A stretch of 64,000 nucleotides of DNA from Endomychus coccineus (Eukaryota; Arthropoda; Insecta; Coleoptera; Endomychidae). The DNA lies in contig OY294067.1 in the NCBI GenBank assembly GCA_958510875.1, positions 198,521,401 through 198,585,400 on the forward strand, written 5' to 3'. The notes beneath the pieces were generated by a model. That model saw only the letters and a program-made list of their open reading frames with translations, was not told the DNA's origin and ran no database searches. Below are positions 1 to 64,000 of the stretch, in pieces (within the stretch, counting starts at the first letter, position 1; the number at the start of each line of letters is the position of its first letter). Made by a program: the position numbers and the translations under genes.

Positions 1-1880
1 TCGGCACCTGAAAGATTCCCTCTGAGACAACATTTAAAATCAGTATGGAAATTATCTTTCACCTCGTTACCAAAGTTAATAGCATGAAATATGTTCGACC
101 ATTTGTCGTTATCAATCAAAATACTCCATATTGCAATTTCAGTCAGCATTATGCCAATCCTCCTCCTGTTGACTCTTCACAATCCATTAAGGTTTTGTGC
201 TATCCGATGTTCGATAATGAGAACAAAATTGAAATATAAACTGCATTACGGAATCACAGTAGTCACCAAAACTTTTCTTTTTCTCAGATTTATCGAGGGT
301 GGAACAGTATCTGACGCAATGTTATTCCGTAAGGTGATAATGTTTATTTGAACTAGCTGAGGGAAACGTTGATATAGTTTTTTCGTAGAATTATTGTGCT
401 TACAAATTTCATCAAAGAGAACAGTTCACGTATTCGGTAACTATGCTCGTATTTACAACAATAAGGCGTTGGAATGAATTCCATGTAACTAGATTAGAAT
501 CGCGAATGTGTGCTGCAAAGTTTCAAGACATTTTCACACTGAACATTTTCTAAAATGATTCTCTCTGATAGTTGATTCATTTCTCCGGTCAGCAATCATA
601 ATTCGCAAACTATGATAGCTGTAGGAAGGGTTATAACGTGACCGTTTGTTCCAATGGATTTGATTAGCAGACGACCTGGAATGATGTCATCATCATACTA
701 TTTTCCAACAGTATCATCAGTATCGATGTGTCTTCGGAGGAATGCACACGTAGCTGAACGAGTTATGTGTTAAAGTAAGAGCACTGAGTGTAGGCATATA
801 CTATTACTAAGACAAAAATATCGTAATAAGAGAGATGCAGAATATATCTATTGGTTGGAAGAAGGAGAAGAATGAAATTCGATTTTATGATGTTAACCTA
901 AATTTTGAACAGGAAACTGTAAACAAAACAGGCACTTCAAATTTAACATACTCACATGTCCCAGCAAGGACATCAGTTTCCAGTTTCGGTGGAAGGTGGA
1001 CATAGGGGCAGATAGTTGGAATCACAACACTGGTTACGAAATGTGATGTATCGGTTCAATATTCACTACATAGTACTAACACTGATATTCTGTAGCCATC
1101 ACTGATAGCTGACTCACTTACGACTATAACTAAGACTATATGACTATGTTAAAACTTGTAACTCCTAACTTCAATATCTATTCTCGAAGGGGAATCCTTT
1201 TTCCTCTCCTAATAGTTCGGCCAAGATTGGCCTACGTACCGGAATTAACATTCATATTATGCACGCTGGGTCACAACCTTGTCGACACATTATTCATGAT
1301 GATATATAAACAACAACAAATACGTTGTATGTTCATATTCAATGAGTATACACATGACATAAGAAAATAGAATATTTTAAGTTATCTAATTCACGATGAA
1401 TCTCTTCGAAATATCACAATCTCGGAAATGAATGTAACGGGACAGGGTGGCAGCCAACATACTCGGATAAACTAGAATAAGCTAAAGTCATTTTTGAGTA
1501 TCGCCAACATGTCTCTCTCCCACCATACTGTCATCTAGCTTCCCAGCAATCGTATGGAGGAATAAAGATTGGATAGAGAGATCTCCGATATTGGCACTCG
1601 TAATTCGCCTCCGCTAATCGTGTATCTACTGTCAAGAAAAGTGACATTTATTTGAAAGTGTAGTTCCCGAGTTCCGATCAACTTAACCTGTCAAATCTTT
1701 GAGTGATCTTAATGATACAGTTCTTTGTTCTTTCTACTTTCTAGAAAATTCAAGGAGCTAACGACTTGATAGTGTTCTAAAAATGTGAATTTTCTTTACT
1801 TTTAGTACTTTGCATCGTTTAGGTACCTGTTTTTTAATCGAAATATAGAGTGTTGTGCAGTGTTGTTTTGTATATAATTC
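1..1880. other. intergenic, no recognised gene
   Basis: Only short random open frames are present, none with a motif I recognise. Around 590-740 there is a weak copy of a dispersed repeat: an eroded palindrome reading roughly AATTCGCAAACTATGAT is followed by a degenerate form of the GACGTCATC motif. Stronger copies of this repeat lie at 7.9 kb and 35 kb. Confidence 0.5.
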
Positions 1881-1883
1881 AGT

Positions 1884-4800
1884 ATGGGGAAATATTGCAT
1901 TGTATGCAGAATGCATTATGCTGAAGAAAATGAAAAAAGGAGATTTTATAAGTATCACCTTAATCAATAATAATGTTTATATAAGTTAATTTCATTAGGA
2001 AGAAGGGCACAACAAAGCAATTGAGGGGCCTGGAAAAATTGTATCAAGAAGATTAGTTAGTAATATTGTGAGATTTCCAGTTTGTGGCTCATTCTAAATA
2101 TAACTTTACAAAATTTCTACTGGCTAGCAAGAAGTCTGTATATATTTTCGTGGTCTGCTTTAGGAAACATTCACGTAATATCACTATTACAATTTATTCT
2201 ATCTCTCAATTGTGCCTACATTTACTATGCCAATAAAATTTTTTGCGTTTATTGTTATATACTGTATAGTAGAACATTTTTATGTTTTAATCAATATTAC
2301 AATCTTATAGCATAAAGTTATGCCAGTACTCGTGATTCATTTGCTTGATTTTTGTTGGATTCCCATCAAAACAAGCATCAAAGGATATATGGTGCAATAG
2401 CTTGGCATTAGATGTCGAAGCAGTAAAAAGATCACATTTGGTATGTTCTGACCATTTTTCTGAAAGTGACTTTGGAACTAGGCCAGGTGGCAGGAAAGAC
2501 CTCAAAGGTGGTGCTACACCAGCATTTGCCAGTACAAGTCGCCCACATATTTACCCGGAGTAATTAATTCCAGATATGTTGGGATGGATCATATTTGCCA
2601 ACTGTTTCAGACATGATGAAGACGACAAAGAGAATATTGATGTTTCAGCACCTAAAAGGTAAAATGTTTAATTAAGAGCATAGCAGTTCTACTAATATAT
2701 GGTTTTATTTATTTTAGAGCAAAACTTTCAGAAAATGAATATGCGTCAACATCTATGACCAAAAGCAGCGTTTGGTTTGCACCAGCTAATGAGGATATCA
2801 TGGTTAGTAGTTATGAGGAGCCCTTAGTTGAATTAGTTTCCGCTTCAATTACTACTACATTTCAACAGCCACTGCAGCCTTCCTCAAAAACTTTATCTAT
2901 AGCAAATCACCAGAATCGGATATCTGTTCCGAGAAAAAATCCGTTATAGCTGTACCATTAGCAAGGTCTTCATCAACAACTTCCAGTAGTTCCAGTAATC
3001 CAAAAGAAAGGAGGTAAAGGAAATATCAACAAATAGTAGGAGCAGTAGTTCCACAAAAGTAAGTTTAGAATACTGTATATATTTCTGCTAAAACTGGCCA
3101 CCTGTAGTATTACAGGATTTTGCTAGTATCAGCATAGTGCAATGTATAAGGTGAATGAGTTGTGCAAATTTCATGCATTTATATCTAATAATTTTTGATA
3201 TTCACCAAATTTTCATAACCTGTATCTCAAAACTTGTCAATAGTGGGGGGCCATAAGCTATTAAAAAATTTTGGGCTAAATTTCTCTAAAAAAATATTCC
3301 CCTTATGTTATGACATGGATTTAGTTAATACCCTTATATACTGCGTCAAATTGTTTATAAGTTGATAAATATAATATCATTATAACATCTAATTGATTAT
3401 AATATACTCAGAAAGTTTCGTGGTAAACGCTATTTTGGTGATTGTACTACATCAGATATGGACAATCCAGCAAGAGCACGTGTCAGTTGGAAAATTGCAA
3501 AGAAGACTGTCTCCCAGCAACGGCGAAAAATAAAAAACTTACAAGCTTTCGTGAGGTTTCACAGAAAGAGAGTGAATCCTCTGAGGACATTAGTAAAGCA
3601 TTTGAAAACTGAATTTGCTATGACAGAAAGTGCGGAAACTGTAATTACGGTAAGGTCCCACAATTTAGAGAAGTAATTTAATTAATTTGTAGTTTTTATA
3701 CATGTGCAATTGTGCATTTGCTGTCAGTAGTCAACTATCCATAATATGTAATAATTTTTGTTATGAAATCATATATGCTGCATACATTGAATTTTAATTG
3801 CATAATTAATTTTCAGGCGGCAGTACCTGGCTCATCTGGCGAAATCATTAAACGTTCTTTGAAAGGACCATCAACTCAGAAATTTACACCGGATTTGCGG
3901 TCATTTGCTTCAACTTTGCATTTTTATTCACCAAAGGCATATGAATATGTTAGAGCAAAATTCACCAATAGTTTGCCACATCCAATAACTATTGCTAAAT
4001 GGTATAAATTCATAGATGGTAGCCCTGGTGTCTCTCAAGAAGCTCTTCAGTGTGTACGAGATATGGCACAAGAATATGCGAGTACAGGGAAACAGCAGGT
4101 GTGTAATCTGGTTCTCGATGAAATGGCTATTCGAAGGCATTGTGAATGGACTGGGAAACAGTTTAAGGGCTATGTTAATATTGGAGCGAACATAGATAGT
4201 GATGCCCTTCCAGAAGCCAAAGATGCTCTGGTCTTCATGTTAGTTGCACTGAATGAACATTGGAAGATCACAGTGGCATATTATTTTACCGATGGCTTAA
4301 ACGGACCAGAGAAAAGCAGTATCACTTTGCAACTATTGCAATTGATTGATGGAACAGGTGCAATAGTATCTTCAATCACATTTGATGGAGCTCCCTCTAA
4401 TATAAATATGGCCAAATATTTAGGTGCTGAGTTTGACAATATTGAGACCGTATTTCCAAGATCCTGCCTCGGGCCGAACTGTAATGATATTGTTTGACAT
4501 GTGCCACATGCTCAAACTAGTGCGTAATTGTTTGGCAAGTAAGTATTTCATTAAAGATGGCGATGACAATTCAATAGAGTGGAGATACCTAGAAAAATTG
4601 TGTGAGATCCAGGACTTGGCACAAAATTTGAGAAGAGGCATGTCCAGTGGTTTCGGGAAAAAATGAAAGTCAGAGTAGCTGCACAGACATTTAGCAACAG
4701 TGTTGCTGATGCACTCATGTACTCAGCCCGAGGAATGGAAATTGATTCATTTGAAACTGCAGAACCGACAGCTAGCTTTTGTAAAAGAATCAACAATTTG

Positions 4801-5838
4801 TTTGATATATTTAATTCCCACTCGTTATATTCTCAAATGCCATTCAAAAAAGCTATCACGCCTCAAAATGTAAATAGTATATATAAATATTTAGATGAAT
4901 GCGAAAGTTATATCCATAATCTGAAAATTGACAACATCCCTTTTTATATGACCCAAATGAAAAACAGGTTTCATAGGTCTTCTAGTGTGTATAGAAAGCC
5001 TAAAACTTCTGTATAGAGAATTTGTGGAAAACAACATTCTGAAATTTATTACAACATATAAGCTTTCGCAAGACCATTTAGAAATATATTTTAGTGCAGT
5101 AAGGTCCAAAGGGGGTTGTAATAATGACCCTACTGCACGACAGTTTGAAAGTATTTTAAAAAAATTATTAGTTCACACGGAAATAAAAGGCATAGAAACT
5201 TCCAATGCAGTATCCATAGACTCCACTAAAATATTATGTTGCTCTTCCTCAACACGGACAAATTGTGGAGCAGAACTACAAGAATCTGAGGAGTTTCAGC
5301 AACTTGTCTCAGACATATCAAATATACATTTTGTCAATTCCCCAGCATGGCATTTAACTAGTCTGGTATCTGATGTTGTCGGGTATATAGCAGGCTTTGT
5401 TGAACGTAGTCTTAAAAACTTTATTACCTGCGAATTTTGTCAGTCACTGTCAGGAGATGAGGAGTGCCATTCCCTTTTGCAAGTGAGGAAAACTTTTGAG
5501 AAACCGATTAAAGCTTCAAAATTTGTTATAGATATATGTAGAATCTGTGAAAAATGTTGAGAGTGTTTATGTTAAATACGAATATGTTTTCAAAAAAAAT
5601 TTTCTTAGATATACTAATAATTAAAGTCAAAAAAAATTTGTCACGCAACGTGGTTGATGCATTGGGTGATCATATAGATGAAATGGGCCCACTTGATATC
5701 CACTGTATGGATATGATAACATTAATATGTGAAAAATATCTCACAGTACGAATACATCATGAGACAAAGAAAATTACTGCCACGGAATATAAAGTCCGCA
5801 GTGTATTAACAAAGCAAGTGCTATTTTCACATCAATGA
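1884..5838 (+). pseudogene. P-element/THAP9-like transposase, broken
   Basis: This is a decayed cut-and-paste transposase of the P-element superfamily, read in pieces on the + strand. The first piece (from 1884) opens with MGKYCIVC, the C-x2-C of a THAP zinc finger. The second (about 2345-2562) gives the rest of THAP: a Trp, LVCSDHF (the Cys-x2-His) and the GATPAF ending. Basic, coiled-coil-like sequence follows at 3410-3670. The catalytic core starts near 3818 after a TTTTCAG acceptor-like site; it contains LVLDEM and TFDGAPSN, which fit the RNase H-type acidic residues. A GTP-binding-region-like stretch (DMCHMLKLVRN) follows near 4495. The C-terminal hallmark SQDHLEIYFSAVRSKGG sits at 5066-5118 with NDPTARQF just after. 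The frame changes near 4450, 4655, 5000 and 5550 cannot be normal splicing, so I call it a pseudogene. GT/AG-like sites (for example AAAAGGTAAAA near 2658) suggest the ancestor had introns. I did not find matching element ends. Confidence 0.88.
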
Positions 5839-7636
5839 TATTTGATGTTTGAATATAGTGTGTTTTAAATCTAATTTTCATGTGTATTGATTATGTATTT
5901 AGTGAATGATAACACAATAAATAATCCTCATAAATTAACATGTGGAGAACTACATTCTCTGCAAAACAAAATTCAACAATATATTTTCTAATTTTATAAT
6001 ACATTGTCAGTATGAATAAGTTAAAGTTGTTTATATTCTCATAAATTAACACGTTGATAATTATATTTTCAGCAAAACAAAATTTAACAATATACTTTAT
6101 AAGTTTATAATACATTGTCAGTATGTTTCCCGTTTTATATGATGTCTGCTTTTAGTTTTAGTTGAAATCTTATCTTCATATGCTCTGATATCTTTGTTAC
6201 GATGTATTAAAATGGTCTTCTTTTCAGTGAAAATTATGAATACTTAAAATATTGTCGTTGAAAAGGTTGCTTGTAATACCAAGGAAGGGCAACAGATTGA
6301 TTAAATTATGTATTTATGTTTTTAATATCATAGATTAGATATCCCCCTAAAACATGTTTCGAAGAATGTACTAATGATTTACTAGAATTTACAGGAACAA
6401 TAAATTGTTAATATTTATTATTAATGCGTCAACACTTTTAGAATTATATTTTCCGCAAGAAAACTTTTCAACAATATACAATATACTTTCTCACATAAAT
6501 AAATTGACAATTCCTTATTTAAATAAAACGTTTACAATTTTACTAAAACTTTTCTTACTTGTATGTTCCCCATTCATATTGTTAGTCATATATCATCTTA
6601 CATCATGAAATCATGAAAATCAACGCACATTGCGCTCCCACCTCATAGTCCAATTATTGCAAATGCTTCCTGACAATACGGATGAAATAAAAGCAAGAAT
6701 GCTGTAGTGGCGATATACCTACTGTACTTTAATATCAGTAGACAGAATAGAATAGAAGTATATGATCATGTTAAACATCTTTCGGAAGTTTTTGTTCATG
6801 AAATTTTACATATAGGGTCCAACAATGGATTTTGTATGAATATACTCATACAGATATGATTTGAAACCAAATTATAGGTTGATGTAGTGGTGAAAAAAGT
6901 GAAACCATTATTGTATTGCGATATGAATTAAATAATTGTGATCTAATAATGTCCTCGATAGAAACAAATGTTTTTCACTGGTTAAGAATATATAAAAATA
7001 TACTCAGTTGCCCAGATGTAGATGAACAAAGTAATAAGCAGCTCATAGTCTGCGCTTCAATATAGTTACTTGCACGCAGCCATAAATCGGTGAATGGCAA
7101 TCACCAAAATTAGAAACGACCATGCAAATTGCTATTATACAAATTGGGTCAGTAAGTGAATCAGTTTAATTGCCAAAATACCAGTCTTTTTCTGTTAAAC
7201 ATGGAAGAAACCCACATTTGTCATTAACATTCTCCTATGTCTACAGCTACACTGTTAATATTGGTTATAAAGTTTTCATTTTTGATGTTTTAACAGTTTG
7301 AAAAAAAACGTACCTTACTGATTTATAAATAGTACGCCCGTGGCGTGGGGTACCCTGGAAATCTGTTTAAAATACCGTTTACAATACACGCCTATGCCGT
7401 GGGGTACTATTCCTCTATCCGTACTGGATGTCTACACGTCATGTTGGCGATACAAAATGTCCGTAGTTACGAATAGATTGACTAACTCTAGTATATCCGA
7501 GTTCGTTGGTGGCAGCCAATGAATCTTAAAACAATCAACAAGAACCAACTGGATGTATTTACCCATGTCATTTCTAAAACGATGGCAATTACACGTTCAA
7601 TTATAAACTCAAGTTATCATCTATTGATGGTACCGA
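5839..7636. other. AT-rich intergenic DNA, no recognised gene
   Basis: No gene is recognised. It holds the short tandem repeat described separately at 5929-6124, with a more diverged related stretch near 6440-6560. A short phrase CGTGGGGTAC occurs twice about 65 bp apart (7344-7420). Confidence 0.4.
5929..6124. repeat. two-unit tandem repeat, about 111-bp period
   Basis: Two copies of an 85-bp AT-rich unit start at 5929 and 6040. Both begin CATAAATTAACA and end ATAATACATTGTCAGTATG. They differ at scattered positions and are separated by about 25 bp. The repeat lies just 3' of the P-like transposase and could belong to that element's tail. Confidence 0.7.
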
Positions 7637-7639
7637 TGG

Positions 7640-7752
7640 TACTCTGAAAGTACTGAGGACCTCCCGAGTACAAATTAGCCATCGCCATCACCTTGAGTCC
7701 TATCTGAAAATGGCCACTTGGTAGCCGGAAGGTCTTGAGTACTTTCAGAGTA
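7640..7752. repeat. short inverted repeat (hairpin, MITE-like)
   Basis: The left arm TACTCTGAAAGTACTGAGG pairs with the right arm near 7727-7752, which ends GAGTACTTTCAGAGTA. Arms of about 25 bp flank a 60-bp loop. It looks like a small foldback or MITE remnant; no target duplication was established. Confidence 0.6.
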
Positions 7753-7854
7753 TTTTTAGTGAATAAGAGTGATTGTTTCTCATTTATAGTGTTATAGTGT
7801 ATCCACAGCGTAGATTCTCATATACTTTATAAGAGGTCACTCACATTTCCGATG

Positions 7855-8080
7855 TATTTCGTTGCTAGCAAACAGCGAACATAGTTTACGAACTACGATC
7901 GCCAGATGATGACGTCACCAATCGTTTCAATGGATTTTGCTGGTTGCAGTCGGTGATCATAATGTACGTACGATGATCGCCGACCGATGAGGTCAGTTTT
8001 GACTGTTACAATGTATTTCGTTGCTAGCATACAGTGACCACAGTTCACTACCTATGTTTGCCTGATAATGACGTTGTTTT
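7855..8080. repeat. dispersed TGACGTCA/palindrome repeat
   Basis: TGACGTCA at 7910-7917 follows an imperfect palindrome (CATAGTTTACGAACTACGAT). A second, rougher copy of the surrounding phrase (GTATTTCGTTGCTAGCA) begins about 160 bp further on, so this is a two-unit array. The same combination occurs at 34.9-35.4 kb, 36.3-36.6 kb, 42.9 kb and at the inner ends of the viral element's inverted repeats. Confidence 0.65.
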
Positions 8081-8229
8081 AGGAATAACTTGTCAAAAAT
8101 AATAAAAATAACATCGATTCAAAGAAATACATATTAATCTCGATAGTAAAACATTTAGGACAAATATAATAAAACAATTGATAAGAAGTACGTGTGTATG
8201 ATGATTCATGCAGTTGATCTCTTGGTTCT

Positions 8230-8817
8230 TCACAGTGAATTTTGAGCTTGTCCGGTGATCGAAGAATACTTCATAATACCATCGTTATTAATGATGCAAC
8301 AGGCACGAGTGTCTTCAGAGAAATTCATGAAACAGCTCACGTCAGCTGTTGATAAACTCAGAGCATCATTTGCTTCGAACAATCGCTCACAACAATAGCT
8401 TTTCCCTTGAAAGCTGTATATATCGATCATCTTCTCACACAATCATTACATTTAAAAGTGATTCCTGGAATTCGTAGTATACATCTGGTACGCTTCCAGA
8501 TATTGCAGATCATTCAAATTCAATTTATTCGCTTCATGTAGATAGCACTCGAAATTCGCGTATTATTTCACATTTAACAAGTTAATATTATGAGAATATG
8601 TGCTATAATCTGTAGTATTATTCTTCCGATTAGTTTGATTAGCGAAATTACATATCTGGAATATTCCAAATTCATTGATGATCTAACTGCTGACTAAAGC
8701 ATACGAGTCTAGATTCACCAACAGATCTTGTTGATTGTTTGATATCTTGATTTCATCGCTGTTGTCGGAGAATGTTGTATGTGAATCATTATAATCATCA
8801 GTACGAGGAGGCACCAT
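8230..8817 (-). pseudogene. second, deleted copy of the double-jelly-roll capsid-like gene
   Basis: Read on the minus strand, this matches the start and end of the capsid-like gene at 47977-49119 in DNA and protein. The N-terminal part has an ATG at 8815-8817 and keeps NSDEI and NNQQDLLVNL. The C-terminal part keeps MNFSEDTRACCIINNDGIM and YSSITG, against NFPKNTRAYCIIINDRIM and YSPITG in the other copy. About 600 bp of the middle is missing: sequence near 8685 that matches 48450 jumps to sequence matching 49017. Frameshifts are also present in the retained parts. No neighbouring capsid, ATPase or inverted-repeat sequence was found, so it is an isolated fossil of a related viral element. Confidence 0.85.
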
Positions 8818-11150
8818 CGTAATACTCTAATAAATACCTAGGCCAAAATTCTTTACACCCCGTGTCACATATCACCTAGTAGAGCGGTTCACACTTACAA
8901 GTGTGCACTATGCTACCAAAGGGCGGTTCTCTTTAGGGAGTGTACATCATGTTTCCCCAGATAAACTATTCCTGAAGAGATTAACAACATCTTCGTAATT
9001 TGTATTCTCCGTCGTCGGCCTAGAGAAGTGGTTCTCACTCACTCACTCAAGAGTGTTGACCAGGTTGCTGAGGTGGGCGAACATTCACTCAGTCAGTACC
9101 AAATAGGTGGTCATTACACAGAACCGTCTTCATATGTAGGCTCTGAATCTCCTCATAGTTCAGTCGCTCTGTAATTTTTGACGGTTTTTTTTGGGGAGTG
9201 TTATTTTAGAGTGGTTTCTTATGTTTTTTGGGTCGCTGATCACGAATCTGAGGGTCAAATGTGTATTGGATCGATGCGCTTCAAGTTATGAGCATTTTTT
9301 ATGGCCAAAAAAGTCCATTTTTGCGTATTTTTGGTTCAACATGAAAAGTATGACATATATGAAAAAAATACCTGTATAAAATTATAGGTATTATCAGACC
9401 ACGTCGAATGAGCCCAACTAGAAGTTTCTAAAATATTTTTGGACCACTGTGGACCCATTTTAGCCCTTTTTTTGAAAAAAACTAACAAAAACTCCTCTGA
9501 CTTTATTTTTCAACTTAATGAATTGTAAATGGCAAGAAATTGTGCATTTTTGTATCTTCTTTTAAGTACTTTTCGATTTTTTTAAATATCTTATGAGGGG
9601 CGCTACAACTAACCATTTACAAAAAATCTTAAAATGGCGATAAATAATTAAATTTTCAATCTATTGACTCGAAACAAAAAGCATTCAAAAGATTTTGATA
9701 TTTTTCACCTTGTTTTCCAAGCTTGCACATTTTTTTTTATATGCGGCAATTTGGCGCTAGGTCAAAGTTTTTTAACCTCAAAAAAGTCGATCAATTTTAA
9801 GGTTAAATTTCATTGAATGAATTGAAATTTTCACAGCTAGAAGACATTTACATGATCCAGCTTTTAAGCCCAATTCGAACTCGATTGGTTGAGATATTGA
9901 AGTAGACGTGTTGAGGTTCACCCTGAGTCCAGATTTTGGGTTTTTGGAAAAAAACTTGAATTTTCCAAAAGAAAACAAATTAAACTATTCAACGCTGGAA
10001 ATGCGTATTCCTACTTATTTCTTTGACAATTTGGCTACGATTTGAATAAAAAAATTTTATTAATTTATTTTCACATGAAACTATATTTTACCTTGAACTC
10101 GGTCATTTACGGCTTATTCGTTGAAAAACGTACGAAAAAATCAGCTTGCGAATTGGAAAGCCTACCGCCAATGGGGTTGGAAAGTTACCGAGAATGGCCT
10201 GTAACGAAGCTCAAATTCTGAAATATCGTTTTATTCTAGATCAGGCAATAAATACGTATATTGCATATAAACTCAGTTTGAACAGTTCATTATTTCGATA
10301 GATATGTATGAATTCCGCATGTGTGTTCCATGTTATTCACTTTTCTAAATTTCCGCAGTTTCGAATAAGTGTAATTATTCATATAGATGAATCAAATTCA
10401 TGCCGGTTCAAAATTTTATTTCATTCCGATAAAATATGCTGCAAAAACAAGGGTCTGGCCAAGTTAACGCATCAAACTTTGTTCAACCTTATGTATAAGA
10501 AGGGCGAACAACCAAAAAAACTCCGATAACATTTATTTACTCCGCCAAGAGGAACTACCAAGATATCATGTGCGCGAATTTTAGATCTAAAAAGTAGCTT
10601 CACTTTTAAGCATTGTTCCGGACATAAGTTAAAAACCCTCGGCACAAAATAAGGAATTGGTGGAGGAGACCTGTCCAGAACCTCGGAAAACGTATAAAAG
10701 CCGTGACAGCCAAAAGATCGCTCCCTTTTGTGATTTCAATTTTCAAGTAGTACAATTGTTCTTTTGTGATTTTGAATTTCATTAAGTACAGTTGCTCTTT
10801 TGTGATTTTGATCATCAACCCGTACCGTTAAAGTGTTATTATCATATTAGAATCAAAGTGGAATGATTATTATTCGAATTCAAGTTAGATTTGAAAATAT
10901 GAATTAACAATAGTGTTTGTGTTTGTGAATTGTTGTATAAGGTAAATGATGGAATAATATTTTATTTTCCGGCATTACGATATATTTCCCGAAACGACCG
11001 ACTATTAAACCGTTTGATATATCGTAGTGCGTTTTAACAACATTTCAAGTGACAAAGCTACCTGAATGATGATTACCGAACACCGCTTATCACTGTAGGA
11101 TCTGTTTGATTCATATTTTCCGCAAATTGATTATTGTGAATCATTTGTAT
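8818..11150. other. AT-rich intergenic DNA, no recognised gene
   Basis: Long T- and A-rich runs with no recognisable coding motif. The only structure found is a three-unit tandem repeat at about 10720-10822, with a period of 36-40 bp built on CTTTTGTGATTT. Confidence 0.4.
10720..10822. repeat. three-unit short tandem repeat
   Basis: CTTTTGTGATTT recurs three times, each time followed by related AT-rich sequence ending in a GTACARTTG-type phrase in the first two units. It is a small minisatellite with no evident function. Confidence 0.6.
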
Positions 11151-11452
11151 GGAACGCCGTTTTGATATTTAATCGAGCTATCGTTCTGGATGCTCTGTAA
11201 TTGGTATATATTTCCACACTATACGCAATGAGAAAAACTAGTGAATTTCAATTAACACGGTGTAAACTTTTAAACCCTGACTTACAAATAATCATGATTT
11301 TCATTGGAACTACATGAATTTTTATTATATGCATTATTCTTCGTTAATGAATAACTCGATAGCTTGTCATTTTAAAGACATATAAGTAATTGGTTGCCAA
11401 TTTATTTTCAAACCTAAGCTTGCTACTAATAAATATTGAAACGGCGTTCCAA
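11151..11452. repeat. MITE-like element with GGAACGCCGTTTT ends
   Basis: The left end TATGGAACGCCGTTTTGAT begins at 11149-11151. An inverted end, TTGAAACGGCGTTCCAA, lies at about 11435-11452. The interior has no coding sequence. A third end of the same family lies at 15826-15852, so the left end may instead pair with that one, which would make a 4.7-kb element. Confidence 0.55.
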
Positions 11453-12779
11453 AATATGACACTATTCAACAATTTTTCTTTGTGGATATAATAACTTCCT
11501 CATCTTGTTCGGTCTAAAATATAATGTGTAACAAATTGAAAACAATTGAATTACATAGCATAGAAACTCGACCTTCAACATTTTTCTACTTAAATAATAA
11601 TATCCTTGCATTTATATGGAAACAGATTCTTAGTACAAAGGCCCAGGTCTCACACAAATTTCACTTTAGTCCAATTCTAATAGAAATTGAGATGCATTGT
11701 ATTTTAATTTAAAACTTATAGTTCTCACAAGGAATTATCTCATAGACTCGAATTATTTCTAAGCTCTACAGAAGAATCATACAGTTCATTTAGGTACATC
11801 TCTTGAATTGAAATCAAAACATTTCAATTCATAATACACGACAGAATGTTCCTTTTCAAATAGACGACCCCATATTAATGAAGACGTTGTTATTTTTTCC
11901 AATTGCTAATCAATTCGCCCCAATTATTTTGTAGAATGCTATTGTATGGGATCCTAAAATAAATTCATGCATGCATTTCTTTGATAACCAACCTGATGTG
12001 TAATATGTGCTACTACCTTATTTTTTGGCAACCACAATTGATTTTGCAAGTGGAACAAGTGAAATATTTTAAAACAATAAATATTGTTTATTCAAGTTAC
12101 AATTTCATTTTTATGGTATAAGTCTGTATTTGAAATCAAAAAAAAGCATTATAGTTCGATATGCCTTCCAATTTAAATTGACTTCCTAATTTTTACATGC
12201 CTAAATTTTATTCCTTCAAATTCAATTTAATGTAAAATGCTGTTAGCATTCGAATTTTTATGATACCATTTAATTTTATGAGAACCATATTTTCCGTTAG
12301 AACAACATCCAAATAACAATGATTATAATAAGAATACTGACTAACTTATTTCATATGAATCGAAATATGGTAGACGAATTTACTTTGGAAATAGAACTGA
12401 TGATGCATGTTTCTATGTATTTGCTATATCCATTTTAACCAATGTTCTATAATTATATGAAACTCTCACGAGTTGGTCTTCAAATTTTTTATTCCAATTC
12501 ATGCCAATTTTTAATGTAACCATGATATTGATATGTGAATTTCAACGAACCCAAGCTTACAATCCCTCATGAAATTTGAGCTGAATTAATTTGTTAGTCT
12601 TATTTCAATGTTATCTGAATTTCGATGTTATAATTATTTATATCGTATTGAAATCATTTCGGTTTGCATGTTTCAATGATATATACATTCATATAGTTAT
12701 TTGATACAATAATTGTTCGGATTTCAAATTATTGTTTACCATTATTGCTACATACCATAAAAATTCCGATATCATAATA

Positions 12780-14650
12780 TCGATCAAAACAATGGAAATC
12801 GAAGTGCCTCTAGTGGTGGGCAGCTCAATCTCTATAGTGTATGGAATAGTATGACAGCTATCCACTAGAGGCGGGTCAATTTCCATTGTTTATATCTATT
12901 TTTATGATATACCGATAGCTGGTGTCAATTGAAATTAAGAGATGAAAAAATTCATAAGCTTGCATTAAAATTGGAACATAACATTGAAACGTGCAAATCA
13001 GAATAATACCTGAAAATTTAATTCAACGCAGGATCACGATGGAATAAATATTAAAACGGCTCGGCAAATTTTGATATTTAAATTCGGTAGGTGCTACATT
13101 CAACAAGAATTTCTATTCTTTTTTTAACAATTTTATGATACACGGGTACCTCATGATAAATAAAATCAGAAAGAACTTGCATATACATTTGAATGAGCAT
13201 CGTAACTTAATTTTAATTACCACCAGGCACCTGGGTAACAAAAGAATGATGTAAACAATGGAAATCGAACTGCCTCTACTGGCGGACAGCTCAAACTCTA
13301 TAGCGCGAGGAACAATATGACAGCAATTCCTATATAAGGCAGGTCAATTTCAATTGTTTACATCAATTTTTATGATATACAGATAGCTGGTGTCAATTGA
13401 AATTAAGACATGAATAAGTTCGTACTTGCATTAAAATTGGTACATTAAATTGCAACCTGCAAATCAAAATAATACATGAAAAGTTTATTCAAGGCAGGAT
13501 CACGATGGAATAAATATTAAAACGGCGCGGCAAATTTTGATATTTATATTCCGTAGGTGTTACGTTCAACAAGAATTTCTATTCTTTGTAACAATTTTAT
13601 GATGCACGGGTACCTCATGATAAATAAAATTAGAAATAACTTGCATATACATTTGAATGAGCATCGTAACTTAATTTTAATTATCACCAGGCACCTGGGT
13701 AACAAAAGAATGATGTAAACAATGGAAATCGAACTGCCTCTAGTGGCGGGCAGCTCAAACTCTATAGCGCGAGGAACAATATGACAGCAATTGCCATATA
13801 AGGCAGGTCAATTTCAATTGTTTACACCATTTTTATGATATACAGATAGCTGGTGTCAATTGAAATTAAGAGATGAATAAGTTCGTACTTTCATTAAAAT
13901 TGGTACATTAAATTGAAACCTGCAAATCAAAACAATACATGAAAAGTTTATTCAAGGCAGGATCACGATGGAATGAATATTAAAACGGCGCGTCAAATTT
14001 TGATATTTATATTCGGTAGGTGCTACATTCAACATGAATTTCTATTCTTTGTAACAATTTTATGTTACACGGGTATCTCATGATAAATAAAATTAGATAT
14101 AACATGCATATACAGTTGAAAGAGCATCTTTACATAGTTTTAATTATCACCAGGCACCTGGATAACAAAAGAATGATGTAAACAATGGAAATCGAACTGC
14201 CTCTAGTGGCGGGCAGCTCAAACTCTATAGCGCGAGGAACAATATGACAGCAATTGCCATATAAGGCAGGTCAATTTCAATTGTTTACACCATTTTTATG
14301 ATATACAGATAGCTGGTGTCAATTGAAATTAAGAGATGAATATGTTCGTTCATGCATTAAAATTGGAACATTAAATTGAAACGTGCAAATCAAAATAATA
14401 CATGAAAAGTTTATTCAACGCAGGATCACGATGAAATAAATATTAAAACGGCTCGGCAAATTTTGATATTTATATTCGGTAAGTGCTACATTCAACAAGA
14501 ATTTCTATTCTTTTTATGATACACGGGTACCCCATGATAAATAAAATTGGAAATAATTTGCATACACACTTGATTGAGCTTCGTTTCTTTATTTTAATTA
14601 TCACCAGGCACCTGGGTAACAAAATAATGATGTAAATAATGCAAATTGAC
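12780..14650. repeat. satellite array, about 465-bp monomer, four full units plus a partial
   Basis: Units start with AACAATGGAAATCGA near 12790, 13256, 13720 and 14183, with a decayed fifth near 14637. Within a unit the phrases CACCAGGCACCTGG, GCAGGATCACGATGGAATAAA and AAATTTTGATATTTATATTCGG recur in the same order. Each unit opens with a roughly 110-bp inverted repeat: TAAACAATGGAAATCGA at one end and TCAATTTCAATTGTTTA at the other. The first unit keeps the best match between arms, including CTCTAGTGG and CCACTAGAG. The monomer therefore looks like a MITE plus flanking DNA that was tandemly amplified. Confidence 0.85.
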
Positions 14651-15825
14651 GCGCCTCTCGTGACTATTTAGAAAATCAACTATACGTATTATGTAGTTAA
14701 CACATTAAGTTATTCTCCATCCGATGGCAGCATAATCGTTTTAAAGATCATTTTTATTACTTGCGAGTTTTTATTGTATGCAGACAACTTGTGTTCAATA
14801 AAATTGGAAACGAATAAAATTTTTTCTTCAAATAAATTGTAGCCATGTTAAACATGAAATTCCAATACATCAGAAATGGCTTTATATTCGGAATCGCGAG
14901 GACGTTAAAATTCAACAATCATTTGAATTCGTCCACTTTATTTGTTTCGGAATAATTGAATTAAGAAGACATAACCCTTAGGTACATGAAATAGAAAGTC
15001 AGTAAAAAGCATATGGTATAAATTCCTGCAAAAATTTGAATATTTCTATAGTAAGGTGGAAGATTTTCATTTCCTATAACGTAATAATGCAGATAGAATA
15101 AAAATTACATACCATTGAAATTCCGATTACTGATAAATGAGAGAATTCATGGAAAGTCTTATTTTTGCTAATTAAATTTTAATAGTACAATAAAATGTAA
15201 CGACAGAATATCTTGCAAAGATAGAAATAAGCATGTGAATCGAAATATAACCACGTTTACAATTGAAATTTATATAACCAAGAAATTGGGAAAACATATT
15301 AATATAAGTAATTCCAACTATCCAAAGGTTTACGAAAGGCTTCCAAAAAATTGGAAACAATATATATTAGTCGAATACAAAAATTTTCAATTTGGATTAA
15401 TATGAACTCAGCCAAACATTTATATTATCCTATAAATTTGAATGAGCCGAAAACTGTAGGAATGTGATAGAAATGAATCTCTTATATATGATAAATACTC
15501 ATTAAAGGTAAACTTTGGTAGCGACTGAAATTTCCCTAGCATATTAACTCTCAGTACAATAGAAATTCGGCTAACATTCTATGCGGACACAATTTATTCC
15601 TGTAATTGTTTAGAAATTAATCCTCTTAGAGCAGCTTTGAATTTAAATACAAACGAATCGACTGGCTTTGAATGGAAATAGTATCCCCAAATATGTAGTA
15701 CAATTATTTTAAGATGAACTGATGTTATGATTTAGGCAATTCTACAAAATCGTACTATTTGCTATGATCTTGGTTGCGATTTAATGGGTAGTAAATTTAT
15801 TTGGAAACCATAAGCCTGCTGTTAA

Positions 15826-15852
15826 TAAATAGTAAAACGGCGTTCCATAGAG
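15826..15852. repeat. terminal repeat of the GGAACGCCGTTTT family
   Basis: AATAGTAAAACGGCGTTCCATA is the inverse of the end at 11149 (TATGGAACGCCGTTTT, 16 bp identical). It closely resembles the end at 11452, including the preceding CTRCTAATAAATA-type sequence. It may close a composite element that contains the satellite array. Confidence 0.55.
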
Positions 15853-18800
15853 AAGTAGGTAAAAATTCACCCCAACGTACAAATAGATCGATAGATGAAT
15901 AAGGACAGTTAAATAAAAGTTTATAATGATTTAGAAACCATTAATGAAACAAATTGAGATTATAATGTATTTCACGATACAAAAGTGATGTCACATCCAT
16001 GATCTATCTTCCCACCTCTGTGTGTTGAATATATGAGTGTGATATATGTTCAACCGGAGAAGCACGGTCTTTCTCATGGTCCGATAAGATTTCATTTGAA
16101 AAACTGAAGACGGATTTCAGAAATGCCATTTCAAACGATGCTAGCGCGCCCAAAAATTATGAAGTTCCTGTTTTCACTACCTCATATTGATGTGAAATCT
16201 TTCAAATCTATACGCCCAATGGAATAAACGGCGCAATCGCCTCCACAGTGGACTACTCACGAATATGCACTCAAACAGACATCATGTCAAAAATAGTCAA
16301 GATTGATCCAGAAATGCTCAAAACAGATATTTCTGCAAAAATCTGAAAAAAAATTTTGGTCCGATTACAATACTGCCCCCACACTATAATTTGAAAGGTA
16401 TGTATAATGAGGAGAGTAAAAATGGAAGACTTCTTATGCGAACAAAATCAATTACAGCAGTTGTGGGATTACATTTAACTCACAATTCGGCATCTTCGAT
16501 CAATATCAGCTACTTCCTTGACCTCGTAATTATCAGACATCTTCTCTTCAACAAGTCTTCTCATTTTTCCATCCCCGTTCTTACTTTTGCAGTTTATTAG
16601 TCATCATGGAGAGCTTAGTAAATTTGAATTTAACAGGTTTTACATCACACAACATATAACCTCTGTCTGATTTTAGGTTTGATTGGGATTCACAAGAAGC
16701 ACCATGTACATTACATGTCCGTTAACATGGTCCTCAAGAAGCAGCTGGTAGATTTCTGCTTATCCGATTCAAACATTCCTCACATTACACCATTGTATAC
16801 ATTATTTTACAGGCTTCGAAAAAAAAGGTTGATGTAAATTTTACTCCTGCGGAATTGTTTCCCTACACACACTAAGTATATTCTCGTGAAGTTCGGATTG
16901 AATATGACTTGCTCAGAAATTCTGAAGTCACAGTAGTATCAACTCATAGAAAAAATCATTAACTCGAGAGAGCGGAACAGCTATTCGATTGTTGTTCCAA
17001 ATCCGCGCACGCTTGCAGTTCGTTATCAACAATTTGAGCACTATCTGTGTGTGACAGTAAGCTCAAGAACACCATAAATATGCCTGTCAAGACTCTCTTT
17101 TTCTTAAATTGGATGGAACACGTCAAGTCAGTTTCCATACCATTTAATTTTTGGCCACAACCCTTCCTGAAGCTGTGACGTTATAGTCATCTCTATTTAC
17201 ATTCATATGATACGCGATTGACGCAAGTCGATACTATCTGCTTTCATCATAAAAATAAGAATGGCTACTGGGGTCATTCACAAAAGTTGGGTAGAACGCA
17301 TGTACTAAAATCCAATACAGTTTGACATGGAGAAGCAAATTCTTGAGCCAGAGCTTGAATCAACAGAGTCACGTAAAACTATTCAAGGCAATGGTATTAT
17401 TACCCAGCTACCGTTAGATATTCATGTGATGAGTTGTTGAGTTATAAGTTTCAAAGGCAACTAGTAAATTAGAGAATCTGAATTTCATCCCAGATATGGA
17501 AAGGTTATTTTAAAACAATGGTACCATATATGAATCAAAACATTTCAACAGTCATGTGTTCCAGATGAGCCCGTTACGGAATAAAATCGATATTTACCTG
17601 GAATGAAAATGAAAACTATCAGACTTGTCAGAAATGACGGCGTACGTTTTTAGCCAAAGTAAGAAGATCCGGTTTGGGAATGATCCGTAAATCTGTTTTA
17701 CGTTTTTGTCAGTATTTATTTGACCTACTGTCTCACATCAGCAGCATAGTAGAGACGTTGGCGAATTGAGTAAGTATTGATCGAGAGGAGCTTTGCTTAT
17801 CGCACACTTGGATCTAAACTCACAGCTTACGGCCGCCAGAATGGATTTACGGGTGCCGTGGGCTGTCGTTGCTGTCCGTTATGGCGTAACATTTCCAGAA
17901 TCTGCCCGCGCAAACAGGCGCAATGTGTTTATTGTGTTTATGGAGGTAACAAACTGTCTTTATTGAACGTTTTCATTGAAATAAAGTTCTTCAACATCAG
18001 AACTGTTCCAAGGTTCATTGATTTCAATGGAATTGTATCAAAAATAGATTAAATATTTTCAACAAAGAACAGCAATGAAGTTTAGAGAATTCTGATAACT
18101 GTAAATAAGTTGCTGCAACTCGAAGTACCTTCTGCTGCCATTAAATCGAATAATTATAGGGATTTCAAAACAACTTTATGCTTATATTTGAATTTCTCAA
18201 TATCATAATTTCAAACATAATGGTTCAATGATAGTATTCAACACAATGTTACACCATTTTTTTCATCAATCACATGATAATCTCATGCCTGAAAGAAGGG
18301 AATAGCAGTTACAATCAGCATTAATGCCTAGTTATTGGATATGTGCTATACCGATTGTATATTATTATCAATATGTTAGGTTGAGGTGCTGTCTTATCTA
18401 ATCATCAATCTCATGAGTTCCCTGATTTCATCGTTCAGTGTTAGACTTCCTGGTGTAGTGTGGGCTCTGATATCTATAACATGTTCCTCGAATCGGAGAA
18501 GGAAAAGTTTGATTCTGGTGAAAGATGATTATTTTATTTGAAATGCTAGAGCACCAATAATTCCAAACAATAGGGCTCTAGCCTTTGTAAGAGGGGCTTC
18601 TATACATCTGACGGAGATTGTCAAGTACTTCATCGTCTAGCTCGATTCACTGATGAGCTCATGAGAGAGCGAAATAACTGACTGAAACTGATGACGTGTT
18701 GTCATTGTTCGATCTGGAGTAACCTCAACTCTAGCTATTGATTCGTAACATGAACACGTATTTGTCACTCATCCAATATAATACTGATTTAACCACTCAG

Positions 18801-19290
18801 GATCATCATTCCTGCATTCCATTCTAAAGGAGAATATATTGTGTTCATGATAGAAGTATATGAAAATTCATCTGAATACATAGGTAATATTCAAAGTAAT
18901 CAAATTCTGAATGATTTTCCACTCTTTTCCTAATCGTTATCAATTCAGACATACTGAATGCCAGTGATACATAATCATCTTCTATCAACACGATTCTCAG
19001 TGATGAGCTATGAAGTGACCCAATAATTTTTGGACGAAGCGTACAAATCAACATATTAATTCATAACGTTCACCTACAAAAATGATTCGACTAAAACTCT
19101 CGCATACTCTCCTCAACTCTTTTTTCGTTTTATGATGAAAAAATTGTTTTGATATAAATAATGAATCTACAGCTGCCACAATTTTCTCATGGAATGATAC
19201 GGCATATATTTGATGATAAAAAAATTATTTGAGCTACAGCTTCACGTCATTTGAATATAATAATGATTCATAAGATCGAATCGTCATATT
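15853..19290. other. intergenic, no recognised gene
   Basis: There are short open stretches around 16080-16300, 17080-17180 and 17810-17980. The last is noticeably richer in G and C and gives MDLRVPWAVVAVRYG in one frame. None can be assigned to a family. They may be the eroded remains of further elements. Confidence 0.4.
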
Positions 19291-19297
19291 ACCAAAT

Positions 19298-20845
19298 TCA
19301 TACTGGGCTTAATAAAGCTATATCCATATTTTGTTTAACTAAATTGTTATTCTGTTGTTGAAGAGGGTGCAATAACAGCTCTGTTATCTCCAGCTGTCGT
19401 TTTTGTCTTTTCATAGAAAATTCTTCATCATTGCGTTCTTGATTGTCATTGTCAGTTGAATTTCTAATTCGAATTATTTGCTGTTGGAAATGTTCAATTT
19501 TCAGTTGAGCACTGCAAATCCTGCGCATTTGAGTCTGATTGAATAATATTTGAACATGTAGCATGATGAAATGAAATATTTTCAACCAGGAGAGGAACTC
19601 CGATCAATTCGAATGCTTCGTTAAGCCACTTGCTTCACTAATACTGAATGAATCCATCCCATCTTCGTCAATAATTTTGTCTGAACATTCTTTGAGAGAA
19701 TCCTGGTGTTCATATGATGTATTCACAGTCCGACTTTTGAAAATCCAGCGTATAGGAACAGCGCATGGTAATATACAGTTGACTGTTCCATCAAGGATTA
19801 CCGTTTGTTTTGATGATCGAGAAGAAAATCTTGAAAATGGTTGCAAATTTGCGAATGCAATTTTAAACTTTTGATTGCACTGTGCCGCTCGTTCAATGAT
19901 TGAATTAAATTGATGAGCGTAACAGTGAATATAATGTGCATGTGGAAATGTTCTTTTGATAATAGCTTGGACAACATTTGTCTCACCACTCATCACGGAC
20001 GTCCCATCGTAACTTTGCGATTAGTTTAGTGTTATCAGAACCAGAAGGAGAATTAGAAATAGTTCGCAATTCATTCTGCAATGTTTTTGCTAACACATCA
20101 CCATTATGTCCACCCGGCTCAAAGAAAGACCAAAAGCGTTAAAAAATTTATCCATCAAACGAGTATCGAATAATCCATTTTCTGATGATTAGAGGTGCCT
20201 GTAGATCCATCGGCCTCCAAAGCGATGAGATTTGCAGAGTTGATTCTTTTTAATATTTTCATCTTGTAAATTTGCAACATTGCATCTAGCAATTCGTTCT
20301 GAATAGTTTTTGAGACGCCTGTGAGCATTTGTGAACCAGAACCTCCCATATGTATTGCAAGCACAGCGTCTTATTCAGCTGCAAAGTTGATTAAGCTTAC
20401 ATAAAAACCTGGATTTTCCTACGTCAATGTTTCATCATGGTCTCGTAACGCCAATTCAAAGACGCCCAAAAATTTCATACACATCATTAACCGGCGCAAA
20501 ATATGACGATTTTTTCGACAACTTCGTTGTACTCAATTTTATGTCGCAAATAATTACTGTCTATTTACACTTCACCCAGAACACCAAAATCTATGCATAC
20601 ATCCATGTGAGCAACGGAATTTTCGTGTTTCTGTACCCTCCATGCGATGTGTTTCAAATGATTCAACCCTCGTTTATTCCACGCATTTACCTCTTTCTCA
20701 AACATTAAGCATATAAAACAGAACAGTTTATTCGTTACTGGACATCCGCACATCCATTCGTAGTTTTCATAGATATTCTTGTTGAATACTCTATCGTAAG
20801 TTCGGGTTTCACTTGTGGAAGTACAGTTTATCTGATGATCAGGGA
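19298..20845 (-). pseudogene. DUF4371/ZMYM-type hAT-like transposase, broken
   Basis: Pieces of one protein occur in order on the minus strand. Near 20845-20565 there is a TTF-type zinc-finger region (TYDRVFN, NKLFCFICLMFE, WNKRGLNHLKH and KHENS-AH). LRDHDET follows near 20440. At 20364-20155 there is the DUF4371 core with ALEADGSTGTSN, where the usual family motif is ADETTDIS. At 19996-19604 there are MMSGETNVVQ, HYIHCYAHQFN and FSSRSSKQ, which in intact relatives lead into the catalytic C-terminal half. The last recognisable part is at 19585-19298, resembling the region with a run of Leu/Gln-rich helix. Stops and frame changes separate every piece, and the C-terminal dimerisation region is missing. 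The family is usually about 600-800 residues long. Confidence 0.85.
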
Positions 20846-23800
20846 TAGGCCTTCTTTTCTTTCTAATTAAAATTTTTCTTCAAATGATATATGGTCTTTC
20901 AGGAGATTTCGCGCACAATTGACTTACATCATTGATAATAGACGCACTTCAGACTTCACGTCTTCGAATTGAATTCACACACTGTACACTATGAAGGCGA
21001 GACGTTCACTGAAGATACGATGCATTGTGCACCAAGCCGATGGTACAAGCCGAATCATTCTTGAAATAGGTACACTTCAGAACATTCCCCGGAACATAGT
21101 TTTGAGCATTAGCATTCCGCCTGACGTGTGGAATAAGATAATGTACTGAATAACATGCGAATTTCTTTCAGTATTTGTCTTGGTAGTTGGGTGTATACGT
21201 GCCATTGTGTCCTTTGGTACCAGCTGCCACTGATAATATGTCGAATTGAACTAGATTGAATGGATGAGAAGGTTAGTATCCTCCACTCCCAATTGTTCTT
21301 GAAAATTTTATTATTGGGAACAAATTGGATACAAACATGAGATTTTACTTTCAACCATATAGTATGTGATCTTTGATAGAGAACATTCAATCTGATCGCA
21401 GCAGTCTGGTTGCCAAATAGGAAGGGGAACATTACATAGGAGAAGAATAGATTCTTCACATTGTGATACGTTTGAAGAAGCAACGATGGAGGCGAAACTA
21501 TGGTCACATTCTTAATAAACTTGTGAAAATCGAACTTGTAATAGTTGTTTTATTGAAAGTTCATAAAAAATTATCTGATAGAGAAATGTACACATAATAA
21601 TAGAACAATGTATCGTATGTGAAATGGTATTAATTTGATAGAAAATTTTAATGAAGCATATGGCCAATTATCAAATTCCTGTGCATGAAATAGATCGACA
21701 TTTTCAAACAAATATCTGAGATAATTCTATGGACTCAGCTATTCTATGTTTTACATTTCAATATTTCTATCAACTTCATAATATTCCTATCACCATCACA
21801 TGTATGAATAGTTTATACAAAATTTCAAATATCAGATTTTATATAATACGTATCAGAATGTTTGTTTTGATGTTAAATTGAATAGACAAGAGGAAGAGAT
21901 ATTTTAAAATATGTTTGAATCAGATTATTATAAAGTTACATCAAACTTGAAAAGGACACGAGTTATTCATGTGACTACAACAATACAACAATTTTGAATA
22001 TTGGAAACAATAATAATAAGGCGTTTGATATTAGAAAGTATCCAAATTTGAAGTGAATAATAATTGTGTTAATGATGAAGTTGATTCCAATCTGTTACTT
22101 CCACACATCAGAAGTAATAACTTCCCTTCAATCCTGTAAACCAAACCGTTGAGGAAATCGGTAGTGTCTTGGAAACTATCTTGGATCTATTGTTGGGTTC
22201 CTCAAAGCTGTCTGATTTGAATGCTTCAGGTAGTGAGTCTCCCATTGATTTATTCACTGCAAACTTGTGAACTAACAGCACTATCAATATCAGCTTTCAG
22301 CGTTCGAGGCTTATGAATTTACATTTTTTGCTTGTTATGTAATTTTCAGAATCACGAAACTCCGTTTAACTAGTCGATCTCACGTGACTCACCTCCTCAA
22401 CATTCATTTGATAGTTTATTTCCAGCTTATTCGTTCCTTATGAAAACTTCAAGGCTTCAGTTACGTACTACCATATTCATGTTAGTTTAGTCTATCTTTC
22501 TTATGTGAGTTTTCAATGGCTGTCAAAAATTCTGTCTGAAACTGATGAAAAAAATATCCGAAAAGTCGGAAGATATGACACGTACTAATACGTCATTCAT
22601 GTGTGTAGCTGTTTTGAAGCCTATAATAACGGATGTGTGAGGTTGAGATACCCTCTCTCAAATATTGCTCTCATTATGAAGATATGACTCACGCAGTTTG
22701 TTTCTTTACTTATATGACCCCAGGATTGAATGTTATCGGAATTTGACACTTATAAATTATTTCCTTCAGAAACTTCTCAATAGGTTCAAAACTTCTGGAT
22801 ACGTATTTTATATTCGATATCATCTATTCGATCTGTGTTCGATTTTTAGGAAGAATTTTAATATTTCCTGTTCATAATGTATCATTAGCTTTATACTGAA
22901 TGCTTTCACTATATTCTTGCCAAATTCACCACCCAACATCAGAAACATAACGGATTTGCTATTGTAATGATGTCACGATTAACCTTCAACTGTGATTAGA
23001 CTTCTAGCCATGGTCAGATTTCTCTTCTGGCGAAATAACCAATGAATTTCTCGAGTACCCTCAAAAGGGAAGCTTCATCATCATCACATAATGTGCGTTT
23101 ATTTTGATAAGGCTCTTTAGAATCAGGAAATAAAGATCTGCCATTACTTTGGTTCCAATAATTCATTGTGTTATTTCTCTCCTTGTAGTGTAGTGAAGCA
23201 GGTGATAATAGACCATCTATTCCGTCTGCTATTTAGAACTCACTTTAGAGCGTTGGATGTCAAATATAACGTAATCTTGTAAAGTTATTCAATCATGACT
23301 AGCTCAAATGATGGAACGAACCTTGTTCACCCCAAAAATCAGAACCCATGGACGCCACCACAAATTTAGGAGAGTATTTTATCCTGATATCTGGATTAAG
23401 CAAGCATCATTGGCGAGCAAAATCATAACAATTATAACACTCTTTGACTGAGAAATTCAAACGAAAATTTACAACAGTCGATACTGATATACAGATATAC
23501 AATACAACGGTATTTCTGAATTTCTCCCCTTAGAGACAGTTTGTATGATAGGTTACTTATCTTCCTATATTCGTGAGTTCAATCAATACTTCGTATATGC
23601 AATTGTGCAATTCACTGGAAATGAATATGCAGATCGTACGTTATTTGATATTTCCCATATTTGATTTCGACAAGACTCACTTATAGATCCACATGTTCCG
23701 TATTCTAGTAAAGATACAATTTGGAAATTTCCCTATCTAATGTTCAACAATTGAACGAGAATTTCGTAATAGGTTTCGATTGATAAATAGGGATCGAATA

Positions 23801-24235
23801 ATAAAAATTCAAATAATTCCAACAAAATGAATCGTCTTATGACACCAATTAGAGGAATTTCAAAGAATATCTCTGGGTATGTAATCAACAGATCCGGTAG
23901 TACAAGCAACAGTAAACTGTATAGCAGGCAATAATTGAACAGAATTGAATAATTCAGCAATTAATACTACAAATAAGTCTGCCCATATACCCGTTACAGT
24001 ATGTTTATATTTGCTTTACCAGATCGGTCTACGTCACACCACACAAACATATTGAAAATACGTGATGACAGAATTCAGAACCGCGCAAGCTCCTATCTAC
24101 TTGTTCATCATATAATATGCGATTCGATCGTGTTGCAGATACACAAAAATTTCACGCTATAATTTTCACTGTTTGAATGTATCCGGAATATAAATCGAAA
24201 TTGCCGAAATAGTTGTACTACTAGTTCAGGCATTT
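20846..24235. other. intergenic, no recognised gene
   Basis: A 132-codon open frame on the minus strand at 21109-21507 has no motif I recognise. Otherwise the stretch is AT-rich with no clear repeats. Confidence 0.4.
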
Positions 24236-25269
24236 AAGGAATTTTTTTGTCCGAATTCCCGCGAATTCTAATTTTGGTCTATTCTTATGTATTTCGACAG
24301 GCTGAACATGTTGATGTAGTTCAAATTTGGATTAACCCTGTGCTCGAAAAACTATGACCATTTTTTGGACCCAAGAATGGCAATTTTTCGATTTTTTCCG
24401 TTTGGAGACAAGACCATGGGTTGTATGGAACAAAAATTGTTGAACAAACTGATAAGCGATTTTTGGCTCTGGTCTGATGTCGATTCCATGTCGTGGGCCC
24501 AAGATGGGGCCCATTTAGTGTGTTTTTTAGCACATTGAAAAACGGAGTGTATGTCTAAGAGTTTTTTTTTCCATTTTCTGTTTTGGTGGAAAGATAGCAT
24601 TTTTATTCCTCTTCTTTTGGTTCCTGGTATTTCGACCTACCTTTTTTAGCTCAAAAATCGGCTATTTTGAAAATTCAATATTTTACGGATTTCAGACGGA
24701 ATACTTACGTTATTGATCTAAAAGTAAACTGATTCAAAAATTTTCATTATTCTGCACCTAATATCCAAAACTCAAGCATTTTGGTCCAAAGACCCAACTT
24801 TGGCGTCATTTTGAAAATTTTGGACTACAGAAAAATTCATATTTTTCGAGGTTAAAAATGTCTAACGAATTCCAGATTCTACGTTCTATTAGAGATCTTC
24901 AGGACGAGTAATGAAGCTATCCTAATAAATGTGTTTGTGCCTCTAGAGGGCTCAATTTTGGGCCTATCGGCAAAGTCTTGAAGGCTATTACAGAGAAATA
25001 CATCGGCTACTGAGGTTTGAAACAGCGTATGAAGATTCGTTCACAATTCCAAGTTATGACGAATATCATAAAAAAATAGCGCGGAATTTCAATTAGCGGC
25101 ATTAAGCGAGGGTCGGTAGGATAGATTCCGCGCGCGAAATTATACTCTTTCAAATATCTCAAAATGCACCTGAATGCTGATAATCGTTTTGTGTGAATGT
25201 GTGAGTGTATGTAGACGTGTGAATGTGTATATGTGATCGTGACATGATCTCATTATAGGGTGTTACATA

Positions 25270-25720
25270 TCAAAATCATCATCATCTAATATACTGATTT
25301 CTGACCCGGGGCCACTAGAACATTCTTTACTTCCACAATGCTCACATATGAGCTGCAAGGTAATCCTAATTTTTGCACGAACACTTACCACTACAATTTT
25401 TTCTACAATCACAAGGGTTTATTTTGATCAACTCATCGGGACGTGCATTTCTACCGTTTGTGAGTCCATTCGAACTATTAATTCCAACCCCATTTCGTTG
25501 GGTCAATGGTTTCATTACCGATCCAAACTTGAAATTGGTAATACGCCCACACCCTAAAAACATGTTGCTCTGCAGAAGCATCGTATTTACATATATGGTT
25601 ACCTCGTTGAAATTTTATGTCGAGTATGAAAGATCGGGGACTTGTAATTTGCCAATAAATATGTTGAACAAAATGCTCCCAATTTTTCATGCCAGCAAAC
25701 ATTTACATTATGCCAAGACA
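25270..25720 (-). pseudogene. C-terminal fragment of a Cys-rich (CXC-like) element protein, left arm
   Basis: Minus-strand sequence gives ARPDELIKINPCDCRKNC followed by SGKCSCKN, then ICEHC and an acidic tail ending LDDDDFDM before a stop near 25270. The C-x-C-(x3)-C spacing resembles the tesmin/CXC-like tail that ends a large family of insect element-encoded proteins, where a WGW motif normally precedes it. The function of that family is unknown to me. The piece is a truncated copy of the same sequence as at 25725-26062. Confidence 0.6.
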
Positions 25721-25724
25721 TTAC

Positions 25725-26062
25725 AAGGTAACCATATGAAAATACGATGATGCTGCAAAACAACATATTTTTAGTTGTATTACCATGTTCAGGTTTGGAT
25801 CGGTAATGAAACCATTGATTCAACGGAATGGGGATGGAGGAAAAGTCCGAATGGGCTTACTCCTGTACAAATAGTAAAATTGCACGTCCCGATGAGTTGA
25901 TCAAAATAATCCCATGTGATTGTAAAAAAAATTGTATTGGTAAATATTCGTGTAAAAATTAGGATAACCTTGCAGCTCATATGTAAGCATTGTGAAGGTA
26001 AAGAATGTTCTAGTTGCCCCGAGCCAGAAATCAGTATATTAGATGATGATGATTTTGATATG
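25725..26062 (+). pseudogene. C-terminal fragment of a Cys-rich (CXC-like) element protein, right arm
   Basis: The mirror copy of the preceding fragment. VWIGNETI and TEWGWRKSPNGLTP are readable near 25797-25862. They are followed, in a shifted frame, by DELIKIIPCDCKKNC near 25890-25935 and the acidic tail LDDDDFDM, with a stop at about 26062. The WGW motif followed by the Cys-rich tail identifies the family better here than in the left arm. It is broken by frameshifts. Confidence 0.65.
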
Positions 26063-28097
26063 TAACACCCTATAATGATATCATGTCACGGTCACATATT
26101 CTCGTTCACACGTCTACATCACTCACACATTCACACCACTCACACATTCACACAGAACAATTATGATCATTCAGGTGCATTTTGAGTTATTTGAAAGAGT
26201 ATAATTTCGGGCGCGGAATCTACCTTACTGACCCTCGCTTAATGCCGCTAAATGAAATTCCGCGCTAGTTTCTTATGATGAAATTCGTTATAACCTGAAA
26301 TTGTAAACAAATCTTCGTTCGCTGTTTCAAACTGAAATAGCCGATGTATTTCTTTCTAATTTATTCTAAGGCTTTGTCGATAGGCCCAAAATTGGGCCCT
26401 CTAGAGGTCCAAACACATTTATTAGGATAGCTTGATTTCTACTCGATTCAAATCGATCTGCTTGGACTTAGAATACTCGTTATGGAAATCCCTAATAGAA
26501 CATAGAATTTGGATTTCGTTAAAGATTCCTAACCTCAGCAAAATTTTTAATTTTTCGATGTTTAAAAATTTTCAAAATGGCGCCAAAGTTATGAGTTTGA
26601 ACCAAAATGCTTGAATTTTGGATATTAGGTGCAGAATCCATAAAATACGAATTTTTGAAAATGGCCGATTTTGGCGGCAAAAAATGAGGTAGGTCCAAAT
26701 ACCAGGAACCGGAAGAAGAGAAATGAAAATACTATCTTCCCACCAGCACAGAAAATGGAAAAAACGAAAACTCTGACAAATATTACATTTTTCAATGTGC
26801 TAAAAAGCACACTAAATGGGTCCTATATTGGGCACACGACCTGGAATCGCCTTCGGATCAGAGTCAAAAATCGCGTATTAATTTGTCTAACAACTTTTGT
26901 TCAAAAAATTGTTCATAGTTTTGTCTCAAAACGCAAAAAATCGAAAAATCACCATTTTGGGTCCAAAAAATGGTCCTAGATTTTTGAGCACAGGATTAAT
27001 CCTAATTAAAACTACACCATCGTTTTCAGCGTGTCAAAATACATAAGAATAGTAGAAAACTAGACCTCGCGGAAATTCGGAAAAAAATCGTCGATTTTCC
27101 TCCTTAATTGCCTGGACTATACAGTTGACTATAGTGATATAATCTGATGAAACACCGATAATATCACATATTGTGAGAAATGCAGTTATGGACAGCAAAA
27201 GAAGAAAAATGTGGTCAATGATATGCCATGCTCACCAAACTGATGGCGCGATTCTGTGAATTATTCTACATCGCTTCTAAAGTACCTGAGTATACATAGT
27301 AATGTGCATTTCAAGCTTACACTGAGCGGCTGGTGTCCTATTCCGTGAGACGTGTAGTCCCAGCGCCAGCTGTGTGATGCCAAAACTGCGCCTAACGTCA
27401 GATTGAGAGAAATAACATCAAAAACAATAATGAATAAAACCGGTCCACTGTTCTGCCAACAAGTCTTCTTGAGATATCTTCTAAATTTGATTTGATATTG
27501 CTATTAATGAAACAATGATGGAGATTTAATATAGTGATGTAAAAGACAGCTAATCATAAGGTTACCTGGAACAAGGTATATAATGTAACCAACTTCCGGC
27601 CAAATGACGAATTTTGGTGGAAGATTAGTTGTCGCCTGGGGTAACGGTACGATCACCTTAGAAGACCTGCCTAGATTTCTTACAAGTAAGAAGGTCAGAG
27701 TTCTTCTAGTTTAGTTTAGTGGTTGATATTTGAGGAAAGCTCTTCCTACAGAAGAATAATGTCTGCCTTGAATAAAATTACCCCAGACCTTTGTAGCTAT
27801 TTATTACAAGAAATAAATCATTAATTGTTTACAATATACACAATTATCTACGAACAAATATATATATACAGAGGTTTCACATGAAATGACAACATTTATA
27901 AGACAGTGATATTCGATCATCCCTATTCGGCGTGTTAAGCGAAGTGCCATCTACCATATTTTATGTGACATAAAACTAGTAGAATCGTTTGAAAGGTGCC
28001 GCGTTGTCAATTCAAATGCAACTGAATAAATTTTGCGCTTCTTAAGCAATAATTCAATAAATTAAACAGATGAAATAACAATTAGTAATTATAAAAA

Positions 28098-29620
28098 TGA
28101 GTGGTGAATATTTATTAAGTTTTCTGGACATTTGTTCTCATTTTGAAGATCGTTTGCGACAATATGTTGAAGGTTGCATGTTTTCAATGTTATCATCTTT
28201 TGTATGTTGGAGTAACAAGGAGTAATGAAAATGCAGCAAAAATTGTTGCATTATGTATGCAAACAAGGAGTGATGAAAATGCAGCAAAAATTGTTGCATT
28301 ATGTATGCAAACAAGTAATTTATTCAATATGCCTCATGAGGTAAATTTAACAATTGAAAATCAAAATGTTAAGAAAATTAGCTCATTAACTTGTTCTTGT
28401 GTGGCTGGAACATTGTGTCAATGGCTTTATTGAATCATTTGAGAACGCAAGTTTGATAATTTCATTTCTTGTAAGAATTATTGGTTTCGACAACATAATT
28501 ATTCATTTTTATATTTTCCATCAGCGTCAAAGAGAATGATATTGAAATTGCAACTTGTACTGATGTGAAGCAAAATTGGGGGAAGTTGAAAAGTGCAAAA
28601 GACTTGTACGAAACCACACCAGTGAAAAAGTTTTGCCATGGCGCCAGCAAAAATCCAAAATAATCTTGCAAGTCTGTGCCGGATGAGACTCTCAACGGAG
28701 CATTGGATCTTTTGATATCTGCCCGCCAAGACAATGAACTTGCTTACATAAAAAATGCTTATCGATCTCAGTTTATCACAGAGAAAAACTCCTCATATAT
28801 TCCACATGACAAATGCAAGAATATTTCGCTTATTCAAATTTCACCAATAATCACTCAGGATTCAATTTTATTCCACCACAATGAAGAGAAACCATTTAAA
28901 TTTCTTAATTTGTCCAAAGTTCAGCAAGAATATTATCATGAGAATGTAAGAGTGTCTCTCCGACAAGCTCTGGACATATGTTTGGATCCTGAGGGTCAGA
29001 GATCAGCCAGTTGAAGATCAGAGAGACAAAAGCGCATAACTGCCAGCAAAGCCTACAGCTTGGTCACCTATTTGGATAATATAAGACCAGATTGGCCAAA
29101 AAAAGTTGGGAATTATCTTAACGACAAGTTTCAAGGCAATCCAGCTACAGCATATGGTACTCGTATGGAATATGTTACCCGAAGGACTTATATGAAGCAA
29201 ACTGGTTATGAAGTCTTTGAACTTGGGTTGATAGTGAACCCAGTCAACCCTTGGCTAGGATGCAAATTTGATGGAATTGTGATGGATCAACACATTATTG
29301 AGATAAAATGCCCCATAGGTGGAAAAAAAAGACTGCTGTAGAATTGATATTCGAATTATTCTTTTTAGATACCAGCAATCCAAACAATATTAGCCTGAAA
29401 GAGAAGCACAGTTATTATCTACAAGTACAATTAGGTATGTTTGTAACAAACTTTAAAAAAAGTGACTTTATTTTTATTCCTCATTCGATAATTCATATAT
29501 AGTGGTACAAGTGAACTTTAAAGAAAATTTTGTGAATGAATGCTTAGCAAAACTAAAATATCTATATTTTGCACACATGATTGATTATCTAGCAGAAGGA
29601 AGAAAGAAATTAGAAGAATA
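28098..29620 (+). pseudogene. YqaJ-like nuclease of the ISL2EU element, frameshifted
   Basis: The frame opens at 28098 (MSGEYLLSFLDICS) and carries the YVEGC phrase typical of these proteins. A shift then moves to VGVTRSNE and a SWIM-type zinc finger (CSCVAGTLC, where the family has C-x-C then C-x-H). A 48-bp in-frame tandem duplication sits at about 28222-28317. The YqaJ nuclease core lies at 29060-29340: NPATAYGTRMEYVTRR, then NPWLGCKFDGIV and IIEIKCP, which supply the acidic and Lys residues of the PD-(D/E)XK fold. The C-terminal part continues to about 29620 through YYLQVQLGMF, after a frame change near 29340. In this group the nuclease may help process element DNA; that role is not established. 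Confidence 0.85.
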
Positions 29621-29794
29621 ATTAGTATGTAAATAAATATATGTAAGTACAAATATATTGTATTGTATTATTGAATTGTGAATGTAAAGAAATTTATGTG
29701 AAACAAGTACAAATTTCAACTATTATTATTGTATATAAGAATATATGTAAGTACAATAATATTGTATTGTAGATATTATTAAACTGTAAATAAA

Positions 29795-31356
29795 TTAATA
29801 TTTATCACTTGCTAAGATTGGAGTCTTCAAATTCACTAATCCAGCAACACAAATTAAAATCTTATCAATATAAGGCACTAAATTCCAAGACAGTTTATTT
29901 TTCAAAATTTTATACATTTTTATACGTTGGATTGACCTTTCAACATGAACTCTAGCACAAGCAATTTTTTTTGTTAGTTGAACTTCCTCTGACGTAAATT
30001 GTTCTTTCTTTCCCAAGAAAGGAGGCATAATCAGTTTAATATGATTTTCTGCACACTCTGAATCTATATCAAATCCTCTGTCGACCATGATCATATCTCA
30101 GCTGCTCCAAAATATCTGACTGATTAAATATGGCTTTTTCAGAAGCTCTGCCTCCATAAGCATCACTAACAAAATTTATGAGACCTGAGGGTGTTATTCC
30201 AACTAGGAATTTCAGCGTTTCACAGGATTTATGAAAAGAATAAACTTTCATTCTACAGTTCAGACAACCAGGCTTTTCAATGGGTATTTCGGTACAATCA
30301 AGTACAACTTTTACTCTACTAAAGTCTCTAAAACATTTTCTCCTTCTTCATTTAGCCAATAAATGGTTTTTTGAAAATTTGAGACAAGAGAGTTATCATG
30401 TATATGAAATTATTGGCACAGCTTTGTCGAGATAGATTAAAGAGTACAGCAAGACACCGGAATGATATATTCAACCGAAGTTTAGTCAAACATAAAATAA
30501 TTCTTTCTTTGAGAGAGTTAGAAAATTTACTTGCTTGGAAATCACTTCCACACAGTTTCACAGATCTTGTTAGATCATTAATAAAATCGATTGAAACACC
30601 AGTAAAAGCAATCATATGTTCATCACTTTTTATTAATGAAAGTGAAGTTGTCGATTTCTTCTTTTTTATTGTGGAATATACTTCTTTTCCAAGTTCTCTA
30701 ACTACTTCGACTTCAGCACTTCTTCAACACTTGTTGATATGTTTTCTAATTCAAGTAATGCAAAGGTGGAATCATAGATGCTATCAATGGATCTATTACT
30801 AGATATAGATGATTCACTGCAACACTCTTGTTCTTCAAATACACTTCCATGAACGTTTTTAATTTTGTCTGTATATTCATTTTCTTCTTCTCTAGATACT
30901 GGTATGTCCATAGGTATTGCTTTTACAATTTTATTTGTCCTTAAAATTGATGGTTTGTGTTTTGTTGCAGACTTTTCAGGACTATTTCTAGGCTTCTCCA
31001 GAGAAATATTTTAATGAATTTCAATTGTATTTTAATTTTTCTGAATACTTGGTACTGCATTTTGGATTTGATTATAACTCCTACAATCAATAATTAATAT
31101 TATATTGAAATTATATGTACATCAATACTAACCATTTTCAATCCCTTTGTTGAAATAATCATCATCTGTAAAATGCTGATTACAAACACGACTGTGGCCG
31201 GTAACTTTTTTGGTTATGTGTAATACTTGTACCCACTTATTTGAATAAATTGTATCACCTACTGGGAAACTTATGAAAAATATAAGCTGGATTTGAACCA
31301 TTGTTCGAACAATTCGGCACACAACAGAATTTCTTCACATTTTTGTTGATTGACAT
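29795..31356 (-). pseudogene. THAP/HTH/DDE_4 transposase of the ISL2EU element, frameshifted
   Basis: The minus-strand start at 31356 gives CCVPNCSNNG and FHKFPS, the first half of a THAP finger. A shift leads to WVQVLHI and VCNQHFTDDDYF, the second half. A linker (30911-30700) follows, then the helix-turn-helix region with LKERIILCLTKLRL and FNLSRQS (30615-30352). The DDE nuclease follows: VVLDCTEIPIEKPG near 30305, FVSDAYGGRASEKAIF near 30170, VDRGFDID at 30085 and ARVHVERSIQRIK near 29945. These supply the expected acidic triad of DDE_Tnp_4 plus the C-terminal Arg-rich motif. It would bind the element ends through THAP and cut them. Several frame changes make it inactive. Confidence 0.88.
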
Positions 31357-31481
31357 TGTGATGGATATTATTACGTTATTATAAATATTTACTATTATGA
31401 TTACTCATTTTTGAACGTCTACCACATTTTGTTACAACGAAAATCCGCCAAGATCGCCACTTCGCTTAACCCGACGAATAT

Positions 31482-33370
31482 GATATACACTATTCGATTA
31501 TTAAATCTAAATGATTCCGCGAAAGTTTTGTATCACGATCACTAACAGCTGGTATCTCGATCAGGTCAATATACCCTACCACGACGTAAGAAATGAGAAT
31601 ATCAGATTGTCCACTTCTTGATGAGTTCTACACGGGAATATGTTCACTTGAGAGATGACCAGGCATCAGTGTACTACTTTGTCTCTCCTCATGACAATTT
31701 ATTACGCTTCGGTTTATATTTTGGTTCAATGGAAATACGGAATCAGTGTTCGGAAGAACATATTACTATTAAGTTTTACACGGAGAATCACTAACTTAAA
31801 ATTGAACTCAACCTCTTCACGGAAATTCTTAATTGTTAACTAAACTGGTATTCATCATTACATTCGTATGAAACGATAGTCAACACTGAATCGTTTCGTA
31901 GAATTTATTGAGAATTAAAAATTGATTCTTTACAGAAAATATCATCAAGTTATGAACGGAACGGCGCTTCTCAATATATTCAGGAAAAAAAAATCATCAA
32001 CACTTGATTGTTCTCCAGAATTATCGAAAATAAACTCAGATTTAAAATAGTGGCTGAGAATATCATCAAATTATTAACAGAATCAACACTTTTAAATAGT
32101 GGCGGAAAATAATAAAGACTTATGAATAGTTCAAGCGCTTCCCAATATATTCAGGAAAACAATCGTCAACACTTTATTGTTTTCTAGAATTATTGAAATA
32201 TAAATTCAGCAATTGAATCTTCACGGAAAATTATTATTTAACAAAGTCGGAACTATACTTACTCTCCATTCATCGGACTGGATGGAAATGAAACTCTGCT
32301 TTCGGTATATCGGATTTTACTGATTCAGCTACGGCGGTCTCCTAGCAAGTGGTTTCTATATGGGAGACCAGGCTCCTGTAATACTCTGAAGTTGACACGT
32401 CAAGTCATTGAGAATGTCGCCGGAATGCGGACTCGCTCATCAGTAACTACACTTTGCTGTCGTGTTTTTATACACTCAGTGTAAACAAGTTTGATCCATC
32501 TTTTCCGGTAGAGGTGACTTCCTTGAGCAATAATAACAATAAGTAACGACGTTTCGTTACAATAATAATTCAAAAAGTGATTAATAGTTTTAGTATGACT
32601 AGTATGAAGCGAAAGAGAACCCAAGATTCTACTTCTGCTCAATATTTACCATATTTAGAAACATGAGAAGGCAATTATGTTTTTCGAAGTGGAATTGTGA
32701 ATCATATCGTGAATCCAGATTATATAGAAAAAATTGGAATGTACTAACTTCAGGACTAAATTGAATTGGGAAATATCCAGCTTTCTGACAAAACAGAGTT
32801 GGCAAAAAGTATGTTTCTTAGTTAGTTTGTAGTTGGTTAATGAATATCTCCATAAGTTACACAGAGAAAATTGGAATCCAGTAATCCAATGATAAAAATT
32901 CAAATGAAACGGCAGAAGAATCAAAAATATCATACAACCAAAAAATAAGTTTCGAGCAATATTGCCACTAACATTGATAATTTTCTAGAAGCATGTGAGG
33001 TGGGTTGGAAATTGAAGAAAAGGGGTTGAATTTCGGAATACAAAAATACTATAAACATGAACATACTGGTTGTAAATTTCATGAAGGGGATTCCTGATTT
33101 TCTAGTCTACTTCTCTGACCTTTTAATTTCTGAAATTATAAGATTTGAATTACAATCACTGAAGTTTTCTTCCTAGATATCTCTCTTGTTCTATGATCTA
33201 CGCACCCCTATAGAACCATTGATCCTGATATAAAAAGAAATACACTCTATTGCCTATATTAGTCTATAGACTCTAATCAGATGATTCTGAATTGAAATTT
33301 GGTAGATGTTCATCTTTTGGGTGACAATGAATAATGTATCATGACATATTTGAGTAAAGAAGAACAAAAT
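31482..33370. other. intergenic, no recognised gene
   Basis: AT-rich, with no recognisable coding region. A related pair of phrases (CCAATATATTCAGGAAAA near 32143 and TCAATATATTCAGGAAAA near 31971) shows a diverged direct repeat of about 170 bp. A possible 5S-like segment is listed separately. Confidence 0.4.
32318..32388 (+). other. weak 5S rRNA-like segment
   Basis: AGCTACGGCGG, a gap, then GTGGTTTCTATATGGGAGACC followed by AGGCTCCTGTAATAC resembles the internal control region of 5S rRNA genes (GTACTTGGATGGGAGACC-type box C). The 5' and 3' ends of a 5S gene are not recognisable. It could be a 5S-derived SINE remnant or chance similarity. Confidence 0.25.
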
Positions 33371-33374
33371 TTTG

Positions 33375-33800
33375 GCTCCAAGATGACGGACGAGTTTTGT
33401 GATTATGGTCCGATTCTATTTGAAATTGGTAGAAGGGGTTCTTCAAGGTCGGAGATCATGATTCTCCAGCCAAAATTCTCACATTCAAGATAAAGCCAGG
33501 GTGGTGAACAAGTTTTGTTATTATGGTCAGATTCTATTCAAAATTGATCTAACAGGGTTCTTGGGGTCGGAGATCATGATTTATTGTCAAAATTCATAGA
33601 ATCAAGATGGCTGTCGAGTAAGGTGATAACGGTTCGCATATTCCAAAATTGGTATGCGAGGGTTTTTGGATTCGCTGATTACGATGTTTTGCTGAAAACT
33701 CGAAAATTCGGTATGACGGACGAATTTTGTGAACTTGGTTCGGTTCTTCTCAAAATTGGTATATGGGGTTTTTGGGGTTGAATATCATGATCTTTTATTT
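33375..33800. repeat. four-unit tandem repeat, about 110-bp period
   Basis: The phrases GACGGACGAGTTTTGTGATTATGG, TCCGATTCTATT, AAAATTGGTA, GGGTTCTT and GGTCGGAGATCATGATT recur in order near 33383, 33492, 33600 and 33715, with increasing divergence. This is a short decayed satellite with no coding motif. Confidence 0.75.
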
Positions 33801-34829
33801 GTTTTAGTACACTTTAGAATGAATACTCTTATTCCTTTTTTAGTAATAACTTAATTTTCCGATATATTTTCTGTTCCTACAATTATATACCGGATAATTT
33901 TGTGATTGATAATAATACACAATATTATGGAAATGTTGGAACATTTCATTTATGCAATATTGAAAATAATTTAAGCGTGATAATTCTCTTTCATTATATC
34001 TGCATAACAATGCAGCGCTCACTATTCTTATTCATTCAATGATTTACAAGGCAATTGACGTGTCTAAATAATCTACCCCTCTTGAAAGAATGAGAATGGG
34101 TGAATTTAATTTCCAAGTAGCTGATACACTTTCTGTAAAAATCTTTCCTTGAACCGTATCATGACAGCTTTAGTTTGATGACACTGGCAGAAGTTCTCGA
34201 TGAAGTGTAAACCTTTGATAAATCATGGTACCCAAAAATAAAATTCACATCAATTGGATTTAGATCGAGAAGAGTTGAAGGCCGTTCAAAGCTATTGTGA
34301 GTATCTTAGGCCGAGAAGGGAGTGAAGCACGTCACCCAGCAGAACCTATCTAGTTGAAGGAGTGGCACAATTTATATCAAGAGACTCAATCAGATACATA
34401 GAAAACATGCCAATAATCGATACGTGATATTTTTTAGTTTTAAGTTTTATTTTTTGTATGCTCTAAGCCCAACTGAGTTTCATATCCCAGGAATCGTTGT
34501 TCAAAATTGGCTCAGTTCTGAATAAAAGTTCCTCAATGGAACAAAAAGCTGATATTAAAATCAAGACACCGTTTAAAAACAACAAATTATCCAAAAAGCT
34601 ACAAAAAAATTATATTAGTGGAGATTCAACTTCTGGATTCGATACTAAAATCAATGATCATTTTCTATGCAGAATAACCTATTTCCTTGATGCTAATTAT
34701 GTAAAGACCGTCAGGCACCCTCGATATGAAATTTTCACAATAAAATTATTTAAAATGAAGAAGTTACTATAATAATCATGTACATTCATCTTTGGCATTT
34801 GCAGAACAATAATGCTCCAAACCGGTTAC

Positions 34830-35310
34830 ATCTCAATCCTAAGATGAAAAATGTTCCTCATTAGTGGCGGTGATTATAGTACGTGAACTATGATATTCGG
34901 TGAATTCGACATTTGAGAAACAATAGAAGTACCTTGAACCTGAATCTCTAACACATCAATCCTAAGATTATAACTTCCATAACTTGCATAAAAGGGTGAC
35001 GTCATAACAAACCCGACGATCATAGTTTGTGAACTGTGATAGCCGATGAATTCTAAAACGTCAAGTCTGTATCTCTAACACATCAATCCTGAGATGATAA
35101 ATTCCCCTCGATTAGATAAGAGTGACGTCATCACATAACTATGATAGCCGATAAATTCTACATTTGGAAAACAATAATGATACCTGAAACCTGTATCTCT
35201 AAGACATCAATCTTAAGACGATGAGTTTTCCTCAAGTATAAACAAAGTGGCGTTATCATACAACCGGTGACCATAGTTCCTAAGCTATGTTAGGAGATAC
35301 AGTCAATAAT
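34830..35310. repeat. four-unit tandem array with TGACGTCA and a palindrome, forward orientation
   Basis: Units of about 125 bp begin near 34835, 34956, 35083 and 35207 with ATCAATCCTAAGATGATAA-type sequence. In the best units TGACGTCA (34997-35004, 35123-35130) is followed by a palindrome such as CATAGTTTGTGAACTGTGAT and then by AGCCGATGAATTCTA and TGTATCTCTAACAC. A further single copy lies at 35390-35445, with TGACGTCA at 35395-35402. Confidence 0.8.
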
Positions 35311-35445
35311 CTCCCAAAAAGAGGTGTAAGGCTGGCATCGGGTACAAGTCATAGCAAGTTTCTATATGATGAAGTGGTGCATTGAAACGATTAGTGACGT
35401 CATCGGCCGGCGGCCATAGTTCGTGAACTATGATGGACGGTCGAT

Positions 35446-36284
35446 GTAGTATCGATGAGTGGAAGCTCTACATAATCAACCACTACATTTTATCCTTCGA
35501 ATTCTGCAATTCTAATTCAGTATAGCTGAGCATGCGTTAGAAAACATTATTTCTGTTGCAACTGAGAGACATTCATTCAACCTCACTTTCGGTCTCTTGC
35601 GGGGTTTCGCGCGTTACTGTATTTTGATTGGTTGACAGTTCAGAGAACGACAGTTGACAGCTTACATATCAGTTTGTATCAATTTCGTACTCTATAAGTC
35701 AGGTTCATCAATTCAATACCCATAAGACTATAGTTCCAGAAAAATGTGACGTTTTTCCCATTTATATCTGACATATTGCATTTCTACTGAAAAGCATAAA
35801 ATTCACGCTTTACATGTATTTCCAATGAAGATACCTTTCTGAGCATACAAATTGAAATTACTTGTAGCGGGAGATCAAACGAGTCGATTGCTATATAAAT
35901 ACCATATTATTGTTCTGCTCATCATGTGGATCCGAATATGGAATAAAATCGCTACTTCCGGTTCCATTTCCGGTGTAACCAAGTAACTCTCACGAAAAAA
36001 ACCGTATACGCTTTGAATAATGAATATACACCACCCGTCCACAGAAAAACTGTTGAAATATGAGAACCTTTCGGCCACCAAGTGGCCATCAGAGTGAACT
36101 GATATGATAATTTCTAATTAAGTGTGAACTCTTTCATAGTTTATCAACTTTCATATACACATCATCTATTCTGTAAGCTTCACCCTAGGTTTGGTAATCT
36201 GTGACTCAGGTCGAGCTCTATGCTCTGGGTTAGCTGCACCCAGACCGGATGCCATCCAGACATCTACTGGTCGGGAGATCGTCC
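35446..36284. other. spacer between two inverted arrays, no recognised gene
   Basis: No coding motif is seen. The spacer separates the forward and reversed arrays and would be the interior if they are the ends of one element. Confidence 0.4.
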
Positions 36285-36680
36285 ACTGTTCCTATCATCA
36301 TAGCTCACGAACTATGATCATCGAATGTGTGATGACACGTGACTTTTTTCTACTTGAGAGTATTCTATTATTCTAGAACTGAGGTGTTAGAAATACAGGT
36401 TTGAGGCATTTTCAATGTTTCTCAAATAACGAATTCACCGGCTATCATAGTTGAGTGACGGTGTCACTCTTATTTACTCGAGGGGAATTCATCATTTCAG
36501 GATTGATGTATTAGAGATACAGGTTTGAGGTATCATGATTTACCGGCTGTCACAATTCACGAATTATGAACTTCAGCTGTCTGATGACGTCACTCTTTTC
36601 TACTTGAGGGGTTCTTATCATCTAAGGACCGATGTGTTCGGTACAGGTTTGGAGTATTATTGTTTCCCAAATATCGAAAA
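36285..36680. repeat. same tandem array in reverse orientation
   Basis: The unit of the 34830-35310 array appears here reverse-complemented, about three times. Each copy has an ATCATAGTTC-type palindrome, then TGACGTCACTCTTTTCTACTTGAGG (best at 36585-36608), then AGGATTGATGTATTAGAGATACAGGTTTGAGGTAT. Together with the forward array it makes a foldback-like arrangement about 1.85 kb across. Confidence 0.8.
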
Positions 36681-37379
36681 TAAGAGTATTCAATTACTAT
36701 ATGGACTTGTTTATATTGAATCATTATATTGTGAAAATTACGCATCGTCTAAGAATATTGACATATTTAACATCAAAACAATAGCCTATCCTACATAAAG
36801 CTCATTGATTTCAGGATAGAATCCAGAAGTTGATGGATTTCCGCTAATTATATATTTTCTGTAGTTTTTTGGATAATTTATTGTTCTTGAAATGTGTCTT
36901 GATCATCAGCACAAATTTAGAGACTTTATCTGCATACAATGGTTACCGCTTAGTCCTTTCACTATTGTTAGCCATGGAACATGATCGAAATTCGAGACCA
37001 TTCCAGTAATGAATTTATTTATAAAAATGGACCAATTATTTAATCGAACCTGATCAATGTGAAACAAATTAAAGCCACCGCTCAGTTTTTTGATTATCGT
37101 TGGCGATGGAACATAATCAAAATTCGAGGCCTTCCCAGTACTGAATTCATTTATAAAAATGATCAAATTACTTAATCGAACCTGATCAATGTAAACAAAA
37201 ATTGAGCTACCTAGAGGGTAGCAATGGAACTCAATGCTATACAAAGGAGCTGCAGGTGATCTCGAAAAATCTACTACGGGGCGATCGAATAAAACCCTCA
37301 ACATTCACTAAGGAAACGGATACGTATTGTTAGGTTCTACTCATTACGCGAGTATCCGAATGGTTATGATTAAGCTAGT
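36681..37379. other. intergenic, no recognised gene
   Basis: A direct repeat of about 120 bp is visible: TTTATAAAAATGGACCAATTATTTAATCGAACCTGATCAATG near 37017 and TTTATAAAAATGATCAAATTACTTAATCGAACCTGATCAATG near 37149. No coding assignment was possible. Confidence 0.45.
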
Positions 37380-38145
37380 GACTACATGGAAATAGATGTT
37401 CATCTTCATTTCAAACCAGTTACGGACAATAACACAATCGAAGTGATATACGATGTATGGGCCTCAGGAACATTGCAGTTGAAAAACGGTACTTGCTGAG
37501 TTCCAGAAATCGGACTCGTTCTCGTACACTATTGGAACTCACTCAATCTTTCCATGTTCACTTCGGTACAATCAATTATTCTCATACTGTATCGGAAACA
37601 GTACAAACATTGGTCAACGGAATTGTATGTACTATATATAGATGGACAATGATTAAATATCGAACGATTCAAATTCTCACCTAACTTTCAACTCGATTAT
37701 GAGATAATTCCCAGTGCGTTAATCTTAGTTCGCGGTTTTATAGAAGGCACTTGCTGTTTCACGAAATCTCCAATAGGAAATCGCAATTACAGAAGCTCCT
37801 ACTTTCGTTTCGTGATGCGGTTATATACTCTTCCAGGTGCTGGTCAAGTCAAATCAGTAGTTCCAGCAAACACTTCTCCCATTAATTTCGCACAAGGGAA
37901 AGTTAACCAATTCATGAATTCTGTGCCGAAGTTTTCATGTATGGCAATTGTTCCCCTACGTTTTAGTGACACGATATATTCATCGCTTCGACTTAAATTG
38001 GAAATACATGATTATGTATTGGAACAAATGCAACTGTGACCCTCATACTAAAAGGTACCTGGTACAATATATTTTCCTCCTCCACAATTGTTCGGAATTA
38101 TTATGCTTGTCTTGACATGATGGTATAGAATTATTCATCCTGAAT
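37380..38145 (+). pseudogene. unrecognised broken coding segment, copy 1
   Basis: One + frame reads DYMEIDVHLHFKPV, is interrupted by stops, then resumes with RSSYFRFVMRLYTLPGAGQ, NTSPINFAQGK and LEIHDYVLEQMQL. It looks like a decayed structural or enzyme gene, but I cannot name the family. Its 3' part (37907-38175) recurs at 41574-41855 in the same orientation, where YYMEIYTWYNEF follows the shared segment. The two copies flank the Gypsy remnants. Confidence 0.4.
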
Positions 38146-38175
38146 TCATGAACAATATGCACGTTCCTCACTAGA
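37907..38175. repeat. direct repeat flanking the Gypsy remnants, copy 1
   Basis: CAATTCATGAATTCTGTGC through TGCTATGAAATA matches 41574-41855 in order, with many substitutions and small indels. Shared phrases include TTTTAGTGACACGAYATAT, ATGATTATG and GAACRAATGCAACT. Confidence 0.7.
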
Positions 38176-39350
38176 TGCTATGAAATAATTATATCGTGGG
38201 GCTGGCACATGTGTTCCCGTTGCGTTGGTTCGACTCACCTCTGAGGGCTCGGGGTTGAGATATTTGGTATCCCTAGACATAACCCCCAATCTTCTGCATC
38301 TAGTACAGAATATTGGTCCGGTTCTTGTGCATGTATCGCGTTGATGTCGCAAGAATCCGCACAGCCAACACAACTCCCACATCTTGACTGGCACTTATGT
38401 GGGTTCAATTTTTTCCTGCCGTTTTGACGTCGAGGGACAATTTGACGGTGATATCCTGGCAGGATCCCCAGATCCTTAGATGGGGAGAAGTTTCTGTTCG
38501 CTAGTGTAATCGGTTCTATCATCACCTATTCTAGCGGATCATCGGTGATTATTTCGATGAAATCGGATGAGAACGACATCATCGATTCTGTGAAGATGAA
38601 TATCCAAAGATAAAAACAAATGACTTTCCTAGTCCTTCCCCTCAAACGAATGAAAGAACATGAGTGACAATTCGAAATCTTCCTATCTCACTTTCAAAGA
38701 ATTCAAAATGCTTCTTAGCATCACTGACATTTATTAAATAGGATATTTTTATTTCTACTCAATTTTCGTTGAGTATCACAAAAAATAATGTCTTCATTTT
38801 ATCGAGAGATCCACAATCCAATCAGGAGTTCCATTGGGAAGCCATACTGGTCGCCAAAATTTCGATTTCCCTTAGACCGGTATTGATAAAGGCGTGCTAC
38901 CGGTACCGCCAACAATTTAGCGGGTTCCTGAACGAACCACTGGATGGCTCTCGCTCTGAGATGTTCCTCCTCTCCCTTTGCTGTCAACCATGGATGGTTG
39001 AAATGAAAACAGACCAGATATTTGGTATTATCAATGGTGATGCGGGACAGTACATACATGATGCGGGACAGTACAGTTCCGGAAATGGCATTTTCTTCCA
39101 GAGTAATTGATATGGGAGGACCCCAAAGAAACACTCATTCACGTCCTTTCCGTACGATTCTTCTTTGAACATTTCGGGGACAAATTAACCGACCACCCCG
39201 TGCCACCAGATACGGCCCTCTATCCTCTGAACGAATCGAGAATTTGATTATTTGAATACAGGTTCCTCGGTCGTGCCGAAAATCATGATATTCTTCGGTT
39301 TCACATCTGTTTGTCAGACTTTCTGTGCATGGCAGAGAGAGCGCGCAGAA
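38146..39350 (-). pseudogene. LTR-retrotransposon gag remnant with zinc knuckles
   Basis: Minus-strand sequence at 38394-38280 gives CWLCGFLRHQRDTC, a perfect C-x2-C-x4-H-x4-C knuckle. FCTRCRRLGV follows, a second knuckle of the type that ends many insect LTR gag proteins. Open but shifted frames upstream (39134-38525) may be the rest of gag, though I recognise no capsid motif there. On this strand it lies downstream of the pol remnant at 39800-41550, the reverse of the normal gag-pol order. Two partial elements or a rearrangement are therefore likely. Confidence 0.6.
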
Positions 39351-39799
39351 CATGTCTTATAATTGCCCCGATGGTCAAGACTATCAACTACGGTTGTTGT
39401 CCCATGAGCCAGTGAACAGTCTGACGGGAAGACAATTCCAACACCAAGTAATGAGTATTGAAACCCACATACTCCTCGCACAACATGGTTATATAATCAT
39501 GAATCACGCAACTCCCGCTCCAGTAGCGCCTCATGTGCAGCGGTGGAGTGTGGTTCAAGTATTCCTACTATCCCGATAAAAATCCACTGACTGCTCTCAA
39601 GCTCCCAGTCGGGGACCAACAGTCTATATATCATGGAATCTTGGTAATAGAAGTTTGGGTACTGCCAGTCTAAATTATCGAGCCGGCGTTGTTACCTCTT
39701 CCCTTCGCATTTATTCAGCTGCCTCTGGTGCCTTGCCATCTCCAAAAATGTTGGGCACTGTCGTTGGCAGAGATCCCCATGGAGGTTCTTCATGAGACC

Positions 39800-41550
39800 T
39801 TTTGTCAATTTTTGTTGTTCCGGATTGCACTGAGATTGGGATCAATAATTACACGGTTTTAAATCCTTCATATGTTCCTGTTTCATCTGCTTGCTCTATT
39901 CATTCCTTAAGAAATAATTACTATGATAATGACGGTCAACGGACCGGAATATTTTGGAGCCAATTTAGTGGCAAAATAACGGGGACCAGAAGTAAAGGTA
40001 TTCCACTTTCATGATTTCATCTTCTAAGTGAAGATACTGATAGTGACGTTGTTGAGAGAACGCTCGCAATAATTGTATGGCTATTGAACAGTTTCACGTA
40101 ATTTGTCTAATCTAAAACTGTTAGCTTTCAGTTGCGCGGGGTTTGGGTCGATCGGAATATCCGTAATGGAATCCAAATCAGTGGATAGGGAACGGGTATC
40201 TCAAGTTCTCAGTCAAAATTGGAAGATGTAGGTGAGAAATCGGTTGATGTTGGGCGGTATTCAGAACAAACAGGAAATCTGGCAAGAATCGATCCCATTT
40301 GAAATGGTCGGCATCACAGAATTGTGCGATCATCGTTTCGATGTACGATTCGTTCTCTCTACGGGGTTACATCATGGTTTATGAGTCAGACTACAGCGAA
40401 GTTTGATCCAAATTCTTCCAAGGGAGTCATGAGGAATTCACTGTCATACTGAGTGTCATTGCTGCTGAATATGATTTTCGGACAATCAAAACAGACAACA
40501 ATCTTTGAGTTACGGATTGTACGGTAGCAACTCCGCAAATGGACTCATTTCACAATTTTTCCTCACATTTTCCTTGGAAGATCTCGGTAATGATCCTACC
40601 AAATCGGTGCTAACTATCTCCTATAGAAACTGATTTGAGGTCGGCTGCGACACCTTGAAAACCTGACACTGTGTACATCGATGTACGTATTTGGCTATTT
40701 TGCGGAACATCTTCGGCCAATACTTCGGCCAATAATATACTTGGGATGTCCGCGCATTTGTTTTAGCAGTAACTCAGTGTCCGGTGGTCGGATTATCATA
40801 ATTTCCCTCCAGGATACTAGCAGTTTGGAATAACAGAGTTTCCACTCATTTTCCGTTTCCGCTTTGGACAAATCGTTGAAATCTCAGAAGTGACAATACA
40901 ACCGGTTGTTCCGTATATAATAATCAAGGTTAGCGGCGGGATTTTTCCTACTTTTGTTTTCTTGGAATTGTACCGCATACCCTCGACGGAATCATTCAGA
41001 ACATGCAATTCTTGATTTTTCATGGTTTCATCTCTAGACGGCAAAAGGCTCTGAGAGAGGACATCGGCAATTCAGTTTGAGACGCATTTTTGGTACCCAA
41101 TTTCGAAGTTTTCAAAGTTGCTGCAAGACAACGCTCCACCGGGCTGGGCTGATCTTCACCGGGACTTTTGATGAAATGCAGCCATTTTAATGACTGATGC
41201 TCGCTCAAAACGGCAAATCGGTAACCTTCTAGGTATTATTACATCAATGCCCCACAGAACAGCCAAACATTGCTTTTCGGTGATGATATAATTTTTCTCA
41301 GCAAGTGCAATATTCGACTTGCATAGGCAATGATACGATCGGCTCCTACTATATTATGTATCAATGCCGCAGCAATTCTCACATCCGAAGCATCGGTTCA
41401 CAATACAAACGGTCGATGGAGATCAGGACAAGCCAATGCGGGAGCTCTGGTGAAAACATCTCTCAATCTGTCGAACGCGACATGCTGTTCTGCACACCAA
41501 CTCTAGCGACGTTGTCACTAGAGTAGATCCAGCACACTCTTTTTTCATTA
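39800..41550 (-). pseudogene. Gypsy-type pol remnant: RT end, RNase H, integrase
   Basis: On the minus strand near 41530-41270 the pieces DRLRDVFTRAPALACPDL, TDASDVRIAAALIHN and DRIIAYASR mark the RT/RNase H junction. LSEHQSLKWLHFIKSP at about 41205-41160 is the RNase H hallmark of Gypsy elements. Near 40755-40680 VYYWPKYWPKMF, YVHRCTQCQVFK give the integrase HHCC region. ATKLAPKYSGPLTVI near 39960 is the integrase C-terminal motif. Stops and frame changes occur throughout, and the protease and most of the RT are not visible. Confidence 0.85.
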
Positions 41551-41573
41551 TCTTGCTCTCATGATGGTTCATC

Positions 41574-41855
41574 AATTCCTGAATTCTGTGCAGAAGCTTT
41601 CAACTATGATATCTGTTCTGCTATCTTATAGTGACACGACATATTTATGGTATTAACTGAAAATAAATATGAACGATTATGAATTGGAACGAATGCAACT
41701 TTGTCCCTTATACTACATGGAAATCTACACCTGGTACAATGAATTTGCTTCCATCACAGTTGTCCGGAACTATTATGCACACTTCGAAATGATAATATAG
41801 GATTACTTATGCTAAATTTATAATCAATATTCCTGTTCCTTACTGAATACTCTGA
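41574..41855. repeat. direct repeat flanking the Gypsy remnants, copy 2
   Basis: Counterpart of 37907-38175. One frame reads INMNDYELERMQL, corresponding to LEIHDYVLEQMQL in copy 1, and continues with YYMEIYTWYNEF and VVRNYYAHFEM. The duplicated segment could be an old segmental duplication, or host or element sequence split by the Gypsy insertion. Confidence 0.65.
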
Positions 41856-43621
41856 AATACGTATCAGCAAAAATCAGCTTCATTCCCCTTGTAGAGCCCA
41901 GTGAAACTCAAGTATTGAAATTCTCAAGCTTTCCAACTCACAGATACGGTTTACAGTACACTACAAAAGAAGCCTATGTAATATCACCATTGAATATTCT
42001 AGAACATTGACTTTATCTACGATTATGAGTCATAACAGCCGTTATAGATTCTGAAGACTATTATTGAGATAATGAATCATGATAAGATTATCGTACAGTT
42101 GATGACTCCTGTTAACACCAGGGCGTTTGAGAAATAAACTTGAGTTTCATAAAATCTTCGACATTTTATCGAAAAATCTGTATTACTCTCATTATTCGTA
42201 TGTCCGTCCATTAGTCTGTCCATATGATTTCAAGAGAATGAAATGAAAATAAGATGGAATATCCAGAATAAAAGATACAGCTATTTATGTATGAAATGAT
42301 GATTTTGATTGGTTGACAGCTCTACGTCAGTCCATAGCTTGACGCCACTGATTCAGGGTGTAGTTGCCACTTGTTCATACTTCATATGGTAATCTTGATT
42401 GCCGTGATTGATAGATACAGCTTGAAAAAATATTTTTACATAATTATTTTATTATTGATTACTCGAGGTTCGTAGACCTACTGGGGTTATGCTTCCCGTA
42501 TTCAGAAGATCGTTAAATTGGAAAATCTGTTATTATTGTTATTACTTCTTCCGTGTTTCTCTGTATATTTGTTCCCATGAAAATGATATATTGAAATATT
42601 AAAATAAATGTGTTTATTATGACGGCTATTTGTATAACTGTCAATGAGTGCCAGGCTATCTGTCTGCTGCTATAAGACTGAGAGGATTTGAATCTATTTA
42701 TTGTTGATTAATATATGCTCCAACATTTTTCCATGATATTCACGCTATGAGACACTAGCTTTTATGAACAAAACTATTGTTGCCGGGTAACCCAGGATTT
42801 TACCCTAAGTGATATACTACCCAAGAAATATGAACTGTTTTGAATGAATGAATGTTATAGTCATCATTTTTGATATTTTATTTCCTAAGCTGGTGGTGTT
42901 CACGTCATCATCCGGCGATCATAGTTCGTGATCTATGATAGCGGATGATAGCATATTCTACCACCATGACAGATATGTGGTATTATTCATATTCATGACA
43001 TAAGATGTTCCGACGTTGATATGTAGCATGACAGTTTATAGCTCATAGATTGGTATGTAACGATTTTGTACTTCATGAGCCACTTCATACCAGTAGAGCT
43101 TTGGTTGAATTCTTTTCATTATTCGTCGCCACATTGTATTTTCTGGAAGAGTCATGTCGCCCCATTCAATATCTATCAATAGTCGCTGGGGAAACATTCT
43201 TATCTAGTGAATGTTCTATTCTGTATTATTACATTAATGTCATGATGAATATTCGCGGTAGGTGGTGGAATGAAACTAAAATTATCAAAATGATATCCCA
43301 ACCAGGATTAACCTAGGGAATCGAAAAGCTATGAATCAATTAAATGTATTATTGACTTTAACTTGAATACAACTGATTTGAATTAAACTGAAATTCTGAT
43401 TTTAGCGGATACACCCTCTTACCAAAAAACACTCTGAATAATCTAACAAGAATAATTCAAATAAAACTGACAAATTGTCACGTGATTTTTCAAGAGACTA
43501 ATTCAAGTATTTGTAATGCATCCTTTTTCTTCAATTAGGGAAGGATCCCCGAATTGTTTAACCTATGATTTCACTAACTGATCCTGATTTTAATTTTGTA
43601 TAAATGATATTGCTAGTAAAT
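41856..43621. other. intergenic, one dispersed-repeat copy
   Basis: One copy of the dispersed palindromic repeat sits at about 42890-42960 (GATCATAGTTCGTGATCTATGATAG). No gene is recognised; an 88-codon open frame at 43050-43316 has no known motif. Confidence 0.45.
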
Positions 43622-43631
43622 TTGGAAGAAT
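43622..43631. repeat. target-site duplication of the LINE, left copy
   Basis: TTGGAAGAAT here is repeated at 60603-60612, directly outside the other end of the LINE. Counting the bases before it, 12 of 13 match. Confidence 0.75.
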
Positions 43632-43813
43632 ATATATTTTTTTTTGCGTAGAGGAGGGGAAATCTTGCATAGACTCCTGGGGTACCCGTGCCCCCGGAGT
43701 TGTGTCGGATTCCTACCGACTAAAACCCCTCCTCTGTGAGGTTGATTTTCCGTCCTAGGGGGAAGCCCCACAGCACTACGGTCATAATAGTCCTATTGTG
43801 CCCTCACTTGTTT

Positions 43814-44361
43814 CTACCCCCTCATCAGTCCGGTGTATTCTATGAATTTCAGTAGCCTGATATAGGGGATACTACTAATTTCCTCGGGTGTAATCTTATC
43901 GTCTTCGAGGTACGTCCGACGACCTACCGTGTATGCCGTGCACTCACACAGCACATGCATAGGTGTCTCATCTTCCACGCCGCAACCCCTACACGTGGGG
44001 TAATCTACCAGTCCCATCGTGTAGAGGTGTTTGTTGCATGGGGCGTGTCCGGTCAGGAATGCAACAAGATTCCGTATTTCTTGTCTGCTGAACGTCAGCA
44101 GATTTTTTGCTCGTTGCTGCTGGAGATCTATCATCAGTCGCTTGGAGTGCGACATGCGGAGCAGTTCTCCCCAGTAGGCACGGTACTCAATCTCGAGCCA
44201 TTTTTGGAGTACAGATTTCGCTGTGGCATTATAAATGCCACAGGTTGGCTTTGGTCCAATCAGTGGTTCTTCCGCCCCCGCTTTAGCGAGTGGACGGCAG
44301 TTTCTGTCCCTTCTCGTTTGGTTTCTTTAGACTCCCAAACGAGTGTTACTCTATTGGGGTT
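43814..44361 (-). pseudogene. LINE ORF2, C-terminal part (3' of the insertion)
   Basis: Continuing the LINE frame from 57531, the minus strand reads NRVTLVWES, which corresponds to the third RNase H motif block, although the usual VPGH is lost. A stop and frame change follow near 44270. The next frame reads EEPLIGPKPTCGIYN, QKWLEIEYRAYW and SRQEIRNLVAFLTGHAPCN. It ends with the zinc-binding CRGCGVEDETPMHVLCEC (C-x2-C-x8-H-x4-C) and stops at 43814. The remaining 180 bp form the 3' UTR. Confidence 0.85.
44356..44361. repeat. 6-bp target-site duplication of the viral element, left copy
   Basis: GGGGTT lies immediately before the AG of the left inverted repeat and recurs at 57525-57530 immediately after the final CT. 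Six bases is the duplication length known for Polinton/Maverick integration. Confidence 0.88.
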
Positions 44362-44514
44362 AGTAGATGTGCTATGACAGTTCGGGCTCAAAATCGACCT
44401 TTTTTGCATGTAAATCTCCATAAGGAAATCTAAGGTTCATTTTACCGAGAACTGACCATCCCAAGGTCATCCACAATCACGCATGCGCAGTCTTGTCGAT
44501 GGGAGGGGTAGGTA

Positions 44515-44755
44515 GTCTATGGTTCTATGAACTAGTCATCTGTCTATAGTTCCCTCTAACTATGGTTCTGGAAGTCTGTCATCTGTCTATGGTTCTTCCC
44601 TAACTATGGTCTCATGAAGTCGGTGAACTAGTCATCTGTGTATGGTTCAACCCTAACTATTGCCCGGTGGAGTCTGTGAACTAATCATCTGTGTATGGTT
44701 CTTCCCTAACAATGATCGGGTGAAGTCAGTGAACCACTCATCTGTGTACTCACAT
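44515..44755. repeat. subterminal tandem repeat of the left inverted repeat
   Basis: About four units of roughly 60 bp share CTATGGTTC, CCCTAACTATGG and GTGAACTAGTCATCTGTGTA. The mirror copy is at 57132-57370. Such subterminal arrays in mobile elements are often protein-binding sites; that is inference here. Confidence 0.75.
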
Positions 44756-44778
44756 TCTACTCAAATGATTTTTTTGTC

Positions 44779-44850
44779 TACACACACCGAGATTCGAACC
44801 CGGGAAATAAACTCCAAAGTTAGGCGGCTTAACCGCGGAGGATTTGAAAT
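44779..44850 (-). other. tRNA-like segment 1a (B box)
   Basis: Minus-strand sequence includes GCGGTTAAGCCGCC, TAACTTTGGAGTTTA and a good T arm, CCGGGTTCGAATCTCGG (five pairs, one of them G-T). The acceptor stem is not preserved, so it is tRNA-like rather than a tRNA gene. It reads outward towards the element end. Confidence 0.6.
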
Positions 44851-44887
44851 AATTTAATCTAGTATACAAACAATTCTACTGAAAATG

Positions 44888-44958
44888 AAATATTTTTTCT
44901 ACACACACCGAGATTCGAACCTGGGAAATAAACTCTAAAGTTAGGCGGCTTAACCGCG
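44888..44958 (-). other. tRNA-like segment 1b (tandem duplicate of 1a)
   Basis: Nearly identical to 44779-44850; the T arm differs by one base (CCCAGGTTCGAATCTCGG). The right inverted repeat has only one copy of this unit, so the duplication arose after or during transposition in one arm. Confidence 0.6.
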
Positions 44959-45018
44959 GAGGATTTGAAACAATTTAATCTAGTATACAAACACTTCTAC
45001 TGAAAATGAAATATTTTT

Positions 45019-45090
45019 CTACTTACGGGAATCGAACCCGAGAAATGAAATCCAAAGCCAGCTCTTTTACCGCTCAGCTATGGAGGAATT
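45019..45090 (-). other. tRNA-like segment 2 (A and B boxes)
   Basis: Minus-strand TAGCTGAGCGGTAAAAGAGC matches a tRNA D arm/A box (stem AGCT/AGCT). It is followed by CTTTGGATTTC and a T arm CGGGTTCGATTCCCG at standard spacing. The anticodon and acceptor stems pair poorly. It has the two internal elements needed for RNA polymerase III initiation. The mirror copy is at 56921-56989. Confidence 0.65.
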
Positions 45091-47192
45091 GAGAACAAGC
45101 GATTTTAATGTTGTAGATATAACCGCGGGGTATCCGGTCTAAGTGATGAGTGCGAGTATATTGCAGTCTATATGATGCAGGTAATTTGTTTTTACATGAC
45201 GTCAGTCATGCAGGTATCTGAACATGCGGGTGACGAAGTGTCGGAGGCTACAGCGAGCTATGGAATGTGAGGCTGCTTCTTCATAGCGTCAGTCCTAGGG
45301 TTTTGAAATAGTGTTGTTTGTACATGTCGTCAGTCACGTGATTTTTGAAAGAGACCGGGGCTTCATCGAGGTATCATGGGAGGGCTGCTGCTCCTTCATC
45401 GGAGTGGGTGTATAGATGGAATGTTATACACTATGGAAATGATATCTTCTGCATTTCTCAAACGCGATGTTCATAAGGAAATTACTTTCAAGACGTTTAT
45501 TCAAGCTGTCTGTACCTTACTTGATTGCTATATTACCAAATGCGATTTCAATCATCTTAAACATATAAATATATGGATATTATTTTTAGTATACAAAATG
45601 GAGTTGGGGAACTTCAATGAGGTATGGAATGTGAGGTTATACAGATTGTTTATGTATGACGTCAGTCATGTGAATTTGAATGAAGCTGGCGCGAGGTGCG
45701 GTCTCCAACGAGACAGGTGTGTATGTGAGGATATACAGAGTGTGCAGGTATAATGATGTCTATCACGCAGGTCTTCAGCGAGGTATCTACCTTGCAGGAG
45801 TCTTCAATAAAATGTGGGGTTGTTTGTACATGCCGTTAGTCGCAGGGGTTTTGTCTGAGTTATAATGATATCGGTCGCGGTGCATCGGCTGCTCCACAAG
45901 TCTTCAATAAGGGGTCATAACATCTAACATGCGATAGTTTACAAAAATGCTGCTTCTCATAATAGCGATATTATGAAGCGTTTGCAGAAATAACTATTGA
46001 ATCATCTAAGGACTTTTTGCTTGATTAGTACTAGCGAGTACAATATTCGTTATAATATTATAAGTATCCATCATTAGCTTACTTGTGTGTGATAAGGTTG
46101 TGCTGAATCATCTCCAAGAGCAATGTATTCAACTTGGAATTATCGTAATGATGCGCGATCCTTCAATGTTAAAGTAGTTTCATAAGTTATCCGAAAGTAA
46201 TATGAATATATAAAATGTTTTTCCAAAATTAGTTCCGAAGTAAACATAATATGCTATAATATTATATTCATTCATGTATGTTACATAAATTATCCCATAT
46301 AAATCAAATAAGTTTATGCTAAATTTGTGGCAGGTTGAACAATATCCACTATCATATTCTGCGGTAGAGCTACAGCTGGTTCGAGTGATAAGGAAGTTAC
46401 GCCGATCACCTTCAAAAACGCAATGAGAATACTTTATTTTAAATCAAACATGTAGTATGTATATATATTCGAATCATATTGATTGTAAATCGCATAATAT
46501 GATCCGAAATCCAGCTGATGCTGGTGGAAATATTGTTAATAATTAATAACGTAGTACCCTATAAGCGCTGTAAACGTTATATGATAAGATTTGCGACGAA
46601 TTCGGTAATTCGAGGTATACAATATATAGGTGCGGGAGGGTTGGAGCCCAATACCTATACAGAATGTAGACGAAGCGGTGCCACGCATCACGATGATTAT
46701 TCGAACTGTCTGTACAGCTCGATTGCTATATAACAAAATACATTTTTAATCATCTTAAACATATAGATGTGCTAATATAATTTTTCGGTATGCAAAAATA
46801 TACTAATAAAACATTTTCATCGACACACATTTCTTCATAGGAACAGACAGACAGACGGACAGTTAGCTTTTATAAAATTCAATCAATTTCAATGGAAACA
46901 TATATACGGTTGAGTTTTATAGAGATCGAACTCATTTCCTCAACCACCCAAGAGGTAGAACTATGATGGTTGAATGAGGAATAGATGAGGATAATAATAA
47001 TAATCATATGAATATCTTCATAAGCGCTAATCTATATGACATTCAAGCACATGCTTCATAAAAGTCTGAACATTGAGTAGAGCTATAGTATCTTCATAAG
47101 CGATCATTATCAACATTCAGACACTTGTTTAGCACGTGATTCAACAGCCTGTGACGTCATCATCGTTTACGAACTATGATGGTTCGATGAGG

Positions 47193-47976
47193 ACTCAAAC
47201 ATTGAACAGATGAATCAGCAGGTGGTTTGAGTAATGGAGCGATCAAAAATCTTTGAGGTTAAATGTCTGCTGTAGAAATTACCCCACTATTATAACCTTT
47301 TTATTTGAGAATATCAATATCTCCCATGTAACGGTTTATTGCCTAAAGCTATTTTGTATGCAACATTGTTATCATTTGCGAGCCTACGAGAAATAATATG
47401 TGTGTTGGTCGGGGTTAAATGAATATGTTTGACTATTATTACCTGTAGAGACTCATTTGAGATTCTTCAAGTTTGAGATTGATAACCCACATGAAGAAAG
47501 AAGCTTCAACGATTTGATAGGTTATTTATCATTTTCATATTCTCTATTCTGAATGTGACAACTTTATCGGCTTCAACACTCGAGATAAGAGAGAATATTT
47601 ACCGCAAACTATCTTATAACCACTACTACATATTATAATAATTGACAAGATAACATAATAACCTGAATCACTTTTTCGAGGAATATTATAATATACAAGT
47701 AATAAAACAAAAGTATATTTATATTTATCAATTAGATAGTAACACGAATTTTTTGTTTCTAACTCTGAAGCGATATTTATAATTTAGATTACAATCCTGA
47801 TGGGTTGATCCAAGGGACTGTACTTTACCAAACGGCTCGTTCATTATCGTGATGTCTTGCGGGAAAGTGAGAGAAATAAAATACCAAAAATAAAAATAAT
47901 AACATTTATTTAGAAAAATACATTTTGATAGTACATCATTTAGAATTAAAATAATAACATTATGATTCATGGTTCT
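47193..47976. other. non-coding interior between left inverted repeat and capsid gene
   Basis: AT-rich, with no convincing gene. An 80-codon minus-strand frame (47728-47970) starts just past the capsid-like stop but has no known motif. AATAAA-like signals for the minus-strand genes (TTTATT at several positions from 47690 to 47910) make this the likely 3' end of the gene row. Confidence 0.5.
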
Positions 47977-49119
47977 TCACACTAAACTCCGAACTGATCC
48001 TGTAATTGGTGAATACTCCATTATACGATCGTTAATGATGATGCAATAAGCCCTTGTGTTTTTGGGGAAATTCAGGAAACTTTCCATCTCTAGTTTGACG
48101 TCAACTGGTGATGACTTTATAGCATCGTTTTGTTTTGAACAGTCAATCACAAAAATTGCTCTATTCTTGAATGCTATATAATCTAACATGGGTTCGCTTA
48201 TTATCTTATTTGAAAATGATTTCTGGAAATCATAGTACATCTGGTATGCTTCCACGTATTGCTGTTCGGTGAAATTCAATTCCATTGCTTCATATGGATA
48301 ACATTCTGAATTCAAGTATAATTTTACATTTAGCAAGTTTATATTATCGAAATATGCACTGTGCTTAACAGGATTATTTTTTCGATCAGTTTGGAAAGCT
48401 AGAATCACATATCTGGGACGTTTCAAATTCATTGATGTTTTAACAGCCCAAATGTCGCGAGTGCTCTCCTTCATCAACGGATTTTCATGCAGATCCCAAC
48501 TACGGAATGGAATCAAAATAGGTTTCTCAGCACTCAAATTCTCCAACATTTGAAATTCAACCTGATCACTTGGAAACACAAGTCGCACTTTTAATGCTAA
48601 CGTCTTCACATTTATTTTAGCCGTTTTCGTACCTGTGCTATTAGTATAGCAATCGTTATCGGTTCGAGACCTTATCAAGCGCAGCTTATGTTTTCCACTC
48701 AAAACTTTGTTATAGTCAATAAATAGGCCTGGTAGAAAATTCAACGGTATCCATAAATTGATTTTATTATTGTAGACTGAACTCAATGCATCCTTAAATG
48801 ACCATCCAGAAATAGCTAGAGGTATAGATTCATGTTTGGCATATGTTAGATAAGCTCTGATGGTGCTGACAATACCAGGATCACGTACTTTGTCTATCTC
48901 TTCTCCATTCAATTCATAACTGATATATTTGAAGAGAAACGCTCCGAAATTATTCGTTAGTTCACATTCACCATCAACACTTGTTTCTGGCTGGAATTCT
49001 GCCTCGATGAATAAAGCAGACGAGGCCAAATCTACCAACACATCTTGTTGATTGATTAATATCTCAATTTCATCGCTGTTGCCAAAAGATGTTGTGTGGG
49101 GATAGTAGGTATGAGTTTC
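47977..49119 (-). CDS. double-jelly-roll major-capsid-like protein
   Basis: The longest intact frame of the element; the first ATG is at 49041, giving 354 residues. The coding frame is open 26 codons further up, to a stop at 49120-49122. That extra part (SFGNSDEIEILINQQDVL) matches the conserved N-terminus seen in the fossil copy at 8817, so the true start has been lost or shifted. The protein matches the insect family annotated as double jelly roll-like: an NQQD motif leads into the first strand, FLFKYISYELNG follows, FDNINLLNVKLYLNSECYPY lies in the second half, and the C-terminus holds RAYCIIINDRIMEYSPITG. It would form the hexagonal units of an icosahedral shell. It is the last gene of the row. 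Confidence 0.8.
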   Translation of the reverse strand, partial: ETHTYYPHTTSFGNSDEIEILINQQDVLVDLASSALFIEAEFQPETSVDGECELTNNFGAFLFKYISYELNGEEIDKVRDPGIVSTIRAYLTYAKHESIPLAISGWSFKDALSSVYNNKINLWIPLNFLPGLFIDYNKVLSGKHKLRLIRSRTDNDCYTNSTGTKTAKINVKTLALKVRLVFPSDQVEFQMLENLSAEKPILIPFRSWDLHENPLMKESTRDIWAVKTSMNLKRPRYVILAFQTDRKNNPVKHSAYFDNINLLNVKLYLNSECYPYEAMELNFTEQQYVEAYQMYYDFQKSFSNKIISEPMLDYIAFKNRAIFVIDCSKQNDAIKSSPVDVKLEMESFLNFPKNTRAYCIIINDRIMEYSPITGSVRSLV

Positions 49120-49122
49120 TTA

Positions 49123-49443
49123 CCGGATGATGTATTCAATGAAGTTTGGCTCGTTGAATATTCGAAGTTTTTCCTACATTGTAACCAAGGGACTTCAAAA
49201 AATTTATATTTTCCAATGATAGTGATGCAGAAGCAACCTTCTCCCTCTTCAATGACAGTGATGCAGAAGCAACCTTCTCCCTCGAGCTCGTTGTAGATAA
49301 TGACTGATGACCACTATGGAGATGTCTTTTATTGCTAAAATCCAAACTCATGTTCTCAAGTGATGGCTACTGCAACAACAACCTTCTCAGTTGAATTCCT
49401 TTCATATAATGAGTGGTGGTGAGTATTGGATTATTATTTATTG
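49123..49443. other. gap between capsid and penton-like genes with a short duplication
   Basis: A roughly 42-bp phrase (GTGATGCAGAAGCAACCTTCTCCCTC) occurs twice in tandem near 49223-49284, with a weaker trace near 49367-49391. The sequence upstream of the capsid frame here carries the defect that removed its start codon. Confidence 0.55.
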
Positions 49444-50202
49444 TTAGAAGCCATAATCCCTAGCGATCTTTTTTAATTCCAATCGTATAATAATTTCTTC
49501 TCCACGAAAATTTACCGGTTCCCAATTCTGATCTAAAATACTCAGCGTGATGTTATCGAAAGATGTCTTGCTGATGACCGGTAGATAAATAAGATTCTTC
49601 GGCTCTATATCAATGAAAAACATAGGTGGTACAAGAGGTGAGAACTCATATATCGTATGAGCTATCTTATTGTTATAATATGCTCCTGCGGTTAAGTTAC
49701 ACTCCACTCTAATAGTTTGAACTTTGATTATGTTTATAGGTCGATCAGATACGTGTAGTTCACGAGATGTCAATTTCTTTTTGCTGAATCCCAACAGTTC
49801 GCTTATACTATCTTTAGGAATAAAATTCACTTCAAAATCACTCTTCAGCTCTGTGTGTAGAGTGTTGTTGTTAGATTTTATTGATAATTTCCGGTCACGC
49901 TCTTCTTGCTCCACTCCTATCCCACAAACTGTACTTTGTATGAAATCTTCGATGTCTGTCAACTCGTAGGACCCCGTAGGTATAGTAACTACTTTTTCCT
50001 CACCCTTCACATCTTCATAATAAAATTTATTAAGACCTTCTTCAATGTTCGGGATGCTATTGTACGTATGCAAACCAACAAGTGCGATAGAATAATATGA
50101 ATGAGGATCTGGTTCTATAGGTGGGTGAAAATCTACAGATAAGCAGCAGCTCTTACCCGTGATAGTGAACGTCTGAGACATGATTGATGAAAACTTCATC
50201 AA
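49444..50202 (-). CDS. minor capsid (penton-like) protein
   Basis: 252 residues, intact. The N-terminus contains FHPPIEPDPHSYYSIALVG and LHTYNSIPNI, followed by VTIPTGSYELTDIEDFIQ. The middle has ELLGFSKKKL and the C-terminal third has PPMFFIDIEPKNLIYLPV. This pattern is shared by proteins that accompany the double-jelly-roll gene in insect elements. By position and size it is the best candidate for the single-jelly-roll vertex protein, although I cannot confirm the fold from sequence alone. An in-frame ATG eight codons in (MSQTF) is an alternative start. Confidence 0.7.
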   Translation of the reverse strand: MMKFSSIMSQTFTITGKSCCLSVDFHPPIEPDPHSYYSIALVGLHTYNSIPNIEEGLNKFYYEDVKGEEKVVTIPTGSYELTDIEDFIQSTVCGIGVEQEERDRKLSIKSNNNTLHTELKSDFEVNFIPKDSISELLGFSKKKLTSRELHVSDRPINIIKVQTIRVECNLTAGAYYNNKIAHTIYEFSPLVPPMFFIDIEPKNLIYLPVISKTSFDNITLSILDQNWEPVNFRGEEIIIRLELKKIARDYGF

Positions 50203-50749
50203 AAATCTATTTACATACTAATAAAATGCAATGTTAGTCGACCACAACTGAAGAGTCAGAGAGGAATACCAAACATAACAGGCTACAATTACATGAAATA
50301 TCGTTTAGACGGCAAGCTTTATCGAATGAATTGATACCCTGAATCTCCTTAACCGTTCTTCTAATTTTGCACCTGGTATTGATAACCAGGAATATGAAGT
50401 TCAAACGGGAGCTTGTTTATAAGCGTATTGAGAACAACTTCTCCCACGCAAGCATCCATACAGACTGATGAGAATTCAAGATTGCACTGTTATTTGAAGA
50501 GGGGAGATAGAAAGACCAAAGATCTCAAAACAATTCTTTATTAATTTTCTCAATACAAAAAATGTTAGTATAACCTTAAAAATATTTTTAAAATATCACA
50601 ATCTTGGCTCTTGATTCATCGTCTTAGTCGTATTGCATATTCCTACCCCTTCCATCTATATTGAAGTCCTTTTATGTATGTTCGACGCTGGTAAAAGTTC
50701 TTCCTTCTCTGCAAAACTTGTTCTCTACTCATCTTATCAATGTGGAAAT
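50203..50749. other. spacer between penton-like and fibre-like genes
   Basis: This 547-bp AT-rich spacer has no recognised gene. It is the largest gap in an otherwise compact gene row, so it may hold the promoter for the penton-like and capsid genes, or a lost small gene. Confidence 0.4.
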
Positions 50750-51406
50750 CTAGTGTAGAATTAATTTTTTAAGTATATTCACAGGATTTGAAGTTATACG
50801 CTTCACAGAGGCCAGCTTTGTTGTTGTTGTGGATGATGAGGGTCTCTTCTTAGAAGGTCCCATATATGTCATCCGTCGTTCTAACGCCTCCACTTTACTA
50901 GTGATGTTATTTAAACGCATGTTCACACTGTTAAATGTGTTATTGATCTCTTTCAATTCATTTCTGTTTTCCCTCACACTATGACTGATTGTTTCATACT
51001 CTGATTTTATGTAGATTCCCATTCCATTATATTTATTCTGAATGTCCATCAGATGTTTATCAATGTTGAGAATAACCTTTTCATTCGTTAATTTATGTTC
51101 ATCCAGATCCTTGTTGATATCTTTGATCAAATTATCAACCCTAACATTGAAGGTATCTTTAAGACTGGTTTCCGTATTCAGATTCAGTTTGTGTGTTAAT
51201 TTATCAACATACACTCTATTTGCAATATCTCCATCATCATTCGGTGATTTTACGTTGCACAATCTACGATTTTTCATATCATAACTCCCATCGCTCGTTA
51301 GGAATAATCCTTGTCCGTGAACTTGTTTGAAATTATAATTAAATACATTTGTATCATATATCCACATGGAAGAGGAGGCTCTGCCAAACTTATCCATTGA
51401 AACCAT
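50750..51406 (-). CDS. fibre-like coiled-coil protein
   Basis: 218 residues. Residues about 37-70 contain SDGSYDMKNRRLCNV, then a Pro-Asn-Asp-Asp-Gly stretch and NRVYVDKL. This resembles the repeat at which phage and viral fibre proteins pass from shaft into a trimeric coiled coil (usual form M-x-x-x-I-x-N-V ... A-x-x-x-Y-V-D). About 100 residues of charged heptad-like helix follow, with a basic Ser/Thr-rich C-terminus (KKRPSSSTTTTKL). The start lies 17 bp inside the 3' end of the DUF8207-like gene, which points to tight co-expression. It is a candidate receptor-binding spike; a scaffold role is also possible. Confidence 0.6.
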   Translation of the reverse strand: MVSMDKFGRASSSMWIYDTNVFNYNFKQVHGQGLFLTSDGSYDMKNRRLCNVKSPNDDGDIANRVYVDKLTHKLNLNTETSLKDTFNVRVDNLIKDINKDLDEHKLTNEKVILNIDKHLMDIQNKYNGMGIYIKSEYETISHSVRENRNELKEINNTFNSVNMRLNNITSKVEALERRMTYMGPSKKRPSSSTTTTKLASVKRITSNPVNILKKLILH

Positions 51407-52454
51407 CTTTATAACTGTGATGAATTTGTCTTACACCTGGTTTTTGTTCAATTACCCCTGCCTCTATCAATTCTTCTATTATAGAGATTATCTCGTTGTG
51501 ATGATTATTGTTACCGGCATGCGAGGATGCAACACGAAGTCTCAGTCTATCCACAATTTCGTTAACGTCATCCCAATAAACATATTCGATAGGTTTCTCG
51601 TTATATTCAAGCATATCATTTTGGATATATGCACTTTCAGTGTATGTTTTGGCTCTGGGTCTTTTCATGGAAGTAATCAAAGGTTTCAGTACATGTTTGT
51701 ATTTTACTGTGTATCTTATTCGATCAGCTGGATCGTTATAACGTCTATGGGCACTAATCATTTCCATCATTTGACTGTAATTTTTCTCATCTTCCGCAGT
51801 GTAAGTATCAGGTAGAACATCTCTGTAGAATATCAAATTATACAGTCCTGTGGTACCCTTGAACGGAGTACCCTTGATAATTATATTACTCTCACTATCA
51901 ATTTCTATAGGTTGATTAGCCATGAACCATTTGTCTAAAGTTGAATTATATTGCAAACCCATTTTATCATCGTATCTCTTGACATCATCATCCAATAGGA
52001 ATCCTTCCAAGTAATAACGTGCTAATGTGGAGTATTGTTGCAGAAACTCCTCTGTAGCCGCTGCATTATCTTTCTTATGTTTTCTGAATTCTTCACGAAT
52101 CTGATCGACAGTAGGTTTGGGTGTGAACACATCCTCCTCAGTATCTTGGGGGTTATATACGAATTCTTCACCTTCAGTTACAATATCTGGGATTGGTATG
52201 TTCTCCATTTGTGTTGCTGTAGAAACAATACTTTTAGGTTTAACCAACGAATTTCGTTTGATTATTTCAGAATTTCTCGCAATTTCCTCTAGGGGTTTAG
52301 ATACATTCCTGGACGTATTATTTAGAATCTCATCATTTTCAGCTTTACCCAATTTCACAGCCATATATTTTTTCCTCACAACGTTTGCTAACTCCCAAAT
52401 CTTTTTCTTCAATTGTTGTTCTTCTTTTAGCATGTTACTCACACCCACGTCCAT
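51390..52454 (-). CDS. DUF8207-like structural protein
   Basis: 354 residues, intact. The N-terminal half (1-120) is charged and probably disordered, with a coiled-coil start (LKEEQQLKKKIWELANVV). The conserved part is at about 150-260: YYLEGFLLDDD, a line with MANQPIEIDSES, then FKGTTGLYNLIFYRD and a YSQMMEMISAHRRYN helix. It matches the insect and hydra proteins annotated DUF8207, which commonly lie beside double-jelly-roll genes. No enzymatic motif is visible, so a virion or assembly role is inferred from context. It starts 44 bp after the ATPase stop and overlaps the fibre-like gene by 17 bp. Confidence 0.75.
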   Translation of the reverse strand: MDVGVSNMLKEEQQLKKKIWELANVVRKKYMAVKLGKAENDEILNNTSRNVSKPLEEIARNSEIIKRNSLVKPKSIVSTATQMENIPIPDIVTEGEEFVYNPQDTEEDVFTPKPTVDQIREEFRKHKKDNAAATEEFLQQYSTLARYYLEGFLLDDDVKRYDDKMGLQYNSTLDKWFMANQPIEIDSESNIIIKGTPFKGTTGLYNLIFYRDVLPDTYTAEDEKNYSQMMEMISAHRRYNDPADRIRYTVKYKHVLKPLITSMKRPRAKTYTESAYIQNDMLEYNEKPIEYVYWDDVNEIVDRLRLRVASSHAGNNNHHNEIISIIEELIEAGVIEQKPGVRQIHHSYKDGFNG

Positions 52455-52497
52455 GCTGAGCGGGTTGTCTATTTCAAATGGAGGTATATATACATGT

Positions 52498-53050
52498 TAG
52501 ATGTATATATATCTATCAAACCCTTTGCGATAACGTCCTTTGTTCATATCACAGTCTTTGTTTATCATAAGGAATCCATATTTATCTTAACAACATACGC
52601 TACATATCTCTTTGAATTTCTCGAGTGACATGTCGGTACTTACATGATCGGTAAATATATGTTTCAAATTGAGTTCATCCTGTTTGAAAATAATCAAGCA
52701 ATTGGCATTGTCGCGCAATCCATGTTTTGGACATTTAGCAAAAGACTGACAAAGATAGAAACTATCAATTGAGTTGTGTCTCCCTCTTGGTGTAAAGACT
52801 TTGAATATATGTACACGTTTTCAAATTTCAGGCCGTTAGCATCTAACAATAGAGATAACATCACATTTGTTTTCCCACAATTACTTGGACCACAGATTAT
52901 TGTTCGTAGAGTATTAGGCAGTAAAGAGCTGTGGCGTTGTGGTTGTTCAACATTCTCATTGCTTGACCCTAAGTTCATAATACTCAACGAGTCTTTTTGC
53001 TTAACAATCTTCATCATGCCTGAAGGCGAATCGAAATCATACTGAAACAT
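52498..53050 (-). pseudogene. genome-packaging ATPase, internally deleted
   Basis: The N-terminal part (53050-52790) is intact, with a Walker A loop GPSNCGKTN at residues 54-62 and FENVYIYSKSLHQ at about residues 75-87, as in A32/FtsK-type packaging ATPases of Polinton-like viruses. The next expected stretch, which holds Walker B, is absent. The sequence jumps, in another frame, to DSFYLCQSFAKCPKHGLRDN and IIFKQDE, then FKEICSVCC, an in-frame stop, and DKYGFLMINKD to a final stop at 52498. One deletion with a frameshift, plus a point stop, thus removes the catalytic centre. The intact gene would pump DNA into the shell. Confidence 0.85.
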
Positions 53051-53160
53051 ATGTTAGTAAGCATTTGTTTATATACTAGTTGATGATGTTATATTGTGTA
53101 TGTCTGATCACGCGGTTAGGTATTTCTACGCTTCTGTCAAAATTAGGTGTCAAATACATG

Positions 53161-53960
53161 TTAAATAGGTCTGAATGCTGAAACACGTGTCTGAAACACG
53201 TGTCTGAATGCTGAAACACGTGTCTGAATGCTGAAACACGTGTCTGAAACACGTGTCTCAATGCTGAAACACGTGTCTGAATGCTGAAACACGTGTCTGA
53301 ATGCTGGAACACGTGTCTGAATGTTGAAACACGTGTCTGAATGTTGAAACACGTGTCTGAAACACGTGTCTGAATACTGAAACACGTGTCTGAATGTTGA
53401 AACACGTGTCTGAAGGCTGAAACACGTGTCTGAAACACGTGTCTGAATGCTGAAACACGTGTCTGAATGCTGAAACACGTGTCTGAAACACGTGTCTGAA
53501 TGCTGAAACACGTGTCTGAATACTGAAACACGTGTCTGAATGTTGAAACACGTGTCTGAATGTTGAAACACGTGTCTGAATGCTGAAACACGTGTCTGAA
53601 ACACGTGTCTGAATGCTGAAACACGTGTCTGAATGCTGAAACACGTGTCTGAATGCTGAAACACGTGTCTGAATGCTGAAACACGTGTCCGAATGTTGAA
53701 ACACGTGTCTGAAACACGTGTCTGAATACTGAAACACGTGTCTGAATGCTGAAACACGTGTCTGAAACACGTGTCTGAATGCTAAAACACCTGTCTGAAT
53801 GCTGAAACACGTGTCTGAAACACGTGTCTGAATGCTGAAACACGTGTCTGAATGCTGAAACACGTGTCTGAATGTTGAAACACGTGTCTGAAACACGTGT
53901 CTGAATGTTGAAACACGTGTCTGAATGTTGAATCACGTGTTGAATCATGCGATAAAACAT
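53161..53960. repeat. CACGTG minisatellite (20-bp and 13-bp units)
   Basis: About 45 units are built from two modules: CTGAATGCTGAAACACGTGT (20 bp, with A/T/G variants in the middle) and a shortened CTGAAACACGTGT (13 bp). Nearly every unit contains the palindrome CACGTG. The array lies directly upstream of the ATPase start, at the head of the whole minus-strand gene row. All minus-strand frames are open through it because the units lack stop codons on that strand. That makes long frames of little meaning. It resembles in layout the palindrome-repeat enhancers/origins of large insect viruses, though the sequence is different. Confidence 0.92.
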
Positions 53961-54510
53961 GTGCATGAATGTATTACAACCATTATGATTATTCACATTT
54001 TATCCCTCATCAGCTTATCATAGTTAAGTTATATGATTAGTGATTGATTGATGTTTCATTTACATTTAGATATATTTGCAATATTATTATTATTATCGAT
54101 ATACACTTATCGTTCTATTTATTAGAATATATTTTATATTTCCCGATTAATATTTGAGTATAAGCATATTTAACATTTAGCTATAAGAATAATAATTATT
54201 GTAAGCATAATTAGTGATTGATTGATGTTTCATTTACATTTATATGTAGCTGCAATATTATTATTGATATCTATTCACATGTAGTTACAATATATTCATT
54301 TCTCATTATTAGAATCTAATAGGAATTTATTTTTCCCTCGATTAGTTTGAATAAAAGCACATTCAACACTTAGTTATTGGAATAATATTCATTGTAACTG
54401 TTGTGTTGAAGAATGATATATTTTCGATAATGAAATGATTATGTAAACCCGTGAAAAAAAAATGTGTTTATCATTATAACTTTTACCCGACTGTTTGTCT
54501 ACATGTTTTT
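53961..54510. other. AT-rich stretch with a direct repeat
   Basis: TTAGTGATTGATTGATGTTTCATTTACATTTA occurs at about 54036 and 54211, giving a two-unit repeat of about 175 bp that continues through TGCAATATTATTATT and TTAGAAT. No gene is seen. Confidence 0.55.
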
Positions 54511-54583
54511 AACTAGTGGTGTAATTGGTGAACACCCTGGTTCGAAAATCTAGAAATGCGGGTTCGAATTCCGCCTATGGTTG
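54511..54583 (+). other. tRNA-like segment 3 (interior, single copy)
   Basis: TGGTGTAATTGGTGAACACC is a good D arm with an A-box match. It is followed by a CTGG/CTAG anticodon-type stem and a strong T arm GCGGGTTCGAATTCCGC. Acceptor pairing is partial (about five of seven, counting a G-T pair). It is closer to a real tRNA than the inverted-repeat copies, with a Gln-like D arm, but the anticodon loop is not canonical. Confidence 0.6.
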
Positions 54584-56920
54584 AATCTTTCACGTTTATT
54601 CATCTTTATAATCCTATGTTAAATCATCTAAGTTATCTTCATGATCCAGAAAATTTAATTCTATATCTCTTAAGTTACATACACGATAGTGGCCAATAAG
54701 GCAAAGAAACTTCAAACTTATATATATATGAACGCTTTAACGTATGAAGTTTGTAAAAGTTGTGCTCGTGAAGGAAGATAGTAAAGATTGCTAATGGAGA
54801 TATTTATATAATTATTATTGGTATTTTATTCCTCATCAGCCTATCATAGTTTGTAAACGATGATGACGTCACAGGCTGTTGAATCACCTGCTAAACAAGT
54901 GTCTGAATGTTGATAATGATCGCTTATGAAGATACTATAGCTCTACTCAATGTAGACTTTTATGAAGCATGTGCTTGAATGTCATATAGATTAGCGCTTA
55001 TGAAGATATTCATATGATTATTATTATTATTATCCTCATCTATTCCTCATCCAACCATCATAGTTCTACCTCTTGGGTGGTTGAGGAAATGAGTTCGATC
55101 TCTATAAAACTCCCCCGTATATATGTTTCCATTGAAATTGATTGAATTTTATAAAAGCTAACTGTCCGTCTGTCTGTCTGTTCCTATGAAGAAATGTGTG
55201 TCGATGAAAATGTTTTATTAGTGTATTTTTGCATACTGAAAAAATTATATTAGCACATCTGTATGTTTAAGATGATTAAAAATGTATTTTGTTATATAGC
55301 AATCGAGCTGTACAGACAGTTCGAATAATCATCGTGATGCGTGGCACCGCTTCGTCTACATTCTGTATAGGTATTGGGCTCCAACCCTCCCGCACCTATA
55401 TATTGTATACCTCGAATTACCGAATTCGTCGCAAATCTTATTATATAACGTTTACAGCGCTTATAGGGTACTACGTTAATAATTATTAACAATATTTCCA
55501 CCACCAGCAGCTATATTTCGGATCATATTATGCGATTTACAATCAATATGATTCGAATATATATACATACTACATGTTTGATTTAAAATAAAGTATTCTC
55601 ATTGCGTTTTTGAAGGTGATCGGCGTAACTTCCTTATCACTCGAACCAGCTGTAGCTCTATCTCAAAATATGATAGTGGATATTGTTCAACCTGCCACAA
55701 ATTTAGCATAAGCTTATTTGATTTATATCGGGTAATTTATGTAACATACATGAATGAATATAATATTATAGCGAATTATGTTTACTTCGGAACTAATTTT
55801 GGAAAAACATTTTATATATTCATATTACTTTCAGATAACTTATGAAACTACTTTAACATTGAAGGATCGCGCATCATTACGATAATTCCAAGTTAAATAC
55901 ATTGCTCTTGGAGATGATTTAGCACAACCTTATCACACACAAGTAAGCTAATAATGCATACTTATAATATCATGACGAATATTGTACTCGCTAGTACTAA
56001 TCAAGCAAAAAGTCCTTAGATGATTTAATAGTTATTTCTGCAAACGCTTCATAATATCGCTATTATGAGAAGCAGCATTTTTGTAAACTATCGCATGTTA
56101 GATGTTATGACCCCTTATTGAAGACTTGTGGAGCAGCCGATGCACCGCGACCGATATCATTATAACTCAGACAAAACCCCTGCGACTAACGGCATGTACA
56201 AACAACCCAACATTTTATTGAAGACTCCTGCAAGGTAGATACCTCGCTGAAGACCTGCGTGATAGACATCATTATACCTGCACACTCTGTATATCCTCAC
56301 ATACACACCGCACCTCGCGCCAGCTTCATTCAAATTCACATGATGACGTCATACATAAACGATCTGTATAACCTCACATTCCATACGTCATTGAAGTTCC
56401 CCAACTCCATTTTGTATACTAAAAATAATATCCATATATCTATATGTTTAAGATGATTGAAATCGCATTTGGTAATATAGCAATCAAGTAAGGTACAGAC
56501 AGCTTGAATAAACGTCTTGAAAGTAATTTCCTTATAAACATCGCGTTTGAGAAATGCAGAAGATATCATTTCCATACTGTATAACATTCCATCTATACAC
56601 CCACTCCGATGGAGGAGCAGCAGCCCTCCCATGATACCTCGATGAAGCCCCGGTCTCTTTCAAAAATCACGTGACTGACGACATGTACAAACAACACTAT
56701 TTCAAAACCCTAGGACTGACGCTATGAAGAAGCAGCCCCACATTCCATACCTCGCTGTAGGCTCCGACACTTCGTCACCCGCATGTTCAGATACCTGCAT
56801 GACTGACGTCATGTAAAAACAAATTACCTGCATCATATAGACTGCAATATACTCGCACTTATCACTCAGACCGGATACCCCGCGGTTATATCTACAACAT
56901 TAAAATCGCTTGTTCTCAAT

Positions 56921-56989
56921 TCCTCCATAGCTGAGCGGTTAAAGAGCTGGCTTTGGATTTCATTTCTCGGGTTCGATTCCCGTAAGTAG
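56921..56989 (+). other. tRNA-like segment 2, right copy
   Basis: Mirror of 45019-45090, with TAGCTGAGCGGTTAAAGAGC and GGGTTCGATTCCCG. The D-loop here has GGTTAAA, the standard form, and is one base longer than the left copy. This version is therefore probably nearer the original. Confidence 0.65.
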
Positions 56990-57043
56990 AAAAATATTTC
57001 ATTTCCAGTAGAAGTGTTTGTATACTAGATTAAATTGTTTCAA

Positions 57044-57110
57044 ATCCTCAGCGGTTAAGCCGCCTAACTTTAGAGTTCATTTCCCGGGTTCGAATCTCGG
57101 TGTGTGTAGA
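57044..57110 (+). other. tRNA-like segment 1, right copy (single)
   Basis: Mirror of 44779-44850, with CAGCGGTTAAGCCGCC and CCCGGGTTCGAATCTCGG. It occurs once here against twice on the left. Confidence 0.6.
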
Positions 57111-57131
57111 CAAAAAAATCATTTCAGTAGA

Positions 57132-57370
57132 ATGTGAGTACACAGATGAGTAGTTCACTGACTTCACCCGACCATTGTTAGGGAAGAACCATACACAGAT
57201 GATTAGTTCACAGACTCCACCGGGCCATAGTTAGGGTTGAACCATACACAGATGACTAGTTCACCGACTTCATCAGACCATAGTTAGGGAAGAACCATAG
57301 ACAGATGACAGACTTCCAGAACCATAGTTAGAGGGAACCATAGACAGATGACTAGTTCATAGAACCATAG
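57132..57370. repeat. subterminal tandem repeat of the right inverted repeat
   Basis: Mirror of 44515-44755, with about four 60-bp units sharing TACACAGATGA and CCATAGTTAGGG. Confidence 0.75.
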
Positions 57371-57524
57371 ACTACCTACCCCCCCATCGACATGACTGCG
57401 CATGCGTGATTGTGGATCACCTTGGGATGGTCAGTTTTCGGTAAAATGAACCTTAGATTTCCTTATGGAGATTTACATGCAAAAAAGGTCGATTTTGAGC
57501 CCGAACTGTCATAGCACATCTACT

Positions 57525-57530
57525 GGGGTT
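57525..57530. repeat. 6-bp target-site duplication of the viral element, right copy
   Basis: GGGGTT follows CACATCTACT directly and equals 44356-44361. Confidence 0.88.
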
Positions 57531-60500
57531 CATCACTAGTGCCGCTAGTTCTCTGACGCAATCAAGCACACATTGTGAGGTGATTGTGTATGACTCCATT
57601 GCCTTGAGCACTGTCAGGTTGCTCACTATGATTGTGATTTGTCTATTCTCATAGGCTCTCTCCCTCATAATTTGAGCACATGATGTAATTGCAACTATTC
57701 TCGCTTGGAATTCTGTCGCAAAAGGCTCTAGAATCAAAGAAATTCTTTCTCCTTGGTCTGTTTTCTCGAATGTTCCAGCACCCGTACTTTTTTCCGTCTT
57801 GGTGCTCTTGGTAAGCCAAATGGAGTCCCCTGATATCATATGAGGACTGCTCCCAGCGTTCTCCCGCCCATTCAATGTTCCAATCATGGGAGGCACGAAA
57901 GTGCTGTGAACCTTGATCCTATCGGATCTCATCCCCAATGGCCCAGGTGATCCAAGCAATCCAAGGATGCTTCGGCATTTTTGATCAGCCTTTCCTTGGC
58001 CGATGAGATCGAAGCGATACGCTCCTCTCATGGCCTCTGTCTGAACGGCGAGGTGCAGTGGTTCCAACCCCAACAGCTTCTCCATAGCAGCCGTTGGTGT
58101 GGTCGACATTGAGCCTGTTACTCCTAAGCATGCCAGCCTCTGAACTCTGTTCAGTGAATGCTGGGATGCTTTAGTTTTTGTCTTTGGCCACCACACAATG
58201 GCGGCGTATGTTACAATGGGTCTCACTATGGTTGTGTACACCCAGTGTACCATCAGTGGAGTCAGTCCCCAGGTTCTCCCGACTGTACGACGACAGGTCC
58301 ACAGGGCCCTTATCGCTTTGTTAGCGGTTTTATCCAGATGCTTCCCAAAGATCAGTCTTTTATCTAGGCTTACCCCGAGGAACTTGACCGTGTCTGTCAT
58401 CTGTATATTTTTTCCATACAAAACTGAATCTTGTATGTTTCCAATGTCCCTTCTCTTTGTGAAGGGTACAATGGTTATTTTCGAAGGATTCACTTTGAGT
58501 CCTCCCTTGTTGCACCATTTTTCCACGGTGTACTGCATGCTGAATCAGAGATGCTATTGTGCTCCCAAACTTCCCGTGTAGTATTATGACGATGTCATCC
58601 GCATTTCCGATTACGAAGAATATTTTGCTCTCAAGGATTATCAGAAGTTCGTCCACCACCAGACTCCACAGCAGAGGTGACAGTTCACCTCCCTGCGGAC
58701 ATCATCCAGCGACCCGCACCTTCTTTTCGAACTCATTGAGAGTTCCTATGACTGTCCTGCTTCGGAGCATGTTATGGATTCATGTGCAGAGCAGATTCTC
58801 CACCCTCGCTCTCGCATTGCTCGGACAATTGATTCGAATGAGGTGTTGTCAAAAGCCCCCTCTATGTCCAGAAAGCTCGCTAGTGCAATTTCTTTGCAAT
58901 CCAGCGATTTTTCTGCTCTCTGTATTAACTCGTATACCGCCATTTCACAGGAATGCCCGGTCTGGTAAGCATACTGATTGCGATGTAGGGGATTTCTCAT
59001 AAGAGTTTCATCTCTAACATGCCTGTCGATCAGTTTCTCTAGAGTTTCCAGGAGAAACGAAGTTACACTGATCGGACGGAAAGATTCTGGCTGGAAGTAA
59101 GAGTCTCGCCCTGGCTCTGGTATGAATACCACCCTTGCCGCTTTCCACTCTTCCGGTATGTAGCTCAGTACCAGGCTGGTTCTCAGCATTTCTTACAGGA
59201 TAGGAGCCAGTATATCGATTGCCTGCTGCAGTAAAGCTGGCAGTATTCTATCGATTCCTGGCGACTTGTATGGTTTAAATGAATTTATTGCCCATTTGAT
59301 TTTTGATTTATTGATAATACTCGCAGCCAGAGCCCAGTTTTCCTTCCGCCATTTTTTTTTAGGTATGGGGTCTCCTAGTTCTGTTAAACTACAGTTGTTT
59401 TCGCACCATGATCCAGTGAAGTGAGTCTGGAGCAACAGCTCCAGCGTCTCTTCTTCTGTTTTGGTGTATCCTCCTTGTGGTTTTTCACAGGAGCCCACTT
59501 TCTGTCGTGGTCCAGTTGCTAGTACTTTGTGGAGTCTAGCGTAGCTGGGCATATCCTCTATGCCCTGGCAATACTTCCTCCACGAGGTCCTTCGCGCTTT
59601 CTTGATAGCGTTGTTATACGCAGTCAGTGCCATACGGTATTCATCCCAATAGGTGTCGATTCGCTTGGCTTTGTTGAACAGTCTTCTCACCGTCCTTCTC
59701 ATGGCGGACAGTTCTGCATTCCACCAACATGCAGAGCTTCTCTGTCTTTTCGCCTTCAGGGGGCATGAGGCTTCAAAGGCTGTTATTATGGCTGAGGTAA
59801 CAGTTGTTACCATTGCATTTAACTCTGGCACTGTAGGTGCCTTCGTTGAGCAGTCCCCAAGTGCCTTTTGTAGTTTTCCACGATAGGAGTCCCACTTGGT
59901 GGCCCTTGGGTTTCTGTACTCTGTAGGCAGTGCCTCTGACGATCCAATTGTGTATCGTATGTACATGTGGTCGGATAAATTTGGTTCCTCCGCCACATGC
60001 CAGTTACGCACTAGGTCGTTCATACGCCCGGTACATACCGTGATATCGATGACCTCCCTTCTCACATTTGTCACAAAGGTCGGTTTGTTGCCCTGATTGC
60101 ACACCTGTAGGTTGTGCGCCATCAGGAAATCCAGCAATGCTTCACCTCATCGTTTGTTGATGTCTTTGCTCCCTCACACTGTGTCGTGTGCATTGGCATC
60201 ACATCCCAATAGGGCTTGGGATTTCCAGGTTCTGAGATACTGAGTTCGTATTTCTTGGGGTGGCGGTGCTCCCGTCTGATCATAGGGTAGGTATGCTGAT
60301 GCCAACAGGATTCTTTGCTCCCTACCTTCTATTCCTTATTTGAGTCTAATCGTTGTTAGGTCGCGACTGCAGTGCTCTCACAACGGTAAAACTTTAGCTG
60401 CATCTTTTATTAGTATGCAAGTTCGTGGTTTTTGCTCTGACGGGTCGTGTATGATACGCCCATCAAAGCTACCTAATCTCCCGATTCTTTCCCCATACAC

Positions 60501-60602
60501 TAATGGCTCTTGAATTAGGGTAGCGTCTAAATTTGCTTTCATCATATATGCAGCGAGGGCGAATGAGGCCGCCCTACAGTGATGGAGGTTGATTTGCACA
60601 AC
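57531..60602 (-). pseudogene. LINE ORF2, endonuclease/reverse transcriptase/RNase H part (5' of the insertion)
   Basis: The minus strand starts MQINLHHCRAAS at 60599, with IQEPLVYGERIG (endonuclease motifs) to 60378. A frame change leads to GCDANAHDT near 60215 and, from 60137, DITVC and NLSDHMYIRY, the last endonuclease motif. The reverse transcriptase is in pieces: FKPYKSPGIDRILPALLQ near 59270-59215, RPISVTSFLLETLEKLIDRH and ASFLDIEGAFDN at 59080-58850. The catalytic box near 58600 reads NADD where YADD is expected. GGLKVNPSKI and FLGVSLDKRL follow at 58500-58350. The RNase H domain ends in IIVSNLTVLKA and ELAALVMNP at the insertion point. Confidence 0.88.
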
Positions 60603-60612
60603 TTGGAAGAAT
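60603..60612. repeat. target-site duplication of the LINE, right copy
   Basis: TTGGAAGAAT, the same as 43622-43631. Confidence 0.75.
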
Positions 60613-61549
60613 GGTTAAACCAATAAGCAGTAAGATAACTTATAATTTTCTTCTTCTTACTCAAGATCTCTCATTCAGAATGTTTCTAGGGTGAGGATTT
60701 CTAAACTTATCTGTCCTGTTCTATATATCGCTAACTGATTTGAATATACATATTATTTCAACCATAATCAAGACTATATTCAAGTACAATTTCGATGATC
60801 TCCAGATTGGTCACATTAGATTCATGATGTAGCCAACCATTAGTTTCTCGTCCTATATCGGTTAACGGTTCGACAGGTTTATTATGTCCTTTACAAACAA
60901 ACTTTTTTGAATTTATTGCAACCCTCGACCTCATCAGCTATGATATCATACCAGCCTCGTTGGAGCGAGTGTGAAACTAATTTTGTGTTCATTTTAGAAA
61001 TACCTTTACATTCCTCAAGCTAAATTTGTTATTGAAAGCATCTGGCAACCCTTAGATGTTCTTTACTTCTAGATATTTCAATTATGTATCAAACTTTAAT
61101 TTTCTATATTTGATTCTGTTCTTTTAAATATTTGAAACAACCTGTACTAAACCGTTATTACCGTTTCGAAGAACACGCTCGGCAGCGTCCTCTAATACCT
61201 CCTGTGATGTAGTGATGCGGTGATATAATATTTCACTCTCTAAATACTATATAGCAACATTTCGAACCTTTCTGCAAGTACCCTGGAAAATAGCACCCTC
61301 TAGACGTTGCCGCTAGTACCTCCTGTTATGCAGTGACCTCCAGGCCTGTAATGTATTAACCTTTCCGCCTATGGTACAGTGTCCTCTTGCCCGGTAATAC
61401 ATTGACAATACTTACGAACATCTGATAAGGCTGTCTGAGTCTATCCAGCCAAAGTGGCGCGAGCCCTACTGATGACGTTACTGGTACATTCCTCACTACT
61501 TGTGATATCATTTTTATGAGAACAATTCAAACAAAGATTCCATCACATC
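60613..61549. other. intergenic, no recognised gene
   Basis: No coding motif or clear repeat was recognised. A phrase close to TACCTCCTGTGATGTAGTGATG (61195) recurs as TACCTCCTGTTATGCAGTGAC (61317). Confidence 0.4.
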
Positions 61550-62760
61550 GTCTTCTCATTTGACATTAAGGAAATGTTTCCGCAATTTGATGCTAACAAA
61601 TTACAATTAGATTTAGAAGAGATGATTTGGAGAGTGAACCGGTTATGACGTATCAAATCACTCGACTGGTGCATGGACTCACCAATTCCCCATATAAGGC
61701 CATGAAATACTTGCGTCAACGGTAACAGGGTTGATGGTGCAAATACCCTGTTTCCAGAACTGTATTGAAGTTTGAAGTTTTCATGACGATTTTCAGTTGT
61801 GGAAACACTTCGGGATGCCATAATATCACGAGATCAACTGATTAAAATTTTGAGCAAAAGTTGCATTCATCTAGTGAAACGGAATAATAGCGATTTCAAG
61901 ATGTTAATCCGGTCCAATCTTCAGAACATGTGCTTAATAATAGTTTCCAAACCACAAAGAGGTTGGTGGAATCCCATCAACGACTCACTCGATTACCAAG
62001 TAGAATCGATACGTGAACCCCAGATAAAAAACGCCATATCTCAAAATCAACACCCAAATTATTCATATCTTCAGTCATCGTTCAAGCTAAGATCATAATA
62101 CAGAAGCTTTGCGTGTTAACACGGAAATTGTGGGATGCCGTTCCAGGGGACATTGAGAATGCTTGAACGAACATTTTATCGGAAAATAAGTATTCTGATA
62201 GATTTGAAAAAATTCGTGATTCCACTTAAGTTAATTCCTGAGCATTGTAGTGGAAGTAAGTAAGAGAGAATTTCACATTTCGTATTGCATCTATGAGAGC
62301 TCATGGCGCACCAATCTGTTTGCGACGATGATTTCCATATAAAAGGATGTTCAATTTGTAGTTGTCACTATTTCAGGTGTCGAATTACTTGCTGCCGAAT
62401 TGATGGATGAAGTGGCAAAGGCACTAAAAATAGAATCTTGTGGAAAATATTATTCCTAATCCTCAACGATCGTGCTTCATCATATCAACGGAAGTCCTGA
62501 TTCTGTGCAAATATTTGTGGCCAACCACATTCCACTAATTTAAAACCTATGTATTGTCAGTGATTGGCGTCAAATCGACACAAAACTCAACGCAGAAGCA
62601 GTTGTCTTCATGATTCTCTCAGGAATGGTATGAAAAACATGACATCGGTCGTTTGAGAATGAATCAACTGTGTAATCGTAGATTATTGTATAACATACTC
62701 AAGTCCAACAATTTGATTTGGTAGAAGGGTCCAGGGTATTCTAGCTCCGTGTGATAACTT
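61550..62760 (+). pseudogene. BEL/Pao-type pol remnant: RT and RNase H region
   Basis: The + strand reads FDIKEMFPQFDANKL at about 61559-61603. YQITRLVHGLTNSPYKAMKY follows near 61648, with the SP-Y core of BEL/Pao reverse transcriptases. TLRDAIISRDQLIKILSKS comes from 61802. In further frames FRIASMRAHGAPICLRR (62280), then ELLAAELMDEVAKAL (62377), STIVLHHINGSP (62467) and FVANHIPLI (62510) correspond to the RNase H region. Frame changes and stops are frequent. No LTRs or integrase were recognised. Confidence 0.75.
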
Positions 62761-64000
62761 GCATTAGATAAGTTATAGGGCTCCAGCAATGAAAGGAGGT
62801 AACTCGGTCAAATTGAAATTCAATCTATCTCCCTAGTGAATAATCTGTGAAAACACCTTGATATTTGCGAAGTCTTTGCTTCCGGATAGATTCCGCGTCA
62901 CAATAGCTCGACTTGATGCCATTGTGACGAGGAAACCATCCGGAAGCCAAGATTTTCCAAGATCAGCTATTCGCGGAAGTCTACTATTCAAGACCTCGAT
63001 ATTCATTTTCCATTGAACAATATTTGTGATATGCAGTGTGTTCCATCGCCGTTTGATCAATAATCAATCTATTTATACAGAAAAACCATTAAGACTGACG
63101 TGGCTTATGAGGACGTTAACCTCAATTTATTGATATATCTATGGTTTCGGCGTTAACGTAGTGTAAATTCATAATACTTTGGAAGTTGGAGAATAAAACT
63201 CAAATTTTACACAAAACTTTTACCATTTAATTTAATTATGCTGACAAATTGTTTCACCACACTGTGCGATGAATCTTACAAAAACTATAATTGATGATGG
63301 AAGAATTATTGTTCCATTTCAAGATTATATGGTTTATCTTGATTATTAATTGATTTTGCTCATACTTATCATAATTATTCATATTATTAATGTCACTTTA
63401 AATCTATGCTATAATGAATTGATAATATAGACAATTGATTTCTCAGAACTACTTTAATGCCGCCTATTTGCTATTTCAATGTCAGATGAAAGTTGTATAT
63501 TTTCCGGCATCAACAACAAAAATCTGTAATATATTCATTACATTATACTCTCAGAATTCACAATTGCTTGGATATAAATTAAATAATTAATATGAATTAG
63601 ATATAAGTAATAGTGTCAGCTATCTTGGTCAGTATGTTCTATATGAGTAAAATACGCCTCCTCAGTTTGCCAAGAAGTCTAGAGAATATACAATGTATAC
63701 ATTGATTTACAACAAATGCGTCTAATAACACATCGACAGAAGCAACAGAAATTTGCCTCCTGTATCTACCTATATGTCCGCTCGAAGGACAAATAACATT
63801 TGTATCATTTCCAGCTATATTGAGATGAAATTTTTCTATGATTCTCGGGATACACCAGTGTTACCAAGTAAACAATATATGGAATCAACATTCATTCCCC
63901 TATATTTGATGTAATTCTTGGGGAAAAATGTGAATTCATATAATTGTACAACTCAGTGTGGATAGAAATAGAATAAAATCAACCATTATGTGATGAAAAT
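62761..64000. other. intergenic, no recognised gene
   Basis: AT-rich. A 75-codon minus-strand frame at 62833-63060 has no known motif. Confidence 0.4.

What the first reader, a model, noticed from the sequence alone, without database searches (positions are those of the whole stretch)
44362..57524. Complete Polinton-like provirus with exact ends, nested inside a LINE
AG...CT ends, 2.7-2.8-kb inverted repeats and an exact 6-bp duplication (GGGGTT) bound a 13,163-bp unit. The LINE frame reads ...ALVMNP then NRVTLVWES across the site once the insertion is ignored, so the empty site is known to the base. The termini and duplication are read directly; the Polinton assignment rests on known hallmarks plus the capsid and ATPase genes.
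Basis: partly seen in the sequence, partly recalled or inferred. Interest (0 to 1): 0.88.

Follow-up and report, generated by a model that had tools for sequence, protein, structure and literature searches.

The report
Capsid half of a split Polinton
The 13-kb insertion is real and exactly bounded, but it is not a complete virus-like Polinton: it carries only the shell genes, while sister elements with the same ends elsewhere in this beetle-like genome carry the DNA polymerase, so the virus-like genome seems to be split over separate mobile pieces.

Summary
In detail: 44362-57524, AG...CT ends, inverted repeats of 2,838/2,701 bp (97.7% identical), 6-bp duplication GGGGTT, and an open LINE frame across the empty site. 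The reading "complete provirus" is not supported. The element has capsid (DJR MCP), a putative minor capsid protein, fibre-like coiled coil, DUF8207 protein and a broken packaging ATPase, but no polymerase, no integrase and no recognised protease.

In the same 906-Mb genome, elements with the same ends fall into two kinds. Of 11 read or nearly read, 5 carry the capsid set, 6 carry PolB, none both; all 11 have perfect 6-bp duplications, and repeats of the two kinds interleave in a tree. A second terminal variant is also worn by both kinds. Among scored copies (108 MCP, 38 PolB) the only pair within 20 kb is a polymerase element nested inside a capsid element. Most capsid loci keep a 30-residue integrase stump where a one-piece Polinton here has its integrase.

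Best explanation: a bipartite Polinton (capsid segment, polymerase segment, integrase in trans). The split is well supported; its function is inferred. An unseen complete parent is not excluded.

The parts
44356..44361 (.). target-site duplication, left copy (GGGGTT)
   Evidence: read directly
44362..47199 (+). left terminal inverted repeat, begins AGTAGATG
   Evidence: same ends in 10 other elements
45349..45753 (+). open frame of 134 aa inside the repeat; related frames in repeats of both element kinds; no Pfam match
47977..49119 (-). [quoted passage not shown] N-terminus lost in this copy
   Evidence: PF21738; 420 homologues at E <= 0.001, best named ones in beetles; 405-aa frames in sister copies
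49444..50217 (-). putative minor capsid (penton-like) protein
   Evidence: a homologue (about 37% identity) lies next to another MCP family of this genome in 8 of 8 loci (L039-L046); no Pfam match over a cut-off; structure model too weak to use
50649..50705 (-). possible stump of integrase N-terminus (not significant here, clear in six sister loci)
50750..51430 (-). coiled-coil, fibre-like protein
   Evidence: weak coiled-coil matches, none over a cut-off; homologue in one-piece Polinton L053
51390..52496 (-). protein of PF26634 (DUF8207) family, unknown function
   Evidence: 111 homologues, 107 labelled PF26634, one of them also ATPase (PF04665) and named 'Maverick ATPase'; homologue in L053
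52587..53053 (-). packaging ATPase, broken into two frames (169-nt internal deletion relative to three relatives)
53169..53945 (.). minisatellite (20-bp based, CTGAAACACGTGTCTGAATG); the same array occurs in some polymerase elements
54000..54823 (.). inner spacer; parts of its sequence lie next to the repeats of polymerase elements
54824..57524 (-). right terminal inverted repeat, ends CATCTACT
57525..57530 (.). target-site duplication, right copy (GGGGTT)
57525..60122 (-). host LINE, RT and endonuclease side of the insertion
43814..44361 (-). host LINE, 3' side of the insertion

Best explanation
The element is one (older, damaged) copy of the capsid segment of a split, bipartite Polinton. Shown: in everything typed, capsid genes and polymerase gene of this family lie on separate, separately inserted elements with common ends. 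Inferred: the polymerase segment supplies protein-primed PolB, which starts replication at the shared ends of both segments; the capsid segment supplies shell and packaging ATPase for both; an integrase supplied in trans, most likely by one-piece Polintons in the same genome, inserts both with 6-bp duplications. The capsid segment descends from a one-piece Polinton whose integrase was cut back to a stump. It can change partner by exchanging its terminal ~565 bp: a second terminal variant is shared by near-identical capsid segments and by elements with a quite different PolB.
For: Same ends, two gene sets: nine paired elements scanned with this family's proteins (window + 8 fetched) = 4 capsid, 5 polymerase, 0 both; with the nested pair at C5:104.28 Mb 5 and 6, all 11 with perfect 6-bp duplications. 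Repeats interleave: (C5:63.67 capsid + C1:146.39 polymerase) support 100/100, (window + C3:88.57 polymerase) 96/99; starred branches force at least 3 label changes. Genome-wide: 108 scored MCP x 38 scored PolB copies give one pair under 20 kb, and that is a polymerase element inserted, with duplication CACTTC, in the DUF8207 gene of a capsid element; 108 MCP x 47 variant-2 PolB give none. Second terminal variant: 17 paired spans = 5 capsid-only (12.0-12.7 kb), 1 with two MCPs (36.7 kb), 7 PolB-only (17.2-19.0 kb), 1 longer with PolB (29.7 kb), 3 without a listed gene, 0 with both. Linkage shows where it exists: 12 of 13 INT-PolB pairs of another family lie 447-451 bp apart, 5 INT-MCP pairs 5.3 kb apart; GNAT lies near 26 of 38 variant-1 PolB, 24 of them at 1.2-1.9 kb. 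L053 holds ATPase-DUF8207-coiled coil-INT-...-PolB within 6 kb. INT stump after the coiled-coil gene in six loci. dN/dS 0.23 MCP, 0.18 variant-1 PolB.
Against: No integrase was found in either segment, so the pair is not self-sufficient as read. Complementation, co-packaging and transcription were not tested. Searches score only the best candidates (MCP 108 of 4,399; PolB 38 of 2,927; ends 40 of 1,116 and 40 of 1,159), so complete elements could have been missed; of 20 unpaired variant-1 ends only 2 have a listed PolB and 4, one of them the same, a GNAT within 15 kb. Variant-2 polymerase elements were typed by position only; they could be complete Polintons. Polymerase elements were scanned with this family's capsid proteins, so a diverged capsid gene could be missed, though no other long frame was seen. 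Close pairs not resolved by sequence: MCPs of the Pfam list 11.6 kb from a variant-1 PolB, 16.5 kb from a variant-2 PolB and 7.6 kb from a GNAT; INT 11.2 kb from a window-family MCP and 13.5 kb from another MCP, 8.3 kb from a GNAT, 19.4 kb from a variant-2 PolB; four GNAT copies 4.4-9.0 kb from a window-family MCP (beyond the expected end of the capsid element). The INT stump was not found in the C5:63.67 Mb capsid element and is not significant in the window. dN/dS is higher for the coiled coil (0.59).
Confidence: 0.62

Rival explanations
1. Both kinds are non-autonomous deletion derivatives of an ordinary one-piece Polinton with the same ends that is rare, unsampled or extinct here. They were amplified in trans by it; their genes are open only because the bursts are recent, and they do not serve each other.
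For: The integrase stump points to descent from a one-piece element. No integrase in either kind. Two short spans without a listed gene (2.0 and 3.5 kb) with variant-2 ends exist. Only the best candidates were scored.
Against: No element with both MCP and PolB among 11 read or nearly read and 14 typed variant-2 spans. Derivatives would be expected to lose genes at random; here each kind keeps a coherent module, in two terminal variants, with dN/dS 0.18 for variant-1 PolB at pairwise dS up to 0.50.
Confidence: 0.26
2. The capsid element is a satellite that carries its own shell and exploits unrelated complete Polintons for replication and integration, changing ends to follow the currently active one; the polymerase element is a separate parasite or transposon-like form.
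For: The same capsid cassette (96% MCP identity) wears two sets of ends whose polymerases align at only 23% over 188 residues; in young copy L047 the outer end matches variant-2 polymerase elements at 81-94%, all 18 such ends stopping at position 564 of 572, while all 14 typed capsid ends run to 572, and the inner repeat matches variant 1 from position 573.
Against: Variant-1 polymerase elements (five read in full, one nearly) show no capsid gene of this family and no integrase, so they are not complete Polintons either; both polymerase kinds share the same GNAT gene.
Confidence: 0.1
3. One reading: an ordinary, complete Polinton provirus nested in a LINE.
For: Ends, repeats, duplication, MCP and ATPase.
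Against: No PolB and no integrase; broken ATPase and MCP N-terminus.
Confidence: 0.02

Closest known systems
Polintons/Mavericks (Polintoviricetes)
   Same: AG...CT ends, long inverted repeats, 6-bp duplications, DJR capsid protein, packaging ATPase; 134 intact vertebrate Mavericks share inverted repeats, 6-bp duplications and eight conserved genes (seven in one species) on one element (PMC8097293, passages)
   Different: no pPolB, no integrase, no protease seen on this element; polymerase on separate elements with the same ends
Capsid-less Polintons
   Same: Krupovic et al. 2014 report nine Polintons without MCP that also lack protease and ATPase (PMC4028283, passage): comparable to the polymerase element
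   Different: the passage treats them as a transposon-like state; no capsid-only partner with common ends is mentioned in it
Adintoviruses
   Same: PolB homologues include 'PolB [Megastigmus wasp adintovirus]' at 50%
   Different: Drosophila-associated adintovirus 1 is one 14.5-kb contig with PolB, integrase, capsid, protease and FtsK (PMC8363768, passages)
Segmented insect DNA viruses: Bidnaviridae, Vesanto virus, Acheta domesticus segmented densovirus
   Same: genes split over linear pieces; many putative Vesanto segments have similar inverted terminal repeats, three encode PolB-like proteins (PMC8363768, passages)
   Different: bidna-like or parvoviral viruses, not DJR dsDNA elements; not described there as integrated families with target duplications. 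AdSDV: start of abstract in a search listing only (PMC10267136)
Polinton-like viruses (PLVs)
   Same: mostly lack pPolB and retroviral integrase (PMC11071308, passages)
   Different: they encode other replication proteins on the same genome; none found here

Membership tests
Polinton/Maverick | AG...CT ends, long inverted repeats, 6-bp target duplication | tested here: met
Polinton/Maverick | DJR major capsid protein | tested here: met
   PF21738 E 4e-56
Polinton/Maverick | packaging ATPase | tested here: met
   present but broken in this copy; sister copy scores Pox_A32 above its cut-off
Polinton/Maverick | protein-primed PolB on the element | tested here: not met
   no match with two PolB lineages in the window element or the three capsid relatives scanned with it or in L047/L048
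Polinton/Maverick | retrovirus-like integrase on the element | tested here: not met
   at most a ~30-residue stump
Polinton/Maverick | adenain-like protease | tested here: inconclusive
   no Pfam match among the element frames scanned; short or diverged proteases not excluded
[quoted passage not shown]
   position and homology next to MCP; model pLDDT 42
Bipartite/multipartite virus | complementary gene sets on separate molecules | tested here: met
   for capsid and polymerase; the integrase is on neither
Bipartite/multipartite virus | common terminal sequences | tested here: met
Bipartite/multipartite virus | mutual dependence and packaging of all segments | not testable with these tools
   needs expression and particle data
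Ordinary non-autonomous transposon | ends shared with an autonomous element that encodes the recombinase | tested here: inconclusive
   no listed integrase within 20 kb of 40 variant-1 ends or inside the spans; integrase list is partial (123 of 4,853 candidates scored)
Ordinary non-autonomous transposon | coding capacity lost or decaying freely | tested here: not met
   104 of 108 scored MCP copies have no stop in the match (best candidates only); dN/dS 0.23
Polinton-like virus | alternative replication protein on the same genome | tested here: not met
   none among the eight element frames scanned against Pfam; frame list

The most novel reading that the evidence does not exclude
A bipartite double-jelly-roll DNA virus-like genome in an animal: one integrated segment carries only capsid and packaging genes, another only the protein-primed polymerase and an acetyltransferase, integration is supplied in trans, and the capsid segment switches polymerase partner by swapping its terminal half-kilobase. 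This would be the first multipartite member of the Polinton lineage known to me.
Probability: 0.5. Interest if true: 0.9.

Novelty: new variant of a known kind. Interest (0 to 1): 0.78.

Why it matters
Polintons are treated as self-synthesising one-piece elements, and whether they form particles is open. A capsid-only segment still open in about a hundred scored copies, with purifying-type change, is easier to explain if shells are made and package more than their own DNA, so it makes the virus-or-transposon question testable in a living beetle. It would also extend multipartite genomes to the DJR viruses. One published vertebrate mining pipeline starts from co-located integrase and pPolB (PMC8097293, passage) and so cannot see capsid-only segments; similar splits may have been overlooked.

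Tried and rejected
Rejected: complete Polinton (no PolB, no integrase). Rejected: a one-off internal deletion in this copy (capsid-only sisters with the same content, polymerase-only sisters with the same ends). Rejected: hybrid element at C5:104.28 Mb (a nested insertion with its own duplication). Led nowhere: viral-contig scans with the single MCP and PolB proteins and with the MCP alignment (no relative); the PolB alignment gave one distant contig with PolB, integrase and ATPase (L054). PHROGs gave nothing useful. The minor capsid model was too weak for a fold search. Nine other window frames had no Pfam match at E <= 0.001. One adintovirus paper was not held. Passages of two further papers (PMC6431247; PMC12567637) named no capsid-only Polinton. 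Searches for a bipartite Polinton in print: (open-licence PMC only); none of the listed titles or abstract starts describes one; not proof of absence. In one search the variant-2 PolB (L055) was in the list but had too few comparable codons and dropped out of the dN/dS count.

My note after one search gave 6 clean capsid spans; the output shows 5 clean plus one span with two MCPs, as used here.
Full report
1. Observation. The unit 44362-57524 is as described: AGTAGATG...CATCTACT ends flanked by GGGGTT on both sides, inverted repeats of 2,838 and 2,701 bp, 97.7% identical over 2,697 aligned positions, inside a LINE whose minus-strand frame is open across the site once the unit and one GGGGTT are ignored (RT and endonuclease pieces).

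2. Content. All recognisable genes lie on the minus strand between the repeats: DJR major capsid protein (PF21738; named homologues mostly in beetles such as Sitophilus, longhorns and Tribolium, then ants), a neighbour that is probably the minor capsid protein (adjacent to MCP in another family too; fold not confirmed), a coiled-coil protein, a DUF8207 protein and a packaging ATPase that is broken in this copy (the relative in L047 matches Pox_A32). There is no PolB and no integrase.

3. Relatives. The genome (906 Mb, 129 contigs; the host is inferred to be a beetle from the protein matches) was searched with the first 539 bp: 1,116 candidates, 40 scored, matching at 92-100% over their main stretch. 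They form ten pairs, the window included: nine elements of 12.2-18.0 kb and one span of 29.1 kb; 20 ends stay unpaired. The nine were scanned with all proteins: the window, C1:176.13, C1:135.03 and C5:63.67 Mb carry the capsid set; C2:81.65, C2:56.68, C1:146.39, C1:174.54 and C3:88.57 Mb carry PolB, three of these five also GNAT. In the five polymerase elements the frames of 120 aa or more are PolB or its pieces, GNAT, a zinc-finger frame or its remnant, minisatellite frames, repeat frames and frames antisense to PolB. The 29.1-kb span at C3:96.11 Mb, of which 19.9 kb was read, holds at least two capsid gene sets and no PolB in the part read; it is not counted. PolB of C2:81.65 Mb is an open frame of 1,280 aa with thousands of homologues, named DNA polymerase or uncharacterised in insects where a name is given (7,974 at E <= 0.001 among 7,982 scored, 120 listed); the family B motifs in it (DVNNxYG, YTDTDS) I recognise from memory.

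4. Separate mobile units. MCP copies (108 scored of 4,399 candidates) and PolB copies (38 scored of 2,927) give 1 pair under 20 kb and one more at 22 kb. The close pair is a polymerase element, C5:104287240-104306177, with its own duplication CACTTC, sitting in the DUF8207 gene of a capsid element with duplication CATAAT; its PolB body was not fetched but located. Eleven of 11 examined variant-1 elements have perfect 6-bp duplications. In the repeat tree the two kinds interleave, with three starred branches, so ends are shared or exchanged rather than inherited in two lines.

5. Second terminal variant. A young capsid copy, C2:32424586-32437133 (99.0% over 2,931 bp of repeat, duplication TCCGTG), begins AGTAGGCAGGGG. 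Its outer 572 bp found 40 ends (of 1,159 candidates). Pairing gave 17 spans: 5 with one MCP (12.0-12.7 kb), one 36.7-kb span with two MCPs, 7 with PolB (17.2-19.0 kb), one 29.7-kb span with PolB, 3 with no listed gene (12.6, 3.5, 2.0 kb); of 6 single ends 2 had PolB, 2 MCP, 2 none within 20 kb. None had both. This PolB (L055; 47 scored of 540 candidates) is a different lineage: best local match to the variant-1 PolB 23% over 188 residues. All 18 ends of PolB-typed elements stop matching at query position 564, all 14 ends of MCP-typed elements run to 572, and the window's repeat resumes at 573 of this copy, at its own position 930: the sign of an exchange of ends. GNAT (150 scored of 283) accompanies both polymerase kinds: 26 of 38 variant-1 PolB within 10 kb, 18 of 47 variant-2 PolB within 12 kb.

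6. Controls. Where genes do share an element the same lists show it: of 13 PolB copies of another family with an INT within 20 kb, 12 have it at 447-451 bp and one at 585 bp; 7 INT-MCP pairs of other families lie within 20 kb, five at 5.3 kb, one at 5.05 kb, one at 13.5 kb. L053 shows ATPase, DUF8207, coiled coil, integrase and the C-terminal end of a PolB within 6 kb, with a phospholipase A2-like frame, so one-piece Polintons coexist here. Against the 122 listed INT places, the window's MCP family has 1 pair within 20 kb (11.2 kb; 108 copies), variant-1 PolB none (38), the 40 variant-1 ends none. Stray close pairs, not resolved by sequence, are listed under evidence against.

7. Origin. Directly downstream of the coiled-coil gene, where L053 has its integrase, capsid segments keep about 30 residues of the integrase N-terminus. 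Of eight capsid loci that reach this place, six match by tblastn (55-68% identity over 28-31 residues), the window only at E 0.41, and L019 (C5:63.67 Mb) not at all; a profile of two integrases, run over 4,058 pieces (which did not include L037 and L038), found four loci at E 7e-4 to 1.2e-3 and the window at 0.2, no better than an unrelated frame (translations). The capsid segment therefore most likely comes from a one-piece element.

8. Selection and age. Pairwise dN/dS (summed): MCP 0.23 (28 pairs, single pairs 0.05-0.95), minor capsid 0.32 (28, up to 1.63), DUF8207 0.42 (21), coiled coil 0.59 (10), variant-1 PolB 0.18 (10 pairs, dS up to 0.50). The window copy is older than C2:32.42 Mb by repeat divergence (2.3% against 1.0%).

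9. Mechanism. Shown: two kinds of element, common ends, same insertion signature, exclusive gene sets in everything typed. Inferred: PolB replicates both via shared ends; capsid and ATPase package both; integrase acts in trans; end exchange re-pairs the capsid segment with another polymerase. Main doubt: a complete parent with these ends may exist outside the scored candidates, and function was not tested.

10. Known or new. Polinton hallmarks are met at the ends and in the capsid, not in PolB and integrase, so I do not file the element as a Polinton but as a capsid segment of Polinton descent. Capsid-less Polintons are known (PMC4028283, passage); segmented DNA viruses of insects are known (PMC8363768, passages; PMC10267136, listing); a capsid-only Polinton partner was not found in my searches.

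Noticed in passing
own genome: The genome carries many open copies of several Polinton families: dozens of MCP copies with one identical score (393.9 bits) and no stop, PolB frames up to 1,764 aa, and integrase frames of about 314-330 aa; this points to recent or ongoing activity of several families.
   Followed up: partly
C2:74072630-74085267, C3:148690842-148694292, C4:212729-214688: Spans with variant-2 ends but no listed gene; the last two are only 3.5 and 2.0 kb long, like miniature derivatives.
   Followed up: no
L053:1-345 (C2:10.58 Mb): Phospholipase A2-like frame (PF08398) in a one-piece Polinton.
   Followed up: no
L018:1504-1929 and 149 further scored copies: A GNAT-type acetyltransferase gene kept in both polymerase element kinds, 92-100% identical to the query.
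   Followed up: partly
window 3763-5016: P-element-like transposase pieces (PF12017, PF21787, PF21788).
   Followed up: no
P0125: A protein filed as 'DNA polymerase [Rickettsia endosymbiont of Ceutorhynchus assimilis]' is 70% identical to the variant-1 PolB; probably beetle Polinton sequence binned with the symbiont.
   Followed up: no
window 45349-45753: A frame inside the inverted repeat, with related frames in repeats of both element kinds; it may be a real repeat-borne gene.
   Followed up: no
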